The position numbers and the translations under genes were made by a program. Under the pieces are notes generated by a model that did no database searches, was not told where the DNA came from, and saw nothing but the letters and a program-made list of their open reading frames with translations. Below are positions 1 through 64,000 of a stretch of DNA of 64,000 nt, one piece after another. Within the stretch, counting starts at the first letter, position 1. Every line of letters starts with the position of its first letter. Source of the stretch: Gemmatimonadota bacterium (GTDB lineage Bacteria > Gemmatimonadota > Gemmatimonadetes > Longimicrobiales > Gaopeijiaceae); the NCBI GenBank assembly GCA_028873845.1, contig JAPPNO010000022.1, positions 1-64,000 of the forward strand, given 5' to 3'.

Positions 1-361
1 ACAGCCCCTCGGTGTTCTCGCGGATCAGCACCAGGTCGATGTCCTCGTAGCGCCCGCCCGGCAGGATGGTGCGGACCGGCCGCACGTTGGCGAAGAGGTC
101 GAATTCCTTGCGGATGGCCACGTTGACCGAGCGGAAACCGGATCCGGACGGCGTGGTCAGCGGCCCCTTGAGCGCGACCCGGTTGGCCTGGATCGAATCG
201 AGCGTCTCCTGCGGAAGGGGACTGCCCTGGTACCTCAGCGCGGTCTCGCCCGCCACCCGCTCGTCGTAGTCCAGCCGCGCACCCGCCGCGTCGAGCACCT
301 TCAGCACCGCGGCGGTGACCTCCGGCCCGATCCCGTCGCCGGGAATCACAGTGACGGTCAC
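1..361 (-). CDS. Isocitrate/isopropylmalate dehydrogenase family, N-terminal part (runs off window)
   Basis: Beta-decarboxylating dehydrogenase; only the first 120 codons lie in the window. The GTG start at 361-359 shares bases with the msrB stop (GTGA overlap). The translation opens [13 protein letters not shown], the nucleotide-binding start of the family. LKGPLTTP, then [20 protein letters not shown] and RENTEGL follow, which fit NAD-dependent isocitrate or homoisocitrate dehydrogenases better than LeuB. The enzyme would oxidatively decarboxylate a 2-hydroxy-3-carboxy acid with NAD(P). It is the last gene in the window of the operon that starts at 8892. The exact substrate cannot be settled from this fragment. 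Confidence 0.85.
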
Positions 362-783
362 CCCTCGCCCCCCTCCTCGAAATCCAGCGCCGCCGAGTTG
401 ATGCAGTACCGCATTCCCTCCGGCCCCGGCCCATCCGGAAACACATGCCCCAGGTGCGCGTCACAGCGGCTGCACACGACCTCCGTGCGCCGCATGAAGA
501 AGCTCCGGTCGTCCTTCTCGCCCACATGCCCCTCGGCCGCCGGACGCGTGAAGCTCGGCCACCCGGTCCCCGAGTCGAACTTGTCGGCGGACTCGAACAA
601 CGCCTGCCCGCAACAGACGCACAGATACGTGCCGTCCTCCTTGTGCGCCCAGTACGCGCCGGTGAAGGCCCGCTCCGTACCCCCCTTGCGGGTGACCTTG
701 AACTGTTCCGGCGTCAGCACCCGGCGCCATTCGCGATCGCTCCTGCGGACCCCGGTCACATCCGGATCGGCGGTCTTCTTCAT
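358..783 (-). CDS. msrB: Peptide-methionine (R)-S-oxide reductase MsrB
   Basis: Reduces methionine-R-sulfoxide in proteins back to methionine using thioredoxin. The product is 141 aa, the usual size for stand-alone MsrB. Two zinc-binding CxxC pairs are visible (CVCC near residue 55 and CSRC near 100). They are followed by [11 protein letters not shown] and RYCINSAAL, where the cysteine of RYC is the catalytic residue, so this is a Cys and not a Sec enzyme. The ATG at 783 overlaps the stop of the upstream SDR gene as ATGA, and its own stop overlaps the dehydrogenase start. It therefore sits inside the translationally coupled pho/pst run. Confidence 0.95.
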
Positions 784-1661
784 ATCAGGTATCCTCCGTC
801 GACGGGAATCACCGCGCCCGTAATATGGCGCGAAGCCTCGGAGCACAGGAACAGGATGACCGAAGCGACGTCCTGCGGGTCGCCCAGGCGGCCGAGCACG
901 CTCCGCTCCCGGGCCCGGTCCAGGATCTCGGCCGGCACGCGCTCGGTAAGCTGAGTGGTGCGGATGTACCCGGGGGCCACCGCGTTGACGTTCACGTTCG
1001 CGGACCCCAGTTCCAGCGCCGCGCTGCGGGTGAAGCCGATCAGCCCGGCCTTCGTCGAACAGTAGTTCACCAGCCCGAACTCGCTGGACAGGCCGTGCAC
1101 GGAAGACACGTTGACGATCTTGCCGAACTCCTGCGCCCGCATGATCGGGGCCGCCGCCCTGGTGCAGTAGAAGGCCCCCGAGAGATTGGTGTCGACCACG
1201 GACCGCCACTCCTCGTCGCTCATGCGCCAGAGCGCCCGGTCGCGCCCGATTCCCGCGTTGTTGACCAGGAAGTGCAGCCCGCCGAGCCGGTCGCGGGCCT
1301 GTGCGATGAACGCCGCCGCCTCGCCGGGCTCCCGCACGTCGGCCGCCCGCGCGAAGACCCGCACGCCCGCCCCCTGGAGCATCTCGCACGTCACCTCCGC
1401 CATCCTCCGGCTGTCTTCACCGGTGTCCAGGTAGTTGAAGGCGACGTGGGCTCCGCCTTCCGCGAAAGCCCCCACGACCGCGCGCCCGATCCCGCTGGAA
1501 CCCCCGGTCACCACCGCCACCCGTCCCCGCAGCGAGTCGGTCCCGGCCTCCGTGTCGGGAGCCTCCTCCGTCTCCATTCGGCTCAGGAGCTCGTCGACCG
1601 CCTCGCCGATCCCGGCCTGTCCGGAAGACGCCTGCGCGCTCCCCTCCCGCCCCTCGCTCAC
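780..1661 (-). CDS. SDR-family oxidoreductase, FabG-like
   Basis: Classical short-chain dehydrogenase/reductase of 293 aa. After an extension of about 45 residues rich in Glu and Ala it shows the Rossmann motif [10 protein letters not shown], then NNAG, and the catalytic YxxxK as YCSTK. It ends [15 protein letters not shown]. The catalytic Ser lies in NVSSVHG. The pattern is that of 3-oxoacyl-ACP or acetoacetyl-CoA reductases, but the substrate is not determinable. The GTG start at 1661 overlaps the phoU stop (GTGA). The N-terminal extension is longer than in FabG and could be trimmed if a later start is used, but the overlap supports the long form. Confidence 0.88.
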
Positions 1662-2338
1662 CCCGGGCCCGCCATGTGCTTGATCGACCGCCCCTCGACC
1701 AGGAACACCACGTCCTCCGCGATGTTGGTGGCCAGGTCGCCGATCCGCTCCAGGTTCTGCACGACCAGGATCATCTCGAGCCCGGGACTGATGTAGCGCG
1801 GCTGCTCCAGCATGTACGACACGATGATTCGAAAGGCCGAGCGGCGCAGGTCGTCCACGCGCCGGTCGCGCGCGATGACGAGTCGGGCCTTGTCCACGTC
1901 GCGGGTCACCATGGCGTCCAGCGCGTCGCCGAGCATGCCGCGAACCTGCCCCCCGATCTCGCCGATCTCGAGGATGTCGGGCAGCGGCGGGTGCCGGGTG
2001 ATGCGCAGGCTCGCCTTGGCGATGTTGACGGCATGATCCCCGATCCGCTCGATGTCGTTCGACGCCTTGAGCGCGACAAACACGAGCCGCAGATCGCCCG
2101 CCATCGGATGCCGCAGCGCCAGCAGCTCGAGCACCCGCTCGTCCATCTCGACCTCGAGCTCGTCGATGCGGTCGTCGGCCGTCCGCACCCGCCGCGTGAT
2201 CTCGGGGTCCCGCGCGGCCAGTCCCTCCATGGCCGTGCGCACCAGCTCCTCGGCCCGGCCGGCCATGTCCAGCAGCAGCTGCTGCAGGCGGTCGAGTTCG
2301 CCCTCGAAGGGGCCGCGAATCGGGAGCGGGTCGGTCAT
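1658..2338 (-). CDS. phoU: Phosphate transport regulator PhoU
   Basis: A 226-residue all-helical protein that links the Pst transporter to the PhoR kinase and represses Pho signalling when phosphate is plentiful. It has the duplicated PhoU helix bundle. Metal-coordinating segments are visible in both halves, such as ASNDIERIGDHAVNIA and NLERIGDLATNIAED, each with the E/DxxxD signature. The ATG at 2338 lies in an ATGA overlap with pstB, as expected for a pst-phoU operon. The open frame continues further upstream but overlaps pstB and lacks similarity. Confidence 0.95.
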   Translation of the reverse strand: MTDPLPIRGPFEGELDRLQQLLLDMAGRAEELVRTAMEGLAARDPEITRRVRTADDRIDELEVEMDERVLELLALRHPMAGDLRLVFVALKASNDIERIGDHAVNIAKASLRITRHPPLPDILEIGEIGGQVRGMLGDALDAMVTRDVDKARLVIARDRRVDDLRRSAFRIIVSYMLEQPRYISPGLEMILVVQNLERIGDLATNIAEDVVFLVEGRSIKHMAGPG

Positions 2339-3111
2339 TCGATCCGGCCGGTCAGGTAGGATTCGGTACGACGGTCGCGCGGGTTGGTGAACAGCGCCTC
2401 GGTTGGACCGTACTCGATCAGCTCGCCTCCGGCCAGATAGGCGGTGAAATCGGAAAGGCGCGCGGCCTGTCTGCGTCCGTGCGTGGCCAGCACGATGGTG
2501 TGGTCCCGCCTGAGCGAATGGATGAGGGACTCGATGCGGGCCGTGGCGGCGGGATCGAGGGCCGAGGTGGGCTCGTCCAGCAACAGCACTTCGGGTTTCA
2601 GTGCCAGCGTCCGCGCGATGCACAGACGCTGCTGTTGCCCCGCCGACAGTTCCATGGCGGGCCGGTCCAGATCCTCGGCCACCTCGGACCAGAGGCCTGC
2701 CGCGACGAGCACCTCCTCCGCCAGCTCCTGCAGCTCGCCGGCATGGCCGCCGGCCCGGGGACCGAACACGACGTTGTCGAAGATGGAGCGCGGGAAGAGG
2801 GTGGCCTGCTGGAACACCATGCCGATGCGGCGGCGCACTTCGACCGGATCGACCTCTTCACCGTGCAGATCGACGCCGTTGAAACGAACCGTCCCGGTGG
2901 TCGTCACGCCGGGCACGAGTTCGTTCATGCGGTTGAAGGCGCGCAGCAGCGTGGTCTTTCCACCCCCCGACGGACCGATGACCGACACGACCCGTCCACG
3001 GGGGACCTCGAGCGTGACGCCGGCCAGCGCCGTTCGGCCGCCGAACCGCACGGTGAGGTCGTCGGCGGCAAGGGCGGGGACCTCGGCGCGGGGGGCGGAC
3101 ACGGCACTCAC
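2335..3111 (-). CDS. pstB: Phosphate ABC transporter ATP-binding protein PstB
   Basis: ATPase of the high-affinity phosphate importer, 258 aa, the normal PstB length. Walker A reads GPSGGGKTT, where PstB usually has GPSGCGKST. The Q-loop region is GMVFQQATLFPRSIFDNV, the ABC signature reads ELSAGQQQRLCIARTLA, and Walker B is EVLLLDEPTSALDP. The switch His is in LATHG. The GTG start at 3111 overlaps the pstA stop. The altered Walker A and signature residues are conservative and should not prevent activity. Confidence 0.96.
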   Translation of the reverse strand: MSAVSAPRAEVPALAADDLTVRFGGRTALAGVTLEVPRGRVVSVIGPSGGGKTTLLRAFNRMNELVPGVTTTGTVRFNGVDLHGEEVDPVEVRRRIGMVFQQATLFPRSIFDNVVFGPRAGGHAGELQELAEEVLVAAGLWSEVAEDLDRPAMELSAGQQQRLCIARTLALKPEVLLLDEPTSALDPAATARIESLIHSLRRDHTIVLATHGRRQAARLSDFTAYLAGGELIEYGPTEALFTNPRDRRTESYLTGRIE

Positions 3112-3953
3112 GTGGAGACTCCCCGCAGGCGGCGGCGAACGGCGAGCGCCACCAGGTTCACGACGAGCAGTACGAGCAGCAGGGCGACGCCCGCACCCGC
3201 GGCCGCCGCCGCGAAGTCCTGCTGCGAACGCGCGCTCCACGCGAAGACCTGGGTCGGCAGCGAGGTCAGCGGGTCGGCCGGGGAGCGCGGGGCGAAGGTC
3301 ATGAACGAGACGGCGCCCAGAACCAGGAGCGGGGCCGCCTCGCCGACCGCGCGCGTGAGCCCCGCGCAGCTGCCGGTGACGATTCCGGATGCGGCGGCCG
3401 GGAGCACCTGGCCGCGCACGACCTGCCACCGCGTCGCGCCCATGCCGTAGGCGGCCTCCCGGAGTCCGCGAGGCACCGCGCGAATGGCCGTCCGGGCCGT
3501 GACGATCACCGTGGGAAGCGCCAGCGCGGCCAGGGTGCACCCGCCGGCCAGGAGGCTCGGGCCCATGCCCAGACCCCGCACGAAAAGGGCGAGCCCCGCC
3601 ACCCCGTACACCACCGGCGGCACCGCAGCCAGGTGCGCCGCCACCTTGCCCACCACCGCCGCCGCACCGCCCCGGGACGCGTACTCTTCGAGGTAGACCG
3701 CCGTGCCGACGCCGACCGGAAAGGCGAACGCGGCCGTCAGCACCGCCAACCACAGCGTCCCCGCCAGCGCCGGCCCGATCCCCGTGCGGTCCGCCATGCG
3801 GGACGATGGATCGAACAGGAAGGCGAAGTCGAGGACGCTCCACGCCTTGACCGCCAGCACCCCGGTCACGGTGAGGAAGGCGGCCGCAACCAGGCCGGCC
3901 ACCACACCACACGCCGTGCCGACCCCGTCGCGGCGGCGGTTCGGGCCCCTCAC
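3108..3953 (-). CDS. pstA: Phosphate ABC transporter permease PstA
   Basis: Inner-membrane permease subunit, 281 aa. Hydrophobic segments start near residue 15 and end near 265, consistent with six helices. The EAA-type loop that docks onto PstB is visible around AAYGMGATRWQVVRGQVLPA. The segment ALPTVIVTARTAIRAVPRGL is typical of PstA and PstC. The GTG start at 3953 overlaps the pstC stop, and the end overlaps pstB. The order pstS-pstC-pstA-pstB-phoU is canonical. Confidence 0.94.
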   Translation of the reverse strand: MRGPNRRRDGVGTACGVVAGLVAAAFLTVTGVLAVKAWSVLDFAFLFDPSSRMADRTGIGPALAGTLWLAVLTAAFAFPVGVGTAVYLEEYASRGGAAAVVGKVAAHLAAVPPVVYGVAGLALFVRGLGMGPSLLAGGCTLAALALPTVIVTARTAIRAVPRGLREAAYGMGATRWQVVRGQVLPAAASGIVTGSCAGLTRAVGEAAPLLVLGAVSFMTFAPRSPADPLTSLPTQVFAWSARSQQDFAAAAAGAGVALLLVLLVVNLVALAVRRRLRGVST

Positions 3954-4870
3954 CCCGCGTCCCCCGCACGCGTGCGCGAGATTAAGAAGCTGCCCGTGGC
4001 GTGGAGTCCCCAGGTGACCGCGACCAGAACCGCGCTCACCGCAAAGAAGGCCCCGTACCGGACCGTCCCCGAGGGAGCGTCGCCCAGGCTCGACTGCGCG
4101 ATGAAGGCGGTGAGCGTTCGCAGGCCCTCGAGCGGACTCCAGGCGAGCTGCGTCTGGTTGCCCGCCGCGAGTGTCACGATCATGGTTTCGCCCGCGGCCC
4201 GCGCCGTCGCGAGGAACACGGCCGCGACGATCCCGGGGAGTGCCGCCGGAACCAGCACCCTCGCCACGACCCGGCCCCGGCCGGCACCCAGCGCGAGTCC
4301 CGCCTCCATGAGCGCCCTCGGCACCGACCTGAGCGCGCTCCGCGTGAACACGATCACCGTGGGAAGGATCATGAGACCCACCGCAAGACAGGCGGACATG
4401 GCGTTGAATGCCTCGGTGCCGGGCCAGAGGGTTCGGAGAATCACCGGGGTCACGAAGGTGAGGGCGACGTAACCGAGGATCACGGTCGGGACCGCGGCCA
4501 GCATCGTGGTGACCCCGGCCAGCACCCGCTCCGTCCGGACTCCGGCGTAGTGCTCCATGTAGACGGCGGTCATCAGCCCGGCCGGAACCGCGAAGACCGC
4601 GGCGCCCACGGTGATCTGCGCGGTCGCGGCGAGCAGCGGGAGCACGCCGAAGCGCGGCTCTTCGGCAAAGGGGGTCCATGCCGCCTCGGTGAGGAAGCGC
4701 CCGGGCGACACGGTGCCGAAGAAGCGCACCGTCTCCACACCGAGAACCCCCACCACCGCGACGAGGGCCGCCGCGGTCACCACTGCGCAGGACAGGAACA
4801 CGGGCCGCGCCAGCCGGTCGCCCGGCCCCCTCGGAGCCCGGCGCTTCAAGGAGAGGCCGGCCGCCTTCAC
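3950..4870 (-). CDS. pstC: Phosphate ABC transporter permease PstC
   Basis: Second permease subunit, 306 aa. A short basic N-terminus (LSLKRRAPRGPG) precedes the first membrane helix. A long extracytoplasmic loop follows with AAWTPFAEEPRFGVLPL, a segment characteristic of PstC. The EAA loop is ALMEAGLALGAGRGRVVARVL. The GTG start at 4870 overlaps the stop of pstS as GTGA. It should form the transmembrane pore with PstA. Confidence 0.94.
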   Translation of the reverse strand: MKAAGLSLKRRAPRGPGDRLARPVFLSCAVVTAAALVAVVGVLGVETVRFFGTVSPGRFLTEAAWTPFAEEPRFGVLPLLAATAQITVGAAVFAVPAGLMTAVYMEHYAGVRTERVLAGVTTMLAAVPTVILGYVALTFVTPVILRTLWPGTEAFNAMSACLAVGLMILPTVIVFTRSALRSVPRALMEAGLALGAGRGRVVARVLVPAALPGIVAAVFLATARAAGETMIVTLAAGNQTQLAWSPLEGLRTLTAFIAQSSLGDAPSGTVRYGAFFAVSAVLVAVTWGLHATGSFLISRTRAGDAG

Positions 4871-5859
4871 GACGAGCCCTCCACCGCCGCGGCCAGCCGC
4901 GCCAGACTCCGCTCGTATTCCCCGGGCGGGAGCGGCGCATACCCCATCTCCCCGGCCAGCGCACGGCTGGCGGAGACGTAGTGAACCACGAATCTGTACA
5001 TGTTGCTGTACGTATTGTTGTACATATCGGAGGTGTAGATGTACAGGTCGCGGGCCAGCGCACCGTAGCTGCCATCTCCGATCGTCGCCGGCGTGGGGTG
5101 CTCGCAGCCGAATCCCGTGTCCACCGCGAGCGCGCGCACCCGGTCCTCGTTCGCCGCGTAGCTGGCCGATCCCAGATACCCGAGCGACCAGCGGTCGCCG
5201 GCGACGCCGCGGGCGATGAGGTGGTCGTCTTCGGTCTGGTAGTGGTCGGCGCGGCTGGCGCCGGCGCGTCCCATGACCACGGCGGTGAAGAAGTGGTGGG
5301 TGCCCGAAGCCGTGCCGGGCCCGAAGCGCCGGATCCTCTCGGCGGGCAGCCCCGGTCTCAGGTCGCGCCAGGTCGTGACGCCGCTGCCGGGTTCCCAGAG
5401 TCGTCTCAGCTCGGGCAGCGTCAGGCAGCGGACCTCTTCGTTGCCGGCGTTCACGACGACAGCCACGCCGTCGCGCGCAACGGGAATGGCCAGATAGCCC
5501 GTCCCCGCGTCCAGGCAGCGCTCCGCTTCGGCGGACGTCATGGGACGCGAGGCGCCGGCGATGTGGATTTCGCCCTCGCACAGACGCCGCAGCCCCCCCG
5601 CCGTGCCCGAGACGCGGACGACGATGCGGGATCCGGGGTGCTCGCGCGCAAAGTCCTCGGCCACCGCCTCCGAAAGCGGGTACAGGCTGCTCGACCCGCC
5701 CACCACCAGGACGGAATCATCGTCCGCCTCATTGGGCGAACACCCCGCCAGCAGCGCCGAGAGCAGCGTCAGCGCCACCGCCGTCCGCGGAAGAGGCCCC
5801 ACCGGACCTTGACGGGTCACGACTTCGCCCGGACCAGGCCGCCGGCCGATCGCAATCAT
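4867..5859 (-). CDS. pstS: Phosphate-binding lipoprotein PstS
   Basis: Extracytoplasmic phosphate receptor of the importer, 330 aa, type II periplasmic binding fold. The N-terminus carries a lipoprotein signal ending LLSALLAGC, so the mature protein is lipid-anchored. Phosphate-binding loops are visible in VVGGSSSLYPLSEAV, HIAGASRPM and RRFGPGTASGTHHFF. The ATG at 5859 overlaps the phoR stop. An odd Asn/Tyr/Met-rich stretch (DMYNNTYSNMYRF, about residues 280-292) lies near the C-terminus, where other PstS proteins have the last substrate-closing helix. Confidence 0.93.
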   Translation of the reverse strand: MIAIGRRPGPGEVVTRQGPVGPLPRTAVALTLLSALLAGCSPNEADDDSVLVVGGSSSLYPLSEAVAEDFAREHPGSRIVVRVSGTAGGLRRLCEGEIHIAGASRPMTSAEAERCLDAGTGYLAIPVARDGVAVVVNAGNEEVRCLTLPELRRLWEPGSGVTTWRDLRPGLPAERIRRFGPGTASGTHHFFTAVVMGRAGASRADHYQTEDDHLIARGVAGDRWSLGYLGSASYAANEDRVRALAVDTGFGCEHPTPATIGDGSYGALARDLYIYTSDMYNNTYSNMYRFVVHYVSASRALAGEMGYAPLPPGEYERSLARLAAAVEGSS

Positions 5860-7631
5860 CTCGAAGTCGCCCCCGCCACCACGCCGCGGTGGAGCGGAAC
5901 GCTGAAGGTGATGGTCGTCCCCGCGCCCCACGCGCTCTCCGCGCGCACCTCGCCCCCCATGCTCGAGACCAGGTGGCGCACGATCGCCAGCCCCAGCCCC
6001 GTCCCCCCCTCCTGCCGCGACCTGGCCGCATCCACCCGGTAGAAGCGCTCGAAGATCCTGGACAGCGAGGCGGCCGGAATGCCCGCGCCGTTGTCCTTCA
6101 CGGCCACCACCACATGGCCGCCGCGCGAGCCGATCTCCACGCCGATGCGCCCCCCGCCCTCCGGCACGTACCTGAGCGAGTTCTCGAACAGGTTGCGAAA
6201 GATCTGGTACACCGCCGCTTCGTCCCCCACCGCCCCGCCCGCGCCCGCGATCTCGAACTCGACGCCGCGCCGCCCCGCCGCGGCCTCCTGTTCCCGCCAC
6301 GCGGCCCGGGCCACCCGATCGATCTCCACCCGCTCCCGCGCCGGACGCCACTCGCCCGACTCGTAGCGGGACAGGTCGAGCAGGTCGTCCACCAGGCGCT
6401 GGAGCCGCACAGTGTTGCCCTCGATCGACGCCAGAAACCTGCGCCGGAGATCCGGGGGGAGACCTTCGTCCATGACCGTTTCGGCGGCGGCCCGGATCAC
6501 GGTGAGCGGGGTCTTGAGTTCGTGCGACGCGTTGGCCACGAAGTCCGAACGGACCGCCTCCAGGCGCCGCATCTCGGTCACGTCCACAAGGAGGACCACC
6601 GAACCGCCCCCCGTGCCCATCTTGGTGCGGACCTCCAGTTCGCGCCCGCCCACCGTCACCTCCAGACGCCCCTGGGGCCGAACGACCGACGCCTCCAGGA
6701 GGTCGCGCAGCACCGGATCGCGCACAATCGACCCGACCGGCGCGAAGGGCGGCACGTCGGCCACGCCGAGGAGCTGCTGCGCAGCCGGATTGATGCGCAG
6801 GATCCGGGCGTCGCTGGTCAGCGCCATCAGCCCCTCGGCCACCTCGTCCATGAGCTGCGCCAGTTCGTCGCGTTCCCGCGACACCCGCGCCACCTGCTCC
6901 TCGACTTCCGCCCTGACCCGGTTCGCCGACGAGGCCAGCCGGGCCAGTTCGGTCACGCCGGACAGCTTGACGCGCGAACCCGGGGACCGGCCCGCCGCCA
7001 ACCGGGCAAGCAGCCGCCTGACGTCGCCGAGCGGTCGCGTGACCGAGCCCGCGGCCCGGTGTGCCAGCACGAGGAACACCAAGCCGCCGGCCAGCACGCC
7101 GGCGCCGACCAGGTGCGCGACCCGGGCGGCCGCGGCGCGCATCGGGCCGACGGGATCGCCGAAACGGATCACCACCGGCTCTCCCTCCCGGTAGAGGCGG
7201 GTTGCGGCGAAGAGATAGCGCTGTCCGTCCATGAGGCTGGTGCGACGCGACGAGCCCGCGGCGCGAAGCAGCGCTCCCCGCACCTCGCTGCGACCGCTCC
7301 GGTCGGACAGCGTGTCCGCCGCGGCCGGGCCGAGATCCGAATCGGCCAGCAGCGCCGACTCCCCGTCGAAGACGCTCACCCGGTATCCGGTGGCGAGGGC
7401 GAGGGCCCGGGCGACGCTGTCGAGAGGCAGGCCGCGGGAGGCGCGCAGTTGCCCGGCGCCCAGCTCGGTGGCAGAGGCGAGGCGCCGCTCGCCCTGGTCG
7501 TAGATGGCACCCTCCGCCGCCCGGCGCGCCACCACCCAGGCCGCCGCCGCGATCATGACCACCGCTCCGGCGGCCAGGGCGGCGGCCGCCGAACGAAGCG
7601 GAATCCTCACGGCCGATGCCGGCACCGGCAC
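5856..7631 (-). CDS. phoR: Sensor histidine kinase, PhoR type
   Basis: Membrane sensor kinase of 591 aa. It has TM1 at about residues 12-33, an extracytoplasmic domain to about 160, TM2 near 185 (VLAGGLVFLVLAH), a HAMP linker, then a PAS domain (LMALTSDARILRINPAAQQL). The HisKA box is SHELKTPLTVI with the phospho-accepting His. The ATPase domain follows with NLFENSLRYV, DNGAGIP and GTGLGLAIV. The position directly before pstS, with a 4-base overlap, argues for phosphate sensing. No response regulator gene lies beside it, which is unusual because phoB normally precedes phoR. The GTG start at 7631 lies 13 bases after the preceding gene. Confidence 0.92.
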   Translation of the reverse strand: MPVPASAVRIPLRSAAAALAAGAVVMIAAAAWVVARRAAEGAIYDQGERRLASATELGAGQLRASRGLPLDSVARALALATGYRVSVFDGESALLADSDLGPAAADTLSDRSGRSEVRGALLRAAGSSRRTSLMDGQRYLFAATRLYREGEPVVIRFGDPVGPMRAAAARVAHLVGAGVLAGGLVFLVLAHRAAGSVTRPLGDVRRLLARLAAGRSPGSRVKLSGVTELARLASSANRVRAEVEEQVARVSRERDELAQLMDEVAEGLMALTSDARILRINPAAQQLLGVADVPPFAPVGSIVRDPVLRDLLEASVVRPQGRLEVTVGGRELEVRTKMGTGGGSVVLLVDVTEMRRLEAVRSDFVANASHELKTPLTVIRAAAETVMDEGLPPDLRRRFLASIEGNTVRLQRLVDDLLDLSRYESGEWRPARERVEIDRVARAAWREQEAAAGRRGVEFEIAGAGGAVGDEAAVYQIFRNLFENSLRYVPEGGGRIGVEIGSRGGHVVVAVKDNGAGIPAASLSRIFERFYRVDAARSRQEGGTGLGLAIVRHLVSSMGGEVRAESAWGAGTTITFSVPLHRGVVAGATSR

Positions 7632-7644
7632 CCGGCGTCCGGCG

Positions 7645-8892
7645 TCAAGCGGCCGGCTCCGCCCCGGCCCCGTGCACGATGTTCAGCACTTCGTCCTCCG
7701 TCAGGGTGTGGTCCGATTTCTTGGCCCTCGCAAAGATCCGCCGGCAGAGCGCCGTGTCGTCCGAATCGTAACCCCGCCGCGCGAGCCAGTACCTGACGTT
7801 GGAAATGCCCGACATCGGCCCGATCTCGATCTCCTGGCGCCGGCCCACCATGGCGGCCGGGACTCCGGAGTAGACACGGTCGGCCAGCCAGTTGGCCCCC
7901 TTCGCCTGCGCCTTGACGATCGCGGCCGCATGGACGCCGGTGGCGGTGCGGAAGGCATCGTCCCCGAGCACGGGGTAGTTGCGGGGGAGGGGCACGCCGC
8001 ATTCGCGGGACACCAGTTCGCAATAGTCGGCCAGCCGGGTGAGATCGGCGTCGTGCACGCCGGCCAGCGCAAGGTTGACCAGGAGCAGGTCCATCTGGAC
8101 GTTGCCGACGCGCTCGCCGATTCCCATCGCGGTGGCGTGGATGCGGTCCGCTCCGGCTTCGATGGCGACCAGGGCGTTCGCGAGTCCCAGTCCCCGGTCG
8201 CGGTGACCGTGCCAGTCGATCTTCACGTTCGCGCCGGACGGGTCCACGATCTCCCGCTTGACGAAACGGATCAGGGACCTGACCCCCGAAGGGGTGGCGT
8301 GGCCCACGGTGTCCGAGAGGCAGATTCTGCGGACCCCCCACCGGATGGCGTTGCCGTAGAGGGCCTTCAGCGTCTCCCCGTCCGCCCGGGTCGTGTCCTC
8401 GGTGACGAACATCACCGGCAGGCCCTCGCGCACGGCGAAGGAGACCGATTCCTCGGCCGTGTGCAGCATTCCGTCTATCGTCCACCCCTCGGCGAAGAGC
8501 CGGATGGGGGAGCTGCCGATGAAGGCGCACACCTCGATGGGGACGCCGGTCCGCTGGGAAATCCGCGCTGCGGGCTGGACATCGGCCAGCACGGTCCGCA
8601 CGGCGCAGTTGGCCGTGATCGACAGCTCGGCGTCGCGGATTTCCTCGCAGAGGCGGGTGATGTCGGCGATAGCCCGCGGACCCGCGCCGGGAAGGCCGAT
8701 GTTCGCCGTGTGGATCCCCAGTTCGTCCATCATGTGAAGCAGCTCGATCTTGGCGCCGACGGGCGGATCGGTGACGGACGGGGATTGCAGGCCGTCACGC
8801 AGCGTCTCGTCGTCCAGCTCGACGTGACGCCCCCACGCCAGCGTCTCGAATTCCTCCACATTCCAGTCGTGAACCAGCGGACCGTCGTTCAT
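7645..8892 (-). CDS. HMGL-family synthase (isopropylmalate/homocitrate/citramalate synthase-like)
   Basis: A 415-residue TIM-barrel carbon-carbon bond forming enzyme that would condense acetyl-CoA with a 2-oxoacid. The entry motif is LDDETLRDGLQS, where LeuA enzymes have DTTLRDGEQ. The metal and active-site segment WHGHRDRGLGLANALVAIEA is followed by MGIGERVGN, matching HxHND..G and GIGERAGN of LeuA/NifV/CimA. There is no C-terminal LeuA regulatory domain of the usual length. The start at 8892 is backed by AGGAGA about 10 bases upstream. The protein begins the long minus-strand operon. The altered first motif makes the precise substrate uncertain. Confidence 0.8.
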   Translation of the reverse strand: MNDGPLVHDWNVEEFETLAWGRHVELDDETLRDGLQSPSVTDPPVGAKIELLHMMDELGIHTANIGLPGAGPRAIADITRLCEEIRDAELSITANCAVRTVLADVQPAARISQRTGVPIEVCAFIGSSPIRLFAEGWTIDGMLHTAEESVSFAVREGLPVMFVTEDTTRADGETLKALYGNAIRWGVRRICLSDTVGHATPSGVRSLIRFVKREIVDPSGANVKIDWHGHRDRGLGLANALVAIEAGADRIHATAMGIGERVGNVQMDLLLVNLALAGVHDADLTRLADYCELVSRECGVPLPRNYPVLGDDAFRTATGVHAAAIVKAQAKGANWLADRVYSGVPAAMVGRRQEIEIGPMSGISNVRYWLARRGYDSDDTALCRRIFARAKKSDHTLTEDEVLNIVHGAGAEPAA

Positions 8893-9103
8893 GGGTGCTC
8901 CGATCTCCTGTTGGCCGGGTCCGTCGGTCCCGCGGCGCGGCCGGCCCGGCCGCCGCATCGCCGCCGCACCCGCAACCGCACCGCAAGACCGTTTCAAGAT
9001 TGCCATACCCCGTCATCCGGGGAAAGAACCCGCGCGTGACCCGGCACGCCGGAATCCCTCCGTCGGTTGACCTCGGACACGGGTTTCGACCAGCTTTCCA
9101 GAC

Positions 9104-9520
9104 ATGTGGAAGGGATTCACCGAACGCGCGGCCCGCACCAGCCCGGACAGCGCCGACCCCGTTCTGGCGGGTCGCACCTACGCCATACCCTTTGATCCGG
9201 TGTGGAATGCCGCGCTGGAAATCTCCAGCGGTGGACTGAAGGGGTGGGAGCTGGTCAGCGCCGACGACCAGCTGGGCGTGATCCGCGCCGATGTGCGGGG
9301 TCCGTGGCTCCCGCTGGAGGCCAACGTGCTGGTCTCCGTGGTCCTGGACCCGAACGGCCAGACGCGCGTCGACATGTCGGCCCTGGGCAACCACCGGGGG
9401 GGAGACCTCGGTGTGAACTACCGCAGGATCAGACGGTTCTTCGAATCGCTCGACCTTTCCCTCGATGCCCGGCCCGGGCAGATTCTGGAACCGCCGTCGT
9501 CGGCGCGGCATGCGGCCTGA
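9104..9520 (+). CDS. DUF1499-like small protein
   Basis: A 138-residue protein without a signal peptide or membrane helix. Residues 45-115 follow the DUF1499 pattern: a WxxAL helix, a beta strand LGVIRADVRGPWLP, VLVSVVL strands, a TRVDMSALGNH motif and the ending GDLGVNYRRIRRFFESL. The family has no firm biochemical role. The end overlaps the next gene by 11 bases, so the two are probably co-transcribed. The 211-base gap upstream, shared with the divergent synthase gene, must hold its promoter, but no clear box was seen. Confidence 0.6.
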   Translation: MWKGFTERAARTSPDSADPVLAGRTYAIPFDPVWNAALEISSGGLKGWELVSADDQLGVIRADVRGPWLPLEANVLVSVVLDPNGQTRVDMSALGNHRGGDLGVNYRRIRRFFESLDLSLDARPGQILEPPSSARHAA

Positions 9521-10502
9521 CTTTCTGCGGGAGAAACGCACGACGCAATCCCGCGCGCCCGTCTCCACGCTCCTGGCTGCCGCGTTCCTTGCGGGCGCGG
9601 CCTGCTCCCAGGGCGGATCGGATCCCGGCAACGCCGATGCGGCCACCGTCGCGGGTTCCGGCGGGGGAGAGACCGCGGGTTCCGAGAGCGCTTCCGGAAC
9701 CGTCTACCGGCGTTCCATCGTCTTTATCGATGTCACGAACGAGACCACCATGTTCGTGCCCTGGGACTTCGAGAACCGCATCGAAAACGACACCGTGCGG
9801 CACGTGCTGCAGGGCTGGCTCGGACGGGGCGGCGAGTGGGCCCGGTTCGCCGACGAACAGTGGGGCACGCCGCTGACCCGGACGCCCTGGCGGATCCTGC
9901 CTCGTGGTGCCACGCGCATGGTGATGGGGCTGAACGACGTGCTGCGCGAGATCTACTACAGGGAAGGCATCGCCGACCTTTCGGTGCGGCCCGGAGAGGT
10001 CATCGCGGAGTGGAGCGGGCAGCGGGGCGACACCTACCGGCTGCTTCACGGCTTTTCGCGCCTGTCCGAAGTGGAGTACCCCGGGCTGGTGGTCGACGTC
10101 TACGCGCCGGGAACCGACGGTTCCGACCAGCCCTCCGAGTGGATGCTGCTCATCGGCGACGGTCCGCTCTACCTGTTCCTCTCCGACCTGGACGGCAGGG
10201 GAACGGCGCGCGCCTGGGGACTGGACGATTCCGAAGAGATGTCCTGGCCCACCGTGACGCTTACATGGGGCGAGACGCGGAGCTTCGAGCGGGCCCGGCG
10301 CGACATTCCGTTGCTCTGGCGTTTTCGATCCGGCGACGGTGAGCTCATGGGTGAAGTCGAGCCCGTGAGCAGCCACCTCCAGGCCATCCCGGGGGAGGAC
10401 CCGATCCGTCCCGTGCTCGGAGTCCACGAAGTGGCCGGCCAGATCTCGGTCGGCGGGACCCGGGTGGCCGTGAAGGGTTTCCTGCGCCACTCCCAGCGAT
10501 GA
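9510..10502 (+). CDS. Putative lipoprotein, function unknown
   Basis: I do not recognise this 330-residue protein. The ATG at 9510 gives a basic N-terminus and a hydrophobic core (LLAAAFLAGAAC) that could be a lipoprotein signal with Cys at about residue 29. A low-complexity Gly/Ser/Ala linker to about residue 55 follows. The remainder looks globular, with repeated Trp and acidic positions. The gene lies between a DUF1499-like gene (11-base overlap) and a DUF445 gene (ATGA overlap), so the three form one transcription unit. Confidence 0.6.
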   Translation: MRPDFLREKRTTQSRAPVSTLLAAAFLAGAACSQGGSDPGNADAATVAGSGGGETAGSESASGTVYRRSIVFIDVTNETTMFVPWDFENRIENDTVRHVLQGWLGRGGEWARFADEQWGTPLTRTPWRILPRGATRMVMGLNDVLREIYYREGIADLSVRPGEVIAEWSGQRGDTYRLLHGFSRLSEVEYPGLVVDVYAPGTDGSDQPSEWMLLIGDGPLYLFLSDLDGRGTARAWGLDDSEEMSWPTVTLTWGETRSFERARRDIPLLWRFRSGDGELMGEVEPVSSHLQAIPGEDPIRPVLGVHEVAGQISVGGTRVAVKGFLRHSQR

Positions 10503-12070
10503 CGAGCGAAGTGATCATCAAGGCGATCGTCACGGTCCTGGCCGGAGCGGTGGCGGGGGGCCTCACCAACACGGTAGCGATCTGGATGCTCTTCCACCCC
10601 TACCGTCCCCCGTCGGTGGCCGGACGCCGTCTCGGCTTTTTCCACGGCGCCATCCCCAAGAACCAGCCCCGGCTCGCCTCGGCGATCGGACGCGCGGTGG
10701 GTACCCGCCTCCTCACCGAGGACGACCTCACCGAGGTGCTGGGCAAGCCCGAATTCCGCGAAGCCTTCGACGAGGGGCTGTCGCGCTTTCTGCACGAACT
10801 GCTCGAGGTCGAACGCGGTTCGCTCAGCGAGCTCCTCGGGCCGGCGGTCATGGAGGAAGTCGACGCCATCGTCGGAGAAGTACTCGATCACACGGCGGAC
10901 CGGATCGGGAGCTTCGTGCATTCGGAGGCCTTCGAGGAATCCGTGGAAGGGCGGGCCAGCGCACTGGCGGACCTGCTGGACGACGAACCGGTCGGCGACC
11001 TCCTGACTCCCGCGCGGGAGGCCCGGATCACGGAGTCCGCCGAGGAGTGGATCGACGGCGCCGTCACCGGCGAGCCCTTCCGCGAAATGGTCGGGAAGTA
11101 CGTGCGGCGCGGTTCGCGGAAGCTGCTCCAGGCCGACCTGACGATCGAGGACATGCTCCCGCCCGGCGTGGCCGGGACGCTGGAACGGGCGGTCGAGGGC
11201 TACGTGCCGCTGGCGATCCAGCGCCTGGGATCGGTCCTGGACAGGCCCGCGGCCCGCAAGCGCCTGCAGCGCGCCGTGCAGGACGTGCTGCAACGGTTCA
11301 TGCACGACCTCAAGTTCCACCAGCGTGTCGTGGCCCGCCTGGTCATGACCGAGGACACCGTCAAGAAGGTCATGAGGACCCTCGAAGTGGAGGGGGCCGA
11401 GCGGATCAGGAAGATGCTCCGGGAACGTCCGCTCAAGGAGGCGATGGCCAGCGGAATCAGCGAAGCCATCACCGATTTCCTGAGCCGTCCCGTGAACGAG
11501 GTCTTCGGCGACCCGGACGACGAGTCGGTGATCAGGGCCTGCAACACGATCGAGTCGTGGATCGTCGACCTCGCGCGCGACCCGGACACCCGTGCCTACG
11601 TGACGCGCACGCTCGAGGCGGGGCTGGCCCGCGCCTCCAGCGGCACCTGGGGAGACCTGCTGGGCGGCATTCCCCCCGAACGGATCTCGGAGTGGATCGT
11701 GAGGGCCGCCCGGAGCGAAATCGCCGACAGGGCCTACCGCCAGGGGGCTCGCGCGCTGGCCACGGCGATCCTTGAGCGGTCCGTGGGAAGGCCGGGACGG
11801 TTCCTGCCCGAGGGCGCGATCCCGAAGATCGAAAGGGCTCTGAGCGAACCGCTGTGGGAGTGGCTTCAGGCCCAGATACCGTCCGTCGTGCAGCGGCTGG
11901 ACGTGGCCGCCCGCGTGGAAACCAAGGTGCTGGAACTGCCGGTCGAGAGGATGGAGCAGATGGTTCGCGGGGTCACCGAACGGGAGCTGAGGATGATCAT
12001 CTACCTCGGCTACGCCCTGGGCGCCACCATCGGCGGCATCATGGTTGTGGTCGATTCCCTTTTCGGGTAG
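10499..12070 (+). CDS. DUF445 family membrane protein
   Basis: A 523-residue protein of the DUF445 (YheB/YjiN-like) family. An N-terminal membrane helix (VTVLAGAVAGGLTNTVAIWML) leads into the signature MLFHPYRPP, then FFHGAIPKNQPRLASAIGRAVG. Long amphipathic helical repeats follow, and a C-terminal helix IIYLGYALGATIGGIMVVVD. Both ends are in the membrane, which is typical for the family. Its molecular function is not known. It overlaps the upstream lipoprotein gene by 4 bases and converges with the minus-strand gene ending at 12039, with which it overlaps by 32 bases. Confidence 0.82.
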   Translation: MTSEVIIKAIVTVLAGAVAGGLTNTVAIWMLFHPYRPPSVAGRRLGFFHGAIPKNQPRLASAIGRAVGTRLLTEDDLTEVLGKPEFREAFDEGLSRFLHELLEVERGSLSELLGPAVMEEVDAIVGEVLDHTADRIGSFVHSEAFEESVEGRASALADLLDDEPVGDLLTPAREARITESAEEWIDGAVTGEPFREMVGKYVRRGSRKLLQADLTIEDMLPPGVAGTLERAVEGYVPLAIQRLGSVLDRPAARKRLQRAVQDVLQRFMHDLKFHQRVVARLVMTEDTVKKVMRTLEVEGAERIRKMLRERPLKEAMASGISEAITDFLSRPVNEVFGDPDDESVIRACNTIESWIVDLARDPDTRAYVTRTLEAGLARASSGTWGDLLGGIPPERISEWIVRAARSEIADRAYRQGARALATAILERSVGRPGRFLPEGAIPKIERALSEPLWEWLQAQIPSVVQRLDVAARVETKVLELPVERMEQMVRGVTERELRMIIYLGYALGATIGGIMVVVDSLFG

Positions 12071-12416
12071 GCGCGCGACGGCTGTCCGCGCCGCCCGGCG
12101 GCTTCCTCGTCGGCGCGGCGGTGTGGAAGTAGCGCCGCGAGCGGCGGCGGTCGGAGGCACGCGGCTCCTTCCTGAGGAAGCCCAGGGGGGTGAAGTACCG
12201 TTTCGCGCGCCGGCTTATCGTGGTCGGACGCGAGAGGTCCCGTTCAAGCTGATCCAGTTCCCCCTTGTCGTGCACCTCGGAAGAACTCCCGGAGGTGTGG
12301 ACCTTCCACCGCCGGCCCCTGGCAGCGCTGGGCCCGCCCTTTCCGGGCAGACCGAGCAGGATCCCCAGCGCCAGAGCCAGTATCCCGACGAGAACCGTGC
12401 CGAGGGTGATCGTCAC
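12039..12416 (-). CDS. Small single-helix membrane protein, unknown
   Basis: A predicted 125-residue protein with a GTG start overlapping the TerB-like stop (GTGA). Residues 3-23 form one hydrophobic helix (TLGTVLVGILALALGILL), followed by a basic, low-complexity cytoplasmic tail rich in Arg, Ser and Pro. It overlaps the convergent DUF445 gene by 32 bases. No family is recognised. The overlap start and the membrane helix support a real gene, but the C-terminal third could be spurious read-through. Confidence 0.5.
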   Translation of the reverse strand: MTITLGTVLVGILALALGILLGLPGKGGPSAARGRRWKVHTSGSSSEVHDKGELDQLERDLSRPTTISRRAKRYFTPLGFLRKEPRASDRRRSRRYFHTAAPTRKPPGGADSRRAPTRKGNRPQP

Positions 12417-12898
12417 CGGCCCGCCGCCTCCGCCGGGCCACCCCCGCCTTCGAGGCGCTTCCGTGCCTCGGCCAGGTACCCGGTTTCGAGTCCGATCAGG
12501 TGCGAGATCTTTCTCATGATGTGGTCCTCCCTGGCGGCGAGTTCGCCGTCGGCAAGCACCACGCCCCACATCGCCTCGGCGAGCACCAGCTTCTGCCCCG
12601 TGGAATAGTGCGCCTTGATCAGGTTGGTGAAGCCCCACAGGTCCACGCTTCCCCGCCTCTCCTCCTCGGCCAGAACGATCAGCTCGTCGGCCGCTTCGCT
12701 CTTCAGTCCGAAGTGCCGCCGCACCAGGGCCCGCAGGTGCCTGCGTTCGTTCCGGCTGAAGAAATCGTCGGCGTTGGCGACCTCCAGCAACAGGGCGCAG
12801 GCGGCGATGCGCAGCTCCGCCGGGCCGGGCCCGCCCTCGGCCTCGTCCGCCGGAGGGGCCATCTCACGATCGAAGAAGGACTTGATCCGGTCTATCAT
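12413..12898 (-). CDS. TerB-like (tellurite-resistance/DjlA N-terminal type) protein
   Basis: A 161-residue helical protein with the TerB fold: AACALLLEVANADDFFSRNERRHL contains the acidic metal-binding turn. A second copy of the pattern reads LVLAEAMWGVVLADGELAAREDHIMRKI. The start is ATG at 12898. A GTG at 12931 directly after the cutA stop would add 11 residues and cannot be excluded. The role of stand-alone TerB proteins is poorly defined; despite the name there is no evidence here for tellurite resistance. Confidence 0.75.
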   Translation of the reverse strand: MIDRIKSFFDREMAPPADEAEGGPGPAELRIAACALLLEVANADDFFSRNERRHLRALVRRHFGLKSEAADELIVLAEEERRGSVDLWGFTNLIKAHYSTGQKLVLAEAMWGVVLADGELAAREDHIMRKISHLIGLETGYLAEARKRLEGGGGPAEAAGR

Positions 12899-12931
12899 CT
12901 CTGCGCTGTTCCACGGGCCTGTCCCAGGCAC

Positions 12932-13261
12932 CTAGCCACACTCCTCTTCCACCCACCGAAGATAGGCCGGAGTGCCGTCCACCACCTCCTGCACGAGGAG
13001 TTCGGGGACTTCGTACGGATGAAGCGCCTGGGCTCGATCGAGGACTCGCGGAACCAGCCGCCGCAGCGTCTTCAGGATCACCACCACCTCCTCGTCGCGA
13101 TGCACGGCCCCCTTCCAGCGATACAGGCTCTCCACCCCCGGTACCATGTTGCCACAGGCGACCAGCCTCTCGTCCAGGAGACTGCGGACGACCGTCTCCG
13201 CCGCGTCCATGGTGGGTGTCGTCATGAGCACCGTCACCACCGCGTCGTTGTCTGATATCAC
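12932..13261 (-). CDS. cutA: Divalent-cation tolerance protein CutA
   Basis: A 109-residue trimeric CutA1 protein. Recognisable motifs are VLMTTPTMDAAETVVRSLL, then LVACGNMVPGVESLYRWKG, and the C-terminal HPYEVPELLVQEV. The family has been linked to copper tolerance, though the mechanism is unclear. The GTG start at 13261 lies inside a cluster of repeated ATATCA motifs (13253-13282). Only 18 bases separate it from fadD, so read-through from that gene is likely as well. Confidence 0.92.
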   Translation of the reverse strand: MISDNDAVVTVLMTTPTMDAAETVVRSLLDERLVACGNMVPGVESLYRWKGAVHRDEEVVVILKTLRRLVPRVLDRAQALHPYEVPELLVQEVVDGTPAYLRWVEEECG

Positions 13262-13279
13262 AATGGTATCATGTTGATA

Positions 13280-13282
<3 letters not shown>
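13253..13282. promoter_or_regulatory. Three RTATCA motifs at 11-base spacing; possible operator
   Basis: ATATCA begins at 13255 and 13277 and GTATCA at 13266, giving an exact 11-base period. The outer two are each part of a perfect palindrome TGATATCA. The array covers the fadD stop codon and the cutA GTG start. Same-face spacing on the helix suggests a protein-binding array, but no regulator is known for it. Confidence 0.35.
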
Positions 13283-15109
<1,827 letters not shown>

Positions 15110-15117
15110 TTTCGGAC

Positions 15118-15531
15118 TTATCCCCCTTCGATGACGGTCTCGAGGTCCAGATCCCCGCGCAGGGAGAAGAGGACCGAGCAGTACTTCTCGCGGGAGAGCT
15201 CGACCGCGCGTTCCACCTTCGAACGGCTGCCGGGCGGCACCCCCGTGACCGAGAAGATCAATTGGACGGCGCGGTAGTGGCGGGGCGGCGTGTCACGGCG
15301 CTCGCCGCGGGCGGTGACATCCAGGCTGTCGAAGGGGACCCGCCCCTTTTCGAGGATGACCTTGATGTCGATGGCCATGCACGCGGCCACCGCCGTGAGC
15401 ACCAGGTCCATCGGCGACGGACCGGTGGCCGAATCGCCGTCCACGACGAGTTGCGGGCCGTCCGCGGGGCCTCCGTCGAACACCAGCCCCGAACCGGTCC
15501 AGGAAAGCCGAACTTCCTTGTCCGCCTTCAT
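15118..15531 (-). CDS. OsmC family peroxidase-like protein
   Basis: A 137-residue OsmC/Ohr-fold protein. Both redox cysteines are present: AVAACMAIDI near residue 51 and SREKYCSVLFSL near 115. The first motif fits the OsmC/YhfA branch. Such proteins reduce organic hydroperoxides with dithiol donors. The gene follows the TPR gene by 3 bases and precedes fadD by 8 bases. Assignment to a particular OsmC subfamily is not attempted. Confidence 0.88.
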   Translation of the reverse strand: MKADKEVRLSWTGSGLVFDGGPADGPQLVVDGDSATGPSPMDLVLTAVAACMAIDIKVILEKGRVPFDSLDVTARGERRDTPPRHYRAVQLIFSVTGVPPGSRSKVERAVELSREKYCSVLFSLRGDLDLETVIEGG

Positions 15532-15534
15532 GAT

Positions 15535-15978
15535 TCAGGCCTCTTCGGGCTCCGGTTCCTCCTCCACCCCGCCCTTGAGTTCCGCCAGCGTCTGGCGCGC
15601 ATGGTTCACATGATCCTGCGCCTCGGAGTCGGTCGGGGCATTCGCGAGGAAGGCCTCCAGGTGCCCGGCCGCCCCGGACGAGTCCTCGCGCCGCAACAGC
15701 AGAAACGCCAGACCGTAGTGGGCCCCCGGAGCCTCCGGATTCCTGTGCAGGACGTGCCGGTAGGTCTTGACCGCCTCTTCTTCCATCCCGATGCGCGTGT
15801 AGGCGATCGCGATCTGCTGGAGGACGATGGGGTCCCCCGGCGTTTCCTTCAGCGCCAGCCGCAACGAGGTGAGCGCCTCGTGGAATTTCCCCTCCTGGGC
15901 AAGCAGGAGACCTTCTTCATAATAGTCGATCCGCTCGGCCCTTCCGGGCCCGCCGAAGATCTTGTTCCACAGTGACAT
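15535..15978 (-). CDS. Tetratricopeptide-repeat protein
   Basis: A small 147-residue TPR protein. About three repeats are visible: YYEEGLLLAQEGKFHEALTS, then LQQIAIAYTRIGMEEEAVKT, and APGAHYGLAFLLLRREDSSG. It ends with an acidic tail (GGVEEEPEPEEA). No signal peptide is seen, so it should act in the cytoplasm as a protein-interaction scaffold. It is the first gene of the minus-strand run TPR-OsmC-fadD-cutA-TerB. The partner is unknown. Confidence 0.85.
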   Translation of the reverse strand: MSLWNKIFGGPGRAERIDYYEEGLLLAQEGKFHEALTSLRLALKETPGDPIVLQQIAIAYTRIGMEEEAVKTYRHVLHRNPEAPGAHYGLAFLLLRREDSSGAAGHLEAFLANAPTDSEAQDHVNHARQTLAELKGGVEEEPEPEEA

Positions 15979-16089
15979 GGACGAAGGTGACCGTACTCTG
16001 ATCCGGGGTGCGGGGAACCGTTACGCCGACGTGGCGGAGCCGGTTACAAGGTATTGGAATCCGGGGCGAGCACCAAGGTGGCCCCGCAT

Positions 16090-17589
16090 CTACTTCACGT
16101 CTCCCATCAGGCGCTTCATGAAGGGGCTGACGATGACCGCGACCAGGCCGCCCCCGCCGATGATCAGGGCGACGGACATGAAGAGCGGCGATGGTTCCAG
16201 GCCCTCGAGCCGCCCGGCCACCCGTCCGGCGATGAGGTTCCCGAGCGCGGCCGCCACAAACCAGACGCCCATCATCTGGCCGACCCGACTGCGCGGAGCC
16301 AGCTTGGTCATCGCCGACAGCCCGACCGGAGAAAGCGCCAGCTCGCCGACGGTGTGCAGGAAGTACATGACGACGAGCCAGGACGGCGAGACCGGAGAGC
16401 CCGGCGTCGCGTTGGCGGCGCCCCAGGCGATCACGAAGAAACCGGCCGCGAGACCCAGGAGCCCGAGGGCGAACTTCATCGGCACGGACGGGTTGGCCTG
16501 CCGGTTGGCCAGCCACACCCAGAACCACGCGAAGACGGGCGCCAGGATGATGATGAAGAGGGCGTTCACCCATGCGAACCAGCTGGCCGGGAACTCCCAG
16601 GATCCGATCGTGCGGTCGGTGAAGTCGCGGGCGAAGAGGCTGAGCGAAGTCCCGGCCTGTTCGAAGCCGGACCAGAAGAGCGCCGCCAGCAGGAAGAGCC
16701 AGAAGATCACCACGACTTTCTTGCGCTCTTCGGAGTCGTGGCCACCCCAGAACAGGACGTACAGGAAATAGACGCCCATGATCCCCAGAATGATGTAGGT
16801 CATGTACTCGGCAATACCGGCCAGGCCCACGGGGATCGTGCCGTTGGAAACCAGCAGTCCGAATGCGATCAGGGCCACGGCGATGGCGGTGCACGTACCG
16901 AAGAATGTCCGGCCGGTGCGGGCCACCGCCTCCGGAGTCTTGTCGGTACGCAGGATCCCGGCGTTCCCCAGATTGCGGTAGCCGCGCCGGAACTGGATCA
17001 GGCCGGCGACCATGCCTATCCCGGCGAGCGAGAACCCGAGGTGCCAGTTGTAGTTTTCGCCGAGCAGGCCGCAGAGCAGCGGACCGAACAGGGCGCCGAT
17101 GTTGATCCCCATGTAGAAGATCGAGAACCCGGCATCGCGCCGCGCTCCTCCTTCGGGGTAGAGATCGGCCACCACCGCGCTCACGTTGGGCTTGAGGAGG
17201 CCCGTGCCGATGACGATGAGCACCAATCCCTGGAAGAAAGTGAACTGGGTCGGGATCGCCATGCTGAAGTGACCCGCCGCGATGATGCAGCCTCCGACGA
17301 AGACCGCCTTGCGCTGCCCCCACAACTGGTCCGCGACCCAGCCGCCCGGCAGGGCGAGCAGGTAGACGAAGCTCGTGTACAGCCCGTAGATGGCGCCCGC
17401 GGTCACGACATCGAAGCCGAGTCCCGGGTTCGTGCCGACCGTCACGCCGGTGAGGTACAGCGTCAGAAGCGCCCGCATCCCGTAGTAGGAGAATCGCTCC
17501 CACATCTCGGTGAAGAAGAGGATCGGCAATCCTCTCGGGTGACCCGGGAAAAGACCGGGCTCGAACTCGATCCCTTTTGGAGTCGACAT
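16090..17589 (-). CDS. POT/PTR-family proton-coupled peptide transporter
   Basis: A 499-residue major-facilitator protein. The N-terminal helix carries the POT signature FFTEMWERFSYYGMRALLTL (ExxERFxYYG), which contains the proton-coupling glutamate and arginine. Loop motif WVADQLWGQRKAVFVGG and a later FYMGINIGALFGPLLCG block are also family hallmarks. Imports di- and tripeptides with protons. The ATG at 17589 is preferred because the additional upstream residues are polar and would precede the conserved start. The gene stands alone, with 102 bases upstream to the dehydratase. Confidence 0.92.
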   Translation of the reverse strand: MSTPKGIEFEPGLFPGHPRGLPILFFTEMWERFSYYGMRALLTLYLTGVTVGTNPGLGFDVVTAGAIYGLYTSFVYLLALPGGWVADQLWGQRKAVFVGGCIIAAGHFSMAIPTQFTFFQGLVLIVIGTGLLKPNVSAVVADLYPEGGARRDAGFSIFYMGINIGALFGPLLCGLLGENYNWHLGFSLAGIGMVAGLIQFRRGYRNLGNAGILRTDKTPEAVARTGRTFFGTCTAIAVALIAFGLLVSNGTIPVGLAGIAEYMTYIILGIMGVYFLYVLFWGGHDSEERKKVVVIFWLFLLAALFWSGFEQAGTSLSLFARDFTDRTIGSWEFPASWFAWVNALFIIILAPVFAWFWVWLANRQANPSVPMKFALGLLGLAAGFFVIAWGAANATPGSPVSPSWLVVMYFLHTVGELALSPVGLSAMTKLAPRSRVGQMMGVWFVAAALGNLIAGRVAGRLEGLEPSPLFMSVALIIGGGGLVAVIVSPFMKRLMGDVK

Positions 17590-17691
17590 GTGGGCCTCTG
17601 GGTGGGGGGAGGGCTGAATGACCGGATTGCGTCCGCCGGGCAAACTACGGTCCGGGCCGCCCGGGGGCGAGTGGGAACAGTCCGGCGCGGG

Positions 17692-18660
17692 TCAGGGCAT
17701 CCGCCCCTCCAGGATCTTGCGCAACACCCCTGCGTCGATGTTGCCTCCGGACACGACCGCCACGACCGGACCCTCGCCGATCCCCGGCAACCCCTTCAGC
17801 GCGGCCGCGACCGAGGTCCCCCCCGCCCCCTCCGCCACCACGCGGCCGCGCTCGAACAGCACCCGGATCGCCGTGCACGCGTCCTCCAGCGAGACCACGC
17901 GCGACCCCGCGAGCGAGGCGCTCGCCAGCGGCCACATCTCGTCGAGCACTCGCGTCGAGCCGATGCCGTCCACGAAGGAGTGCGTGTGGCCAACCTCGAC
18001 CGGGCAGCCCGCGTTCAGCGCCGCCGCGAAGGGCGCCGCGGTCTCGATCTCGGACGCGAAGACCGGCACGCCCGGGCGCACCGCCCCCACCGCCGCCGCG
18101 ATCCCGCACGACAGCCCCCCACCCCCGTACGGCACCACGACCGCGCGCACATCGGGCAGGTCCTCGACGATCTCCAATCCCACGGTGCCGTTTCCCGCGA
18201 TCACCGCCGGATCGGACACCGGATGCACGAAGTGCCCGTCTTCGGAGGGGTGGCCGTGGTCGCGCAGCACGTTCCACCATTCGTCGAAGGGAAGGGGCAC
18301 CGCGGTCGCACCCAGCCGCGCGATGGCATCGAGCTTGTTGCGAGGCGCGGTTGCCGGCACCACCACGCGGCAGGGAACGCCCAGCCGGCGGGCGGCCAGC
18401 GCCAGTCCCTGCGCCATGTTGCCCGCGCTCCCCGTGTAGACGCCGCGCGCGATGAGCGCAGGATCCGCGAGCGCGAGTGCGTTGGTCGCGCCACGCACCT
18501 TGAAGGAGCTGATGGGCTGCAGGCACTCCAGCTTGACCCACAGCTCGCACGGCGCGCCGGGAACGTCCAGGGGCAGGAGCGGGGACCGGATGGCCGTCCC
18601 GGCGATGCGCGGGCGCGCGGCCCGGATCGCCTCCACGCCGATGGGGCCGACGGGCTTCAC
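17692..18660 (-). CDS. Threonine/serine dehydratase family PLP enzyme
   Basis: A 322-residue fold-type II PLP enzyme that would deaminate a hydroxy amino acid or racemise serine. The PLP lysine lies in PISSFKVRGATNAL, the phosphate-binding glycine loop is VVPYGGGGLSCG, and the C-terminal serine motif is VVAVVSGGNIDA. There is no ACT regulatory domain, so it is a catabolic-type enzyme. The GTG start at 18660 overlaps the stop of the creatininase-family gene, so the two are translationally coupled. The precise substrate is undetermined. Confidence 0.88.
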   Translation of the reverse strand: MKPVGPIGVEAIRAARPRIAGTAIRSPLLPLDVPGAPCELWVKLECLQPISSFKVRGATNALALADPALIARGVYTGSAGNMAQGLALAARRLGVPCRVVVPATAPRNKLDAIARLGATAVPLPFDEWWNVLRDHGHPSEDGHFVHPVSDPAVIAGNGTVGLEIVEDLPDVRAVVVPYGGGGLSCGIAAAVGAVRPGVPVFASEIETAAPFAAALNAGCPVEVGHTHSFVDGIGSTRVLDEMWPLASASLAGSRVVSLEDACTAIRVLFERGRVVAEGAGGTSVAAALKGLPGIGEGPVVAVVSGGNIDAGVLRKILEGRMP

Positions 18661-19421
18661 GGTGCGGATCGCAGGGCGGCCGCGACCCCCTCGGCGGCGC
18701 GGGCGATGCAGCGCTCGCCGATTGCGCGGCTCATGCCCCGGGCGTCGCCCAGCACACCGTTGGGCGTGACGGCGCGGAAGCCGTCCCGGAAGACCCGCTC
18801 GGCCACCGCTTCGCCGAAACCGGCCACGTAGCCGGGCGCGGCGAGATCGTCCCGTACCAGTTCGGGCCGTATGCACAGCATCTCGGAGCTTTCGGCGATG
18901 TCGGCGTGCCCTCCGACCCGGTCCGCCAACTGCGGCGCCACCTCGGCCACCGCCTCCTTCCAGAGCGCCACGAATCCGTGCAGATCGGTGTAGGCGCGGA
19001 CCTCGCACCCGGGCGCGGCCGCCGCCCGCAGATCGTCCAGCATCGCCGCCAGCGGCTCGAAGTTGCCACCGTGCGAGGGGATGAAGTGCACCCTACGGAA
19101 CCCGTGGCGCGCCAGGCTCACGGCGTAGTCCGTGCAGATCGCCTTCAGCGTGGAACGCCGGAGCGAGAGGGTGCCCGCGAAGCCCATGTGATGCTCCGAG
19201 CAGCCGACCCGGATGGTGGGCGCTACAAGGGTCTTGCCGAGCCGCCTCGCGACCTCGAGCGCCAGCCTGTCCCCGCGGGCCGCGTCCACCAGAAGCGGAA
19301 GGTGCGGCCCGTGCTGCTCGACCGCCCCCGCGGCCACCACGACCGACGTGAAACCGCGTGCGAGGAACCGTTCCACCTCGGGCCAGGTCATCTCTTCGAT
19401 GAGAATCTGCTGGAGGGTCAT
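18657..19421 (-). CDS. Creatininase-family amidohydrolase
   Basis: A 254-residue creatininase/MftE-type metal-dependent hydrolase. The metal-binding motif VVVAAGAVEQHGPHLPLLVD is near residue 30. HFIPSHGGNFEPL and GGHADIAESSEMLCIRPELV supply further ligands and the GHA..E signature. The family opens small cyclic amides or processes peptides. Here it is paired by a 4-base overlap with a PLP dehydratase, suggesting amino-acid-derivative catabolism. ATG at 19421 is chosen because the conserved fold begins right after it. Confidence 0.85.
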   Translation of the reverse strand: MTLQQILIEEMTWPEVERFLARGFTSVVVAAGAVEQHGPHLPLLVDAARGDRLALEVARRLGKTLVAPTIRVGCSEHHMGFAGTLSLRRSTLKAICTDYAVSLARHGFRRVHFIPSHGGNFEPLAAMLDDLRAAAAPGCEVRAYTDLHGFVALWKEAVAEVAPQLADRVGGHADIAESSEMLCIRPELVRDDLAAPGYVAGFGEAVAERVFRDGFRAVTPNGVLGDARGMSRAIGERCIARAAEGVAAALRSAP

Positions 19422-19606
19422 GCGGGAAGGTACGACCCGGGCCGGCGGCGAGGCCAGCGAGGACGACAACCAATTCACGCCCCCGCGCATCTCACCAATG
19501 TTACGCCGGCAGCGGCCACACCCGCCGGTTCCTTCCGGGCCGGCCGGGTACCATGACGCGCCCCTGCCGGGACCTTGGACAGGTGCCGACGAAACACGGA
19601 GCCCGC

Positions 19607-20068
19607 ATGGCCGTTTCCGATCTCCCCATCACCGAATCCGGCAGCGGGAAGCGCCGGACCGGGTCGACACTCGCGGATTTCCTCTACCCCAGGCCCGCCA
19701 GGCGCACCGTGGGGAGCATCTTCAAGTGGTGGGAGCGGAGACGGCTGGCGTACAACGCGATCATTTCGGTGGGCGGCGCCGTTTCACTGTCCGGCTTGTG
19801 GCTGGGACTTCTCCTGCTCGGCAATCCCGTGTCGCCGGGGTCCATTCTGACTCCCGTGATACCGGTGCTGCTGGCGGCCAACGCGTGCTACACGCTGGGG
19901 CCGATCGTCGAGAGCCTGGCCCACAGGCTCTGGGGCCGCGACGTTCTGCCGATCGGCCCTCATCTGTTTCGCGCCGGATTGATCTTCTCGGTGGGGCTGA
20001 CCCTCGTGCTGCCGATGATCCTGATCGGCTTCCAGCTGGTGGTACGGCTCCTGCAGGCTCTGATCTGA
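19607..20068 (+). CDS. Small integral membrane protein, unknown
   Basis: A 153-residue protein with two or three hydrophobic stretches (about residues 50-75, 80-95 and 115-150), the last ending VLPMILIGFQLVVRLLQALI. The ATG at 19607 has a GGAG 8 bases upstream. The 5' neighbour is divergent and the 3' neighbour is convergent, so it is monocistronic. Its stop codon abuts the pcm stop codon on the other strand with no spacing (TGATCA at 20066-20071). No family is recognised. Confidence 0.65.
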   Translation: MAVSDLPITESGSGKRRTGSTLADFLYPRPARRTVGSIFKWWERRRLAYNAIISVGGAVSLSGLWLGLLLLGNPVSPGSILTPVIPVLLAANACYTLGPIVESLAHRLWGRDVLPIGPHLFRAGLIFSVGLTLVLPMILIGFQLVVRLLQALI

Positions 20069-20680
20069 TCAGCACACGTCGTCGACCAGCGGCACGAAGC
20101 GCACCGCGCCGAGCTCCTCGCAGGTGAACCCACCCGCCCCCAAGCGCCGCTCCCGCACCAGCCGCTGCGTCGCCCACCGGCCGCCGACCGGCATCACCAG
20201 CCGTCCGCCAGTGTTCAACTGCTCCCTGAGCGCCCCGGGCACGCCCGGGCCGGCCGCCGCGACCACGATCGCGTCGTAGGGCGCGTGTTCGCGCCAGCCC
20301 CCGCTGCCGTCCCCGTGACGTACCTGCACATTGTCGCAGCCCAGTTTCCGCAATCTCCCGGCCGCGGTCTCCGCCAGCACGGCGTGCCGCTCCACCGTAT
20401 ACACCGCCTCCGCCAACCTGCCGAGCACGGCGGCCGCATACCCTGAACCGGTCCCCACCTCGAGCACCCGGTCGCGCGCGGCCACCTCCGCGGCTTCCGC
20501 CATCCACGCCACCACGTACGGCTGCGAGATCGTCTGCCCCTCGCCGATCGGAAGAGGGCCGTCCGCGTAGGCGCGGCGCTCCAGCGTTGCCGCCACGAAC
20601 GCCTCGCGCGGCACGGCGGCCATGGCTTCGAGCACCCGCGGGTCGGAGATCCCGCGCCCCCTGATGTGGCGGCGAACCAT
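20069..20680 (-). CDS. pcm: Protein-L-isoaspartate O-methyltransferase
   Basis: Repairs isoaspartyl residues in aged proteins by SAM-dependent methylation; 203 aa. The family signature is complete: GEGQTISQPYVVAWM, the SAM loop VLEVGTGSGYAAAVL, YTVERHAVLAETA and the C-terminal VMPVGGRWATQRLV. Active-site Thr/Ser lie in QTISQP. ATG at 20680 follows GGAGGG by about 12 bases. A TTG overlapping the previous stop at 20722 would add a basic tail and is less likely. It probably belongs to the minus-strand unit with the two propeller genes upstream. Confidence 0.93.
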   Translation of the reverse strand: MVRRHIRGRGISDPRVLEAMAAVPREAFVAATLERRAYADGPLPIGEGQTISQPYVVAWMAEAAEVAARDRVLEVGTGSGYAAAVLGRLAEAVYTVERHAVLAETAAGRLRKLGCDNVQVRHGDGSGGWREHAPYDAIVVAAAGPGVPGALREQLNTGGRLVMPVGGRWATQRLVRERRLGAGGFTCEELGAVRFVPLVDDVC

Positions 20681-20718
20681 GCGCCGCCTCGCCCTCCGGA
20701 GTCGCCTTTCGCGGCCCC

Positions 20719-21843
20719 TCAACGAACCCCGCCGGAAGCGGGCGCGTCCGGCCAGAAGTCGATGCCGCCGCTCTGGTGGCCGAGCTCGACCGTGGCCACG
20801 ACCTCGAGCGTCTCCAGGTCGATCACGTCCAGGGTGCCGGGCACGGACCCCACCGACTCGTTCGTCACGAAGGCGTAGCGGCCGTCCGGACTGGCCACCA
20901 CCCCATGCGTGACCGGCCGCGAAGTCTCCACCCGTCCGATCTCCACCCCCCTCTCCAGGTCGAAGACCGCAACCGCCTGCTCGCCCTTGAGCGTCGCCAC
21001 CATCCGCGTGCCGTCCCCGGTCACCTCCAGGTTGTACGGCCCCTGCCCGGTGGCAAACCGGCGCGACACCTCCCAGCCGTCCGTATCGACCTCCAGGACC
21101 TCCCGGTTCCTGTTGCACGCCACGTAGACCACCCGGTTGGCGCGGGCACCCAGACCCGGCTCGACCCAGGTCGGGCTGCAAACGCGGCCGCCCATGCCGC
21201 CGTGGTGCTGCATGTCTCCGCTGATCACACCCTCGTGTCCCGGCGCGACCCCGAAACGGCCGGTCACCTCGAAGGTGCCCACGTCGATCTCGACCAACTG
21301 CTCGGAGTGCATGCACGCGGAGTACTGCTTCACCCCGTCGGGCCGAACACGGCTGCCGTGCGGCATGAGACAGGTCCGCACCCTGGTGACCTCGACCATC
21401 TCGGGCGTGTAGACGACCGAGATGTCCGAAGGGACCATGTCGCCGTGCAGGTTGAAGTTCGCGGCCAGCATGAACTGCCCGTCGGGCGTGATCCCCATGG
21501 TGGCGGGGAAGAGTCCGAGCCGGGTACGCGCCACCAGCGTGTCCGGGCCCGCGTGGAACTTCCACACGTAGCCGTAGGGGGTGCCGTGGGCGATCGTCAC
21601 GTACCAGTGGCGGCCGTCCGGCGAGACGCTGAGTCCGTGCGCACCGTCGTTGTCGCCCGGCATGACACCGACGCCGATCTCGTTCTCGACCACCAGGCCC
21701 TCGCCGGGCGTAAAGGCCACGCGGCTGATCAGGTCGGAGGACTCGTTGGCGACATAGACCCGGTAGACGGGCGACTGGGCCTGCGCGTGCACCGGGCACA
21801 CGAGCCCCAACCCCAGCAGCGCACCCGCAGCGAACCTCCTCAC
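20719..21843 (-). CDS. Exported YVTN/cytochrome-D1-type beta-propeller protein
   Basis: A 374-residue secreted protein with signal peptide ending VHAQAQS. It consists of repeated propeller blades, each with a YVAN/FVTN-like strand (VYVANESSDLI, YVACNRNREVLEVD, AFVTNESVGSV) and SPDGR turns. The HGLSVSPDGRHWYV and MQHHGGMGGRVCSP segments contain His and Cys that might bind metal. The GTG start overlaps the stop of the LVIVD lipoprotein gene, so both propellers are made together. Function unknown; probably cell-surface or periplasmic binding. Confidence 0.8.
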   Translation of the reverse strand: MRRFAAGALLGLGLVCPVHAQAQSPVYRVYVANESSDLISRVAFTPGEGLVVENEIGVGVMPGDNDGAHGLSVSPDGRHWYVTIAHGTPYGYVWKFHAGPDTLVARTRLGLFPATMGITPDGQFMLAANFNLHGDMVPSDISVVYTPEMVEVTRVRTCLMPHGSRVRPDGVKQYSACMHSEQLVEIDVGTFEVTGRFGVAPGHEGVISGDMQHHGGMGGRVCSPTWVEPGLGARANRVVYVACNRNREVLEVDTDGWEVSRRFATGQGPYNLEVTGDGTRMVATLKGEQAVAVFDLERGVEIGRVETSRPVTHGVVASPDGRYAFVTNESVGSVPGTLDVIDLETLEVVATVELGHQSGGIDFWPDAPASGGVR

Positions 21844-24023
21844 GACACAGGCGCCTTCCTCTTCGGCACCACCCTCACCACCCACAGCCCCGAGTTCAGG
21901 TCCGACACGAAAACGTGGCCCTTGAAAGGCTGCGGTCCCCACGCCATGGGCGAGTTCGCCACGTGCCCGTCCGGCGTCCCCGTCGGGAACCACGCGATCT
22001 CGCGTCCCTGCCGGTACAGGTCGCCCCTGAGTTCGCCCGACACGTCGACGACCCTGAGCCCGGCCTGGTAGTACGCCACGTACATCCTGTCGTCCTCGAT
22101 CCACAGGTTGTGCGCTCCCGCCTCGGGGACCTCGTAGCGGGCGACTTCGCGCGGGTTCTCGGGGTCCTCCATGTCGAGCACGTGAATGAACCCGCGTGAC
22201 CCGTCGCCCGGATGCCCGTTGCGCGAAATGCAATCCTCGCAGTCGAAGATCTCGTCGCCGACGAAGAGGTAGGTGTGCCCGTCGGCGTTCGTGTAGGGGA
22301 AGGCGACGTGCGTGTTGCCCTCTTCGTACGCGAAGCTGCTCACTTCGACCGGCGCGGTGGGCAGTCCGCCCCAGCGGCCGTCGCCCACGTCCAGGATGTA
22401 CACCCCGTCGTTCCAGTAGGAGACATAGGCGAGCCCGTCGGCAACCCAGATGTCGTGCAGGTACTTGCCGGGCTTTTCGATCCCCCACCGCCCCACCTCC
22501 TCCACGTTGCGCGGGTCGGAGATGTCCAGGATATGCACATCGAGGGTGCCGTTGTGGATCGCGTAGAGGATGTCGCCCCAGAAGAAGACGTTGTGCACCC
22601 CGCCGCTCAGGTCCTTCGTGTAGGTGTCGGAGACGACCGGATGGGCGGGATCGGCGAGGTCGAGGACGACGATCCCGTTCTTGCGGTCCGACGCGCCCTC
22701 CCGCGTGATCACTGCCACGCTGGCATCGTAGTTCACCTTCACGTCGTTGACGACGCGCGCATCGACCTCGACGAAGTCGGTGAGGACGGGGTTTGCGGGG
22801 TTGGTGACGTCCCACGCGAGCATGCGCTGCCCGCCCAGGTGCGTCCCCGTGTAGACGTAGTCCCGTCCGTCCCTGCCGGTGAACGCCCATAGGTCCGAGG
22901 TGGGTCTGTCGGCCACCAGCCCCCGCCCGGTCACGACGACCTCGTGCTCCATCCCCCGCTCGACGACTTCGACCAGGGTCTGGCCGGTCCTCCCGGCCAC
23001 CGTGGCGGTCACACGGTACAGTCCCGGACGCTCCGCGACGAAGGCCCCGTCCGGGTACACCGACGCACCCATGTCGGCGCGCGTCTCGAAGGAAGCCACC
23101 GTGTAGTCGGCCGGCGCCCCCTCCACCACTCCGCCCCCCGCGTCGCGGGCGGCCACCGAGTAGCGGAGCACGTCGCCCGTCCGCCCCCGTGACGGCCCGG
23201 TCACCTCGACCGCCTCAACCCGATTCTCCTCGACTTCGAAGGAGTACGTGCCCGTGACCCCGCCGTCCACGGTTGCGCTGATCGTCACCGCCCCGGGCCG
23301 AAGCGCCGTCACGAATCCGCGCGCGTCGACGGTGGCGAAGCGCCGTTCGTCACTGGCCCACTCGACCTCGACGCGCTGCCGCATCCCGCCGCCCGCGGTA
23401 AGGGCCCGGGCCTCCAGCCGGACCACCGCACCCGTGAGGAAGCGCACGCCCGGGTCCACGATCTCGACGGCCACTACCGGGGGTCCGACCACGGTCAGCG
23501 GCGCGGTGAAGGTCCGGATCTCGGGTGGTCCCGTGCCGCTGGCGGGCGGCGCCTGTATCGCCATGCGCAGCTCTGCGTCGCCCTCTCCCAGGCCCTTGAT
23601 GTACCCCCCTTCCAGAATCGCGAAGCGGGAATCGATGTTGGCCAGAATCCGGACGCCGAGCACCGGGTTGCCCGCCGCGTCGTAGGCGACCATCTGCAGG
23701 TCGTCGCCCATCGCGAGCGAATCGCCGACTTCGACGACGATGTCGGCCGGCTCGGCGCGCACCTCCGCGACCCGGGCCCCGATCTGGACGGCGGGGGTGT
23801 ATCCCGGAGCGGGCGTGGGAGTCCCGGGGGGTTCGGCGGGGGCGCTGTCCGGCGGCGGAGTCTCGGGCTGGACCACGGGCGCGGCGGGAGGCGGTTCGGA
23901 GGGAGGAGGCGGTCGCGAAGGGTCGATGGTCGCCCGTGAGGTGCTTCCGGTGCAGCCCGCCACCAGGAGGACCATGGCCAGTGCGGTCTTCCTCATCTCC
24001 AGCCCGTTTGCCGATCTGAGCAT
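21840..24023 (-). CDS. Lipoprotein with Big-type Ig domains and LVIVD propeller
   Basis: A 727-residue lipoprotein (lipobox VLLVAGC, Cys at about 22) followed by a Pro-rich linker to residue 80. Residues 90-360 contain bacterial Ig-like (Big_2) segments such as FATVDARGFVTALRPGAVTI and SFEVEENRVEAVEVTGPS. Residues 400-720 form a propeller with LVIVD-type blades (GIVVLDLADPAHPVV, DVHILDISDPRNVEEV, GLRVVDVSGEL). Two Cys and several acidic residues occur in DEIFDCEDCISRNGHPG. The ATG at 24023 has GGAGAGGG 6-13 bases upstream. It is translationally coupled to the next propeller gene and is divergent from the alkyltransferase-like gene. Confidence 0.82.
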   Translation of the reverse strand: MLRSANGLEMRKTALAMVLLVAGCTGSTSRATIDPSRPPPPSEPPPAAPVVQPETPPPDSAPAEPPGTPTPAPGYTPAVQIGARVAEVRAEPADIVVEVGDSLAMGDDLQMVAYDAAGNPVLGVRILANIDSRFAILEGGYIKGLGEGDAELRMAIQAPPASGTGPPEIRTFTAPLTVVGPPVVAVEIVDPGVRFLTGAVVRLEARALTAGGGMRQRVEVEWASDERRFATVDARGFVTALRPGAVTISATVDGGVTGTYSFEVEENRVEAVEVTGPSRGRTGDVLRYSVAARDAGGGVVEGAPADYTVASFETRADMGASVYPDGAFVAERPGLYRVTATVAGRTGQTLVEVVERGMEHEVVVTGRGLVADRPTSDLWAFTGRDGRDYVYTGTHLGGQRMLAWDVTNPANPVLTDFVEVDARVVNDVKVNYDASVAVITREGASDRKNGIVVLDLADPAHPVVSDTYTKDLSGGVHNVFFWGDILYAIHNGTLDVHILDISDPRNVEEVGRWGIEKPGKYLHDIWVADGLAYVSYWNDGVYILDVGDGRWGGLPTAPVEVSSFAYEEGNTHVAFPYTNADGHTYLFVGDEIFDCEDCISRNGHPGDGSRGFIHVLDMEDPENPREVARYEVPEAGAHNLWIEDDRMYVAYYQAGLRVVDVSGELRGDLYRQGREIAWFPTGTPDGHVANSPMAWGPQPFKGHVFVSDLNSGLWVVRVVPKRKAPVS

Positions 24024-24045
24024 TGCAACCCTCTCCGAAGTCGTG

Positions 24046-24085
24046 ACTGTATACTGCGCTTTACAATCTGTAAACTTCCGTTTAC
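24046..24085 (-). promoter_or_regulatory. Promoter with overlapping palindromic operators
   Basis: On the minus strand TTTACA (24074-24069) and TACAGT (24051-24046) lie 17 bases apart, a good sigma-70 pair for the LVIVD lipoprotein gene. Two inverted repeats overlap it: TTTACA-ATC-TGTAAA (24060-24074) and GTAAAC-TTCC-GTTTAC (24070-24085). The TACA/TGTA half-sites resemble BlaI/MecI-family operators. No such repressor gene is in the window. Confidence 0.5.
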
Positions 24086-24152
24086 CTGGACTCGCGCGGT
24101 AGTCCCCGCAATCGTAGCGCGACCGGGCGGCCGGGAATAGGTTTGCGCCGCT

Positions 24153-24467
24153 ATGAGCGCGTTTTCCGAACGAGTATACGCCTGCGTGCGACGGATTCCC
24201 AAGGGACGGATCATCAACTACGGGAGCGTGGCCGCGCTGGCTGGCCAGCCACGGGCCGCGCGGGGCGTGGGATACGCGCTCAGCCATCTGCCCCACGGGA
24301 CCGACGTGCCCTGGTGGCGCGTGGTCAACCGCCGGGGCGCCATTTCGACCTCGCGCGCGAGCGGTCTGGCCCAGCGTCAGAGGGCGCTGCTGGAGCGCGA
24401 AGGCATCGTCTTTGACGAGCAAGGAGAAGCGTCATGGGAACGGTTCGGTTGGGATCCGTACGGCTGA
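24153..24467 (+). CDS. Alkyltransferase-like protein (ATL, non-catalytic MGMT homologue)
   Basis: A 104-residue homologue of the DNA-binding domain of O6-alkylguanine transferases. The helix-turn-helix INYGSVAALAGQPRAARGVG is present, but the active-site motif PCHRV is replaced by PWWRVV. The acceptor cysteine is therefore absent, as in ATL/YbaZ proteins. These flag O6-alkylguanine lesions for nucleotide excision repair. The second Trp in place of the usual His (PWHRV) is less common. The last 34 bases overlap the start of the HEAT-cyclophilin gene. Confidence 0.9.
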   Translation: MSAFSERVYACVRRIPKGRIINYGSVAALAGQPRAARGVGYALSHLPHGTDVPWWRVVNRRGAISTSRASGLAQRQRALLEREGIVFDEQGEASWERFGWDPYG

Positions 24468-26644
24468 GGACGGGTGAACGCGCGAGGCTGGCGGTGCTCG
24501 CCCTGGCACCCTTGCTCGCGAGTTGTGCCGACACACCGCCGCCGCCCTCCGCAGCGCAGGTCGCGTACGCGGAAATCGTCGCGGAGGAGGATGCGCGTGG
24601 CGACATCGGGTTCGAGCGCGTCCGGGCCCACCTGGAGAGTGAAGATCCGGTGGTGCGCGCCATGGCGGTGCGGGCGCTGGGGCGACAGGAGGATGCAGGC
24701 CGGCTCGCGCAGGTGGGAGAGATGCTCGACGACCCGAATCCCGCGGTGAGGATGGCGGCCGCGGCGGCGTTGGCGCAATCGGCTCCCAGCCTGGCGCCGC
24801 TGCCCCCCTCCGTGCGTCCCGCCGACGTGCAGGGACCGGTTGAGCTCCTGGCACCGACGCCGGACGAGCAGGCGGCGAGCGGACCCGATTCGGACCGGGA
24901 CGACGGGGCCGCGGTGCTGCCGCTCCTGGCCGCGCGGATCGGGCAGGAGACGGACCCCGGAGTGGTGGGCGCCCTGGCCACGAATCTCGGCCGGCTTCCG
25001 TTCACTGGCGCGGAGCATCGGGCGGCGCGGGGGGCGGCACTTGCGGCCGCGTGGCGGCGGCTCGGTGAGTTGGCGGCCGACCGCGACCCCCTCGCGCTGG
25101 CAGGGCTGGCGCGCGGCATCGAGACCTTCGCACGCAGCGCCGGCCCGGAGGATGTCGTCGCGCGGGAGTTGGTGGAGGTCGCGAGGTCGTTGCTCGAGAC
25201 CGGCGGCGAATCGAGCGGGGATCCGGCTTCCGCGCGCGTGCGGCGGCTGGCGGCGGCGGCGCTGACCCATGCCGGCGAACTGGCGGGCGAAGACCTGGCC
25301 GGGCTGCTCGAAGACGCGGACTGGGGGGTGCGCCGCCAGGCGATGATCGCGGCGGCGCGGCAGGGGGCGGCCGCCAGCGGGGTGATCAGTGCCGGTCTCG
25401 GGGACCCGGACGCGCGGGTGCGAGTGGAAGCGCTTCGGGCGCACGGCGAGCGGGAATCGCGGGGCGAGGGCTGCCTCGCAATCCTGCTGGCCCTTGACGA
25501 CTCCGATCCCGATGTCGTGGCCACGGCGCTGGATCTCGTGGCGGGAGCGTGCCAGTCCTACCGGGGGCCGGCGATCACGAACCTCGAAGCGGTGTTGGAC
25601 GGGCGGGATGGCGACTGGCGCAGCCGGGCTCGGGCGCTCTTCGCATTGGCGGGGATCGCGCCGGACGAAGCGGGTGACCATATCCGCCGGTTCGCGGGGG
25701 ACGGGAATCCGTTCGTGAGGGCCTGGGCGGCGCGGGCGGCGGGGCGGGCGGGCGAGGCGGAGGTGCTGCGCGGTCTGGCCGGTGACGAGGATCCGAATGT
25801 GCGCGAGGCCGCGCTCCAGGGGTTGGGGGAGGTGGTGGGGGGTGACGGCCGGGACGCCTACCTGGCCGCGCTGGAAAGCGACGATCCCCAGCTGGTGATG
25901 ACCGCGTCCCGACTGCTGAGCAGGCATGCCGCCGAGGAGACCCCCGTTTCCGCGCTTCTCGCCTCACTTGCCCGCTTCACGTCCGCCCGCCGCGAGACCG
26001 AACGGGACGTTCGCGTCGCCCTCCTCGTGGCGATCGGCGAGGTGGGAGGGTTTTCCGCCGGCGACCTCACCCCGTACCTCGCCGATTTCGACGACGTGGT
26101 GCGCAACCTGGCAGCCAATTGGCTGTTCGAGTCGACCGGAACGGTGCACGAGACCACAGGCACATCCCTCCCCCACACCCCAACCCCCGACGCGGCCCGC
26201 ATCGCCGAGCTGGCCGGCACGCAGGTCATCCTGCACATGGCCGATCTGGGCGCCATCGTGATCCGGCTCCGCCCCGACCTCGCCGCCACCAACGCCGACC
26301 GCTTCGCGCGCCTGGCCGCAGAGGGCTACTTCGACGGCCTCACCTTCCACCGCGTCGTTCCCAACTTCGTCATTCAGGGCGGCAGTCCCCACGCCAACGA
26401 GTACATGGGCGACGGACCGTACAGCCGCGACGAGATCAGCGACCATCCCCACTGGCGCGGCACGGTGGGCCTGTCCACCCGCGGCCGCGACACCGGCGAC
26501 GCCCAGATCTTCATCAACCTTGTGGACAACGTGCGGCTGGACTTCAACTACACGATCTACGGCGAGGTCGTCGACGGCATGGAGGTCGTGGACGCGGTGC
26601 AGGAGGGAGCGGTGATCGAGCGGGCCGAGGTGATCACGCCATGA
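24434..26644 (+). CDS. HEAT-repeat/cyclophilin fusion lipoprotein
   Basis: A 736-residue protein. A lipoprotein signal (LALAPLLASC, Cys near 32) is followed by some 500 residues of HEAT-like helical repeats with alternating Arg/Asp and AxxALG patterns (AMAVRALGRQEDAGRL, EDPNVREAALQGLGEV). The C-terminal 150 residues form a cyclophilin prolyl isomerase: YFDGLTFHRVVPNFVIQGGSP, then GTVGLSTRGRDTGDAQIFIN. The core catalytic Arg and Phe (FHR, QGG) are present. It should assist folding outside the cytoplasm. It overlaps ATL upstream and has an ATGA overlap with the penicillin-acylase gene downstream, an attractive pairing with a protein that matures by self-cleavage. Confidence 0.85.
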   Translation: MGTVRLGSVRLRTGERARLAVLALAPLLASCADTPPPPSAAQVAYAEIVAEEDARGDIGFERVRAHLESEDPVVRAMAVRALGRQEDAGRLAQVGEMLDDPNPAVRMAAAAALAQSAPSLAPLPPSVRPADVQGPVELLAPTPDEQAASGPDSDRDDGAAVLPLLAARIGQETDPGVVGALATNLGRLPFTGAEHRAARGAALAAAWRRLGELAADRDPLALAGLARGIETFARSAGPEDVVARELVEVARSLLETGGESSGDPASARVRRLAAAALTHAGELAGEDLAGLLEDADWGVRRQAMIAAARQGAAASGVISAGLGDPDARVRVEALRAHGERESRGEGCLAILLALDDSDPDVVATALDLVAGACQSYRGPAITNLEAVLDGRDGDWRSRARALFALAGIAPDEAGDHIRRFAGDGNPFVRAWAARAAGRAGEAEVLRGLAGDEDPNVREAALQGLGEVVGGDGRDAYLAALESDDPQLVMTASRLLSRHAAEETPVSALLASLARFTSARRETERDVRVALLVAIGEVGGFSAGDLTPYLADFDDVVRNLAANWLFESTGTVHETTGTSLPHTPTPDAARIAELAGTQVILHMADLGAIVIRLRPDLAATNADRFARLAAEGYFDGLTFHRVVPNFVIQGGSPHANEYMGDGPYSRDEISDHPHWRGTVGLSTRGRDTGDAQIFINLVDNVRLDFNYTIYGEVVDGMEVVDAVQEGAVIERAEVITP

Positions 26645-28845
26645 CCGGGGCGTTTCTGGTCGCGATGGCCATGCAGTCCCCGGTTCCCGATACCATTCAC
26701 CCCCTCGCCGCGCGCGTCGAAATCCGCCGCACCGACTACGGTGTCCCCCACATTCTGGCCGACGACCTCGAGGCGATGGGCTTCGGCCTCGGCTACGTGC
26801 AGTCGGAGGACTACAGCGCCTCCATCGCGGTCGGTATGATCGCCAGCCGCGGCACCCTGGCCCGCCACCTTGGCGCGGAGGAACTCGACGCCGACTTCGT
26901 GGCCCGTGAAGTCCATGCCCGTGCCGTGGCGACCTTCCACCGGCTGGATCCGCGCACCCGGGCCGTCTACGGAGGCTTCGCGGAAGGCGTCAATCACTAC
27001 ATCAGGCTTCACCCCGAGGAGTACCCGGCCTGGGTGACTCCCGACTTCACCGGCATCGATGCCCTGGCCCGCGACGTTCAGACCTGGAGCCGGCGCGACG
27101 CGGCCCGCTTCGTGGCGCGGTTCGACACCCCGGAAGCCGGCAACGCCCGGGATGCCGGCAGGGCCCCGGCCCACCCCGGCACCCATGCCGGCCCGCCCGT
27201 CCGTCCCCCATCCGGGGAGTCCTTCATCCTCGACGGCTCCAACGCCTGGGCCTTCCACGGTACCCGCACCGAGTCCGGCCACACCATCCTGCTCCGCAAC
27301 CCGCACCTCCGCTGGGACGGCGACCACGACCTCCTCGAGCGCCCCTCCGGACTGACCTACTACGAGGCGCATGTGCGCGTGCCCGGCGTGATCGACTTCT
27401 ACGGCGACTTCCGCATCGGCACCGCGTTCGGGATCATCGGCGGCTTCAACGCCCACCTCGGCTGGGCCACGACCAACAACTATCCGACGCTGTCGCAGGT
27501 CTACCGGCTGGACATCCATCCCGCGCTCGCGAATCATGCCGTCCTCGACGGGCGCCCCCTGCCGCTGACGCGCCGCGACGTCACCGTGGACCACCTGGCG
27601 GCCGACGGCACGACGGCCCTCGAGACCAGGACCTCGTGGACTACACCCCACGGACCGGTCATTCACCGCACCGGCGAGCACGTCTACCTGCTCAAGGACC
27701 CGCGTGACGGCGAGTTCCGGCGCGGCGAGCAGTTCCTGCGCATGATGATGACCCGCAACCTCGACGAATGGCTCGCCGTGATGCGGATGCGCGCCCACCC
27801 GACTTCGAACTTCACCTACGCCGACCGCGCCGGGAACATCGTCCACTACTACAACGCGCGGCTCCCGCTCCTGCCCCACCCGGTCACCGGCGACACGGCG
27901 GCGGTCGCGGCCACCTCGGCCGACATCTGGTCCGAACTGGTCCCCTGGGAGACGCTGCCGCTCTACGTCAATCCGCCGGGCGGATACGTGCAGCAGGCGA
28001 ACGATCCGCCGGACTACACGAACCTGAACGTGCCGCTGGATCGTGACACGGTGCCGCCGAATCTGCCGGAGCGGAGGCTGCGCCTGAGGAGCCAGTTGTC
28101 GCTGGAGTTGGCGGCGGGGGCGGGTGACGGGCTGACGCTGGAGGACGTGATCGCGCTCAAGCACTCGCCGCGCGTGCCGATGGCGGAGCGGGTGGTGGAT
28201 GAACTGCTGGCGGCGGCCCGGGCGGCCGAGGGTCCGGAGTTGGCCGACGCGGCGGCCGTTCTCGAGGCCTGGGACCGAAGGGCGGCCGCCGACAGCCGGG
28301 GGGCGGTGCTCTTTGAGCGCTGGGCCGCGAGGTACTTCGCGGAGGTGGCCGACTCGCTCCGCTGGCGGGAGCCGTGGGATCCGGCCAATCCGGTGGCGAC
28401 GCCGATGGGACTGGGGGACGCGGCGGCAGCGGTGGAGGCGCTGAGAGGAGCGGTCGCGTCGCTTGGGGACGACGGCATCGCGCTCGACGCACGGTGGGGC
28501 GACATACACCGCGTGATTCGAGGCGACGTGGACGCACCGGTCTCCGGGTGCCCGCCGACGCTGGGCTGTTTCCGGGTCCTCCTGTTCGAGCCGGCCGGGG
28601 ACGGGCGCAGGGCCGCGAATCGGGGCGACTCATGGGTGCTGCTGGTCGAATTCGGGGATGTTCCGAAGGCCCATACGGTTCTGGCGTACGGCCAGACCGC
28701 GCGAGCCGGCACCGTCCATCACGCGGATCAGGCGGCCATGTTCGCGCGCGGTGAACTGAAGAGAGTGGCGTGGACCGAGGATGAGATCCGGGAGGCGACG
28801 ATCAGGCGGTATCGCCCGGGGGAGGAGGTGGGGCGGGGCGGGTGA
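26641..28845 (+). CDS. Penicillin acylase family (Ntn-hydrolase) protein
   Basis: A 734-residue precursor of the penicillin/AHL/cephalosporin acylase family. The N-terminal alpha region has RTDYGVPHILADDLEAMGFG and YVQSEDY. The spacer ends at about residue 199, where FILDGSNAWAF gives the autocatalytic serine nucleophile (Ser of SNAW). Beta-chain motifs follow: NPHLRWDGD, GFNAHLGWATTNN and HTVLAYGQ. The substrate could be an N-acyl amide such as acyl-homoserine lactone or an acylated amino acid. No convincing signal peptide is seen with this start. ATGA overlap with the upstream cyclophilin gene. Confidence 0.88.
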   Translation: MTGAFLVAMAMQSPVPDTIHPLAARVEIRRTDYGVPHILADDLEAMGFGLGYVQSEDYSASIAVGMIASRGTLARHLGAEELDADFVAREVHARAVATFHRLDPRTRAVYGGFAEGVNHYIRLHPEEYPAWVTPDFTGIDALARDVQTWSRRDAARFVARFDTPEAGNARDAGRAPAHPGTHAGPPVRPPSGESFILDGSNAWAFHGTRTESGHTILLRNPHLRWDGDHDLLERPSGLTYYEAHVRVPGVIDFYGDFRIGTAFGIIGGFNAHLGWATTNNYPTLSQVYRLDIHPALANHAVLDGRPLPLTRRDVTVDHLAADGTTALETRTSWTTPHGPVIHRTGEHVYLLKDPRDGEFRRGEQFLRMMMTRNLDEWLAVMRMRAHPTSNFTYADRAGNIVHYYNARLPLLPHPVTGDTAAVAATSADIWSELVPWETLPLYVNPPGGYVQQANDPPDYTNLNVPLDRDTVPPNLPERRLRLRSQLSLELAAGAGDGLTLEDVIALKHSPRVPMAERVVDELLAAARAAEGPELADAAAVLEAWDRRAAADSRGAVLFERWAARYFAEVADSLRWREPWDPANPVATPMGLGDAAAAVEALRGAVASLGDDGIALDARWGDIHRVIRGDVDAPVSGCPPTLGCFRVLLFEPAGDGRRAANRGDSWVLLVEFGDVPKAHTVLAYGQTARAGTVHHADQAAMFARGELKRVAWTEDEIREATIRRYRPGEEVGRGG

Positions 28846-28851
28846 GCGTGA

Positions 28852-28960
28852 CCCAATCCGACATGCTCGCGTCCCGGCTTTTGCCGCGGCGACGGGCTGA
28901 TCCCGCCGATGTCCCAATCCGACATGCCCGCGTCCCGGCTTTTGCCTCGGCGACGGGCTG
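28852..28960. repeat. Two 48-base direct repeats, period 61
   Basis: Positions 28852-28899 and 28913-28960 are identical except for two substitutions. The 13 bases between them are not repeated. Each unit begins CCCAATCCGACATG and ends GCGACGGGCTG. They fill the gap between the penicillin-acylase gene and the DUF222/HNH remnant. No function is evident. Confidence 0.8.
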
Positions 28961-28968
28961 GCGCCCGA

Positions 28969-30243
28969 TCATGCCAACGCCTCCAGCGCCGCGAGTTCCA
29001 GCTCCAGCGGAACGGCCGAGTCGTCGAACCGGGGGGCGCCGTTGGAGAGTCGGTTGGGGGGCGGGGCCGGCGGCTCCGGCAGTTTCCGGATGACCTCCGG
29101 CAACGGGGGCGAGCCCCCGAGCACCGCACCCTCGCGCGTGAAGAACGCGGCCTTGCCGTCACGGTCCAGCGCCAGCCGAGTCCCACCCTCGTGGACGAGG
29201 CGGTGGTGCCGGCGGCAGAGCAGGATCGTGTTGGCCAGGCTGGTCTCGCCCCCATCGGCCCAGTGCTTGCCGTGGTGGGCTTCGGTGAAGCGGCTCGCGC
29301 ATCCGGGATAGCGACAGCCGCGGTCCCGTTCCTCGAGCGCGCGGCGGATGTGCGGGGGGATGGTGCGCGTCCGACGCCCCACGCTCACCACTTCGCCGTC
29401 CCGGTGACCCATCGCGACCCGCGCGGCGTCGCACGCCATGCGCCGCGATGTCTCCGCGCAGACCCGCACCCCGTCGAGCTCGGAGCGCCCCGTCTCGCCG
29501 CGCTCCGACAACGTCGCGGCGTCGGTGTGGACCACAACCTGGTAGCGTTCCGCACGGCTGCCGCTCCCCACGCCCCCGCCCCCGTCCCCACCCGCCCCAG
29601 CCCCGGCATCCCCACCGCCAACGCCCGCTCCGCCACCAGCCCCACCGCATCCGCACGCCGCTGCCGGTTGCGCGGCCGCGCCCCCGCATCCTCCCCCCGG
29701 TACAGCGCATCACCCGCCGCCTCGATCGCCCGCATCCGCACCGCGCCCACCTCCGGCTCGAGCCGCCCCCGCACCACATACATCCCGTCCGCGTCGATCG
29801 CCACCGAAAAGGTGCGGCTCCGGTGGCGGACCTCCTCGGCCGCGATCTCACCGTCCCGCGACAGCTTCTTCCACCCCCGCGCCAGCCACTCCAGCCGCCG
29901 CCGAGGTCGACTGCGCGTACTCGAGCAGCGTGGCCTCCGTCTCGGGCTTCGCGACCCGGGTCATCGCGCGCACCTTGGTGTACGAAAGCTGGCCGCTCTT
30001 CATGGCCCCGGCGGTGAGCGGGAGGTCCCCGAGCGCGTGGGCAACCCGAACATTCTCCCGCGCAGCGGCCAGCGTCCGCCCTGTGCGCAAGGCGAGCCAT
30101 TCGGCGCACGACGTAAAGCTGTCGGCCCACCCCTCGCGCCGGTCGAACTCGGCGACGAGGGTGAGCATGTCGAAGGTGGCGATGTTGATGCGGGCGGCGA
30201 GACCGGCGATGCGTTCACCGAGTTCGAAGAGGTCGTCGGACAT
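28969..30243 (-). pseudogene. DUF222/HNH endonuclease gene with two frameshifts
   Basis: Three consecutive frames together spell one DUF222-HNH protein. The N-terminus (30243 to about 29905) begins MSDDLFELGERIAGLAARI. The middle (to about 29580) contains FSVAIDADGMYVVRGRLEPE. The C-terminus has the HNH nuclease core CRYPGCASRFTEAHHGKHWADGGE and LCRRHHRLVHEGG. The shifts fall in GGCGGCGGC and GGGGGCGGGGGC runs, so either true decay or sequencing error in GC tracts is possible. Such genes occur in many copies in Actinobacteria and some Gemmatimonadota. If the frame were restored the protein would be about 420 residues. Confidence 0.75.
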
Positions 30244-30684
30244 GGTGTGAGTCTCCTGAAATGGCAGTGTGGCAAAGGGTTTTCGGAGGGCACGGCATGC
30301 CCGCCTGCTACAATATACGCCGCGTGATTTCGGCCTCTCAGGACGGCTCAGGACGCGAAAACCGGGGGTGGGGCCAACACAAATGGGTCACGATGGGCCC
30401 GGACTCGATCCTGGGGCTTCTGAGGGCCATTGGGGGGGCATCCTGGCAGCGCTCCCGGACCTCCCGAGTGCACGATTCTGAAACCGTACATAGTCAGATC
30501 GGCCTGTGATCAGACGATTTGGGACACTCAGGCTCGAATGGGACCCGACACCAACGCCCGCCCGCCGCCGCGGCAAATCAAGGGACACCGGCATGCTCGA
30601 ATGGGACTTGGCCCACAACCCCCACCCATCGCATTTTCACCCGACACCCCGGCACCACCCCACACCCCCGTGACGAGCTAAAGC
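30244..30684. other. Non-coding gap with a short direct repeat
   Basis: No credible gene is visible in these 440 bases. A 13-base direct repeat GCTCGAATGGGAC occurs at 30532-30544 and 30595-30607. The gap separates the DUF222 remnant and the M14 peptidase gene, which diverge, so it should hold the promoters of both. Confidence 0.5.
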
Positions 30685-33600
30685 ATGCGACACCTCCACC
30701 ACCCCCCGGCCCCCCTCCTCCCGTCACTGCTGCCACTCCTCGCGCTCGGCCTCCCCCTCACGGCCCAGTCCCCCACCCCACCCCCCCAGACCCCACCCCC
30801 ATTCCACCTGGCCACCCTGTTCGATCTCGGCCATCTTCTCCTCGACGAGAACGGCGACGGCGTGCCCGACCGCCTCGGTGCCTCCATCATCCTGCCCCCG
30901 GACCCCACCGACGCCGAACGGGCCGCCGCCGCCGAGATCACCGCCCGGCTGGGATTCGAGACCATGTCCCTCGACCTCCCCGTGCGGCGCGGCCTGCAGC
31001 CCGGCCGCGTGGGCATCCTCATCGGCCTCCGCGCCCTCGATGTGGCAGGGCTCTCGCCCTCCGACTTCGGCCTGACCATCACGCCACCACCGGACCCCCC
31101 GGACCCCGGCCAGGAGGGCGAGCCTGCCGACCCGGGCACCGATACCGACCCGGACACCGAATCCCCCGGCCCCGACTCCACCCCGGCCCCCGCCATCCCA
31201 CCCGACCCACCCCCCACCGTCGTCACCCTCACCGCCCCCGACGGCGCGCGCTGGGTCGCCGTCCTCGGTGGCAACGACGAAGCCCTGCTGCGCGCGGCGC
31301 GGCACCTGGCCGGCTCCCTGCCCCACGTTAGTAACCTCTCCGGCCCTTCGCTTCAGGAAGTTACAAATCAGCTCGGCACCTGGCTCGCCGGCACCGACAG
31401 CACCGCCCCAGCCCCCACCCTCGACTTCCACCACGCCACCCTCCCGGACTCCACCAACCACGTCCACTTCACCGCCACCCTCGCCTACGACGACGATCCC
31501 GGCGCCACCCGGGCCCGCTACGCCCTCGACCGCCTGCAGATCCTGGCCTGGGAACGGGTCGGCGAAAACGCCGACGGCCCCGGCTCCGACGACCTGCGCT
31601 TCAGGGACCTCGCTTCGCTCACCTTCGAGGCCGCCGGTCGGCAGGTCATCCTGCCCACCCTGGTCACACCGTCTCCCTCGGGCCCGGGGTCCAGGCCGCG
31701 CGGTGGCGCCAAGGGCGGCCTCGACCTCTCCAACCTGTACACCACCAGCGGATTCCTGGGCGGCGGCCAGATCCCGAGCGCGATCGACGTGGTCGTGGTA
31801 CCGGGACGCGGCGCGGAGGGCATCCCGGACCTGACCGCCCGCATGACCCTCGAGACCACCGGCTTCACCGTACCGATCGTCCGCGGACTGGACGAGATCC
31901 GGTCCCCCTCCGCCGAGCCCACCGCCGTGCTGGTCGGCAGCGACAATCCCCACATCACCGAGCTGATCGACTCCGGCACCATCTCGATCGACGACCTCGG
32001 GCCCGGCCGCGGCCTGATCGAGGCCGTCCCCGACGGCTTCGGGGGCAAGCGCGCGCTGGTGGTCACGGGCGCGGACGCCGAGGGTGCCGCCCTGGCGACG
32101 AAGCGGCTGGCGGAAGTCTTCCCCAACGTCAGCGTCCGCGGCGACGGCAAACCCACCTTCGACGACATCGAACACGAACTCTGGGGCACGCTTTCGGGCT
32201 ACACCCCGGGGGGACAGGCGGCCTTCGGGCTCTACAAGCTGGACCAGGTGATGGCGGAGCTCACGGGGGAACTGGCCGAGGCGGGCGAGCGGATCGCCAG
32301 CGCCGAAATCCTCATGTCCCTTTGGAAGCCCTCCGACGGGGTTGCCGGCTTCGTGCGCGACCGGGCGCTCGCCCACTTCCCGGACTCGATCGCGCCCGAG
32401 ATCACCGTCACCATCGACAACCGCGACGTGCAGAACGCGTCCACGATCATCGACGACCAATTCGAAGTCCCCTCCGAAGTGGACCGATTCTGGACGGTCT
32501 TCAACGAGCCTATCGCCGGCCACATCGAGGACGGAGAACCGGTCCACCTCGAAGCCCGACTCTCCGAGCCGCCCGAGATCCGCGCGAGCGTCGCCGCCGA
32601 GGCCCGCCGCCGCCTGATCGACGCCGGAGCCGACCCCGACGCCACGACCGTCCAGGTCCTGTCCGCCTTCAAGCAGGGTTTCTCCTGGCTGCGCGAGTCT
32701 GTCGCGCCGCGGCTGGCGGGCCGCGACATCGGCGAGATCGTCATCGAGTTCCTGCGCAACGACCCGCCCGAAGAGTGGCCCCACCAGTCCATACACACGC
32801 CACTACGGTGGCTGCACGAGATCTTCCCCATCGACGAGGTCCTCGTGGCCGACATGGGCCTCGACCTCGGCCAGATCCGCTTCGAAATGGCGGACGAAGG
32901 TCCCATCTACCGCGTCCACGCCACCGCCCCCGATGGAAGCACCCTCCTCGAGGACACTTTCAACCCCGTCTGGGTGCTCCGCCCCTACTTCGACCGCTTC
33001 CGCGACTACGAACAGGTGCGCGTCACCACCGGCTGGGTGACGGCCATCTCCGGTACCGACACCCTGGTCCACGAACGCATCATCACCGACCCCGAATGGG
33101 TCTGGGACCGCTACCAGGCGAGCACCCTGCCCGCGATCTGGGACTACGTCATGGACCGCCATGACGCGAGACCGCGCGGCGGCCCGGACGCGCCCTTCTT
33201 CGGCACCCTGACCATCGACCTGGAGCTGAGCGAGCCCGACTACCGCCTGGGCATCGACAACGAGATCATCGCGCCCATGGACGCGCTGCACGAGGAGTTC
33301 TACTTCGGCACCATCGAGTTCTTCACGCTGACCGGGCGCAACGCGCAGGGGGGTGGCCTCTCCTACCCGGGAAGGATCATCCCGGTCATGCGGCCCAAGG
33401 GGGACGGCGCGGCCGGACGCGGTCACATCACCATGACGGGTTTCGCCGCCAGCCGCCCCACCGTGATCGTCCGCTACGAGACCGCCGAAGGGACGACGGG
33501 CGAACGCCGGCGCGACATCACCAAGGTCTCGATGGGGCGCCCGAGTCTCTACCGTGCGGTGATCGCGCCCGCGGCGGACGGAGGCGCAGGGGCCGATTCA

Positions 33601-35157
33601 CCCGCCCTGCCCCGTCTCGATTTCAGCATCGAGGTCGACTCGGAGAAGAACCTGCGCGATTCCCTCGTGGCGCTTGCGTCCGCGGAAGCCGTGGACCGGA
33701 GCTGGGTCTCGGCCGAACAGATCGTCGAGACCGTGACGAACCTGGGCGCGCTGCGCGAGGCGGGGCTGTACCGCGACGCGCTGGCCTACCACGATGTCGG
33801 CGAGATGCGCGTGCGGGTCGAGTGGGACGAGGAGGAGGACGAGGCGGAGGAGGACGAGCACGAGGCGCCGGAGGACTCGCTGGAGGTGGAGGCCGACTCC
33901 TTGCAGGTGGAGGAGGACTCGTCATGGGTCACGGCCATCCTCCCCGACAACGGGTTCCCCGCCCCGCTCCCCGTGTGGACCGACCTCCTTCCCGAGGGGT
34001 GGAGCTACCAGGGCGAGCGCATTGTCCAGTGGGAGACGCCGATCCCCCCGCCCGAGGGCCACGAGATGACGGCCATGATGAGTCAGGCGTTCGACGAAGC
34101 ACACATGTATCACGCCGGCGAGAGCTACCTGGGCAGACAGATCTGGGCGATGGACCTCATGTCCCCCATCGCCGCCACCCACTGGTCGCGCGTCAAGGCC
34201 ACCACCTTCAAACCCACCGTGATCTACTCCGCGCGCGAGCACGCCAACGAGGTCTCCTCCACGAGTCATGTGCTGCGGCACGCCGAACTCCTGCTTACCG
34301 ATTCCGTGCAGCGCGCCAGGCTGGACAAGGTCAACGTGGTCATTCATCCCTTCACCAATCCGGACGGTGCGCAGCTCGCCTACGACCTCTACCGGATCAC
34401 TCCCGACTACATCCTGCACGCGGGCTACCTGGGATCGCTCGGCGTGGGCGTGGGCGGCGGCTTCGGATCGTTCCCCATCTATCCCGAATCCACCGTGCGC
34501 AACGAACTCTGGGGCATGTGGTTTCCCGACATCTTCCTCAACCCCCACGGCTACCCGAGCCACCAGGTCGTCCAGCTCTTTTCCGAGTACAGCGGTCTCG
34601 TGCGCGGCGGGCGCGTGACGGAGCGCAACTGGGGCTTCAACAAGGGTTGGTTCATGCCGGGCTTCAGCTACATCGACGACCCCTCCTTCCCCCGCCACAA
34701 GGACGCCGCCTTCAAGATCCGCGATTACATTACCGCCGGGATCAACTCCAACCGCGACGTCTTCGAGATGAACCAGCGCACCTACGACCGCTACCGCCGC
34801 TACGGCGCCGACTTCGACAACGACGAGGTCTTCCGCCTGCCCATGACCGACAGCGTCATGATCCACATGCCGCTCAAGGGTTCGGCCGGATTCGGGGGCG
34901 GCGGCAGTTTCAGTCCCCGGATCACCATCTGGAACGGAATCACCGAGGCACCCGACGAAACCGCGCACGGGCCGTGGATGGAACTGGTGGCGAAGGCGGG
35001 TCTGTCGTGGGACCAGGCGATCCTGGACTACCTCTACGATGGCGATCACGAAGTGGACCGGAGCGGTTCGGCGTTTCGGGGGGGCGCGACGTTGAGGATG
35101 AACAGGGCGAGGCCGCCCCGCGAGAAGAAGGAGGATGAGGGTGGGGAAGATCGCTGA
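30685..35157 (+). CDS. Very large exported M14-family zinc carboxypeptidase-like protein
   Basis: A 1490-residue protein with a signal peptide (LLPLLALGLPLTAQ). The M14 domain lies at about 1150-1400. The zinc motif HxxE is in SAREHANEVSSTSH near residue 1186, with NPDGAQLAYDLYRI and FLNPHGYPSHQ downstream, the latter a candidate third ligand. Residues 1-1100 have no recognised domain apart from a Pro/Asp-rich stretch near 130-175. An acidic segment of Glu/Asp repeats (about 1050-1085) precedes the peptidase domain. The C-terminus is basic. The last 400 codons recur as decayed copies at 49985-50244 and 55256-55619. The ECF sigma gene follows within 30 bases. Confidence 0.82.
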   Translation: MRHLHHPPAPLLPSLLPLLALGLPLTAQSPTPPPQTPPPFHLATLFDLGHLLLDENGDGVPDRLGASIILPPDPTDAERAAAAEITARLGFETMSLDLPVRRGLQPGRVGILIGLRALDVAGLSPSDFGLTITPPPDPPDPGQEGEPADPGTDTDPDTESPGPDSTPAPAIPPDPPPTVVTLTAPDGARWVAVLGGNDEALLRAARHLAGSLPHVSNLSGPSLQEVTNQLGTWLAGTDSTAPAPTLDFHHATLPDSTNHVHFTATLAYDDDPGATRARYALDRLQILAWERVGENADGPGSDDLRFRDLASLTFEAAGRQVILPTLVTPSPSGPGSRPRGGAKGGLDLSNLYTTSGFLGGGQIPSAIDVVVVPGRGAEGIPDLTARMTLETTGFTVPIVRGLDEIRSPSAEPTAVLVGSDNPHITELIDSGTISIDDLGPGRGLIEAVPDGFGGKRALVVTGADAEGAALATKRLAEVFPNVSVRGDGKPTFDDIEHELWGTLSGYTPGGQAAFGLYKLDQVMAELTGELAEAGERIASAEILMSLWKPSDGVAGFVRDRALAHFPDSIAPEITVTIDNRDVQNASTIIDDQFEVPSEVDRFWTVFNEPIAGHIEDGEPVHLEARLSEPPEIRASVAAEARRRLIDAGADPDATTVQVLSAFKQGFSWLRESVAPRLAGRDIGEIVIEFLRNDPPEEWPHQSIHTPLRWLHEIFPIDEVLVADMGLDLGQIRFEMADEGPIYRVHATAPDGSTLLEDTFNPVWVLRPYFDRFRDYEQVRVTTGWVTAISGTDTLVHERIITDPEWVWDRYQASTLPAIWDYVMDRHDARPRGGPDAPFFGTLTIDLELSEPDYRLGIDNEIIAPMDALHEEFYFGTIEFFTLTGRNAQGGGLSYPGRIIPVMRPKGDGAAGRGHITMTGFAASRPTVIVRYETAEGTTGERRRDITKVSMGRPSLYRAVIAPAADGGAGADSPALPRLDFSIEVDSEKNLRDSLVALASAEAVDRSWVSAEQIVETVTNLGALREAGLYRDALAYHDVGEMRVRVEWDEEEDEAEEDEHEAPEDSLEVEADSLQVEEDSSWVTAILPDNGFPAPLPVWTDLLPEGWSYQGERIVQWETPIPPPEGHEMTAMMSQAFDEAHMYHAGESYLGRQIWAMDLMSPIAATHWSRVKATTFKPTVIYSAREHANEVSSTSHVLRHAELLLTDSVQRARLDKVNVVIHPFTNPDGAQLAYDLYRITPDYILHAGYLGSLGVGVGGGFGSFPIYPESTVRNELWGMWFPDIFLNPHGYPSHQVVQLFSEYSGLVRGGRVTERNWGFNKGWFMPGFSYIDDPSFPRHKDAAFKIRDYITAGINSNRDVFEMNQRTYDRYRRYGADFDNDEVFRLPMTDSVMIHMPLKGSAGFGGGGSFSPRITIWNGITEAPDETAHGPWMELVAKAGLSWDQAILDYLYDGDHEVDRSGSAFRGGATLRMNRARPPREKKEDEGGEDR

Positions 35158-35185
35158 GCATCCCACCCCAGCAAGGCGCTGACCG

Positions 35186-35758
35186 ATTTCGGAGCCAATC
35201 GACATTCAGCGTCTGCGTGCGCGCGATCCGGAGCTGCTGACGGAGTTGGTGCGGGAGCTGAGCCCAGGGATCCGGGTGGCGATCCGTACGTACGCGGATA
35301 CCGTCGACAGCGTGGACGACCTTCTCCAGGAATGTTGGGTGCATATCCTTGAGGAGCTGGACCAGTACGAGCCAAGTGGGGCGTTCGGGGGCTGGGTGAT
35401 CAAGGTCAGCAGGAACGTCGGCAAGATGAGGCTGCGGGAGAGAAAGCGGGCAGGTCCGGCGGGGATCTCGTTCCGGGAGGAAACCCAAATACATACCGAA
35501 ACCCCGGCGGCGGACGGGCAGGGACCGAAGCAACCATGCTGGGACCGGATTGTTCACGATGCCCTGGCCCGGCTTCCCGACCGCGAGCGGGAGGTGATCG
35601 TCTTGCGATTGCTCCAGGGAAAGACCACGGCGGAGACCGCTGAGAGCCTGAGTATCAGTGAAGATGCCGTCCGGCAGATCCTGCACCGTGGGATGACACG
35701 CTTGAAACGGATGGGGGAGTTGCGGGGGCTGCTGGCGGAGTGGAAAGGCTGGGATTAG
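35186..35758 (+). CDS. ECF-type RNA polymerase sigma factor (copy A)
   Basis: Sigma-70 family, ECF class. Region 2 is VDDLLQECWVHILEEL and region 4 is LARLPDREREVIVLRLLQGKTTAETAESL followed by DAVRQILHRGMTRLKRM. Similarity to the copy at 50.3 kb extends upstream of the first ordinary start (TTG 35246) through IDIQRLRARDPELL. The only start-like codon before the in-frame stop at 35180 is ATT 35186, preceded by AAGG at 9 bases. I therefore annotate from ATT; starting at TTG would cut into region 2.1. No anti-sigma gene is adjacent. A conserved promoter-like element lies directly downstream. Confidence 0.85.
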   Translation: MSEPIDIQRLRARDPELLTELVRELSPGIRVAIRTYADTVDSVDDLLQECWVHILEELDQYEPSGAFGGWVIKVSRNVGKMRLRERKRAGPAGISFREETQIHTETPAADGQGPKQPCWDRIVHDALARLPDREREVIVLRLLQGKTTAETAESLSISEDAVRQILHRGMTRLKRMGELRGLLAEWKGWD

Positions 35759-35789
35759 GGCTTTTTCGGGTCACTTGGGCCTGATTAGC

Positions 35790-35838
35790 GGCCAAGTGTC
35801 ACAAAGTGAGCCCCCATATCCGAGGAGTTCGGCATTAA
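35790..35838 (+). promoter_or_regulatory. Conserved promoter-like element, copy A
   Basis: Begins GGCCAAGTG, then GTGAGCCCCCAT, 13 bases, then GGCATTAA. The same blocks in the same order occur at 44611-44659, 50884-50934 and 55952-56000, each just after an ECF sigma gene or its remnant. The spacing of the C-rich and GGCATTAA blocks suits an ECF-type -35/-10 pair. The next gene, parB-like, starts 80 bases downstream. Confidence 0.55.
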
Positions 35839-35917
35839 GCGAAGTGGAGACGCTTCTCGCTTGCCGGTGGGCCCGTCGGCGCGATGAGCACTCGGCGAAC
35901 CCGAACCGGAAGAAGAA

Positions 35918-36649
35918 ATGGCCAATCGAGAGTTTAACCGCCACCACCTATCGTCCCTCTGCGGTGACATGGATGCAGAATCGTTCAACGCCCTGGTCCA
36001 GGATATTCGAGACCAGGGACAGCTCGAGCCGATCGATGTGGTCGCCGATGAGGTTTTGGACGGATGGCATCGGTATCGAGCGTGCCGGGTCCTGGAGATC
36101 GAACCGACGACGCGAGACCTCCCGGAGGAATCGGATCTCGCGGCGTACGTCCTGGGAAAGAACGCGCATCGCAGGCACATGACGGCGGAGCGGCGGGCGG
36201 CGGTCGTGTTGCTCGCGGCCGAATGGATGCCTGCTCACCGGCCTGCGGCGAAGGAAAAGGGTGACACGGTGTCACCCTTATCGAATGACGCGGCAGCTGC
36301 CCGGGCGGGGGTCAGCAAGAGAACGATTCAGCGGGTGAAGGCGCAGATTCAGGCAGGGCACGGGGAAGCGCTGGCCACGGGGTCTGAGACGTTGCGATCA
36401 CTCGTGGCGAAGGCGCGGAAGGCCACGGCGGCGGAGGGGCGGGAAGACGCGGGCAAGGCGGAGGGGGGCGAAGAGGTGCAGGGAAGATCGAAGGTGGCCG
36501 AACTGCGGAAGGAGGTCGCGTTCCTGAAGACGGAGATTGCGAAGAGGGACACGCGGATCGCTGCGCTGATGGGGGAGGTTGAGCGGCTCACCTTGGAAAG
36601 GGATGAGTTGACTGCCGGGGGGTGCCTCGGGGTGAGTTCGGGTCATTAA
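35918..36649 (+). CDS. ParB/Spo0J-like nuclease-domain protein
   Basis: A 243-residue protein. Residues 5-85 show the ParB N-terminal pattern: DIRDQGQLEPIDVVADEVLDG, HRYRACRVL and YVLGKNAHRRHMTAERRA. A helix-turn-helix follows (AAARAGVSKRTIQRVKAQI, about 125-145). A coiled coil closes the protein (VAELRKEVAFLKTEIAKRD). This layout is that of plasmid- or phage-type ParB-like regulators and not a chromosomal segregation pair, because no parA is adjacent. The coding sequence contains a 23-base palindrome (36257-36279). It is the first gene downstream of promoter-like element A. Confidence 0.78.
   Translation: MANREFNRHHLSSLCGDMDAESFNALVQDIRDQGQLEPIDVVADEVLDGWHRYRACRVLEIEPTTRDLPEESDLAAYVLGKNAHRRHMTAERRAAVVLLAAEWMPAHRPAAKEKGDTVSPLSNDAAAARAGVSKRTIQRVKAQIQAGHGEALATGSETLRSLVAKARKATAAEGREDAGKAEGGEEVQGRSKVAELRKEVAFLKTEIAKRDTRIAALMGEVERLTLERDELTAGGCLGVSSGH
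36257..36279. repeat. 23-base palindrome inside the parB-like gene
   Basis: Arms AAGGGTGACAC and GTGTCACCCTT flank a single central G. They encode part of the segment KGDTVSPL. The same palindrome, with C in the centre and the same TTATC flank, occurs outside genes at 44347-44369. Confidence 0.8.
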
Positions 36650-36817
36650 CGATTACGGTCGGCACCATCCCCGGGCAGGAGTCGTCGCTGATCCGGCGGA
36701 AGGAGCACGGCGGAAGGAGCAGGGACTTGCAAAACGCGCCTCAAGCCCCCACCTTACTCTCCGACCCGATGGTTCATGAATAACCGAAGGACCCACGTCA
36801 AACCCATGGAGGAAGCA

Positions 36818-37360
36818 ATGATGGTGAACAAGAGGACGTTGAGTTGTTTCGTGGTCGTGCTGGCGATGTTCATGGCTAGCAGCATCCGGGCGAATGCGCA
36901 GGAAACGGGAGACGTGACCTGTGCATGGTGCAAGGAGGCTGCCATCTGGACGGATCAGGATCACGCCTTCCCCCTCGGTGGGCACCTGTGTGGCTGGAGC
37001 GGAAGTGGCGAGGGCAATATCTGTTCGCGTTGCGGGGGCAGTTCCAGTTGCCATATCATCTATGTTCCCGGACCGTGCCACATACTCTGTGGGCCTGATG
37101 GTGATGCCACGGCAGCGTTAACGGGAATCCAAGAGGCCTTGGACGCCGACGACATGGTAGCACTTGCGTCGGCCTTACTTCTGGAGCGAACCGGCGTAGA
37201 TGTCGAGTTCATTCCCGAAGGCGGTCGCATCGACCTACTCCTTCCTTGTGATCTCACCCGGCCATTTCACTCCATCCCCGTGTCTCCTGCGGTTCGCGGA
37301 CCATTGGAGATGGAGTTGAGCGCTTATCTCGCGCGCAACGGAGACGTGGTGAGTCCATGA
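36818..37360 (+). CDS. Secreted Cys-rich protein, family A (copy 1)
   Basis: A 180-residue exported protein with signal peptide ending SIRANAQ. The mature N-terminal half is Cys- and His-rich: CAWC, HAFPLGGHLCGW, CSRCGGSSSCH, CHILCGP. The C-terminal half contains VEFIPEGGRIDLLLP and a second conserved block near residue 160. The same architecture is seen at 40560-41126 and 42849-43439. ATG 36818 is preferred over 36806 because GGAGG lies 5-9 bases before it. A 6-bladed propeller lipoprotein follows 40 bases downstream. No known family is recognised; disulfide or metal binding is possible. Confidence 0.75.
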   Translation: MMVNKRTLSCFVVVLAMFMASSIRANAQETGDVTCAWCKEAAIWTDQDHAFPLGGHLCGWSGSGEGNICSRCGGSSSCHIIYVPGPCHILCGPDGDATAALTGIQEALDADDMVALASALLLERTGVDVEFIPEGGRIDLLLPCDLTRPFHSIPVSPAVRGPLEMELSAYLARNGDVVSP

Positions 37361-37400
37361 CTCGATCAAACGAGAGCGCCTCGCACAGGTTCTCTTGGTG

Positions 37401-38681
37401 ATGGGATTCCGCGTGGCGTCGTGGTCCCGGTCGTTCGGTTCGCTGGCTTTGACTTGTACCGTTGCAGCTTGCGACCGTCCCCCGACCACGGGTCGGTCGC
37501 CGACCGTGACGATCCGTGACTCGGTCGGCATCGAAATCGTCGAGAACCACACTCCTCAATGGGAGGAGGGAGCCGCCTGGACGGTCGCACGGACGCCCGA
37601 AATCGCCATCGGCGGATACCGCGACAAGATTGACGCCGATTCCTCCCATCTGGTTTGGAACATCGGTGATGTCTCGGTCCTGTCGGACGGTCGTGTCGCC
37701 ATGATTTCCAGGGGCGAGAGAAAAGTGCTCGTCTTTGAGCGCTCGGGTGCGTTTTCGCGATCGATCGGTCGAGTAGGACGCGGTCCGGGTGAGTTCGGCA
37801 ATCCCGAGCACCTTCAGGTGCTGCCCGGCGATACGCTTGTGGTGTGGGACTTCATGTTCGGGCCGGTGGCCTATTTCGATCCCTCGGGCAAGCTCCTGCG
37901 TGACTGGCGCATTGATGTCGGTGCGCTGTTTGAGGCAACGCGGAAGCCGAATCAGATGTCTCCAGAACGAGTGCATTTGCCCTTGCCGGACGGGTCATTC
38001 ATTGTGGAAGCCATCTTGGTACCGGGTGGTTTCATCCCGCCCTTCGGAGAGCCCTACCGGGTCCCCATAGAGTTCTTGCGGATCGACTCCACCTATTCCG
38101 CGTATTCGTTGGGTCGCTGGGAGGAGGGGGAGCATGTCTACTTGCAGCCTCCGGGTCCTCCGGGCCTTCCGTTTCCGTTCGGAGTGCAATTGGCGACCGG
38201 GGGAACACCGCTCTCCGTGTACATCACCAACTCCGACCAGTACGAGATTCGCCAATACTCCGTTAATGGCGGGCTTCGCAGGATTCTCAGGCGCACGGAA
38301 GACGCGATCCCCGTCACAGCCACCGACATCGAGAAATGGAAGGAGCAATGGGAGGCCTGGTCCGGAAGATCCCAGGACTGGAGTTCCTGGGACCGGGCGA
38401 TGGCTGAGTTGCCACCGCGCATACGGCCACCGCTCACGGGCCTCCTGGTGGATGCCCGAGGCTACCTATGGGTGATGGATCGATACCGCCTGGACCGAAC
38501 AGCGAGCGAATGGAGCGTTTTTGATCCGTTCGGCCATTGGCTGGGTACGTTGGACGTACCGTTGGGACGCGTCGATTGGATTGGGGAGGACATGATACTC
38601 GGAGTTCGTCAGGATCTGGAAACAGGGGTGCAGGTTGTGGAGGGCTATCGGCTGCACACGGAAAGCGAGCCGCCATCGTAG
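37401..38681 (+). CDS. 6-bladed beta-propeller lipoprotein
   Basis: A 426-residue lipoprotein (lipobox LTCTVAAC, Cys near 24). It contains the family hallmarks VTIRDSVGIEIVENHTP, GRVGRGPGEFGNPEHLQVL, DTLVVWD and later VDARGYLWVMDRY. This is the Gemmatimonadota/Bacteroidota type of 6-bladed propeller. Alternative starts TTG 37395 and GTG 37398 are close. It is the partner of the Cys-rich gene just upstream, and the same pairing recurs at 41-43 kb, 45-47 kb, 52-53 kb and 62-63 kb. Its likely role is extracytoplasmic binding; the ligand is unknown. Confidence 0.82.
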   Translation: MGFRVASWSRSFGSLALTCTVAACDRPPTTGRSPTVTIRDSVGIEIVENHTPQWEEGAAWTVARTPEIAIGGYRDKIDADSSHLVWNIGDVSVLSDGRVAMISRGERKVLVFERSGAFSRSIGRVGRGPGEFGNPEHLQVLPGDTLVVWDFMFGPVAYFDPSGKLLRDWRIDVGALFEATRKPNQMSPERVHLPLPDGSFIVEAILVPGGFIPPFGEPYRVPIEFLRIDSTYSAYSLGRWEEGEHVYLQPPGPPGLPFPFGVQLATGGTPLSVYITNSDQYEIRQYSVNGGLRRILRRTEDAIPVTATDIEKWKEQWEAWSGRSQDWSSWDRAMAELPPRIRPPLTGLLVDARGYLWVMDRYRLDRTASEWSVFDPFGHWLGTLDVPLGRVDWIGEDMILGVRQDLETGVQVVEGYRLHTESEPPS

Positions 38682-39018
38682 TGCGCCGTTCGCCGGGAAG
38701 GAGTTCGCCCGGTCTACGAAGAAGCGAAGGGTCGTCTCCGGGCTTGGCGAGGTCGTCTTGATACACTTTGGTCCCCTTTTTGCCGGTGCCGACAGCGTAC
38801 GAGAAATGGGCGACGCGCTCGGTAGGACGATCCGCCCCACCGCCCGCACCGCCATCTGCGCCGCCATCGCCACCACGAATCGCCTCGAAGAGCTGGGTGA
38901 ACCCGCTCCTCGGACGGGCCCAGGGCACCTGCGCCCGCCGGATTCCGCACGAGGGACCACTTCACCTGGAGCGCGCTACACGTGCGCGGCGACAATCAAG
39001 ATGAGAGCGTTGCGACAA
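38682..39018. other. Gap without a recognisable gene
   Basis: Short open frames exist on both strands, but none resembles a known protein. The segment abuts the IS21 remnant and probably contains part of its end. Confidence 0.4.
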
Positions 39019-39757
39019 TCAAGGTGAGTACGGGGGGTCGCGACGCTGGGGTGCTGGGATGATGGTGGGGTGTTGGGTTGGGGGCAAGGGTGTGGTGTGG
39101 GGGGTGGGCGTGGGAACGGTGGCCGGGGCGGTCGACGGCGGCGACGGCCATGCACCGAGCGGTTCTCGTAGCGCGCGCCGATGAGCTCGAAGAGAACGCT
39201 GGTTCTCCGCCCCCTCGGACGTGACGTAGGAGAAGTCGTCGAGGATGAGGAGGTGGTACTTGAAGAGCTTGCCGATGGCGGCGTCGAGGGCGAGGTCCCG
39301 GCGCGCCGCCTGGAGCTTCTGCACCAGGCTCGCCGTGCGGTGGTAGAGGACCCGGAACCCGTTCTCGACGAGCCTCAGCCCGAGACCCGCCGCCAAGTGG
39401 CCTTTTTTCCGTGCCAAGCGGGCCGAACAGAAGCACATTGGCCCCTTCCTCGAGCCAGATGTCGCCGCTCGCCAGCACGCCCACACGCGCCTTCGAGACC
39501 GCGGGAACGAGCGTGAAGTCGAAGTGTTCGAGCGTCTTGCCGCGCGGCAGCTTCGCCTCGGCCCGGTGCCGCTCGAAGCGCCGCCGCTCCCGGTCGGTGA
39601 CCTCCTGGGCGGCCAGCGCGGCGAGCAGGCGCGCCGAGGACCAGCCCTCCCGGTCCGCGCGTTCCGTGAAGCTCCGCCACAGGGCCCGCATGGTGGGCAG
39701 GCGCAGTTTGCTTGAGCAGCAGGTCGACTTGTGGCGGGTCCACGACGAAGGGGTCGT

Positions 39758-39761
<4 letters not shown>
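39019..39761 (-). pseudogene. IS21-type istB remnant
   Basis: Frames joined across at least three shifts spell an IstB helper ATPase. It starts MNDPFVVDPPQVDLLLKQ, continues MRALWRSFTERADREGW, then the Walker A region VLLFGPLGTEK. In the next frame are FRVLYHRTASLVQKLQAARR and the Walker B LLILDDFSYV. Shifts lie near 39712, 39405 (an A run) and 39170. The start overlaps the istA remnant stop as ATGA, typical of IS21. Not functional. Confidence 0.8.
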
Positions 39762-40559
<798 letters not shown>

Positions 40560-41126
40560 TCAGGGTGACAAGACGGCAGCCATCGGCTCCAAATCCATAA
40601 GGGATGCCAGTTCCGCACTCAGCGAGTTGCGAATATCGCCGGGTGGTACCGGCAGAAACTTGGCTACAACACTAGGATCAGAAGCCAAAAAGAAATCAAT
40701 GCGACCGCCGGCCGGCCGGTATTCGACGGTTACGTCAGCGCCGGAGGCGGCCACAACCGCCACCGCCACAGCAACTATGCCTTCCTCTTTCAATCCGTGC
40801 TGAATGGCTTCGAAGGCCTCGGCCAACTGATCCCCACTTGCCCCGCAAGCTGCATGGCAGGAGCCTGGCATGAACACAACGTGGCACGCTGACTTGTCCC
40901 CCCCGCAGGTGGCGCACGTGGAGCCACAATCCGGGGGCCACCCACCACACGAATCCCCCCCAAACGGGAATCCATGCCAAACCGTACCATCAGGCGAGTG
41001 ATGGCTACACCAGCCACAAGACGACTCCTCCTGCGCCACACCTACCGTTGGAAACAGGAGAGAAAAGGCGAGGGCCACCCCCACCAAGAGCATGCACACA
41101 GACGGAACGAGGCTACGTTCGGACAT
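40560..41126 (-). CDS. Secreted Cys-rich protein, family A (copy 2)
   Basis: A 188-residue exported protein, signal peptide ending PTVGVAQ. The mature part has CGWC, HGFPFGGDSCGGW, CATCGGDKSACH, CHAACGA, and later VEYRPAGGRIDFFL and a VPPGDIRNSL segment. These match copy 1 and copy 3 position by position. ATG 41126 is chosen because GGAGAAAGG ends 8 bases upstream; an ATG at 41159 would lengthen the signal region. A near-consensus sigma-70 promoter lies at 41196-41225. Its stop codon touches the IS21 remnant. Confidence 0.75.
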   Translation of the reverse strand: MSERSLVPSVCMLLVGVALAFSLLFPTVGVAQEESSCGWCSHHSPDGTVWHGFPFGGDSCGGWPPDCGSTCATCGGDKSACHVVFMPGSCHAACGASGDQLAEAFEAIQHGLKEEGIVAVAVAVVAASGADVTVEYRPAGGRIDFFLASDPSVVAKFLPVPPGDIRNSLSAELASLMDLEPMAAVLSP

Positions 41127-41195
41127 TTCAACAACCTTTCTCCACGGTTTGTTTCGCATCGGATGAGGGATCGTCCTTTCGAAATGTCTTATTGC

Positions 41196-41225
41196 ATTGT
41201 AGTCCGTGAGCAGACGGCGTGTCAA
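41196..41225 (-). promoter_or_regulatory. Near-consensus sigma-70 promoter
   Basis: On the minus strand TTGACA (41225-41220) and TACAAT (41201-41196) are separated by 18 bases. It is 70 bases upstream of the Cys-rich gene at 41126. Such consensus is rare in this GC-rich window. Confidence 0.7.
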
Positions 41226-41324
41226 GCTGGAGCCCAGGGCGGTGTCCAAACCTGTCGGCCAACCCTTTTGACGGGACGTGCGCAGCCCGGCTCGTGGTGA
41301 GGCTACCGCAGCCGCCTCAGGCCT

Positions 41325-41395
41325 CAAGGGCTCATGGCGCCGCTGCGCGACCGGAGGTTCTTCTCGCTCGGCGAACTCCGCGAGGCCGTCCGGCC
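41325..41395 (+). pseudogene. Short istA fragment
   Basis: The plus strand encodes APLRDRRFFSLGELREAVRP, a match to the middle/C-terminal part of IS21 IstA transposases. It is oriented opposite to the larger IS21 remnant and is only about 70 bases long. Confidence 0.5.
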
Positions 41396-41422
41396 GAGGA
41401 TCTGGACCGGCCACAACGACGC

Positions 41423-42874
41423 CTATCCGTCGCGGAGGATCCGATAGACCTCCACCCTCTCGGCACCCCATTCATCGATTCTCACGGTCACGTAGGAATC
41501 CGTTCCGATCCAGCACAGATGGCAATGACTCAGATCCGGCAAGCCGGTTGGGGATGGTTCGTCGAGGAAGCCAAGCCACCGTCCTTCGGGGTTGAAGACA
41601 CTCCAACGATCCGGTAGTCCCGTCTCGGACTCTGACCACTCCCGGACCCAAAGGTGGCCTTCGAGGTCAACAAGCAGACCGTGGACAGGGGGATACGTTT
41701 CCGACTTCGGCGTTGCTTCGATCAGTGGCAATCGCCATTCGCCCTCCGGGAAGACACTCAAGAAGCGTATTCCGTTCTGTGCCCGCGCCCGACGGGCTTG
41801 TTCGGTTACGGGCACCGGACTTGTCGTGCGACGAATGATGCGAACAAGAACTCCGTCGAGCGAAAACTGCTGGATCTCGTTCCTGTCCCCGGAACTGATG
41901 TAGACCGATGCCGGATGACCACCTACCGCAATGTGAGACGTGAGATCAGTGTTGAAGAAGTAGTCGTCAGCCATTAGCTGATAATGGGAAATGGGAGATG
42001 CTCTCCCGAACTCTTCCGGGACGGCCCAATGCTGTCGCCCACCCCAGGTTCCAAAGGAAATGGCGACGTATTCCTTGTCCAGTCTGACGTATTCCTCCGG
42101 ATGATGTCTGACCAGCTCGTAGTCCCGTGGGCGCGTGCGACCACTTGCTTCACGCCTTTTGATGGATACGATGAAGGACCCATCAGGCACTGGATACGTC
42201 CGGGATTCGGCGCTCGCCTGGTCCGGCAACTCGGCCAACGCCCTGCCCAGGTCGGTGGTTCTGCGGTCCAGCACCCTTCCGGCAGTGTCGAAACGCGTGA
42301 CGGGACCCATCCAATGATCCCACACGACCAGGGTGTCCGGCGGAAGATACCGCAGGTGTCGCGGTCGGGAGAATTCGCCGGGCCCTCGCCCTCGTCGGCC
42401 TATCGTCCTGGAGAGCGCGCCCGATGGTTCGAAGAGGTAGAGTTCACGGTTTTCCGACGAAAGCACCGCCACCCTCCCATCCACCAAACGGGCCAGACCA
42501 CTAACTCGCCATATGGCGGCAGAGACACTGTCCTGGGTATTGGTCCCACCGTCGGCCGCGCCAACGCCCGCACTGCCTCCCAAGCTGAACAGGGGATTGG
42601 GGTCAATGGTCCAGAACTGGCCCCGTGGGTGCTCGGGAGCGTGGTTCACTACGATTTCGACACCTGCGGAATCGTGCACCGTGAAAGCCGCCTCCCAGTC
42701 GGGCGAACCAGGGTCGGGGCCATTCTCCCCGTGTGGCGCACGATCACACCCCACCGCAATCGTCGGGACGAAAAGAAACAACTGGACCCAGACCACCGAC
42801 CTCAATGGAAGCAACCCAGCGGCAAATCCACGGATGCGTCGCGCTATCTTAGGGCGAAAGTCCAATGGCGGCAT
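41423..42874 (-). CDS. 6-bladed beta-propeller lipoprotein
   Basis: A 483-residue lipoprotein (lipobox VPTIAVGC, Cys near 43). Shared blocks are FTVHDSAGVEIVVNHAPEH, GRRGRGPGEFSRPRHLRYL, DTLVVWDHWMGPVTRFD and LLVDLEGHLWVREW. It is the nearest relative of the propeller at 37401. Its start overlaps the end of the Cys-rich gene at 42849 by 26 bases, so the pair is translationally coupled in the order peptide then propeller. The ligand and function are unknown. Confidence 0.82.
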   Translation of the reverse strand: MPPLDFRPKIARRIRGFAAGLLPLRSVVWVQLFLFVPTIAVGCDRAPHGENGPDPGSPDWEAAFTVHDSAGVEIVVNHAPEHPRGQFWTIDPNPLFSLGGSAGVGAADGGTNTQDSVSAAIWRVSGLARLVDGRVAVLSSENRELYLFEPSGALSRTIGRRGRGPGEFSRPRHLRYLPPDTLVVWDHWMGPVTRFDTAGRVLDRRTTDLGRALAELPDQASAESRTYPVPDGSFIVSIKRREASGRTRPRDYELVRHHPEEYVRLDKEYVAISFGTWGGRQHWAVPEEFGRASPISHYQLMADDYFFNTDLTSHIAVGGHPASVYISSGDRNEIQQFSLDGVLVRIIRRTTSPVPVTEQARRARAQNGIRFLSVFPEGEWRLPLIEATPKSETYPPVHGLLVDLEGHLWVREWSESETGLPDRWSVFNPEGRWLGFLDEPSPTGLPDLSHCHLCWIGTDSYVTVRIDEWGAERVEVYRILRDG

Positions 42875-43439
42875 CGGATGTCACCTCTCCAAGAGCCGCA
42901 AGTTCCGCCTCCAGCAAGACGCGGATATCGCCGGGCGGAACCGCCAATGTCTTGGCTACAGTATCCGGATCGGATGTTAGAACGAATTCGATCCGACCGG
43001 CCTCAGGCAGATACTCGACCGTCAGACCAGCGGGATGCTCAGCCAGAAGAATGGTCGCGACCGCGACTGGGTCTCGTACCTCAAGAGCCCCTTGAATGGC
43101 GCCTGCGGCACCACCGAGGACACCGCCAGCTGGCCCGCATAGTATGTGACATTGTCCGTCCTGCCTGTCCCTATGGCAGGTCGAACCTGTCCCCCCACAG
43201 CGAGAGCATACCTGACAAGGCAGGTTCGGTGTCGGCCAACTACACTGTTCTCCCCCTTGTGGGAACGAGTGTTTCGGATTGTTCAAATCGGAGCGATCCT
43301 CCACACACCAACCACAGGTCGGGGTCTGCGCCACAGTTGGTGCGGGGACCAACAAGGAGACCGCGATGGCCACCCACACGGAGAGCATGAAGACAGACGG
43401 AACAACGCCACGTGCTGGTATGCGAGTACCTTTCTTCAC
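42849..43439 (-). CDS. Secreted Cys-rich protein, family A (copy 3)
   Basis: A 196-residue exported protein; the signal peptide ends VPAPTVAQ. The mature part shows CGWC, HSFPQGGEQCSW, CQVCSRCGG, CHRDRQDGQCHILCGP, then VEYLPEAGRIEFVLTSDP and VPPGDIRVLLEAELA. GTG start at 43439. It begins a two-gene unit with the propeller at 42874. A TTGCCG/TACTAT promoter pair lies upstream at 43523-43551. Fixed Cys and His spacing with copies 1 and 2 suggests a disulfide- or metal-stabilised domain. Confidence 0.75.
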   Translation of the reverse strand: MKKGTRIPARGVVPSVFMLSVWVAIAVSLLVPAPTVAQTPTCGWCVEDRSDLNNPKHSFPQGGEQCSWPTPNLPCQVCSRCGGTGSTCHRDRQDGQCHILCGPAGGVLGGAAGAIQGALEVRDPVAVATILLAEHPAGLTVEYLPEAGRIEFVLTSDPDTVAKTLAVPPGDIRVLLEAELAALGEVTSDAAIGLSP

Positions 43440-43522
43440 AATTGGCTCTTTCCCGAAAGGATCAGCCCTTCAGGGGTCGGACTTTCGTGCAACGGGTCGA
43501 ATCCGCTATCCAACCTCATTGT

Positions 43523-43551
43523 ATAGTACAGCGCCGTCCGCCACCCGGCAA
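43523..43551 (-). promoter_or_regulatory. Putative sigma-70 promoter
   Basis: Minus strand: TTGCCG (43551-43546), 17 bases, TACTAT (43528-43523), about 85 bases upstream of the Cys-rich gene start at 43439. Confidence 0.45.
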
Positions 43552-43559
43552 GCCAAGAG

Positions 43560-44525
43560 TGAATTGGTGTGAATTGGCAGGGAAGAGTCGAATGGACGAT
43601 TGACCGGACATTCGAGTAGGGTTGCCGAGCGGTCGGTGCCCAATTCGGCGTACCAGTGCCTTGTCCCGCCCATTTTCTCGGTCGATTCTCCCCACGCTCC
43701 GCGCCTACAGTCGAGGAGGCGGGGCGGGCTGTAAGCGACCGCTCGCTTGCTCCACAGGGGTGGAGACATCCGGGACACGTCAACCCGCAGCCGATGCACG
43801 CCGTCGAGCACACGGTCCGTCGCAAGATCAAGAGCTGGTTCGCGATGATGATGCACCTGAAGGCGGACAGGAAGCGGTCCGTCGCCGTGGAGTTCCGGCG
43901 CGTCGTCCAGAGATGATCTTCCTACCCGCCAGGTCATCCGCCGGACCCGCCGCACGACGTTGCGGATCATCGGCTGGCAGCCCACCACCGATCGGCTGTT
44001 CAGTGCCTGGCGAGCCATCGAACGAACAGGCTTCACGTAAACGCCAGATCCTACCTCCCCCACTGCCCCATCCCGTTGCACCGCTTCCGGGACCGGTGAC
44101 TCTCCACACCCAACTACACGCCGGAAAGCCCTGCTTTCAGCCGCCCACGAAGCCTGCACACCCGTCCAGCACCCCGCCACACGGCATTCCTCAGCATCTC
44201 CAGTCCCCTTACTCTGATCCGCACACCCCGACAACCCCTCCGAGAACCCGACTCGCTATGTCTTGGGCCTAGGAGTCTGCGAATCAGCGGGTGGCATACT
44301 TGCGGCTGAGTAGGATGCCGGGGGCACCGCGCTACGGCTAAACAAAAAGGGTGACACCGTGTCACCCTTATCAATCGATGAGCAGAGTCCCGGTCGCGAC
44401 CCTCTGATCTTCTCCCGTCGCCCTGCATAGCGGAACTCGACGACACCCGTGTCGTCCTGGTTTGCCAAGTCAGGGACGCCCTTGGCCCGGTTGTCGGGCC
44501 GATCTGCGGAATAACTCGGCCATTC
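43560..44525. other. Roughly 1 kb without an intact gene
   Basis: Frames here are short and do not resemble known proteins. The stretch includes the palindrome at 44347-44369 and leads into an ECF sigma stub. It is probably decayed DNA between two gene clusters. Confidence 0.4.
44347..44369. repeat. 23-base palindrome, second copy
   Basis: Arms AAGGGTGACAC and GTGTCACCCTT around a central C. It matches the palindrome inside the parB-like gene at 36257, including the TTATC flank, but here it is outside any intact gene. Confidence 0.8.
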
Positions 44526-44530
44526 GGTGG

Positions 44531-44564
44531 ATTGGAGGAGCTACGGGAGCTGCCAACGGAGTGG
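44531..44564 (+). pseudogene. Stub of an ECF sigma gene 3' end
   Basis: GGAGGAGCTACGGGAGCTGC and the bases after it align with the last codons of the sigma genes at 35.7 and 55.9 kb (ELRGLL..W). Only this short end of the gene survives upstream of cassette 1. The promoter-like element 45 bases further on is intact. Confidence 0.55.
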
Positions 44565-44610
44565 CAAACCGGGGTCAGGGGCGGTTTCGGCGCGTTTCGA
44601 AGACCCCACT

Positions 44611-44659
44611 GCCCAAATGGCAAAAAGTGACCCCCCATAAACGGAAGCCCCGGCATTAA
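44611..44659 (+). promoter_or_regulatory. Conserved promoter-like element, cassette 1
   Basis: GCCCAAATGGC, AAAAAGTGACCCCCCAT, 13 bases, GGCATTAA. Nearly identical to the element at 55952-56000. It lies 93 bases before the thioredoxin-like gene of cassette 1. Confidence 0.6.
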
Positions 44660-44751
44660 CAAGGTCAGGTGGCAACGCTCCCCCGCCCGCTGCTGTGCCG
44701 GCGCGGCGCGATGAGCACCTGGCAAAAACCCGGAACCGGAGTTCTTGAGAC

Positions 44752-45354
44752 ATGAAGCGGTACCAGGATGTGGCACTGTTCCTTCTGCTCTTGGCCATCG
44801 TTGCGCAGACCCTTCACGTCATGGTCCGCGCCCAGCCCGCGGACGATACGACGGCCCCGGCACCGACGGCGCTGATCGGGGACACGGTGCCAGCGCTGAC
44901 CGGCTACACCGAAGACAGCGTCCAGACCACGGTTTCCCTCGTAGCCGACGGCCAGCACGCCGCGACGGTCGTCTACGCCTTCCATCCCGCGTGCGCGTTC
45001 TGTGACGCGGTGGCCCCTGAATGGGCCGCCCACTTCGCTGCGGAGGATCCGAACGCGGCTCCCGTTCGAAGGATTGCCGTGACCCGCGAGGTCCCCGAGC
45101 CCGCCGCGACCTACGCCCAGCAGTTCAACTGGGACATCGACCTGTTGAGCGTATCGGGCTTCGCGGAAACGGGCCCGGAGGCCTTCCTGTTATCGAGAAC
45201 CCCTTGGGTCTACGTCTTCGACCCGGACGGCGTCCTCCGGTTCGACGCTCACGGAGCCGATCTGGAGCACGTGGACCGCGCCGTGGCCGAAGTCACCTCC
45301 GTGTCGGGGGCGGCCCGGCGTTCTGGAGTCGGCGAGATGAGCGAAGTGAAGTGA
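44752..45354 (+). CDS. Membrane-anchored thioredoxin-like (TlpA-type) protein, cassette 1
   Basis: A 200-residue protein with an N-terminal hydrophobic anchor (ALFLLLLAIVAQTLHVMV) and no clear cleavage site. Then follows a thioredoxin fold: YAFHPACAFCDAVAPEWAAH carries the CAFC redox pair, and LSRTPWVYVFDPDGVLRFD carries the cis-proline. It is predicted to face the periplasm and exchange disulfides. It is first in cassette 1, and its end overlaps the propeller gene by 4 bases (GTGA). Close paralogues are at 51129 and 56091. A natural partner is the Cys-rich peptide two genes downstream, though this is inference. Confidence 0.82.
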   Translation: MKRYQDVALFLLLLAIVAQTLHVMVRAQPADDTTAPAPTALIGDTVPALTGYTEDSVQTTVSLVADGQHAATVVYAFHPACAFCDAVAPEWAAHFAAEDPNAAPVRRIAVTREVPEPAATYAQQFNWDIDLLSVSGFAETGPEAFLLSRTPWVYVFDPDGVLRFDAHGADLEHVDRAVAEVTSVSGAARRSGVGEMSEVK

Positions 45355-46697
45355 AACGTCTCCCACGCACGCTCGCACTCCCGGTGATCTTGGGCATGTC
45401 CTCATGCGACGGGCCACGACCCGTGGACATGCCGGTCGTCGCGATCGACCCGCAGTCGCTCACCGTGCTGTCTCCCGCCCAGGACGCTTTGTGGGATGTC
45501 AGGGATGTCCTGGTCGCAGACGATACGATATGGGCCCTGACGGCCTCCGCGCCCCACGTTCACGGCTTCGGACCGACCGGGAAGCTGACGGCCAGATTCG
45601 GAAGGGTCGGACAGGGACCCGGTGAGTTCCGTTTTCCATCAGCCATGTGGCCCGGCGGAGTCGGCGGCTCCCTTACGGTGTGGGATTCGGGATCCTTCAC
45701 GGCTCTTACGTTCTCCACCGGCGGAGCTTGGCTCTCCTCTTCACGCACCCCCGTTCGGGGGGCCATCCGGTCGGACATCGGTACCGTCACCTTCGGCGAC
45801 CCACTTCGCGCCGTCCCTGTGACCGGCGGTCTTGTTGTGGCGCGCTACGACTCGGGGGTCAACCACGGACGCGATCTGTGGAACGGACGGCTGGTGCACA
45901 TCCCCGACGACGGCGGTGACCCACGGGTGCTGCTTGACTTCGCCACGGATCTACCGGGAGCCGCTCGCCTCCCCGCCGCCAGCCTCATGGCCCCCGTACC
46001 CCTTTGGGACGGTTGTCCGGATGGACGAATTGCCGTTCTTGATCCCGTTGCCCGGAAGCTCTTCATGGTGGACCCGGCTCGAAACGAGTTTGGCGCCTTC
46101 GCCCTTCCCTGGCATCCCGAACCGTTGGGCACCGACGCCCGCATTGCATACATGAGGTCGAGGGCCCGGGCCGAGACCGCCCGAGGGAGCGTTTCGGAAG
46201 CCGAGATCACTCGCCTTGCCACCGAGGCGGCCGCGAGTCTCGCCGAGCTGTTCGCGAAGGAGGAGCCACTCGGGGTGGACCTCAAGTGTGCCCCGGACCG
46301 GGTCTGGATCCGGAGCTTCGAGGGATCTGATCCTCTCGGCAATGGTCCCCTGTGGAGAACAGTGAGCCTCCACCGGGCGCTCCCCGCCTTCTCCCGCGTG
46401 GTCTTCCCCGCCGGTTTCATCCCACACCGCATTACCGAGTCGCTTGCCTTCGGCGTGGTCGCCGACGCCGGTGGCCTGCAGCGCCTCGCGACCGTCCTTG
46501 TTCCGCCATTCGCCCGTCAACGCTCGCACCATCACCACCTGCCATCCCGGCCACAGGCCAGGCGTGGCCCACGAATTCAGGAGATCTCAAGCCGTGAAAA
46601 ACAAGCCCATTTGGATACTAATCGCGTTTCTCGCCAATCTCGCACTCCTGCCGCTCGTCACAGGAGCGTCGGAGGGGAGGGCGCAGGAAGCTCGTAG
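45351..46697 (+). CDS. 6-bladed beta-propeller lipoprotein, cassette 1
   Basis: A 448-residue lipoprotein (lipobox VILGMSSC, Cys near 19). Family segments are ALWDVRDVLVADDTIWALTA, GRVGQGPGEFRFPSAMWP, RAVPVTGGLVVARYDSGVNH and WDGCPDGRIAVLDPVA. It differs from the propellers at 37.4 and 41.4 kb and is closest to the paralogue at 51704. The last 35 codons run into the Cys-peptide gene in another frame, whereas the cassette 2 paralogue stops at that gene's start. The extended tail is probably a lost stop codon or small shift. GTG start overlaps the thioredoxin-like gene stop. Confidence 0.78.
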   Translation: MKRLPRTLALPVILGMSSCDGPRPVDMPVVAIDPQSLTVLSPAQDALWDVRDVLVADDTIWALTASAPHVHGFGPTGKLTARFGRVGQGPGEFRFPSAMWPGGVGGSLTVWDSGSFTALTFSTGGAWLSSSRTPVRGAIRSDIGTVTFGDPLRAVPVTGGLVVARYDSGVNHGRDLWNGRLVHIPDDGGDPRVLLDFATDLPGAARLPAASLMAPVPLWDGCPDGRIAVLDPVARKLFMVDPARNEFGAFALPWHPEPLGTDARIAYMRSRARAETARGSVSEAEITRLATEAAASLAELFAKEEPLGVDLKCAPDRVWIRSFEGSDPLGNGPLWRTVSLHRALPAFSRVVFPAGFIPHRITESLAFGVVADAGGLQRLATVLVPPFARQRSHHHHLPSRPQARRGPRIQEISSREKQAHLDTNRVSRQSRTPAARHRSVGGEGAGSS

Positions 46698-46824
46698 CGC
46701 TTTCTTCTTCCATTGCTGCAAGAAGACGACATCCGGGCGGCCCTACTGCTGTGACAGGTGTTGCCTCTTCGTATGGAACTGTCTGACCAACGAGGACTGC
46801 GAGAGGCTAGAACAGCATGAATGA
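46594..46824 (+). CDS. Short Sec-exported 8-Cys peptide, cassette 1
   Basis: A 76-residue precursor with a signal peptide of 31 residues (KPIWILIAFLANLALLPLV, ending EGRAQ). The mature peptide is about 45 residues with cysteines spaced CC-x9-CC-x2-CC-x5-C-x5-C. The same spacing is found in the paralogue at 52948. The GTG start is preceded by AGGAGAT. It overlaps the end of the propeller gene. No known peptide family is recognised; a disulfide-rich, secreted effector or signal is the simplest reading. Too small to be found by most automatic annotation. Confidence 0.78.
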   Translation: MKNKPIWILIAFLANLALLPLVTGASEGRAQEARSAFFFHCCKKTTSGRPYCCDRCCLFVWNCLTNEDCERLEQHE

Positions 46825-46998
46825 AGCCCCCGGGGGCCCCGATCGGGGTCCGTTTCGGTCTTCGGCCCCGTCGGGGTCAGTCTTGGGAGGTCGCTGGCTT
46901 GCCTCCCACATGGGCTCTCCGCCACCTGGCGGAAATCCCGGGATACCGAGGGGATTCGCCTCTCGGACCCATCCACCTCCCTCACAGGAGACAGTCAC

Positions 46999-47709
46999 AT
47001 GACGACACCTTGCAACTCTCGAGCAGGAGCCCACACCTTGCGGAATAGGCTCGGCCTCATCGCCAGTCTGTTCGTGTTCGCCACCATCGCCGGTGCGTGC
47101 GACAGCGACCTGGCGCAGGTCACGTCGGCCAAAGTTGGTCCCCATTTGTTCGCGGGCGACGCCGACGATCCTCCGCAGGACTACGAATGCAAGTTTTACT
47201 GGGTCGGGTTCGTTCCCCAGGATGATTCGACGGTGGTTCTCGATACCATCTACCTGGAGCCCGACGACCCCACGGGGTACAACGGGTTTATCTACGCGAA
47301 CCCCGTCAACATCATCGAGGAGTCCCCGTACCAGAAGCAGGTGGTGAACTTCAGGTGGCACCTGCAGCCGCCATCTTCGGTCTACGGCCAGAGCTACGAC
47401 CACATCTCGTGGGAGTGCGCGGACTCAGTAGACATCCCGGTCGAAGTGGAGCTCATTGTGCCTGAGGACTGGCCCCAGAACCCGTTCGAGATCACGGATT
47501 GGGAAGGCGGGAAGGTACTTGCGTTTTCGCTTCTCACCAATTCATGGCCCCATGACTTTGATGGGATGGAGTTCCGGTTGGTCGACGCCACTGAAATGGT
47601 GTACGCCATCGCTCCGATTCACATCACAGTGGCCCAGGAGCCACCACCCTGTCCGGACTTTGCGTGCGGGGCGGGAACCGGGGGAACAGCAGCGAGCGGG
47701 GGTGGATAG
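46999..47709 (+). CDS. Putative lipoprotein, unknown, only in cassette 1
   Basis: A 236-residue protein with a signal sequence ending FVFATIAGAC, likely lipidated at Cys near 34. The mature part is rich in aromatic and acidic residues (ECKFYWVGFVPQDDS, LEPDDPTGYNGFIYANP) and ends in a Gly/Ala/Ser tail. No family is recognised. ATG 46999 is preceded by AGGAGA. It sits between the Cys peptide and the membrane protein and has no counterpart in cassettes 2 and 3, so it may be an insertion. Confidence 0.65.
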   Translation: MTTPCNSRAGAHTLRNRLGLIASLFVFATIAGACDSDLAQVTSAKVGPHLFAGDADDPPQDYECKFYWVGFVPQDDSTVVLDTIYLEPDDPTGYNGFIYANPVNIIEESPYQKQVVNFRWHLQPPSSVYGQSYDHISWECADSVDIPVEVELIVPEDWPQNPFEITDWEGGKVLAFSLLTNSWPHDFDGMEFRLVDATEMVYAIAPIHITVAQEPPPCPDFACGAGTGGTAASGGG

Positions 47710-47914
47710 CATGCAAGAAACATAGGGAACAAGGCGTCAAGGAACGAATACGAGAGCAAGCTCTAATGTTCCGAGGGCACTGGTCGGCTAGCTTCCGTCT
47801 CGGGGTGTGAACAGCGGTGGCGCGGACCGCCAGCTCGGGTGAACCAAACCCGTGACGGGGGCAGCGAACCTCGCTCCCATTGACAGACGCCCACCCCCAC
47901 GCCCTACTCAATCC

Positions 47915-49108
47915 ATGACGAGGACCTTCCACAGCCGACTCCGACATCCCGGTGCGCAAGAGGGTACCGGCGTTGTGGCGTTCGCCCGTCTCGCCGGAAT
48001 CTGGTTCCTGGGTCTGTTCGGGCTCTGTGTTCTCTACATGTGGACCGCCTTCACAGGGTTGCGAGCAGAAACGACGAGCCTGGGCCGATTGGTCATGGTG
48101 GCTGGCCCCATGACCTTCGCGTTGTCGCTCCTTGTCGCGCCAGCGGTATTCGCTGCTGCTCGGGATCGCTTCGATCTCTCCGGTGGCCAACTGTCGGGTA
48201 CACGAGCCCGTCAATGGGCTCTCCTGGTCGCCTTCGCGCTGACCGCCTATCTGCTCTCCGCATTTGGTCCCGCCATCGCCGAATCCCTGGTGGAAGCGGG
48301 CCAGGGCACACCGCCCGAACCGGCCAGGGCAACGCCGAGAACGCTGCGGTTCGTTCGCTCTGCACTTCCGGTCACCGTGGGGCTTCTCATCATTGTCGCG
48401 GGATGTGCCGGTGCGCTCGTCGGGCATTTGACAAGGGGGTGGCGTCCCCACAAGCGCGATGTCGCGCACTGGTTCGCGTGTCTGACTCTGGTGGCTTCGT
48501 TTCTGCTTCCGCTACTGATCGCTCCCAGCTTCATTCTGAACCGCGGCGCCTCGGCCGCATGGATCATCCTGGGTCCCCTGTTCCTGCCGACCCTCCTGAC
48601 CGCTCTCCTCGCCTGGCGGGAGCGCCACGCATTGGGCCTCTCCATCGGCCTGCGATTCGCGAGCACCGCAGACGCGGTGGACCCGGAGTCACTGGATCGG
48701 ATCGTGTCCGCCGTCGCCCAGGATTCGGATTCGGACCTCGACACCGTGGCCCGCACCGGGCCCGAGGGTGAAATGGCGCACTTCGCAAGCGCCATTCGCC
48801 GCATCGCCGCACCTACGGCAACCCTTTCCGAAAGCAAGGCCAGGGAGATCGTCAGAGCCCTGCAGCCGGCACCCGGCGCCGCTGAGCCGACGACCACCGG
48901 AAAGAAGAGGCTGCGACTCGAGCTGACCCGCATCGGCCGGTTCTACACCGGTTGGACCTGCCTTGCCGCGGGGCTCCTGCTCGTCAGCCCGATTGGCGGG
49001 GTGCCGATGAGCGTCGTCCCGGCCGTGGCCGTGGGTTTCGTGGGATCCGCAGGGATTGTCTGGATTGCGAACCGCCGTCCGAAGCCAACCGCGGCGGCGG
49101 GCACGTGA
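47915..49108 (+). CDS. Multi-pass membrane protein, cassette 1
   Basis: A 397-residue protein with about six N-terminal helices, a soluble segment of about 100 residues (DPESLDRIVSAVAQDS, LSESKAREIVRAL), and two C-terminal helices (WTCLAAGLLLVSPIGGVP). A paralogue of equal size and order lies at 53237, and a decayed copy at 59.5-60.05 kb. The end overlaps the AraC-like gene by 4 bases. Function unknown; candidate roles are transport, immunity or signal relay for the peptide cassette. A faint resemblance to LptF/LptG topology is not convincing. Confidence 0.72.
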   Translation: MTRTFHSRLRHPGAQEGTGVVAFARLAGIWFLGLFGLCVLYMWTAFTGLRAETTSLGRLVMVAGPMTFALSLLVAPAVFAAARDRFDLSGGQLSGTRARQWALLVAFALTAYLLSAFGPAIAESLVEAGQGTPPEPARATPRTLRFVRSALPVTVGLLIIVAGCAGALVGHLTRGWRPHKRDVAHWFACLTLVASFLLPLLIAPSFILNRGASAAWIILGPLFLPTLLTALLAWRERHALGLSIGLRFASTADAVDPESLDRIVSAVAQDSDSDLDTVARTGPEGEMAHFASAIRRIAAPTATLSESKAREIVRALQPAPGAAEPTTTGKKRLRLELTRIGRFYTGWTCLAAGLLLVSPIGGVPMSVVPAVAVGFVGSAGIVWIANRRPKPTAAAGT

Positions 49109-50103
49109 CCGGCCACCCTACCCCCCCGCTTCTTGCTCTGAACCCAACGTCCCGGATTGCCCGTCGAGTCGAGACGGTTCTTCGCATGGGGGATTCCGCT
49201 CGGGTGATCGGCCCATTGGTTCGTGCGTCCAGCTGGAGGAAACTCGCGGAGCTCGGGGAGCGGCATCCGGGGGCACCTGCTATCGTGGACGTGACTTCCG
49301 AAGGGACCCATGAGCTGCCCTCGGCCGGCGTGCGCCAAGCCGGTAGCTGGGACTGGTCTGACACCCCGCTCATCCGCTGTGGAGCGAACGGCTCATCGGA
49401 ACGGTGGTCGGCGTATGCGAAACCACCCATCACGGATCGACTCTCCTGCGGCACGGACGACGAATTCAGCGCCCTGGACGCGGCCATCCTGCACAGCATC
49501 GATGTCCGGCGTGTGAACCAGCTGCTGGAACGCGTGGGACCCAACACTCACCCGCTCGCCCGCCGGCTCCTCCGGCATGCGTTGCACCGGTCGCTCCGCG
49601 CTTCCACCGTCCTGGAGACCGCCGACAGGCTCGCCATGCCGAAACGCGCCTTGTATCGGCGCTGCGCCAAACTCGGGATACCCGGTCCCGGGGTCATACT
49701 CTCGATGGCGCGCATCTTCACGGTCGAGCACCTGGCGGACTGGAGCGGGCAGCCGGCGGGCGGCGTGGCTCTGGCCCTCGGCTTCTCACACCGGGCGAAC
49801 TATCGCAGGCTGGTCCGCCAGCGTGTGGGAGTTTCGCCGTCGGTGGTTCGCGATCTCGGCGGGGCGGACTACGTGGAAGAGGTCATTGTCCGGCAATTGG
49901 TCTATCGTGCCGCAGGGGTTACTCCGGCCCCCTCGGGCGCTCCCCCAGGCATCGGTAGCCGCTGCCCTCCGCTTCGGCCTCCGCGAAGTAGTGGCCATTC
50001 ATCCCTTCACCAGACCCGACCGCGCCCAGCTCGCCTGCGATCGCTACCGGATCACCCCCGGCTACATCCTGCACGCGGGCCACTTGGGGATCGCTCGGTG
50101 TGA
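49105..50103 (+). CDS. AraC-like HTH protein, cassette 1
   Basis: A 332-residue predicted protein; the GTG start overlaps the membrane protein stop. The N-terminal part has no recognised domain. Residues 185-270 look like an AraC-type DNA-binding domain: VLETADRLAMPKRALYRRCA, then ARIFTVEHLADWSGQPAGG and LGFSHRANYRRLVRQRVG. The paralogue at 54424 stops at the equivalent of residue 273. The remaining 60 residues here come from reading into the M14 remnant, so the authentic protein probably ends near 49930. It could be a local regulator of the cassette. Confidence 0.68.
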   Translation: MTGHPTPPLLALNPTSRIARRVETVLRMGDSARVIGPLVRASSWRKLAELGERHPGAPAIVDVTSEGTHELPSAGVRQAGSWDWSDTPLIRCGANGSSERWSAYAKPPITDRLSCGTDDEFSALDAAILHSIDVRRVNQLLERVGPNTHPLARRLLRHALHRSLRASTVLETADRLAMPKRALYRRCAKLGIPGPGVILSMARIFTVEHLADWSGQPAGGVALALGFSHRANYRRLVRQRVGVSPSVVRDLGGADYVEEVIVRQLVYRAAGVTPAPSGAPPGIGSRCPPLRPPRSSGHSSLHQTRPRPARLRSLPDHPRLHPARGPLGDRSV

Positions 50104-50244
50104 GACGTGCCGCTCGAGGGTTCGCCCGGATTCGCGGGCAGCGGTAGTTTCAGTCCCCGGATCACCATCTGGAGCGGAATCACCGAGGCAACGGACGAAA
50201 CCGCCCCGCGAGAAGAAGGAGGATGAGGGTGGCCAGCCCGGCTG
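49985..50244 (+). pseudogene. Decayed copy of the M14 gene 3' end (junction 1/2)
   Basis: Reading CATTCATCCCTTCACC onward, this stretch follows the M14 gene (34340-35157) with two internal deletions and many substitutions. It ends with the same Arg/Lys/Glu-rich C-terminal codons and a stop at 50244. The sigma gene follows at the same distance as downstream of the intact M14 gene. It marks a duplication boundary. Confidence 0.75.
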
Positions 50245-50272
50245 ACCATCCAACGGGGGAAGGCGCTGACAG

Positions 50273-50851
50273 ATTACAGATCGCATCGACCTTGGGCGTC
50301 TCCATGCCCGTGATCCGGAGCTGCTGACGGAGTTGGTGCGGGAACTCAGTCCGCGGATCTGGATGGCGATTCGCGCGTATGCGCACGACGACGAACATGC
50401 CGACGACCTCCTCCAGGATTGCTGGGTGCAGATCCTGGGGGCGTTGGACAGCTATGGCAAGCGTGGTCCGTTCTCGTCCTGGGCGGTGGCGGTCAGCAGG
50501 AACTTCTGCCAGTCGAAGGTCGAGGTCGAAGAGCGGGTGAGCGGCACCGAGGTCTCGTTCGGTCACATGGGTGAGATCCCGGAGGATCGTGGAACCGTGC
50601 CATCGCCGGAGGAGCAGTCCACACGCCGGTACTGGGCTGAATTGGTCAACGAGGCATTGGGACGACTCCCGGACCGCGAGCGTGACGTGGTGGTGCTCCG
50701 GCTGCTCGAGGGTTGGGACACCTCCAGGACGGCAGCTGCGGTGGGCGTCAGCGAATCGGGAGTGCGGTCGATCCTAAGGCGAGCGATGAGCCGGCTACGG
50801 AAGATGAAAAGGCTGAGGGAGGCGTTACCGGAGTGGATGGGGGCCGATTAA
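50273..50851 (+). CDS. ECF-type sigma factor, cassette 2
   Basis: A 192-residue ECF sigma factor. Region 2 is HADDLLQDCWVQILGAL and region 4 is LPDRERDVVVLRLLEGWDTSRT followed by GVRSILRRAMSRLRKM. Similarity with the 35-kb sigma begins at IDLGRLHARDPELLTELV, upstream of the first ordinary start (TTG 50333). ATT 50273, with GAAGG 9 bases before, occupies the same place as ATT 35186, so I use it. The decayed M14 end precedes it. A conserved promoter-like element follows 32 bases after the stop. It could drive cassette 2. Confidence 0.82.
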   Translation: MTDRIDLGRLHARDPELLTELVRELSPRIWMAIRAYAHDDEHADDLLQDCWVQILGALDSYGKRGPFSSWAVAVSRNFCQSKVEVEERVSGTEVSFGHMGEIPEDRGTVPSPEEQSTRRYWAELVNEALGRLPDRERDVVVLRLLEGWDTSRTAAAVGVSESGVRSILRRAMSRLRKMKRLREALPEWMGAD

Positions 50852-50883
50852 GGGCCATTTCGGGGTCGAAATCGAAAAAAAAC

Positions 50884-50934
50884 GGCCAAATGTCGGAAAA
50901 TGACCCCCCATGGCGCGGCCCTTCGCCGTCTTAA
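50884..50934 (+). promoter_or_regulatory. Conserved promoter-like element, cassette 2
   Basis: GGCCAAATG, then AATGACCCCCCAT, then about 15 bases and GTCTTAA. It is the most diverged of the four copies and its spacer is 2 bases longer. It is 195 bases upstream of the thioredoxin-like gene. Confidence 0.5.
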
Positions 50935-51128
50935 AGGGCGCACGGCGTGAACCCGCGCGGCGATTTCGTCCCGCAGGCACGCCTGACACAGACACTTTTC
51001 GCGCTGGGGCGTCCGGCATCGGGGCCGATGTCGGGGCGTGCCTTCAGGACCGGTGGTTGGGAGGTCACACCGCCGGGCGCTCCAGCCAGATCACACGCTC
51101 CGGGCACGGGGCTCACAATGGAGGCAGG

Positions 51129-51707
51129 ATGAAGCGATACCAGGATGTGGTGCTGTTCCTGCTGTTGCTGGTCGTCGTCGCCCAGGCTGTGCAGGTGGTT
51201 GTTCGACCCGGGCCGGCCGCCGACGGCGTGGCACCGGCACCGGGCGTGCTGGTCGGCGACACGCTGGGCGCCCTGACGGGCCACATCGGCGACGGCGTCC
51301 TGGGGATCGTGCCGCTGGATGCGGATCCCGGCACGGTCACCGTGCTCTACGCGTTCAACTCCGAATGCGCGTTCTGTGACGACGTGGCGCCTGAGTGGGC
51401 CGGTCACTTCGGCTCCGCTCCACCAGGTGCGACGATCCGGAGAATCGCCGTTACGCGAGACCTTCCCGGCCCGGCAGCGACCTACGCCGAGCGGTTCGGG
51501 TGGCAGGTCGACCTGCTCAGCGTCGCGCAGACCCCGCAATCCAGCCGGGAATCGTTCCTGGTCTCGAGGACACCCTGGGTATACGTGCTTGACTCGGACG
51601 GCGTGGTGCGCTTTCAGGACCACGGGGCCGAACTGCGTCGCCTGGAGGAGGCGATCGCCGCCATCCGTTCTCCCGGCACCGGGCAGTTGACGGGAGGTGG
51701 CGGATGA
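51129..51707 (+). CDS. Membrane-anchored thioredoxin-like protein, cassette 2
   Basis: A 192-residue paralogue of the protein at 44752. N-terminal anchor VVLFLLLLVVVAQAVQVVV, redox pair in FNSECAFCDDVAPEW, cis-Pro in VSRTPWVYVLDSDGVVRF. GGAGGCAGG directly precedes the ATG. It ends in an ATGA overlap with the propeller gene. The gene is well preserved, with conserved catalytic residues, and so is probably functional. Confidence 0.82.
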   Translation: MKRYQDVVLFLLLLVVVAQAVQVVVRPGPAADGVAPAPGVLVGDTLGALTGHIGDGVLGIVPLDADPGTVTVLYAFNSECAFCDDVAPEWAGHFGSAPPGATIRRIAVTRDLPGPAATYAERFGWQVDLLSVAQTPQSSRESFLVSRTPWVYVLDSDGVVRFQDHGAELRRLEEAIAAIRSPGTGQLTGGGG

Positions 51708-52951
51708 AGCGTTTCCTGCCCTGGTTCGTGATTTCGGCGGTCGCGGTGGGATCTTCCTGCGACCCGGGGACCGACCTGGATTGGCCGGTCATACCGATCG
51801 GCCCCCTGTCGCTTACCGTTGTCTCCGCGGCCGAAGATCCATTGTGGGAGGTGAGGGACGTCCTGGCGCATGGCGGAACGTTCTGGGCCCTGACGGCCTC
51901 GGCGCCCTACGTACACGGCTTTGCCCCCACCGGCGAACTGACCACGCGGTTCGGGACGTCGGGCGACGGACCCGGCGAGTTCCGCTTCCCTTCCGCCGTC
52001 TGGCCCGGCAAGACCCCTGGTTCACTCACGGTGTGGGACCCGGGTTCCTTCTCGGCCTTCACCTTCTCCGGATACGGGGCCCTGCTCTCTTCGCTGCGCG
52101 CACCCGTTCCAGGCGCCATTCGCTCCGATATCGCCAGCGTCACCTTCGGCGATCCGTTCCGGGCCGTGAGGGTGGCGGGAGGCCTTGTCACCGCACGCTA
52201 CGAATCCGGTGTCAACCACGGTACCGACCTTTGGAGCGGCCGTCTGGTTCGCATCCCGGACGACGGGGGCGACCCGCAGGTGCTGATCGATTTCGCCACG
52301 GAACTCCCGGGAGCCGCGGTGCGCCCGGCCGGCAGCCTTCTGGCCCCGGTTCCCCTCTGGGATGGCTGTCCCGACGGACGCATCGCGGTTCTCGATCCCG
52401 TCGCCCGAACCCTTCTCATGCTGGATCCCGACGGTGATGTGCGGGAAACGCTCGCCCTGCCGTGGGACCTTGCCCCGCTGGATAGCGACGCCCGGATCGC
52501 GTACATGACTGCCCGGGTCCGGTCCGAAGTCGAGGACGCCAGCGTGTCCGAAGCCGAGATCGTGAGCCACGCGACCGAGGCGGCGCGGAGCGCGGCCGAA
52601 ATGTTCCCGGTGGAGGAGCCGCTCGGCATCGATCTCAAGTGCGCGACCGGGACGGTCTGGATCCGGGAGTTCGACGCAACCTCGCATCCCCTCGGCTTCG
52701 GTCCGCTGTGGCGAACCGTGAGCTTCGACGGAGAGACCCCCACCCTCTCGCGCATCGTCTTCCCCTCCGGCTTCAATCCCTACCGAATTACCGAGGCGCT
52801 TGCCATCGGCGTCCTGCTCGACCCCGTGGGTCTGCAACGCGTGGCGACCGTCTCTCTTCCGCAATCCTCCCGCCGAAGCCCTTCTCCGTCACCGCCCCCC
52901 AAACCCACGTACCCAACCGTGGTCCAAGCCCAAGGAGATTCCGAACCATGA
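51704..52951 (+). CDS. 6-bladed beta-propeller lipoprotein, cassette 2
   Basis: A 415-residue lipoprotein (lipobox AVAVGSSC, Cys near 19). Shared blocks with the cassette 1 copy: LWEVRDVLAHGGTFWALTA, GTSGDGPGEFRFPSAVWP, VNHGTDLWSGRLVRIPDDGG and DGCPDGRIAVLDPVARTL. The ATGA overlap at the 5' end couples it to the thioredoxin-like gene. Its stop overlaps the start of the Cys-peptide gene (ATGA at 52948). It represents the intact form of the cassette. Confidence 0.82.
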   Translation: MKRFLPWFVISAVAVGSSCDPGTDLDWPVIPIGPLSLTVVSAAEDPLWEVRDVLAHGGTFWALTASAPYVHGFAPTGELTTRFGTSGDGPGEFRFPSAVWPGKTPGSLTVWDPGSFSAFTFSGYGALLSSLRAPVPGAIRSDIASVTFGDPFRAVRVAGGLVTARYESGVNHGTDLWSGRLVRIPDDGGDPQVLIDFATELPGAAVRPAGSLLAPVPLWDGCPDGRIAVLDPVARTLLMLDPDGDVRETLALPWDLAPLDSDARIAYMTARVRSEVEDASVSEAEIVSHATEAARSAAEMFPVEEPLGIDLKCATGTVWIREFDATSHPLGFGPLWRTVSFDGETPTLSRIVFPSGFNPYRITEALAIGVLLDPVGLQRVATVSLPQSSRRSPSPSPPPKPTYPTVVQAQGDSEP

Positions 52952-53169
52952 GGAAGAAGCCCACCTGGATTCTTATCGCGTTCCTCGCCAATCTGGCATT
53001 GCTGCCGCTTGTGATGGCGCCCGAGGGGCGGGCGCAGGGGACGGGAGACCCTTTCTACCACTGTTGCAAGAAGGCTCCGTCGGGGAATCGGTATTGTTGC
53101 GAACGGTGCTGTGTGTTCATTTACAATTGCAAGAGCCACGAGCACTGCAAGAAGCGGGGAGAGCCTTGA
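52948..53169 (+). CDS. Short Sec-exported 8-Cys peptide, cassette 2
   Basis: A 73-residue precursor. Signal peptide KPTWILIAFLANLALLPLV ends PEGRAQ. The mature part, 43 residues, repeats the CC-x9-CC-x2-CC-x5-C-x5-C spacing of the cassette 1 peptide, with invariant HCCKK and a YCC-acidic-RCC core. The signal peptide is nearly identical between copies while non-Cys residues of the mature part have changed. That pattern is common for effectors under diversifying selection. AAGGAGAT precedes the ATG. Confidence 0.82.
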   Translation: MRKKPTWILIAFLANLALLPLVMAPEGRAQGTGDPFYHCCKKAPSGNRYCCERCCVFIYNCKSHEHCKKRGEP

Positions 53170-53236
53170 ACCAAGATCATGGAGCTGCGGCGAGCGTCGC
53201 CGCCTATGCCCCTACCTTCGAGGCGGATTAGGGGTC

Positions 53237-54427
53237 GTGGTTCCGCCAACCGATCTACGTCTTGCGGATTCTGCACCGTCCTCCAACGCGTACGGTCCTG
53301 CTCGGTTGACGGGCTCGTGGTTCGCGGCACTGGCAGTGACCTACCTGTTGTACGCGTGGAGCGCCGGCGGGGGGCTGGATGGTGATATCGCATTCCCAGA
53401 ACGCGTCACAATGTTGTTGGGGCCTTCCGCCCTCGCTTTCGCACTGCTTATTGCGCCATCGCTGTTCGCCGCCAGCGCGGGCCAGGCGGATGGCCTCGAA
53501 TGGACTCCCGACCAGGTATTCGCTCGTCACTGGGTGACCGTGGCGCTGTTGGCCGGGGTTGCATTCCTGCTGTCGACCATCGGTACAACCGTCGCGACGT
53601 CTCTGGTCTCGTCGGTCCCCGAGGGATCATCTGGGGCGTCAGCAACGGGTCCACCAGCCAGCGAACTCGCCCGCCACATGTTCCCCGTCTCCATCACAGC
53701 CTTCGTCCCCATCTCCGGTGCCGCCGGCACCCTCATCGGCCACATCACCAGCCCCTGGCAACCCCTCCGCAGCCACGTCGTGCGCTGGATTTCCGGCATC
53801 ACCCTCATGGCCTCCTTCCTGCTCCCGTTCCTGGCAACGGCGAATGCCATCGCACTGCAGGGTACTTCACCCATCTGGATCATCGTGAACCCGCTCGTCC
53901 TTCCACTGGTGCTGACCTCGGCCCTGGCCGTTCGGGAACGGGACGCCCTCGGCCTGCGTGTCGGCGCCTGGTGGCGACGAACCGGCCCGGACAGGCTGGA
54001 CCCGGAGACTCTGGACCGAATCGTCACCGGCGTCACGGGGGATCCGGGCTCGCGCATCGATCCTCGAAGTCTCACCGGACCCGAACGCGAAATGGCGACT
54101 CTCGCCGCCGCCATCCGCGGCATCGCCGGACCACGGGCGACGCTCTCCGAATCACGAGTGCGCGAGATCGTGGCGGCCCTCGTCAAGGCCTCCCCGGCGA
54201 AGGGACCGGAAGCTGCCAGGCCGCGATGGTCCTGGTTCGAGCCCTCCGTCCTGGGCGGCTTCTGCACCTCCTGGACCTGCCTCGCCGTCGGCCTCGTGAT
54301 TGTCAGTCCGCTTGGAGGCGTTCCGATAAGCGTCGCTACCGCCGCAGTCGTGGGATTCCTGGGATCGGCCGGGATACTCCTGGTCTCCCGCCGCTTCCCG
54401 GGGCTGGCATCCACGGTGGCCAGCTGA
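53237..54427 (+). CDS. Multi-pass membrane protein, cassette 2
   Basis: A 396-residue paralogue of the 47915 protein with matching helices: GSWFAALAVTYLLYAWS, then LLGPSALAFALLIAPSLF, and a soluble segment LDPETLDRIVTGVTGDPG..LSESRVREIVAAL. It closes with WTCLAVGLVIVSPLGGVPIS. GTG 53237 is chosen because it gives the same length as the cassette 1 copy. The gene starts 68 bases after the peptide gene. Function unknown. Confidence 0.7.
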   Translation: MVPPTDLRLADSAPSSNAYGPARLTGSWFAALAVTYLLYAWSAGGGLDGDIAFPERVTMLLGPSALAFALLIAPSLFAASAGQADGLEWTPDQVFARHWVTVALLAGVAFLLSTIGTTVATSLVSSVPEGSSGASATGPPASELARHMFPVSITAFVPISGAAGTLIGHITSPWQPLRSHVVRWISGITLMASFLLPFLATANAIALQGTSPIWIIVNPLVLPLVLTSALAVRERDALGLRVGAWWRRTGPDRLDPETLDRIVTGVTGDPGSRIDPRSLTGPEREMATLAAAIRGIAGPRATLSESRVREIVAALVKASPAKGPEAARPRWSWFEPSVLGGFCTSWTCLAVGLVIVSPLGGVPISVATAAVVGFLGSAGILLVSRRFPGLASTVAS

Positions 54428-55227
54428 CCGCCGCACTCACCCCCCCGCTTCTCGCTCTGCAGACCCGTCCGGAACTCTGCGAGCGAATCCTGATGGCCCA
54501 CCGGATGGGGGACTCACGGGGAGTCATCGGACCGGTAGTCTTCGTGGGGAGTTGGAAGGAACTGTCCGAACAGGGCGACAGGCACCCTGGATCTCCCGCG
54601 CTGGTCGACCCGAGCTTCGGAGAGGTCGGCGACCTGCAGGCCGCCCCCTCCCCCTGGGCAAGCGAATACTCCTGGTACTCGACGCCGCTCATTCACTACG
54701 CGAGAACCTGGCCCGGCGCCGCGCCGACCGAGACCGGCCACCCCTACACGGCCTTCCTGCGCGCCGGCGTGGACGACGATCTGGACACGATGGATGCGAC
54801 GATTCTCCGGTGCATCGACGTGGGGCGGGTCCATCGGCTGCTGGAGCGCTTGCGGCGATGCGCCCACCCCTTCACCCAAAGGGTCTTCCTTCACGCCGTC
54901 AACTTGGCCATCGGACCCGTCGCCATCCCCGTGTTGGCCGACAGTCTCGGACTGGAGGAACGCGCCCTCCAGCGTCACAGCGCGGTGCACAAGATCCCCC
55001 GTCCGAACGCCATCGTCGCGCTCGCCCGCATATTCACGGTGGAGCGACTGGCTGCGTGGAGCGGTCAGCCGTCCGGGTCCGTCGCCCTCACCCTCGGCTT
55101 CTCGGCCAAGTCGAACTATCGCCGGGTTCGGCGACGGCATCTCGGCGGTACTTCCACCACTATTCTGCAGCGGGGCGGAGCGAGGCTCGTGGAAGAGACG
55201 ATCGTACAAAGGCTCGCGCCTTCCTGA
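54424..55227 (+). CDS. AraC-like HTH protein, cassette 2
   Basis: A 267-residue paralogue of the 49105 protein. Conserved opening LTPPLLALQTRP. The DNA-binding half is PVLADSLGLEERALQRHSAV, ARIFTVERLAAWSGQPSGS and LGFSAKSNYRRVRRRHLGG. The cassette 1 copy starts with GTG in a 4-base overlap. Here the same position has CTG (54424), so a CTG start or ATG 54493 are the options; I annotate the CTG because similarity extends there. It ends cleanly at 55227, before the M14 remnant. Confidence 0.68.
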   Translation: MTAALTPPLLALQTRPELCERILMAHRMGDSRGVIGPVVFVGSWKELSEQGDRHPGSPALVDPSFGEVGDLQAAPSPWASEYSWYSTPLIHYARTWPGAAPTETGHPYTAFLRAGVDDDLDTMDATILRCIDVGRVHRLLERLRRCAHPFTQRVFLHAVNLAIGPVAIPVLADSLGLEERALQRHSAVHKIPRPNAIVALARIFTVERLAAWSGQPSGSVALTLGFSAKSNYRRVRRRHLGGTSTTILQRGGARLVEETIVQRLAPS

Positions 55228-55255
55228 GCACAGGCCACCGGCGTCGCCGGTCCCG

Positions 55256-55619
55256 TACATCGGCCCCTACAGCTATCCCCTATCCGCGCCACCGGGAAGC
55301 CGTATCGAAGATCCGCGACTACATTACCCGCGTGAATCAACTCCAACCGCGACTATCTTCGAGATGAACTAGCGCATCTACGACCGCTACCCCGCCACTA
55401 CGGCGCCGACTCCGACACCGAGGTCTTCCGGCTACCGATGGCCGACCGCGTCCTGATCGAGATGTCGTTCGAGGGTTCGCGCGGATTCGGGGGCGGTGGC
55501 AGGCAGTTTCAGTCCCCGGATCCGGAGCGGTCCTGCGTTCCGGGAAGGCGCCACCTGAGGATGAACAGGGCGAGGCCGCCCCGGCAGGAGAAGGAGGATG
55601 AGGGCGGGGCAGGTCACTG
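55256..55619 (+). pseudogene. Decayed copy of the M14 gene 3' end (junction 2/3)
   Basis: Follows the M14 gene from about 34660 to 35157, including codons for KIRDYIT and ATGAACAGGGCGAGGCCGCC near the end, with stops and shifts inside. It ends with the M14-like TGA at 55617-55619. The truncated sigma gene of cassette 3 follows at the expected distance. Confidence 0.75.
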
Positions 55620-55659
55620 ATCACCCCACCCGAGCAAGTTGCTGACGGGACCGACTATT

Positions 55660-55921
55660 GATCCGATCGACATTCAGCGTCTGCGTGCGCGCGATCCACA
55701 GCTGCTGGAGAAGCTGGTGCTGGAGTTCAGTCCGGCTTCCCGACCGTGAGCGGGACGTGATCGTCTTGCGATTGCTCCAGGGAAGGATCAAGGCGGAGAC
55801 CGCTGAGATTCTGAGCCAAAGTGCAGACGCCGTCCGCGAGATCCTGCACCGCGGTTTGACACGGATGAAGCTGATGGAGGAGTTGCGGGGGCTTCTGACG
55901 AAGTGGAAGGGCTGGGAGTAG
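55660..55921 (+). pseudogene. ECF sigma gene, internally deleted, cassette 3
   Basis: The first 25 codons (IDIQRLRARDPQLL) jump directly to region 4 (RLPDRERDVIVLRLLQGRIK, then AVREILHRGLTRMKLM), losing most of region 2 and shifting frame near 55735. The remaining open frame of 87 residues contains only region 4 behind an unrelated N-terminus. It cannot act as a sigma factor. Confidence 0.8.
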
Positions 55922-55951
55922 GGCTTCCTGGGTCATTTTAGGCCGATTAAT

Positions 55952-56000
55952 GGCCAAATGGCAAAAAGTGACCCCCCATAACCGGGAGTTCCGGCATTAA
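55952..56000 (+). promoter_or_regulatory. Conserved promoter-like element, cassette 3
   Basis: GGCCAAATGGC, AAAAAGTGACCCCCCAT, 13 bases, GGCATTAA, ending 90 bases before the thioredoxin-like gene. Almost the same sequence as the cassette 1 element even though the sigma gene before it is broken. Confidence 0.6.
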
Positions 56001-56090
56001 CAGGGTCAGTGGCAACGCTCCCTCGCCCCGTGGTGTGCCTGTGCGGCGCGATGAGCACTTGGTGAACCCGAACCGGAGTTTGGTGGAGTA

Positions 56091-56675
56091 ATGAAGCGGT
56101 TCCAGGATGTGGCGCTGTCCCTTCTGGTCTTGGCCATCATTGCGCGGACTCTCCACGTCATGGTCCGCGCCCAGTCCGCAGACGATACGATGGTCCCGGC
56201 ACCGACGGTGCTGATCGGAGACACGGTACCAGCTCTCACCGGTTACGCCGAAGACGGTGTCCTGACGACGGTCTCCCTCGATTCCGACTCCTACACCGCG
56301 ACGGTCGTCTACGCATTCCACCCCGAGTGCGTGTTCTGCGACCTTGTGGCCTCCGAATGGGCCGCTCACTTCGCTGCGGGCGATCCGAAGGCGGCTCCCG
56401 TTCGAAGGATTGCCGTAACCCGCGAGCTCCCCGGGCCCGCCGCGACCCACGCCCAGCAGTTCAACTGGGACATCGACCTGTTGAGCGTATCGGGCTCCGT
56501 GGAAATGAGCCCGGAGGCCTTCCTGGTATCGAGAACGCCCTGGGTCTACGTCTTCGACCGGGATGGCGTCCTCCGATTCCACGCTGACGGAGCCGAGGTG
56601 GAGCATGTGGACCAGGCTATGGCTGAAATCGCGTCCCTGTCGGAGGTGGCCCGACGTTCGGAGTCGACGAGATGA
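56091..56675 (+). CDS. Membrane-anchored thioredoxin-like protein, cassette 3
   Basis: A 194-residue paralogue, closest to the cassette 1 copy. Anchor VALSLLVLAIIARTLHVMV, redox pair in FHPECVFCDLVASEW, cis-Pro in VSRTPWVYVFDRDGVLRF. The reading frame is intact, and the end overlaps the propeller gene (ATGA). It may still be functional although downstream genes of the cassette are damaged. Confidence 0.8.
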   Translation: MKRFQDVALSLLVLAIIARTLHVMVRAQSADDTMVPAPTVLIGDTVPALTGYAEDGVLTTVSLDSDSYTATVVYAFHPECVFCDLVASEWAAHFAAGDPKAAPVRRIAVTRELPGPAATHAQQFNWDIDLLSVSGSVEMSPEAFLVSRTPWVYVFDRDGVLRFHADGAEVEHVDQAMAEIASLSEVARRSESTR

Positions 56676-58171
56676 GAGAAGTGCAACGGCTCGCACGCTC
56701 GCTCGCGCTCGCTACGATGCTGGCCGTCTCGTCATGCGACGGGCCGCAATCGGTGGACATGCCCGTCATCCCTATCGACCCGCAGGCGCTCAACGTGCGC
56801 TCTCCCGTCCGGGACGCGTTGTGCGATGTCAGGGATGTCCTGGTCGTCGATGACACGATATGGGCCCCGACGGCGTCCGCGCCCTACGTTCTCGGCTTCG
56901 GACCGACCGTGAAGCTGACGGCCAGATTCGGAAATGGCGGACAGGGACCCGGGAAGTTCTGTTTTCCTTCGGCCATCTGGCCGGACCGATCCAGCGGCTC
57001 CCTTACCGTGTGGGATTCGGGATCCTCCCCGGCTCTCACCTTCTCAGCCGGCGGAGCGCTGCTCTCCTATGCGGGCACCGCCCTTCGGGGAGCCATCCGG
57101 TCGGACATCGGTACGGTCACCTTCGGCGACCCATTCCGGGCCGTCCCCGTGCCCGACGGTCTTGTCGTGGCACGTTACGACTCGGGGGTCAACCACGGCA
57201 GAGACCTGTGGAACGGCCGGCTGGTGTACATTCCCGACGACGGCGGTGACGCAAGGGTGCTGGTCGACTTCGCCTCGGACCTCCCGGGAGCCGCGCACAT
57301 CCCCACCACCAGCCTTCTGGCGCCCGTGCCCCTTTGGGACGGTTGTCCCGATGAGCGCATCGCCGTTCTCGATCCCGTTTTCCGTTCGCTCTTCATGGTG
57401 AATCCGGCTCAAAACGAGCGTGCCCTAGTCACACTGCCCTGGCATCCCGGCGCGCGGGGCACCGACGCCTGCATTGCATACAAGAGGTCGAGGGTCGAGG
57501 CCGAGATCGACCGGGGGAGCGTTTCCGAAGCCGAGATTGATTGCCTGGCGGCTGAGGCGGCGGCGAACCTCGCCGACCTGTTTGCACAGAAGGAGCCCAT
57601 CGCCGTCGACCTCAAGTGTGCCCCCGACCGGGTCTGGATTCAGAGATTCGAGGGATCTGATCCTCTCGGCTGTAGTCCCCCTGGGGACGACAGTGAGCCT
57701 CTACCGGGGATCCCCGGCATTCTCGCGCGTCGTCTCTCCCTCCGCCTTCATCCCGCACCGTATTACCGAGTCGCTTGCCTTCGGCATGGTCGCCGACGCC
57801 GGTGGCATGCAGCGCCTCGCGACCGTCCTTCTCCCACAGTTCGTCCGTCAACGCCCGCCATCACCATCTACTATCCCAGCCACGCCTCTAGCGTGGCCCA
57901 CGAACCGGGGAGACCTCAAGCCATGAAGAACAAGCCCACTTGGATACTAATTGCGTTCCATACCACCCTCGCACTCCTACCGATCGTCATAGGAGCGTCG
58001 GAGGGGAGGGCGCAGGAGCCTCGTAGTGCCTTTTTCCACTATTGCAAGAAGACGGCGTCGGGTCGGCCTACGGTTGTGACATATGTTGCCTCTTCGTCTG
58101 GAACTGCCTTACCACCGAAACCTGTGAAAAGACGAGAACAACCTCGCGGCGCGGACTTGTTCAGTCCCTGA
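56672..58171 (+). pseudogene. 6-bladed propeller gene with frameshift, fused to peptide frame (cassette 3)
   Basis: Codons 1-335 follow the cassette 1 propeller (lipobox AVSSC, QGPGKFCFPSAIWP, GVNHGRDLWNGRLVYIPDDG). Near 57680, one extra base in a C/G run shifts the frame, and the rest of the propeller is read out of frame. The new frame has no stop and continues in phase through the Cys-peptide gene start at 57923, giving a single open frame of 499 codons. The conserved blade end (HRITESLAFG) is still readable in the original frame. The fusion is most likely accidental. Confidence 0.78.
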
Positions 58172-58182
58172 TTGACGAATGA
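57923..58182 (+). pseudogene. Frameshifted 8-Cys peptide gene, cassette 3
   Basis: The signal region KPTWILIAF and PRSAFFHYCKK match the other peptides. One base is missing near 58069, so the Cys core is lost from the frame that begins at ATG 57923. In the alternate frame the core is still visible (CDICCLFVWNCLTTETC) and runs to a TGA at 58180-58182. Two of the eight cysteines are already replaced (HYC for HCC, GCD for CCD). Confidence 0.78.
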
Positions 58183-58244
58183 CTGATGAGATCGAGATTG
58201 GTTGTTCAGGTCCTGTTGTAGGCAGAGACACCGGAGCAGAGGCC

Positions 58245-59324
58245 ATGGACGTAGATTTCGTAACGGTGTACGAGAAATGGACCCGGCGCGAGCTGACGCA
58301 GGCGCAGGCAGCGGATGTCCTCGGAATGAGCGAGCGAACCTTTCGGCGCCGCACCGTCCGGTATCGAGCGGAAGGCTTGACAGGGCTGGACGATCGCCGA
58401 GTCGTTCGCGGAGCGACACCCTCGGAAATCGCCGCATTGAAAGATCTCTACGCAACGGAATACCCGTCTTGGCAATTACTGCCCTTCTACAGGAAATACA
58501 AAGAAGACCATGGTGGAAACCGATCGTACGCCTGGGTCAGGAAGCATCTTCAGCTAGCCGGACTAGTTCCAAAGCGTTCCCGCAAAGCTAGTCAAGAATT
58601 GGTCGAAGGATTGTTGCTCAATCAGGCGATCTGGAGATACCAGTGGGTGCCAGGTGAGGCATGGGACTTGGTTGTGACCTCCGACAATGCGACTGGCCGT
58701 GTATACTCGGGATTCTTTGTGGATCGACACACGGTTTGGGCAAGCTTCCGGGGAATTCGTGAGGTCTTGACGACAAGGGGATACTTCTTCGCCGTCAGCG
58801 TGCCGTGGGCACCAGACCGTCGGCGCAAGCTCGGCCTGGCGCAATTCGGTCGGGTAATGGAGGATTTCCTAATCGAGGTGGTACAAACGTGCCCATCATC
58901 CGTATCGATGCAGCACAATCAAGTGTTTGGCACGTTGCGATGGGTCTTGCCACAGCATCTCGCGCGCGCGAAGGCCACAACCCGGAACGATGCCAATGCA
59001 TACCTGTGTCGATACTGGACGACGTTCAATGAGGCTTTCGCCGTGGAATGCAAAGATGATGTGTTCGACCCGCTGAATCCCTGTTCGCTAGCGACACTGG
59101 ACGATTACCTCTGCCTGACGGAATCAGCCATCGTCGGGTGTGACAACCGTGTGCGATACGCAGGTAGGGACTTGCAGATACCTGAACGTGACGGAGAACG
59201 GAGAGTGAGCTACCAAGGTCAGGAAGTTGAGATCCGCGAATTCGAAGACGGAAGTCTGGCGATTGTGAGTGGAGGTAAGGAGGTCTTGGGACGATTGAGC
59301 CCGGATCCTGCGATCCAAGGTTAG
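58245..59324 (+). CDS. ISNCY-type transposase-derived protein lacking catalytic residues
   Basis: A 359-residue protein with an N-terminal helix-turn-helix (LTQAQAADVLGMSERTFRRR) and a region laid out like the ISNCY transposase core (VTSDNATGRVYSGFFVDRHT, GLAQFGRVMEDFLIEVV, FGTLRWVLPQHLARAKATT). In active relatives the acidic triad sits in the segments equivalent to WDLVV, FAVSVPW and NQVFGTL; none carries the expected D or E here. The frame is complete with no stops. ATG 58245 is preceded by GGAGCAGAGG. Base composition is lower in GC than neighbours. It separates the cassette 3 peptide from its membrane/HTH remnants. Confidence 0.65.
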   Translation: MDVDFVTVYEKWTRRELTQAQAADVLGMSERTFRRRTVRYRAEGLTGLDDRRVVRGATPSEIAALKDLYATEYPSWQLLPFYRKYKEDHGGNRSYAWVRKHLQLAGLVPKRSRKASQELVEGLLLNQAIWRYQWVPGEAWDLVVTSDNATGRVYSGFFVDRHTVWASFRGIREVLTTRGYFFAVSVPWAPDRRRKLGLAQFGRVMEDFLIEVVQTCPSSVSMQHNQVFGTLRWVLPQHLARAKATTRNDANAYLCRYWTTFNEAFAVECKDDVFDPLNPCSLATLDDYLCLTESAIVGCDNRVRYAGRDLQIPERDGERRVSYQGQEVEIREFEDGSLAIVSGGKEVLGRLSPDPAIQG

Positions 59325-59401
59325 CGTTAGCGGCGCAGCGACCGGGGGGGCCTCCAGGCACAATCTGCAAAGCGTCCGGCCCTCGCGGGACGCGGTAGGC
59401 T

Positions 59402-60610
59402 GCTCTTTGCTCGGAACCCAACGGTTCCAATTGCCGTTCGAATTGAGGCAATCCTTCGCTTGGGGGGATTCGGTTCGGGTGATCGGCCCAATGGTCGGCG
59501 CGCCCACCTGTCCCGCGCCGTTCTCTGCCTGTCGGCGCCAGCGATCTTCGCTCCCTATTGACAGACGGCTTTCTCGGGCCCCAACTTAAAGCCATCATGA
59601 TGAAGTTCCAGAGCTCCATCCGGCGTCCCGAATCACCCAAGAGACCAGCCACGGCTGCGTCCGCCCGTCTCGCAGGAACCTGATTCCTGGGACTGTCCGT
59701 GCTCTACGCGCTTGTGGACCCTACTGACCGTTCCGCTGGCTTGGCGCAAGCGCCGTTCGTTGGACATCCGCGTCGGCCGGGGATTCGCCAGCGCAGCAGA
59801 CTCGTTGCACCCAATGTCGCTGGATCGGATAGTGTCGGCCGTCGCCCAAGATTCGGAATTGAACCTCGATATCGTGGCCGACACCAAGTCCAAACGTGAG
59901 ATGGCGTACCTCGCCAGCGCCAATCGCCACCTCGCCGCACCCACAGCGACCCTTTCCGAGAGCAAGGTCAAGGAAATCGTCAGGCCCTGCAAACAGCACC
60001 AGCCACAGCTGCGCCGACGACTAACGGAAGGAGGAAGCTGCAACTCGAACTGACAAATGGGCTGCCCTCGGCCGAAGCGCGCCAAGCTGGTGGTTGCGAC
60101 CGGTCTCGGATCCCGCTTATGCACTACGTAGCGAACGCGTCCTCGGGACGGTCGTTGGCGCATCCGAAAGCACCCTTCACGGGTAGCCTCGTTCGGGGCG
60201 TGGATGCCGAAATCGCCGCCCTAGCTATAGCAACCAGCTCCTGCGCCATGCGTTGCACCGAACGCTCGGCGCTTCCACAGTCCTGGAGACCGCTACCAGC
60301 CTCGGTATGGCGCAACGCACCCTGTATCGTCGCTGCGCCAAACTCGGGATACGCGGTCCCGGCGTCATACTCTCGCTTGCTCGCATCTTCACGGCCGAGC
60401 ACCTGGCGGACTGGAGCGGGCAGCCGGCGGGTGGCGTGGCTCTGTCCCTCGACTTCTCACACCCGGCAAACTATCGCAGGCTGGTCCGCCGCCGTTTTGG
60501 CGTTCCGCCGTCGGTTATTCGCGAGCGTGGCGGGGCGGAACTACGTGGAAGACGTGATCGTTCGGGCACTACACCCGTCGGTGAACGCCGCCCGCTCGGG
60601 CGAACTGTGA
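59402..60610 (+). pseudogene. Remnants of the cassette membrane and AraC-like genes
   Basis: 59402-59512 matches the start of the AraC-like gene. 59530-59700 matches the start and 59715-60050 the end of the membrane gene (SLDRIVSAVAQDSELNLD, LSESKVKEIV). 60055-60130 and 60220-60560 match middle and end of the AraC-like gene (LYRRCAKLGIRGPGV, IFTAEHLADWSGQPAGG). The order shows at least two rounds of duplication plus deletions. Stops and shifts exclude function. The stretch from 60610 to 60797 holds nothing recognisable. Confidence 0.75.
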
Positions 60611-60797
60611 GAGGCGTCGCCTGTGGAACAGCTCCTCAAAGTTACGCTGGAGGAGTGCGAAACGCTCGCGGGCAACCGGATGGTCGGATGGTCGATCGGG
60701 AGCCGCGTGTGGACGGCCTAAGACCTTAGCCCGCAAGCGGCCCTAGAGATCAAATCACGGGAACGCCGAAGTCCGTTCCCCCGGGATGCGCACGACT

Positions 60798-61586
60798 TCA
60801 CGACTCTGCAGGACCACAGTTCGGTTCGGTCGCGAATCGTTGGGTGACATACATCCGCCATCCCTCTAAGAGAGAGTCTAGGTCAGCGCCGAGCACCTGC
60901 ACGAACGCCCTGTCCAACCCATACTCCTTTACGCTACTCAAGAGGGCCCCACTCGATACAACGTCATCCCACACGGTGTCCAAATAGTCCATAAACGTCG
61001 AGTACAGATCATACGCCAACCGGGTGTTCAAGTCCGAGTCAGGCTCGTTCTCCTGTGGCCACGATAAGCCTCTCGTTCCCCTGCGCTGTGCCTCAATCCA
61101 AATCCGCCAACTTGCTTCGCAGGTAAGCCCACCGGACGCCCACTCCGCAAAACCCTCGTCAAACCACCACGGTATCGTCCTGTATTGGACGTACGCGGCC
61201 AACCCGAGGTGAGCCAGCTCGTGTCGCACTATTCGCCGGAGCTTAGCGTCGTCCCACGCTAGTGCCCTGGAAAGCGGCAACACGATTAGTGATTCCGTGG
61301 GGCGGCTCCACGCATCTGCATTTGGATTGGACCAAGACACAGCCAAGCTGATGGTTATCCGCCCTTTCAGCGGAAAACCGTTCGGAAACCCCGGCACGGC
61401 GTCCGCCTCGTCAAGACTATCCAGCAATCTGCTAACAGCGCGTGGATGATCCACAGTAGCGGTAACGGGAAACACGAGCCTGCCCCGATCTGTCTGAACA
61501 GACCTGATCCTCAGCCCTTCCTCCTGCGCAAATGCGGGCTCAAGCCACGTACCCAGAAGAATCGCGGCGAACAACACGGGGCGCAT
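60798..61586 (-). CDS. Secreted gluzincin-like metallopeptidase
   Basis: A 262-residue exported protein, signal peptide ending EPAFAQ. The zinc motif is RRIVRHELAHLGL (HExxH as HELAH) followed 18 residues later by WWFDEGFAEWASG, which supplies the third Glu ligand. This matches the peptidase MA-like families. ATG 61586 follows GGTGA; GTG 61589 is the alternative. It is the last gene of a minus-strand operon with a propeller lipoprotein and a Cys-rich exported protein, and could process or degrade a partner peptide. Confidence 0.78.
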   Translation of the reverse strand: MRPVLFAAILLGTWLEPAFAQEEGLRIRSVQTDRGRLVFPVTATVDHPRAVSRLLDSLDEADAVPGFPNGFPLKGRITISLAVSWSNPNADAWSRPTESLIVLPLSRALAWDDAKLRRIVRHELAHLGLAAYVQYRTIPWWFDEGFAEWASGGLTCEASWRIWIEAQRRGTRGLSWPQENEPDSDLNTRLAYDLYSTFMDYLDTVWDDVVSSGALLSSVKEYGLDRAFVQVLGADLDSLLEGWRMYVTQRFATEPNCGPAES

Positions 61587-61595
61587 CACGTAGCT

Positions 61596-62780
61596 TCACC
61601 GAGACCGCGATACACCCATACCAATGTCCCATACCTCAACGAAGGGCTCTCCAACCGGACTGTACGTCAGACTCGTAATCGCTACTGTCCCACTTTCGGT
61701 GTCGTCCATCAGAAAATAGCCTACCACCGGGTGGTCGAACCAACCGGACGCCCTCACCGCGCACGCCTGAATATCGATCACTTCGACCCTGGTACGGAAC
61801 ACCGATCCTGGGCCTTGCAGGTATTCCAAGTAGAGTTCTCCCGTCGGCCGAGCTTTCTCAATGACGAGATCTTCCCAATCCGTGCGGCGATAGAAAAGCA
61901 TAACCCACAATCGACCTTCTTGGTCGATGTGAATGTCGCGAAGGCGATTCCAAGGCGGATGGTCCAGTGTCGTGCTCCTCCCCGGTTCCCTCCTCAATCC
62001 ATCGTCCAAGTCGGGTCCACTTAGTTTGCCGACTCGTGAGTTGTCGCTCGCCCATGCTTCAACGACGTAGTTGGAGAGGCTTGCGCTCAGAACGGTGTCA
62101 TTGGAATGAAGGGCAAGCTCGCGCCGCATGAGCATTGGCGTCATCGGTCCAGAGGCGCTCGTTGGCCGTGGCCCGAAGGAGGATACGATTCTCCCGTCCG
62201 CACCCAAGCGGTGCAAGGCAAGGCCAACTCGGTCGAGGCTGGAAATCCAGGTCTGAAGTACGTACCGGCCAGAGGTTGATGTCTCGCGCGATGGCATCAC
62301 CATATCACGAACGAACCCACCGGGCACCGAGGTCTCGTCTGCCAAGGTGAAATCCGCGTTGAGTGCCGTGACCCGCTTGTTTCGATTATCGAGCACATGG
62401 ACCCGCCCATTCGAATCGACACCGATCAGCCGGACTGCGGAAAACTCCAGCGGCCCCTCGCCTGCCCGGCCGACCTTGGCGACAAAGGCGCCATCGGCGT
62501 CGAACACCTTGATTTCTTCCCCTTGCCCAATCCAGTAGCGTCCGCGGGGATCCCGCACGACACGGAGCATGCTAGTGACCCCCACCAAGAAGCCTGGGTC
62601 ATCGCCCGTTTCTCCCAAGCGGTGGGCCAACTCGAAGTCAAGGCATCCCTCACAGTCAGCAACGGCGGGCAGCTCACAGGTAGCCAAGGCGAATGAACCG
62701 GTACCGGCACCGGCGTTCGACTCCCCGCGGTCGGGATCGCAGGCGACGACTAACAGCACGACCGGCAGGATCCGCGACAT
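61596..62780 (-). CDS. 6-bladed beta-propeller lipoprotein
   Basis: A 394-residue lipoprotein (lipobox VVLLVVAC, Cys near 12). Recognised blade elements: GRYWIGQGEEIKVFDADGAF, GRAGEGPLEFSAVRLIGVDS, DRVGLALHRLGADGRIVSS and IHIDQEGRLWVMLF. ATG 62780 with GGAGCGG upstream makes a proper lipoprotein signal. An ATG at 62894 would overlap the Cys-rich gene stop as ATGA but would place 38 polar residues before the signal. Start choice is therefore open. Divergent from the other propellers in this window. Confidence 0.78.
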   Translation of the reverse strand: MSRILPVVLLVVACDPDRGESNAGAGTGSFALATCELPAVADCEGCLDFELAHRLGETGDDPGFLVGVTSMLRVVRDPRGRYWIGQGEEIKVFDADGAFVAKVGRAGEGPLEFSAVRLIGVDSNGRVHVLDNRNKRVTALNADFTLADETSVPGGFVRDMVMPSRETSTSGRYVLQTWISSLDRVGLALHRLGADGRIVSSFGPRPTSASGPMTPMLMRRELALHSNDTVLSASLSNYVVEAWASDNSRVGKLSGPDLDDGLRREPGRSTTLDHPPWNRLRDIHIDQEGRLWVMLFYRRTDWEDLVIEKARPTGELYLEYLQGPGSVFRTRVEVIDIQACAVRASGWFDHPVVGYFLMDDTESGTVAITSLTYSPVGEPFVEVWDIGMGVSRSR

Positions 62781-62890
62781 CAACCGCTCCAGCGTCCCGA
62801 CGCGGCTGCCCGCGGAAGTGTCGCCGCAACCAAGCGACCGGATCACTCGCTCACAAGCCAGCGGTCCGGTCGCTTGGCGACTATAGGTCG

Positions 62891-63400
62891 TCATGACTGG
62901 GATTGCGGTTGCAGCGCTTGTTGTGTGAGGGCACGGACGCCGAGGCGAGCCAACGCGGATGTCGACTGGGAACTCAAAAACACGACGGCGGTCACGTCAT
63001 TGCTACAGGCCGAACCTCGAACGGCTAACAGACGGCGACTCGCATGCAGCAGAATGCGGTCGGAGAGCGTCGCGACTAAACGCCGCAGATCCTGGCCGGA
63101 AGTGCTCTCAATCTCCCGCGCGATGGCAAGCGCCGATGGTGCGATGTCGCTGACGCTGTTAGTGGCAGTGCATACGTCACACAGGTCCTTTACCTCGTTG
63201 GGGCATTTCATGTTGTATGATCCGCCGAACTTCGCACCCTGAAGGCTCAAATCGTTGACACCGCACTCGTGGCACTCCCTGCCGCAATCCTGAGCGGCGA
63301 CCGGTGTAGGTGTCGCTACCACGACTCCTGCGGCCGCTGTGGCAGTGATGGCGACCGCAGCGAGTGCCGTCCGAGGGTTCCACATGTTCCAGTTGAGCAT
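62891..63400 (-). CDS. Exported Cys-rich protein, separate family (first gene of 63-kb operon)
   Basis: A 169-residue protein with a long signal peptide ending TPVAAQ. The mature N-terminus has CGRECHECGVND, then MKCPNEVKDLCDVC, with six cysteines in total before residue 80 and one near 133. The remainder is helical without cysteines and ends in a Gln/Ser-rich tail. It has the same layout (signal, Cys cluster, about 90-residue tail) as family A but little sequence similarity. GGGAGG lies before the ATG. It is followed by a propeller and a metallopeptidase. Confidence 0.72.
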   Translation of the reverse strand: MLNWNMWNPRTALAAVAITATAAAGVVVATPTPVAAQDCGRECHECGVNDLSLQGAKFGGSYNMKCPNEVKDLCDVCTATNSVSDIAPSALAIAREIESTSGQDLRRLVATLSDRILLHASRRLLAVRGSACSNDVTAVVFLSSQSTSALARLGVRALTQQALQPQSQS

Positions 63401-63420
63401 AGTAAGGCCTCCCTATGGAG

Positions 63421-63465
63421 GAGGGGGCGAGCCCCCTCTCGTTCACCAGCCCCGCCTTTCGGGGC
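63421..63465 (-). promoter_or_regulatory. Two GC-rich hairpins in the leader of the 63-kb operon
   Basis: GAGGGGGC-GA-GCCCCCTC (63421-63438) and GCCCCG-5-CGGGGC (63449-63465) can both form stems. They lie 20-65 bases upstream of the Cys-rich gene start. No T run follows, so they are not obvious terminators; a leader or translational control element is possible. Confidence 0.35.
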
Positions 63466-63665
63466 CGTTGAGTAATGGTTGTCGATTGGCACGGAAACGC
63501 GCAAGCTCTTTGTTCCCCTTTTGTCGCATTTGGCCGGTTCTTGCACGCTTCTGTCCGGTAGGAGCGCGCATAGATGGCCCCACTCCCGTCTCGGCCCCTG
63601 CGTCGGCGGCAGCGATCTTCGCTCTCCATTGATGGAGTGCTCCTTGGCCCTCAGCCGACCCCCCC

Positions 63666-64000
63666 TCACCCCGGCATCCGCAACCGCCTGCCCTCCGCCT
63701 CGGCCTCATCCGAATCCAGGAACGCGTTGCACTCCTCCAGCTCCCGCCGTGCCACCTCGAGCGAACTCCAATCCACCGCCGCAGTCCACCGCTGCCCGTA
63801 GTCCAATACCCTCACGAGCGGCGCTGCCCGCCCGGTTCGAGACAGCGCCCGCAGCGCCGCGAGGTAGTTGCCGCGGAACACGGTCGGGACAACGATCCGC
63901 TCCTCTCCCTCGGCAACCAACTCCGCGTTCATCATCACGCGCGCGACCCTTCCGGTGCCGTCCGCGAAGGGGTGCACCTCGCTGACGAGGAACATCATGT
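63666..64000 (-). CDS. Fic-domain protein, C-terminal part (runs off window)
   Basis: The last 111 codons of a Fic family protein, which transfers AMP or another nucleotide part to target proteins. The active-site motif EVHPFADGTGRVARVM matches HPFxxGNGRxxR, with Thr in place of Asn. The remainder is helical. The N-terminus and any inhibitory helix lie outside the window. The gene stands upstream of the 63-kb operon in the same direction, separated by 265 bases, with no clear terminator. Confidence 0.8.
   Translation of the reverse strand, partial: MMFLVSEVHPFADGTGRVARVMMNAELVAEGEERIVVPTVFRGNYLAALRALSRTGRAAPLVRVLDYGQRWTAAVDWSSLEVARRELEECNAFLDSDEAEAEGRRLRMPG

Follow-up and report, generated by a model that had tools for sequence, protein, structure and literature searches.

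Families of small exported cysteine-rich proteins form co-inherited two-gene modules with DUF5128 propeller lipoproteins in Gemmatimonadota

Several described systems bring together small cysteine-rich proteins, propellers or both. The NCBIfam family NF033852 takes its name from fulvocin C of Myxococcus fulvus, and the label "fulvocin C-related" is an annotation by similarity. In methylamine dehydrogenase, a propeller heavy chain and a cysteine-rich light chain are accompanied by the thioredoxin-like MauD. The NVEALA proteins (PF14055) we take to be small exported proteins of Bacteroides that neighbor DUF5128-type propeller lipoproteins. DUF5128 itself (PF17170) comprises six-bladed propeller lipoproteins, of which BF0058 from Bacteroides fragilis has been solved (4raa). 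Tsi1 is an exported immunity protein that is propeller-like (PMC3391265). Our literature search found no paper on NVEALA, on DUF5128 or on the pairing of cysteine-rich proteins with propellers.

The window that we analyzed is 64,000 nucleotides long and covers bases 1-64000 of a contig of 77.6 kb; the genome to which it belongs measures 4.05 Mb. Beyond about 34 kb, its G+C content falls from about 70% to 58-67%. This drop, the insertion-sequence-like remnants and the repeated cassettes together suggest that the stretch from about 34 kb onward is a variable island.

Family A and the propeller loci of the window

Three genes in the window encode the exported Cys/His-rich proteins that we term family A: A1 (36818..37360, plus strand), A2 (40560..41126, minus strand) and A3 (42849..43439, minus strand). 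A1 has a ribosome-binding-site-like sequence and a signal-peptide-like start in addition to its motifs, and A2 and A3 were assigned from motifs and alignment. The motifs that the original prediction named for the copies at 36818, 40560 and 42849 are all present in all three open reading frames. They read CAWC, HAFPLGG, CSRCGGSSSCH, CHILCG and VEFIPEGGRI in A1; CGWC, HGFPFGG, CATCGGDKSACH, CHAACG and VEYRPAGGRI in A2; and CGWC, HSFPQGG, CSRCGGTGSTCH, CHILCG and VEYLPEAGRI in A3. A1 is homologous to A3 (E 3e-26) and to A2 (E 5e-24), and these three are the only full family A copies in the source genome. Across an alignment of 16 members, 8 cysteines and 3 histidines are invariant at 45% mean column identity, which excludes chance similarity; once the invariant columns are removed, the Cys module is 28% identical. 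The spacing from CxWC to the CxxCG knuckle ranges from 30 to 49 residues, and the mature proteins are acidic, with a net charge of -5 to -17.

When aligned and run in profile searches, as had been proposed, the three proteins brought up no known unrelated enzyme family. Pfam returned no match for A1, A2 or A3 and no usable match for the 16 members (E up to 1), NCBIfam yielded nothing usable, with NF033852 failing to match A1, A2 or A3 at E up to 10, and a sequence search of the PDB was equally unproductive (best E 1). The AlphaFold2 model of A1 is confident only in the C-terminal domain (helix, helix, three strands, helix); the Cys module is modeled poorly, with a pLDDT of about 50. With this model, Foldseek gave no significant match (best E 0.86) and VIA-align reached a best Z of 5.5, a level that the tool rates uninformative. 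Relatives of A1 were absent from the viral contigs and plasmids searched. The 16-member alignment lacks a conserved CxxCH haem-binding motif of the kind found in c-type cytochromes, and the Pfam profile of the methylamine dehydrogenase light chain, a test at the level of sequence, was not among the matches of the 16 members (E up to 1). Judged from sequence, family A is one new family with relatives in neither Pfam, NCBIfam nor the PDB.

The propeller lipoprotein P1 (37401..38681, plus strand) begins 40 bp after A1, and a second one, P2, lies at 41423..42874 on the minus strand. Both score above the curated gathering cut-off of PF17170, at 34.5 and 26.6 bits, respectively, against 22.9. A Foldseek search with the P1 model (pLDDT 84.2, pTM 0.85) matched NHL propellers at an E of 2e-12 and 4raa at 3.9e-10, and P1 is predicted to have a six-bladed propeller fold of the NHL type, although its blades were not individually counted. 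Read along the minus strand, the genes run A3, P2, A2, so that A3 has P2 directly after it and A2 lies downstream of P2. The expectation that propellers lie directly downstream at 37401 and 41423 is thus borne out for A1/P1 and A3/P2 but not for A2, which P2 precedes and which lacks a downstream propeller of its own, the next features after it being insertion-sequence-like remnants. Such remnants flank the modules at 38996-40423 (recognized by reading) and 58245-59324 (with HTH matches), and the former occupies the position expected for a propeller after A2.

Further cysteine-rich genes beside propellers lie toward the end of the window. The family B exported Cys-rich protein (62891..63400, minus strand) has a propeller directly downstream (61596..62894, minus strand; PF17170, 28.1 bits). 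A peptidase-MA-like exported protein (60798-61586; Pfam below cut-off) comes after this pair. At 44752-60610, a cassette containing a sigma factor, a TlpA-like protein, a propeller, a Cys-rich peptide, a membrane protein and an HTH regulator occurs in three consecutive copies that are progressively decayed. The first copy encodes, on the plus strand as do the others, a TlpA-like exported thioredoxin-fold protein with a CxxC (44752..45354, by reading; Pfam below cut-off), a propeller (45351..46697, by custom profile; Pfam below cut-off) and a small exported Cys-rich peptide (46591..46824). The corresponding genes of the second copy are at 51129..51707, 51704..52951 (custom profile) and 52948..53169. 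In the third, the TlpA-like gene (56091..56675) is followed by a propeller (56672..58171) in whose frame the decayed peptide continues, with most of its cysteines gone. Pieces from the 3′ end of an M14-peptidase-like gene, itself large (30685-35157; PF00246 match), recur between the cassette copies, at 49577-50245 and 55438-55620, indicating that a portion of this gene belonged to the unit that was duplicated. Six associations of Cys-rich proteins with propellers had been counted in 27 kb; the count is right, but three of the six stem from this one triplicated cassette, leaving about three independent types in the window.

Parts of the cassette are found again near family A in other loci (L028, L030, L034 and L035). 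The TlpA-like cassette protein of L028 (8110-8664) reads CAHS, the second cysteine of its CxxC having been lost, so at least one copy is unable to act as a dithiol oxidoreductase.

Partner specificity, co-inheritance and distribution

Families of small exported cysteine-rich proteins in this group are co-inherited two-gene modules, each with its own DUF5128 propeller subfamily. We observe adjacency, a mostly fixed gene order, family specificity, co-inheritance and repeated decay. The slot beside the propeller is filled by family A, by family B (window 62891 and relatives), by family C (L095), by family D (L108 and many congeners), by the small peptide of the TlpA cassette and by NF033852 proteins. 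In a FastTree propeller tree of 177 rows, some long branches of which are unsure (L124, for example), 20 of the 21 partners of family A fall in one 33-row clade (support 99) and 13 of the 14 partners of family D in an 18-row clade (support 99). Three partners of family B sit in a 4-row clade (support 98), three of family C in a 6-row clade (support 100), and all three TlpA-cassette propellers in a single clade (support 100). Upstream of five clade rows that we had first labeled as unpaired lies a partner or remnant, in each case of the family with which the clade is paired (three A, one D and one C). Divergence within family A tracks that of its propellers (Mantel r 0.796, 0 of 10000 permutations), although this is expected from linkage alone, even without contact.

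By eye, families A, B/C and D seemed to share a C-terminal domain (a helix, a beta hairpin and cysteines). We dropped this idea, as neither profile searches against 1047 other predicted genes nor hhalign gave support.

The frequency of the association was assessed with a mechanical filter that selects open reading frames of at most 260 residues with a signal-peptide-like start, followed by at least 5 cysteines and 3% cysteine. In an unbiased 800 kb of the complete congener genome G021, the filter retained six open reading frames, every one of them beside a propeller that in five cases is directly downstream. The same sequence holds 63 propeller open reading frames among about 700 predicted genes, or about 9%, and by our own arithmetic, with five of the cases treated as independent, the chance of such adjacency is roughly 1e-5. 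In the propeller neighborhoods of the source genome, the filter selected nine open reading frames, none of them more than 264 bp from a propeller on the same strand; the way in which the loci were chosen biases this set, and one member (L090) is doubtful. From 400 kb of the source genome away from known propellers came two. One seems to be spurious; downstream of the other (L189, 4517-5011) lies a frameshift-broken propeller, recognized from its translation. Small exported Cys-rich genes in this group almost always adjoin a family-matched propeller lipoprotein gene.

PF17170 has 108 matches in the source genome (4.0 Mb) and 144 in G021 (4.5 Mb), a very large lipoprotein expansion, and our custom profile recognizes 136 distinct propeller-like open reading frames in the neighborhoods fetched from the source genome, for which genome-wide statements rest on searches and samples. 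Most of these propellers are unpaired and either belong to tandem arrays or have unrelated genes as neighbors; the presence of a propeller therefore does not by itself indicate a Cys-rich partner. The proposal that the propeller is a general partner of exported Cys-rich proteins consequently holds in one direction, as in the G021 sample, but its converse fails.

Family A is present in 6 of the 23 genomes of the genus, source genome included, some of which carry six or seven copies or fragments. Outside the genus, genome G135 (genus g35 of the same taxonomic family) has two copies (E 1e-20 and 1.5e-18), and no other clear relative was found in a 395-genome sample of the phylum. A contig search with a six-row family A alignment recovered four loci, all from Gemmatimonadetes MAGs. 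Family A is nearly confined to one gemmatimonadete genus. Two further matches were rejected: one in G030 is weak, lies on the opposite strand to the local propellers, contains a stop and was treated as a chance match, and a weak one in G096 is a dissimilar Cys-rich protein, which also has a propeller beside it.

In the relatives, family A copies and remnants are immediately followed by a same-strand propeller in nearly every case; in L029, by exception, the propeller is directly upstream. Both copies in G135 also have a propeller directly downstream, and the pairing is thus conserved in other genomes, within the genus and beyond it. Losses occur on both sides: propellers are kept without a Cys-rich gene, and the opposite is seen in A2, L029 and L189. 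Integrase-like genes lie near family A in L028, L030 and L033 (by reading). L072 (5405-6562; G000:C74) contains an in-frame fusion, apparently the product of a deletion, between the C-terminal portion of family A and the beginning of a propeller. From gene order and co-inheritance, we infer that the two products of a module are physical or functional partners.

Possible roles of the paired proteins

Our tentative preference is that the exported Cys-rich protein may act as an antagonist of the bacteriocin type, with the propeller as its cognate binder, which would either protect the producer or tether the protein. We lean this way on three grounds: NF033852 proteins occupy the same slot, the modules are island-borne with a patchy distribution, and Tsi1 provides a precedent. 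Two Cys-rich proteins in this slot in G021 (L206) match NF033852 at 56.5 and 62.3 bits (cut-off 35), and four of the five NF033852 loci in the genus adjoin a propeller. In such a system, the Cys-rich protein would be exported through its signal peptide, fold around disulfides or metal sites formed by the 8 invariant cysteines and 3 invariant histidines, and dock directly on the propeller, which a lipid anchor would hold in the cell envelope. Patchy, island-borne and often decayed copies together with many orphan propellers would be the usual remains of a conflict system. On the other side, a survey of polymorphic toxin systems lists no propeller domains among immunity proteins (PMC3482391), the predicted acidity of family A is unlike that of membrane-active cationic bacteriocins, and family A lacks a detectable NF033852 match. 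Because decay runs in both directions, it does not single out an immunity role, and we left unused a tally of which partner decays first, the two sides having been detected with different bias. If the propellers do protect against their partners, the modules would constitute a class of exported Cys-rich antibacterials guarded by propellers, in a phylum of which few members have been cultured; the orphan propellers would then be explained as leftover protection.

Somewhat unlikely when taken by itself, but almost as likely as antagonism given the invariant histidines and the nearby TlpA-like genes, is a non-toxic two-subunit complex of the envelope in which a large propeller scaffold would be joined by the Cys/His-rich protein as a small subunit for metal binding, redox chemistry or ligand capture. 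The three invariant histidines stand beside Cys knuckles (CxWC, CxRCG and CHxxCG) and suggest metal sites as much as disulfides, and TlpA-like genes share islands with family A in the window, L028, L030 and L034. Ligand-binding surface lipoproteins with a propeller fold are known as well, BT1954 of B. thetaiotaomicron with adenosylcobalamin being among the Foldseek matches of P1. However, family A has no Pfam match, known Cys-rich subunits included, no third gene consistently adjoins it across all loci, and a patchy, multi-copy and decaying distribution is unusual for a metabolic complex. Were it correct, the modules would point to a new envelope metalloprotein or redox complex.

We consider it improbable that the pair is an exported signal or recognition protein with its surface receptor, in which strain-specific Cys-rich ligands and matching propellers would serve kin or partner recognition or adhesion. 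The variable loops between the invariant cysteines, at 28% identity without the invariant columns, the matched receptor clades of the propeller tree and the sigma-factor genes of the nearby cassettes are consistent with this role, but the propellers carry no signal-transduction domain and most family A loci have no adjoining sigma-factor gene. Least probable of all is that two gene types expanding in the same variable islands are neighbors by shared history with no functional partnership: propellers are extremely abundant (108-144 per genome) and clustered, and any linked genes co-diverge, but adjacency in six of six unbiased candidates against a base rate of about 9%, consistent order and strand across several dissimilar families, and the retention by each family of its own propeller clade across genomes, outside the genus too (G135, G096 and G273), all argue against it.

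We regard it as a real if still doubtful prospect that the modules are a gemmatimonadete two-gene system built on one propeller scaffold. This scaffold, of which each genome has more than 100 copies, would have given rise time and again to receptors or immunity proteins that are each specific to a partner, serving five or more dissimilar exported Cys-rich families, one of them bacteriocin-related. Since a likely binding partner can now be named for each subfamily, part of the very large DUF5128 propeller family becomes testable.

Comparison with known systems

As far as our literature search reaches, this partner-specific two-gene arrangement is undescribed. Its likeness to methylamine dehydrogenase and MauD is an analogy of composition (a propeller, an exported Cys-rich subunit and a thioredoxin-like protein); no sequence match to the subunits of that enzyme was found, and the propeller here is predicted to be six-bladed and NHL-like. 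The NVEALA profile PF14055 differs in that it matches neither A1, A2 and A3 nor anything else in the source genome. Tsi1 of Pseudomonas aeruginosa is similar in being exported, in resembling a propeller unit and in being co-encoded with an exported partner (PMC3391265). That partner, Tse1, is an NlpC/P60 peptidoglycan hydrolase delivered by the type VI system, whereas family A has a signal peptide and no enzyme domain, and the nearest fold to Tsi1 is the DPP IV propeller rather than an NHL propeller.

The NF033852 proteins resemble family A in being small, exported and Cys-rich and, in congeners, in being encoded directly beside the same kind of propeller. Family A differs from them in having no match to the profile and in layout: mature family A proteins carry the Cys module N-terminally, whereas in the fulvocin-like proteins a helical part precedes a C-terminal Cys core. 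P1 and P2 belong by profile and fold to the DUF5128 propeller lipoproteins, and what sets DUF5128 apart here is its presence in more than 100 copies per genome, with clades that are tied to Cys-rich partners.
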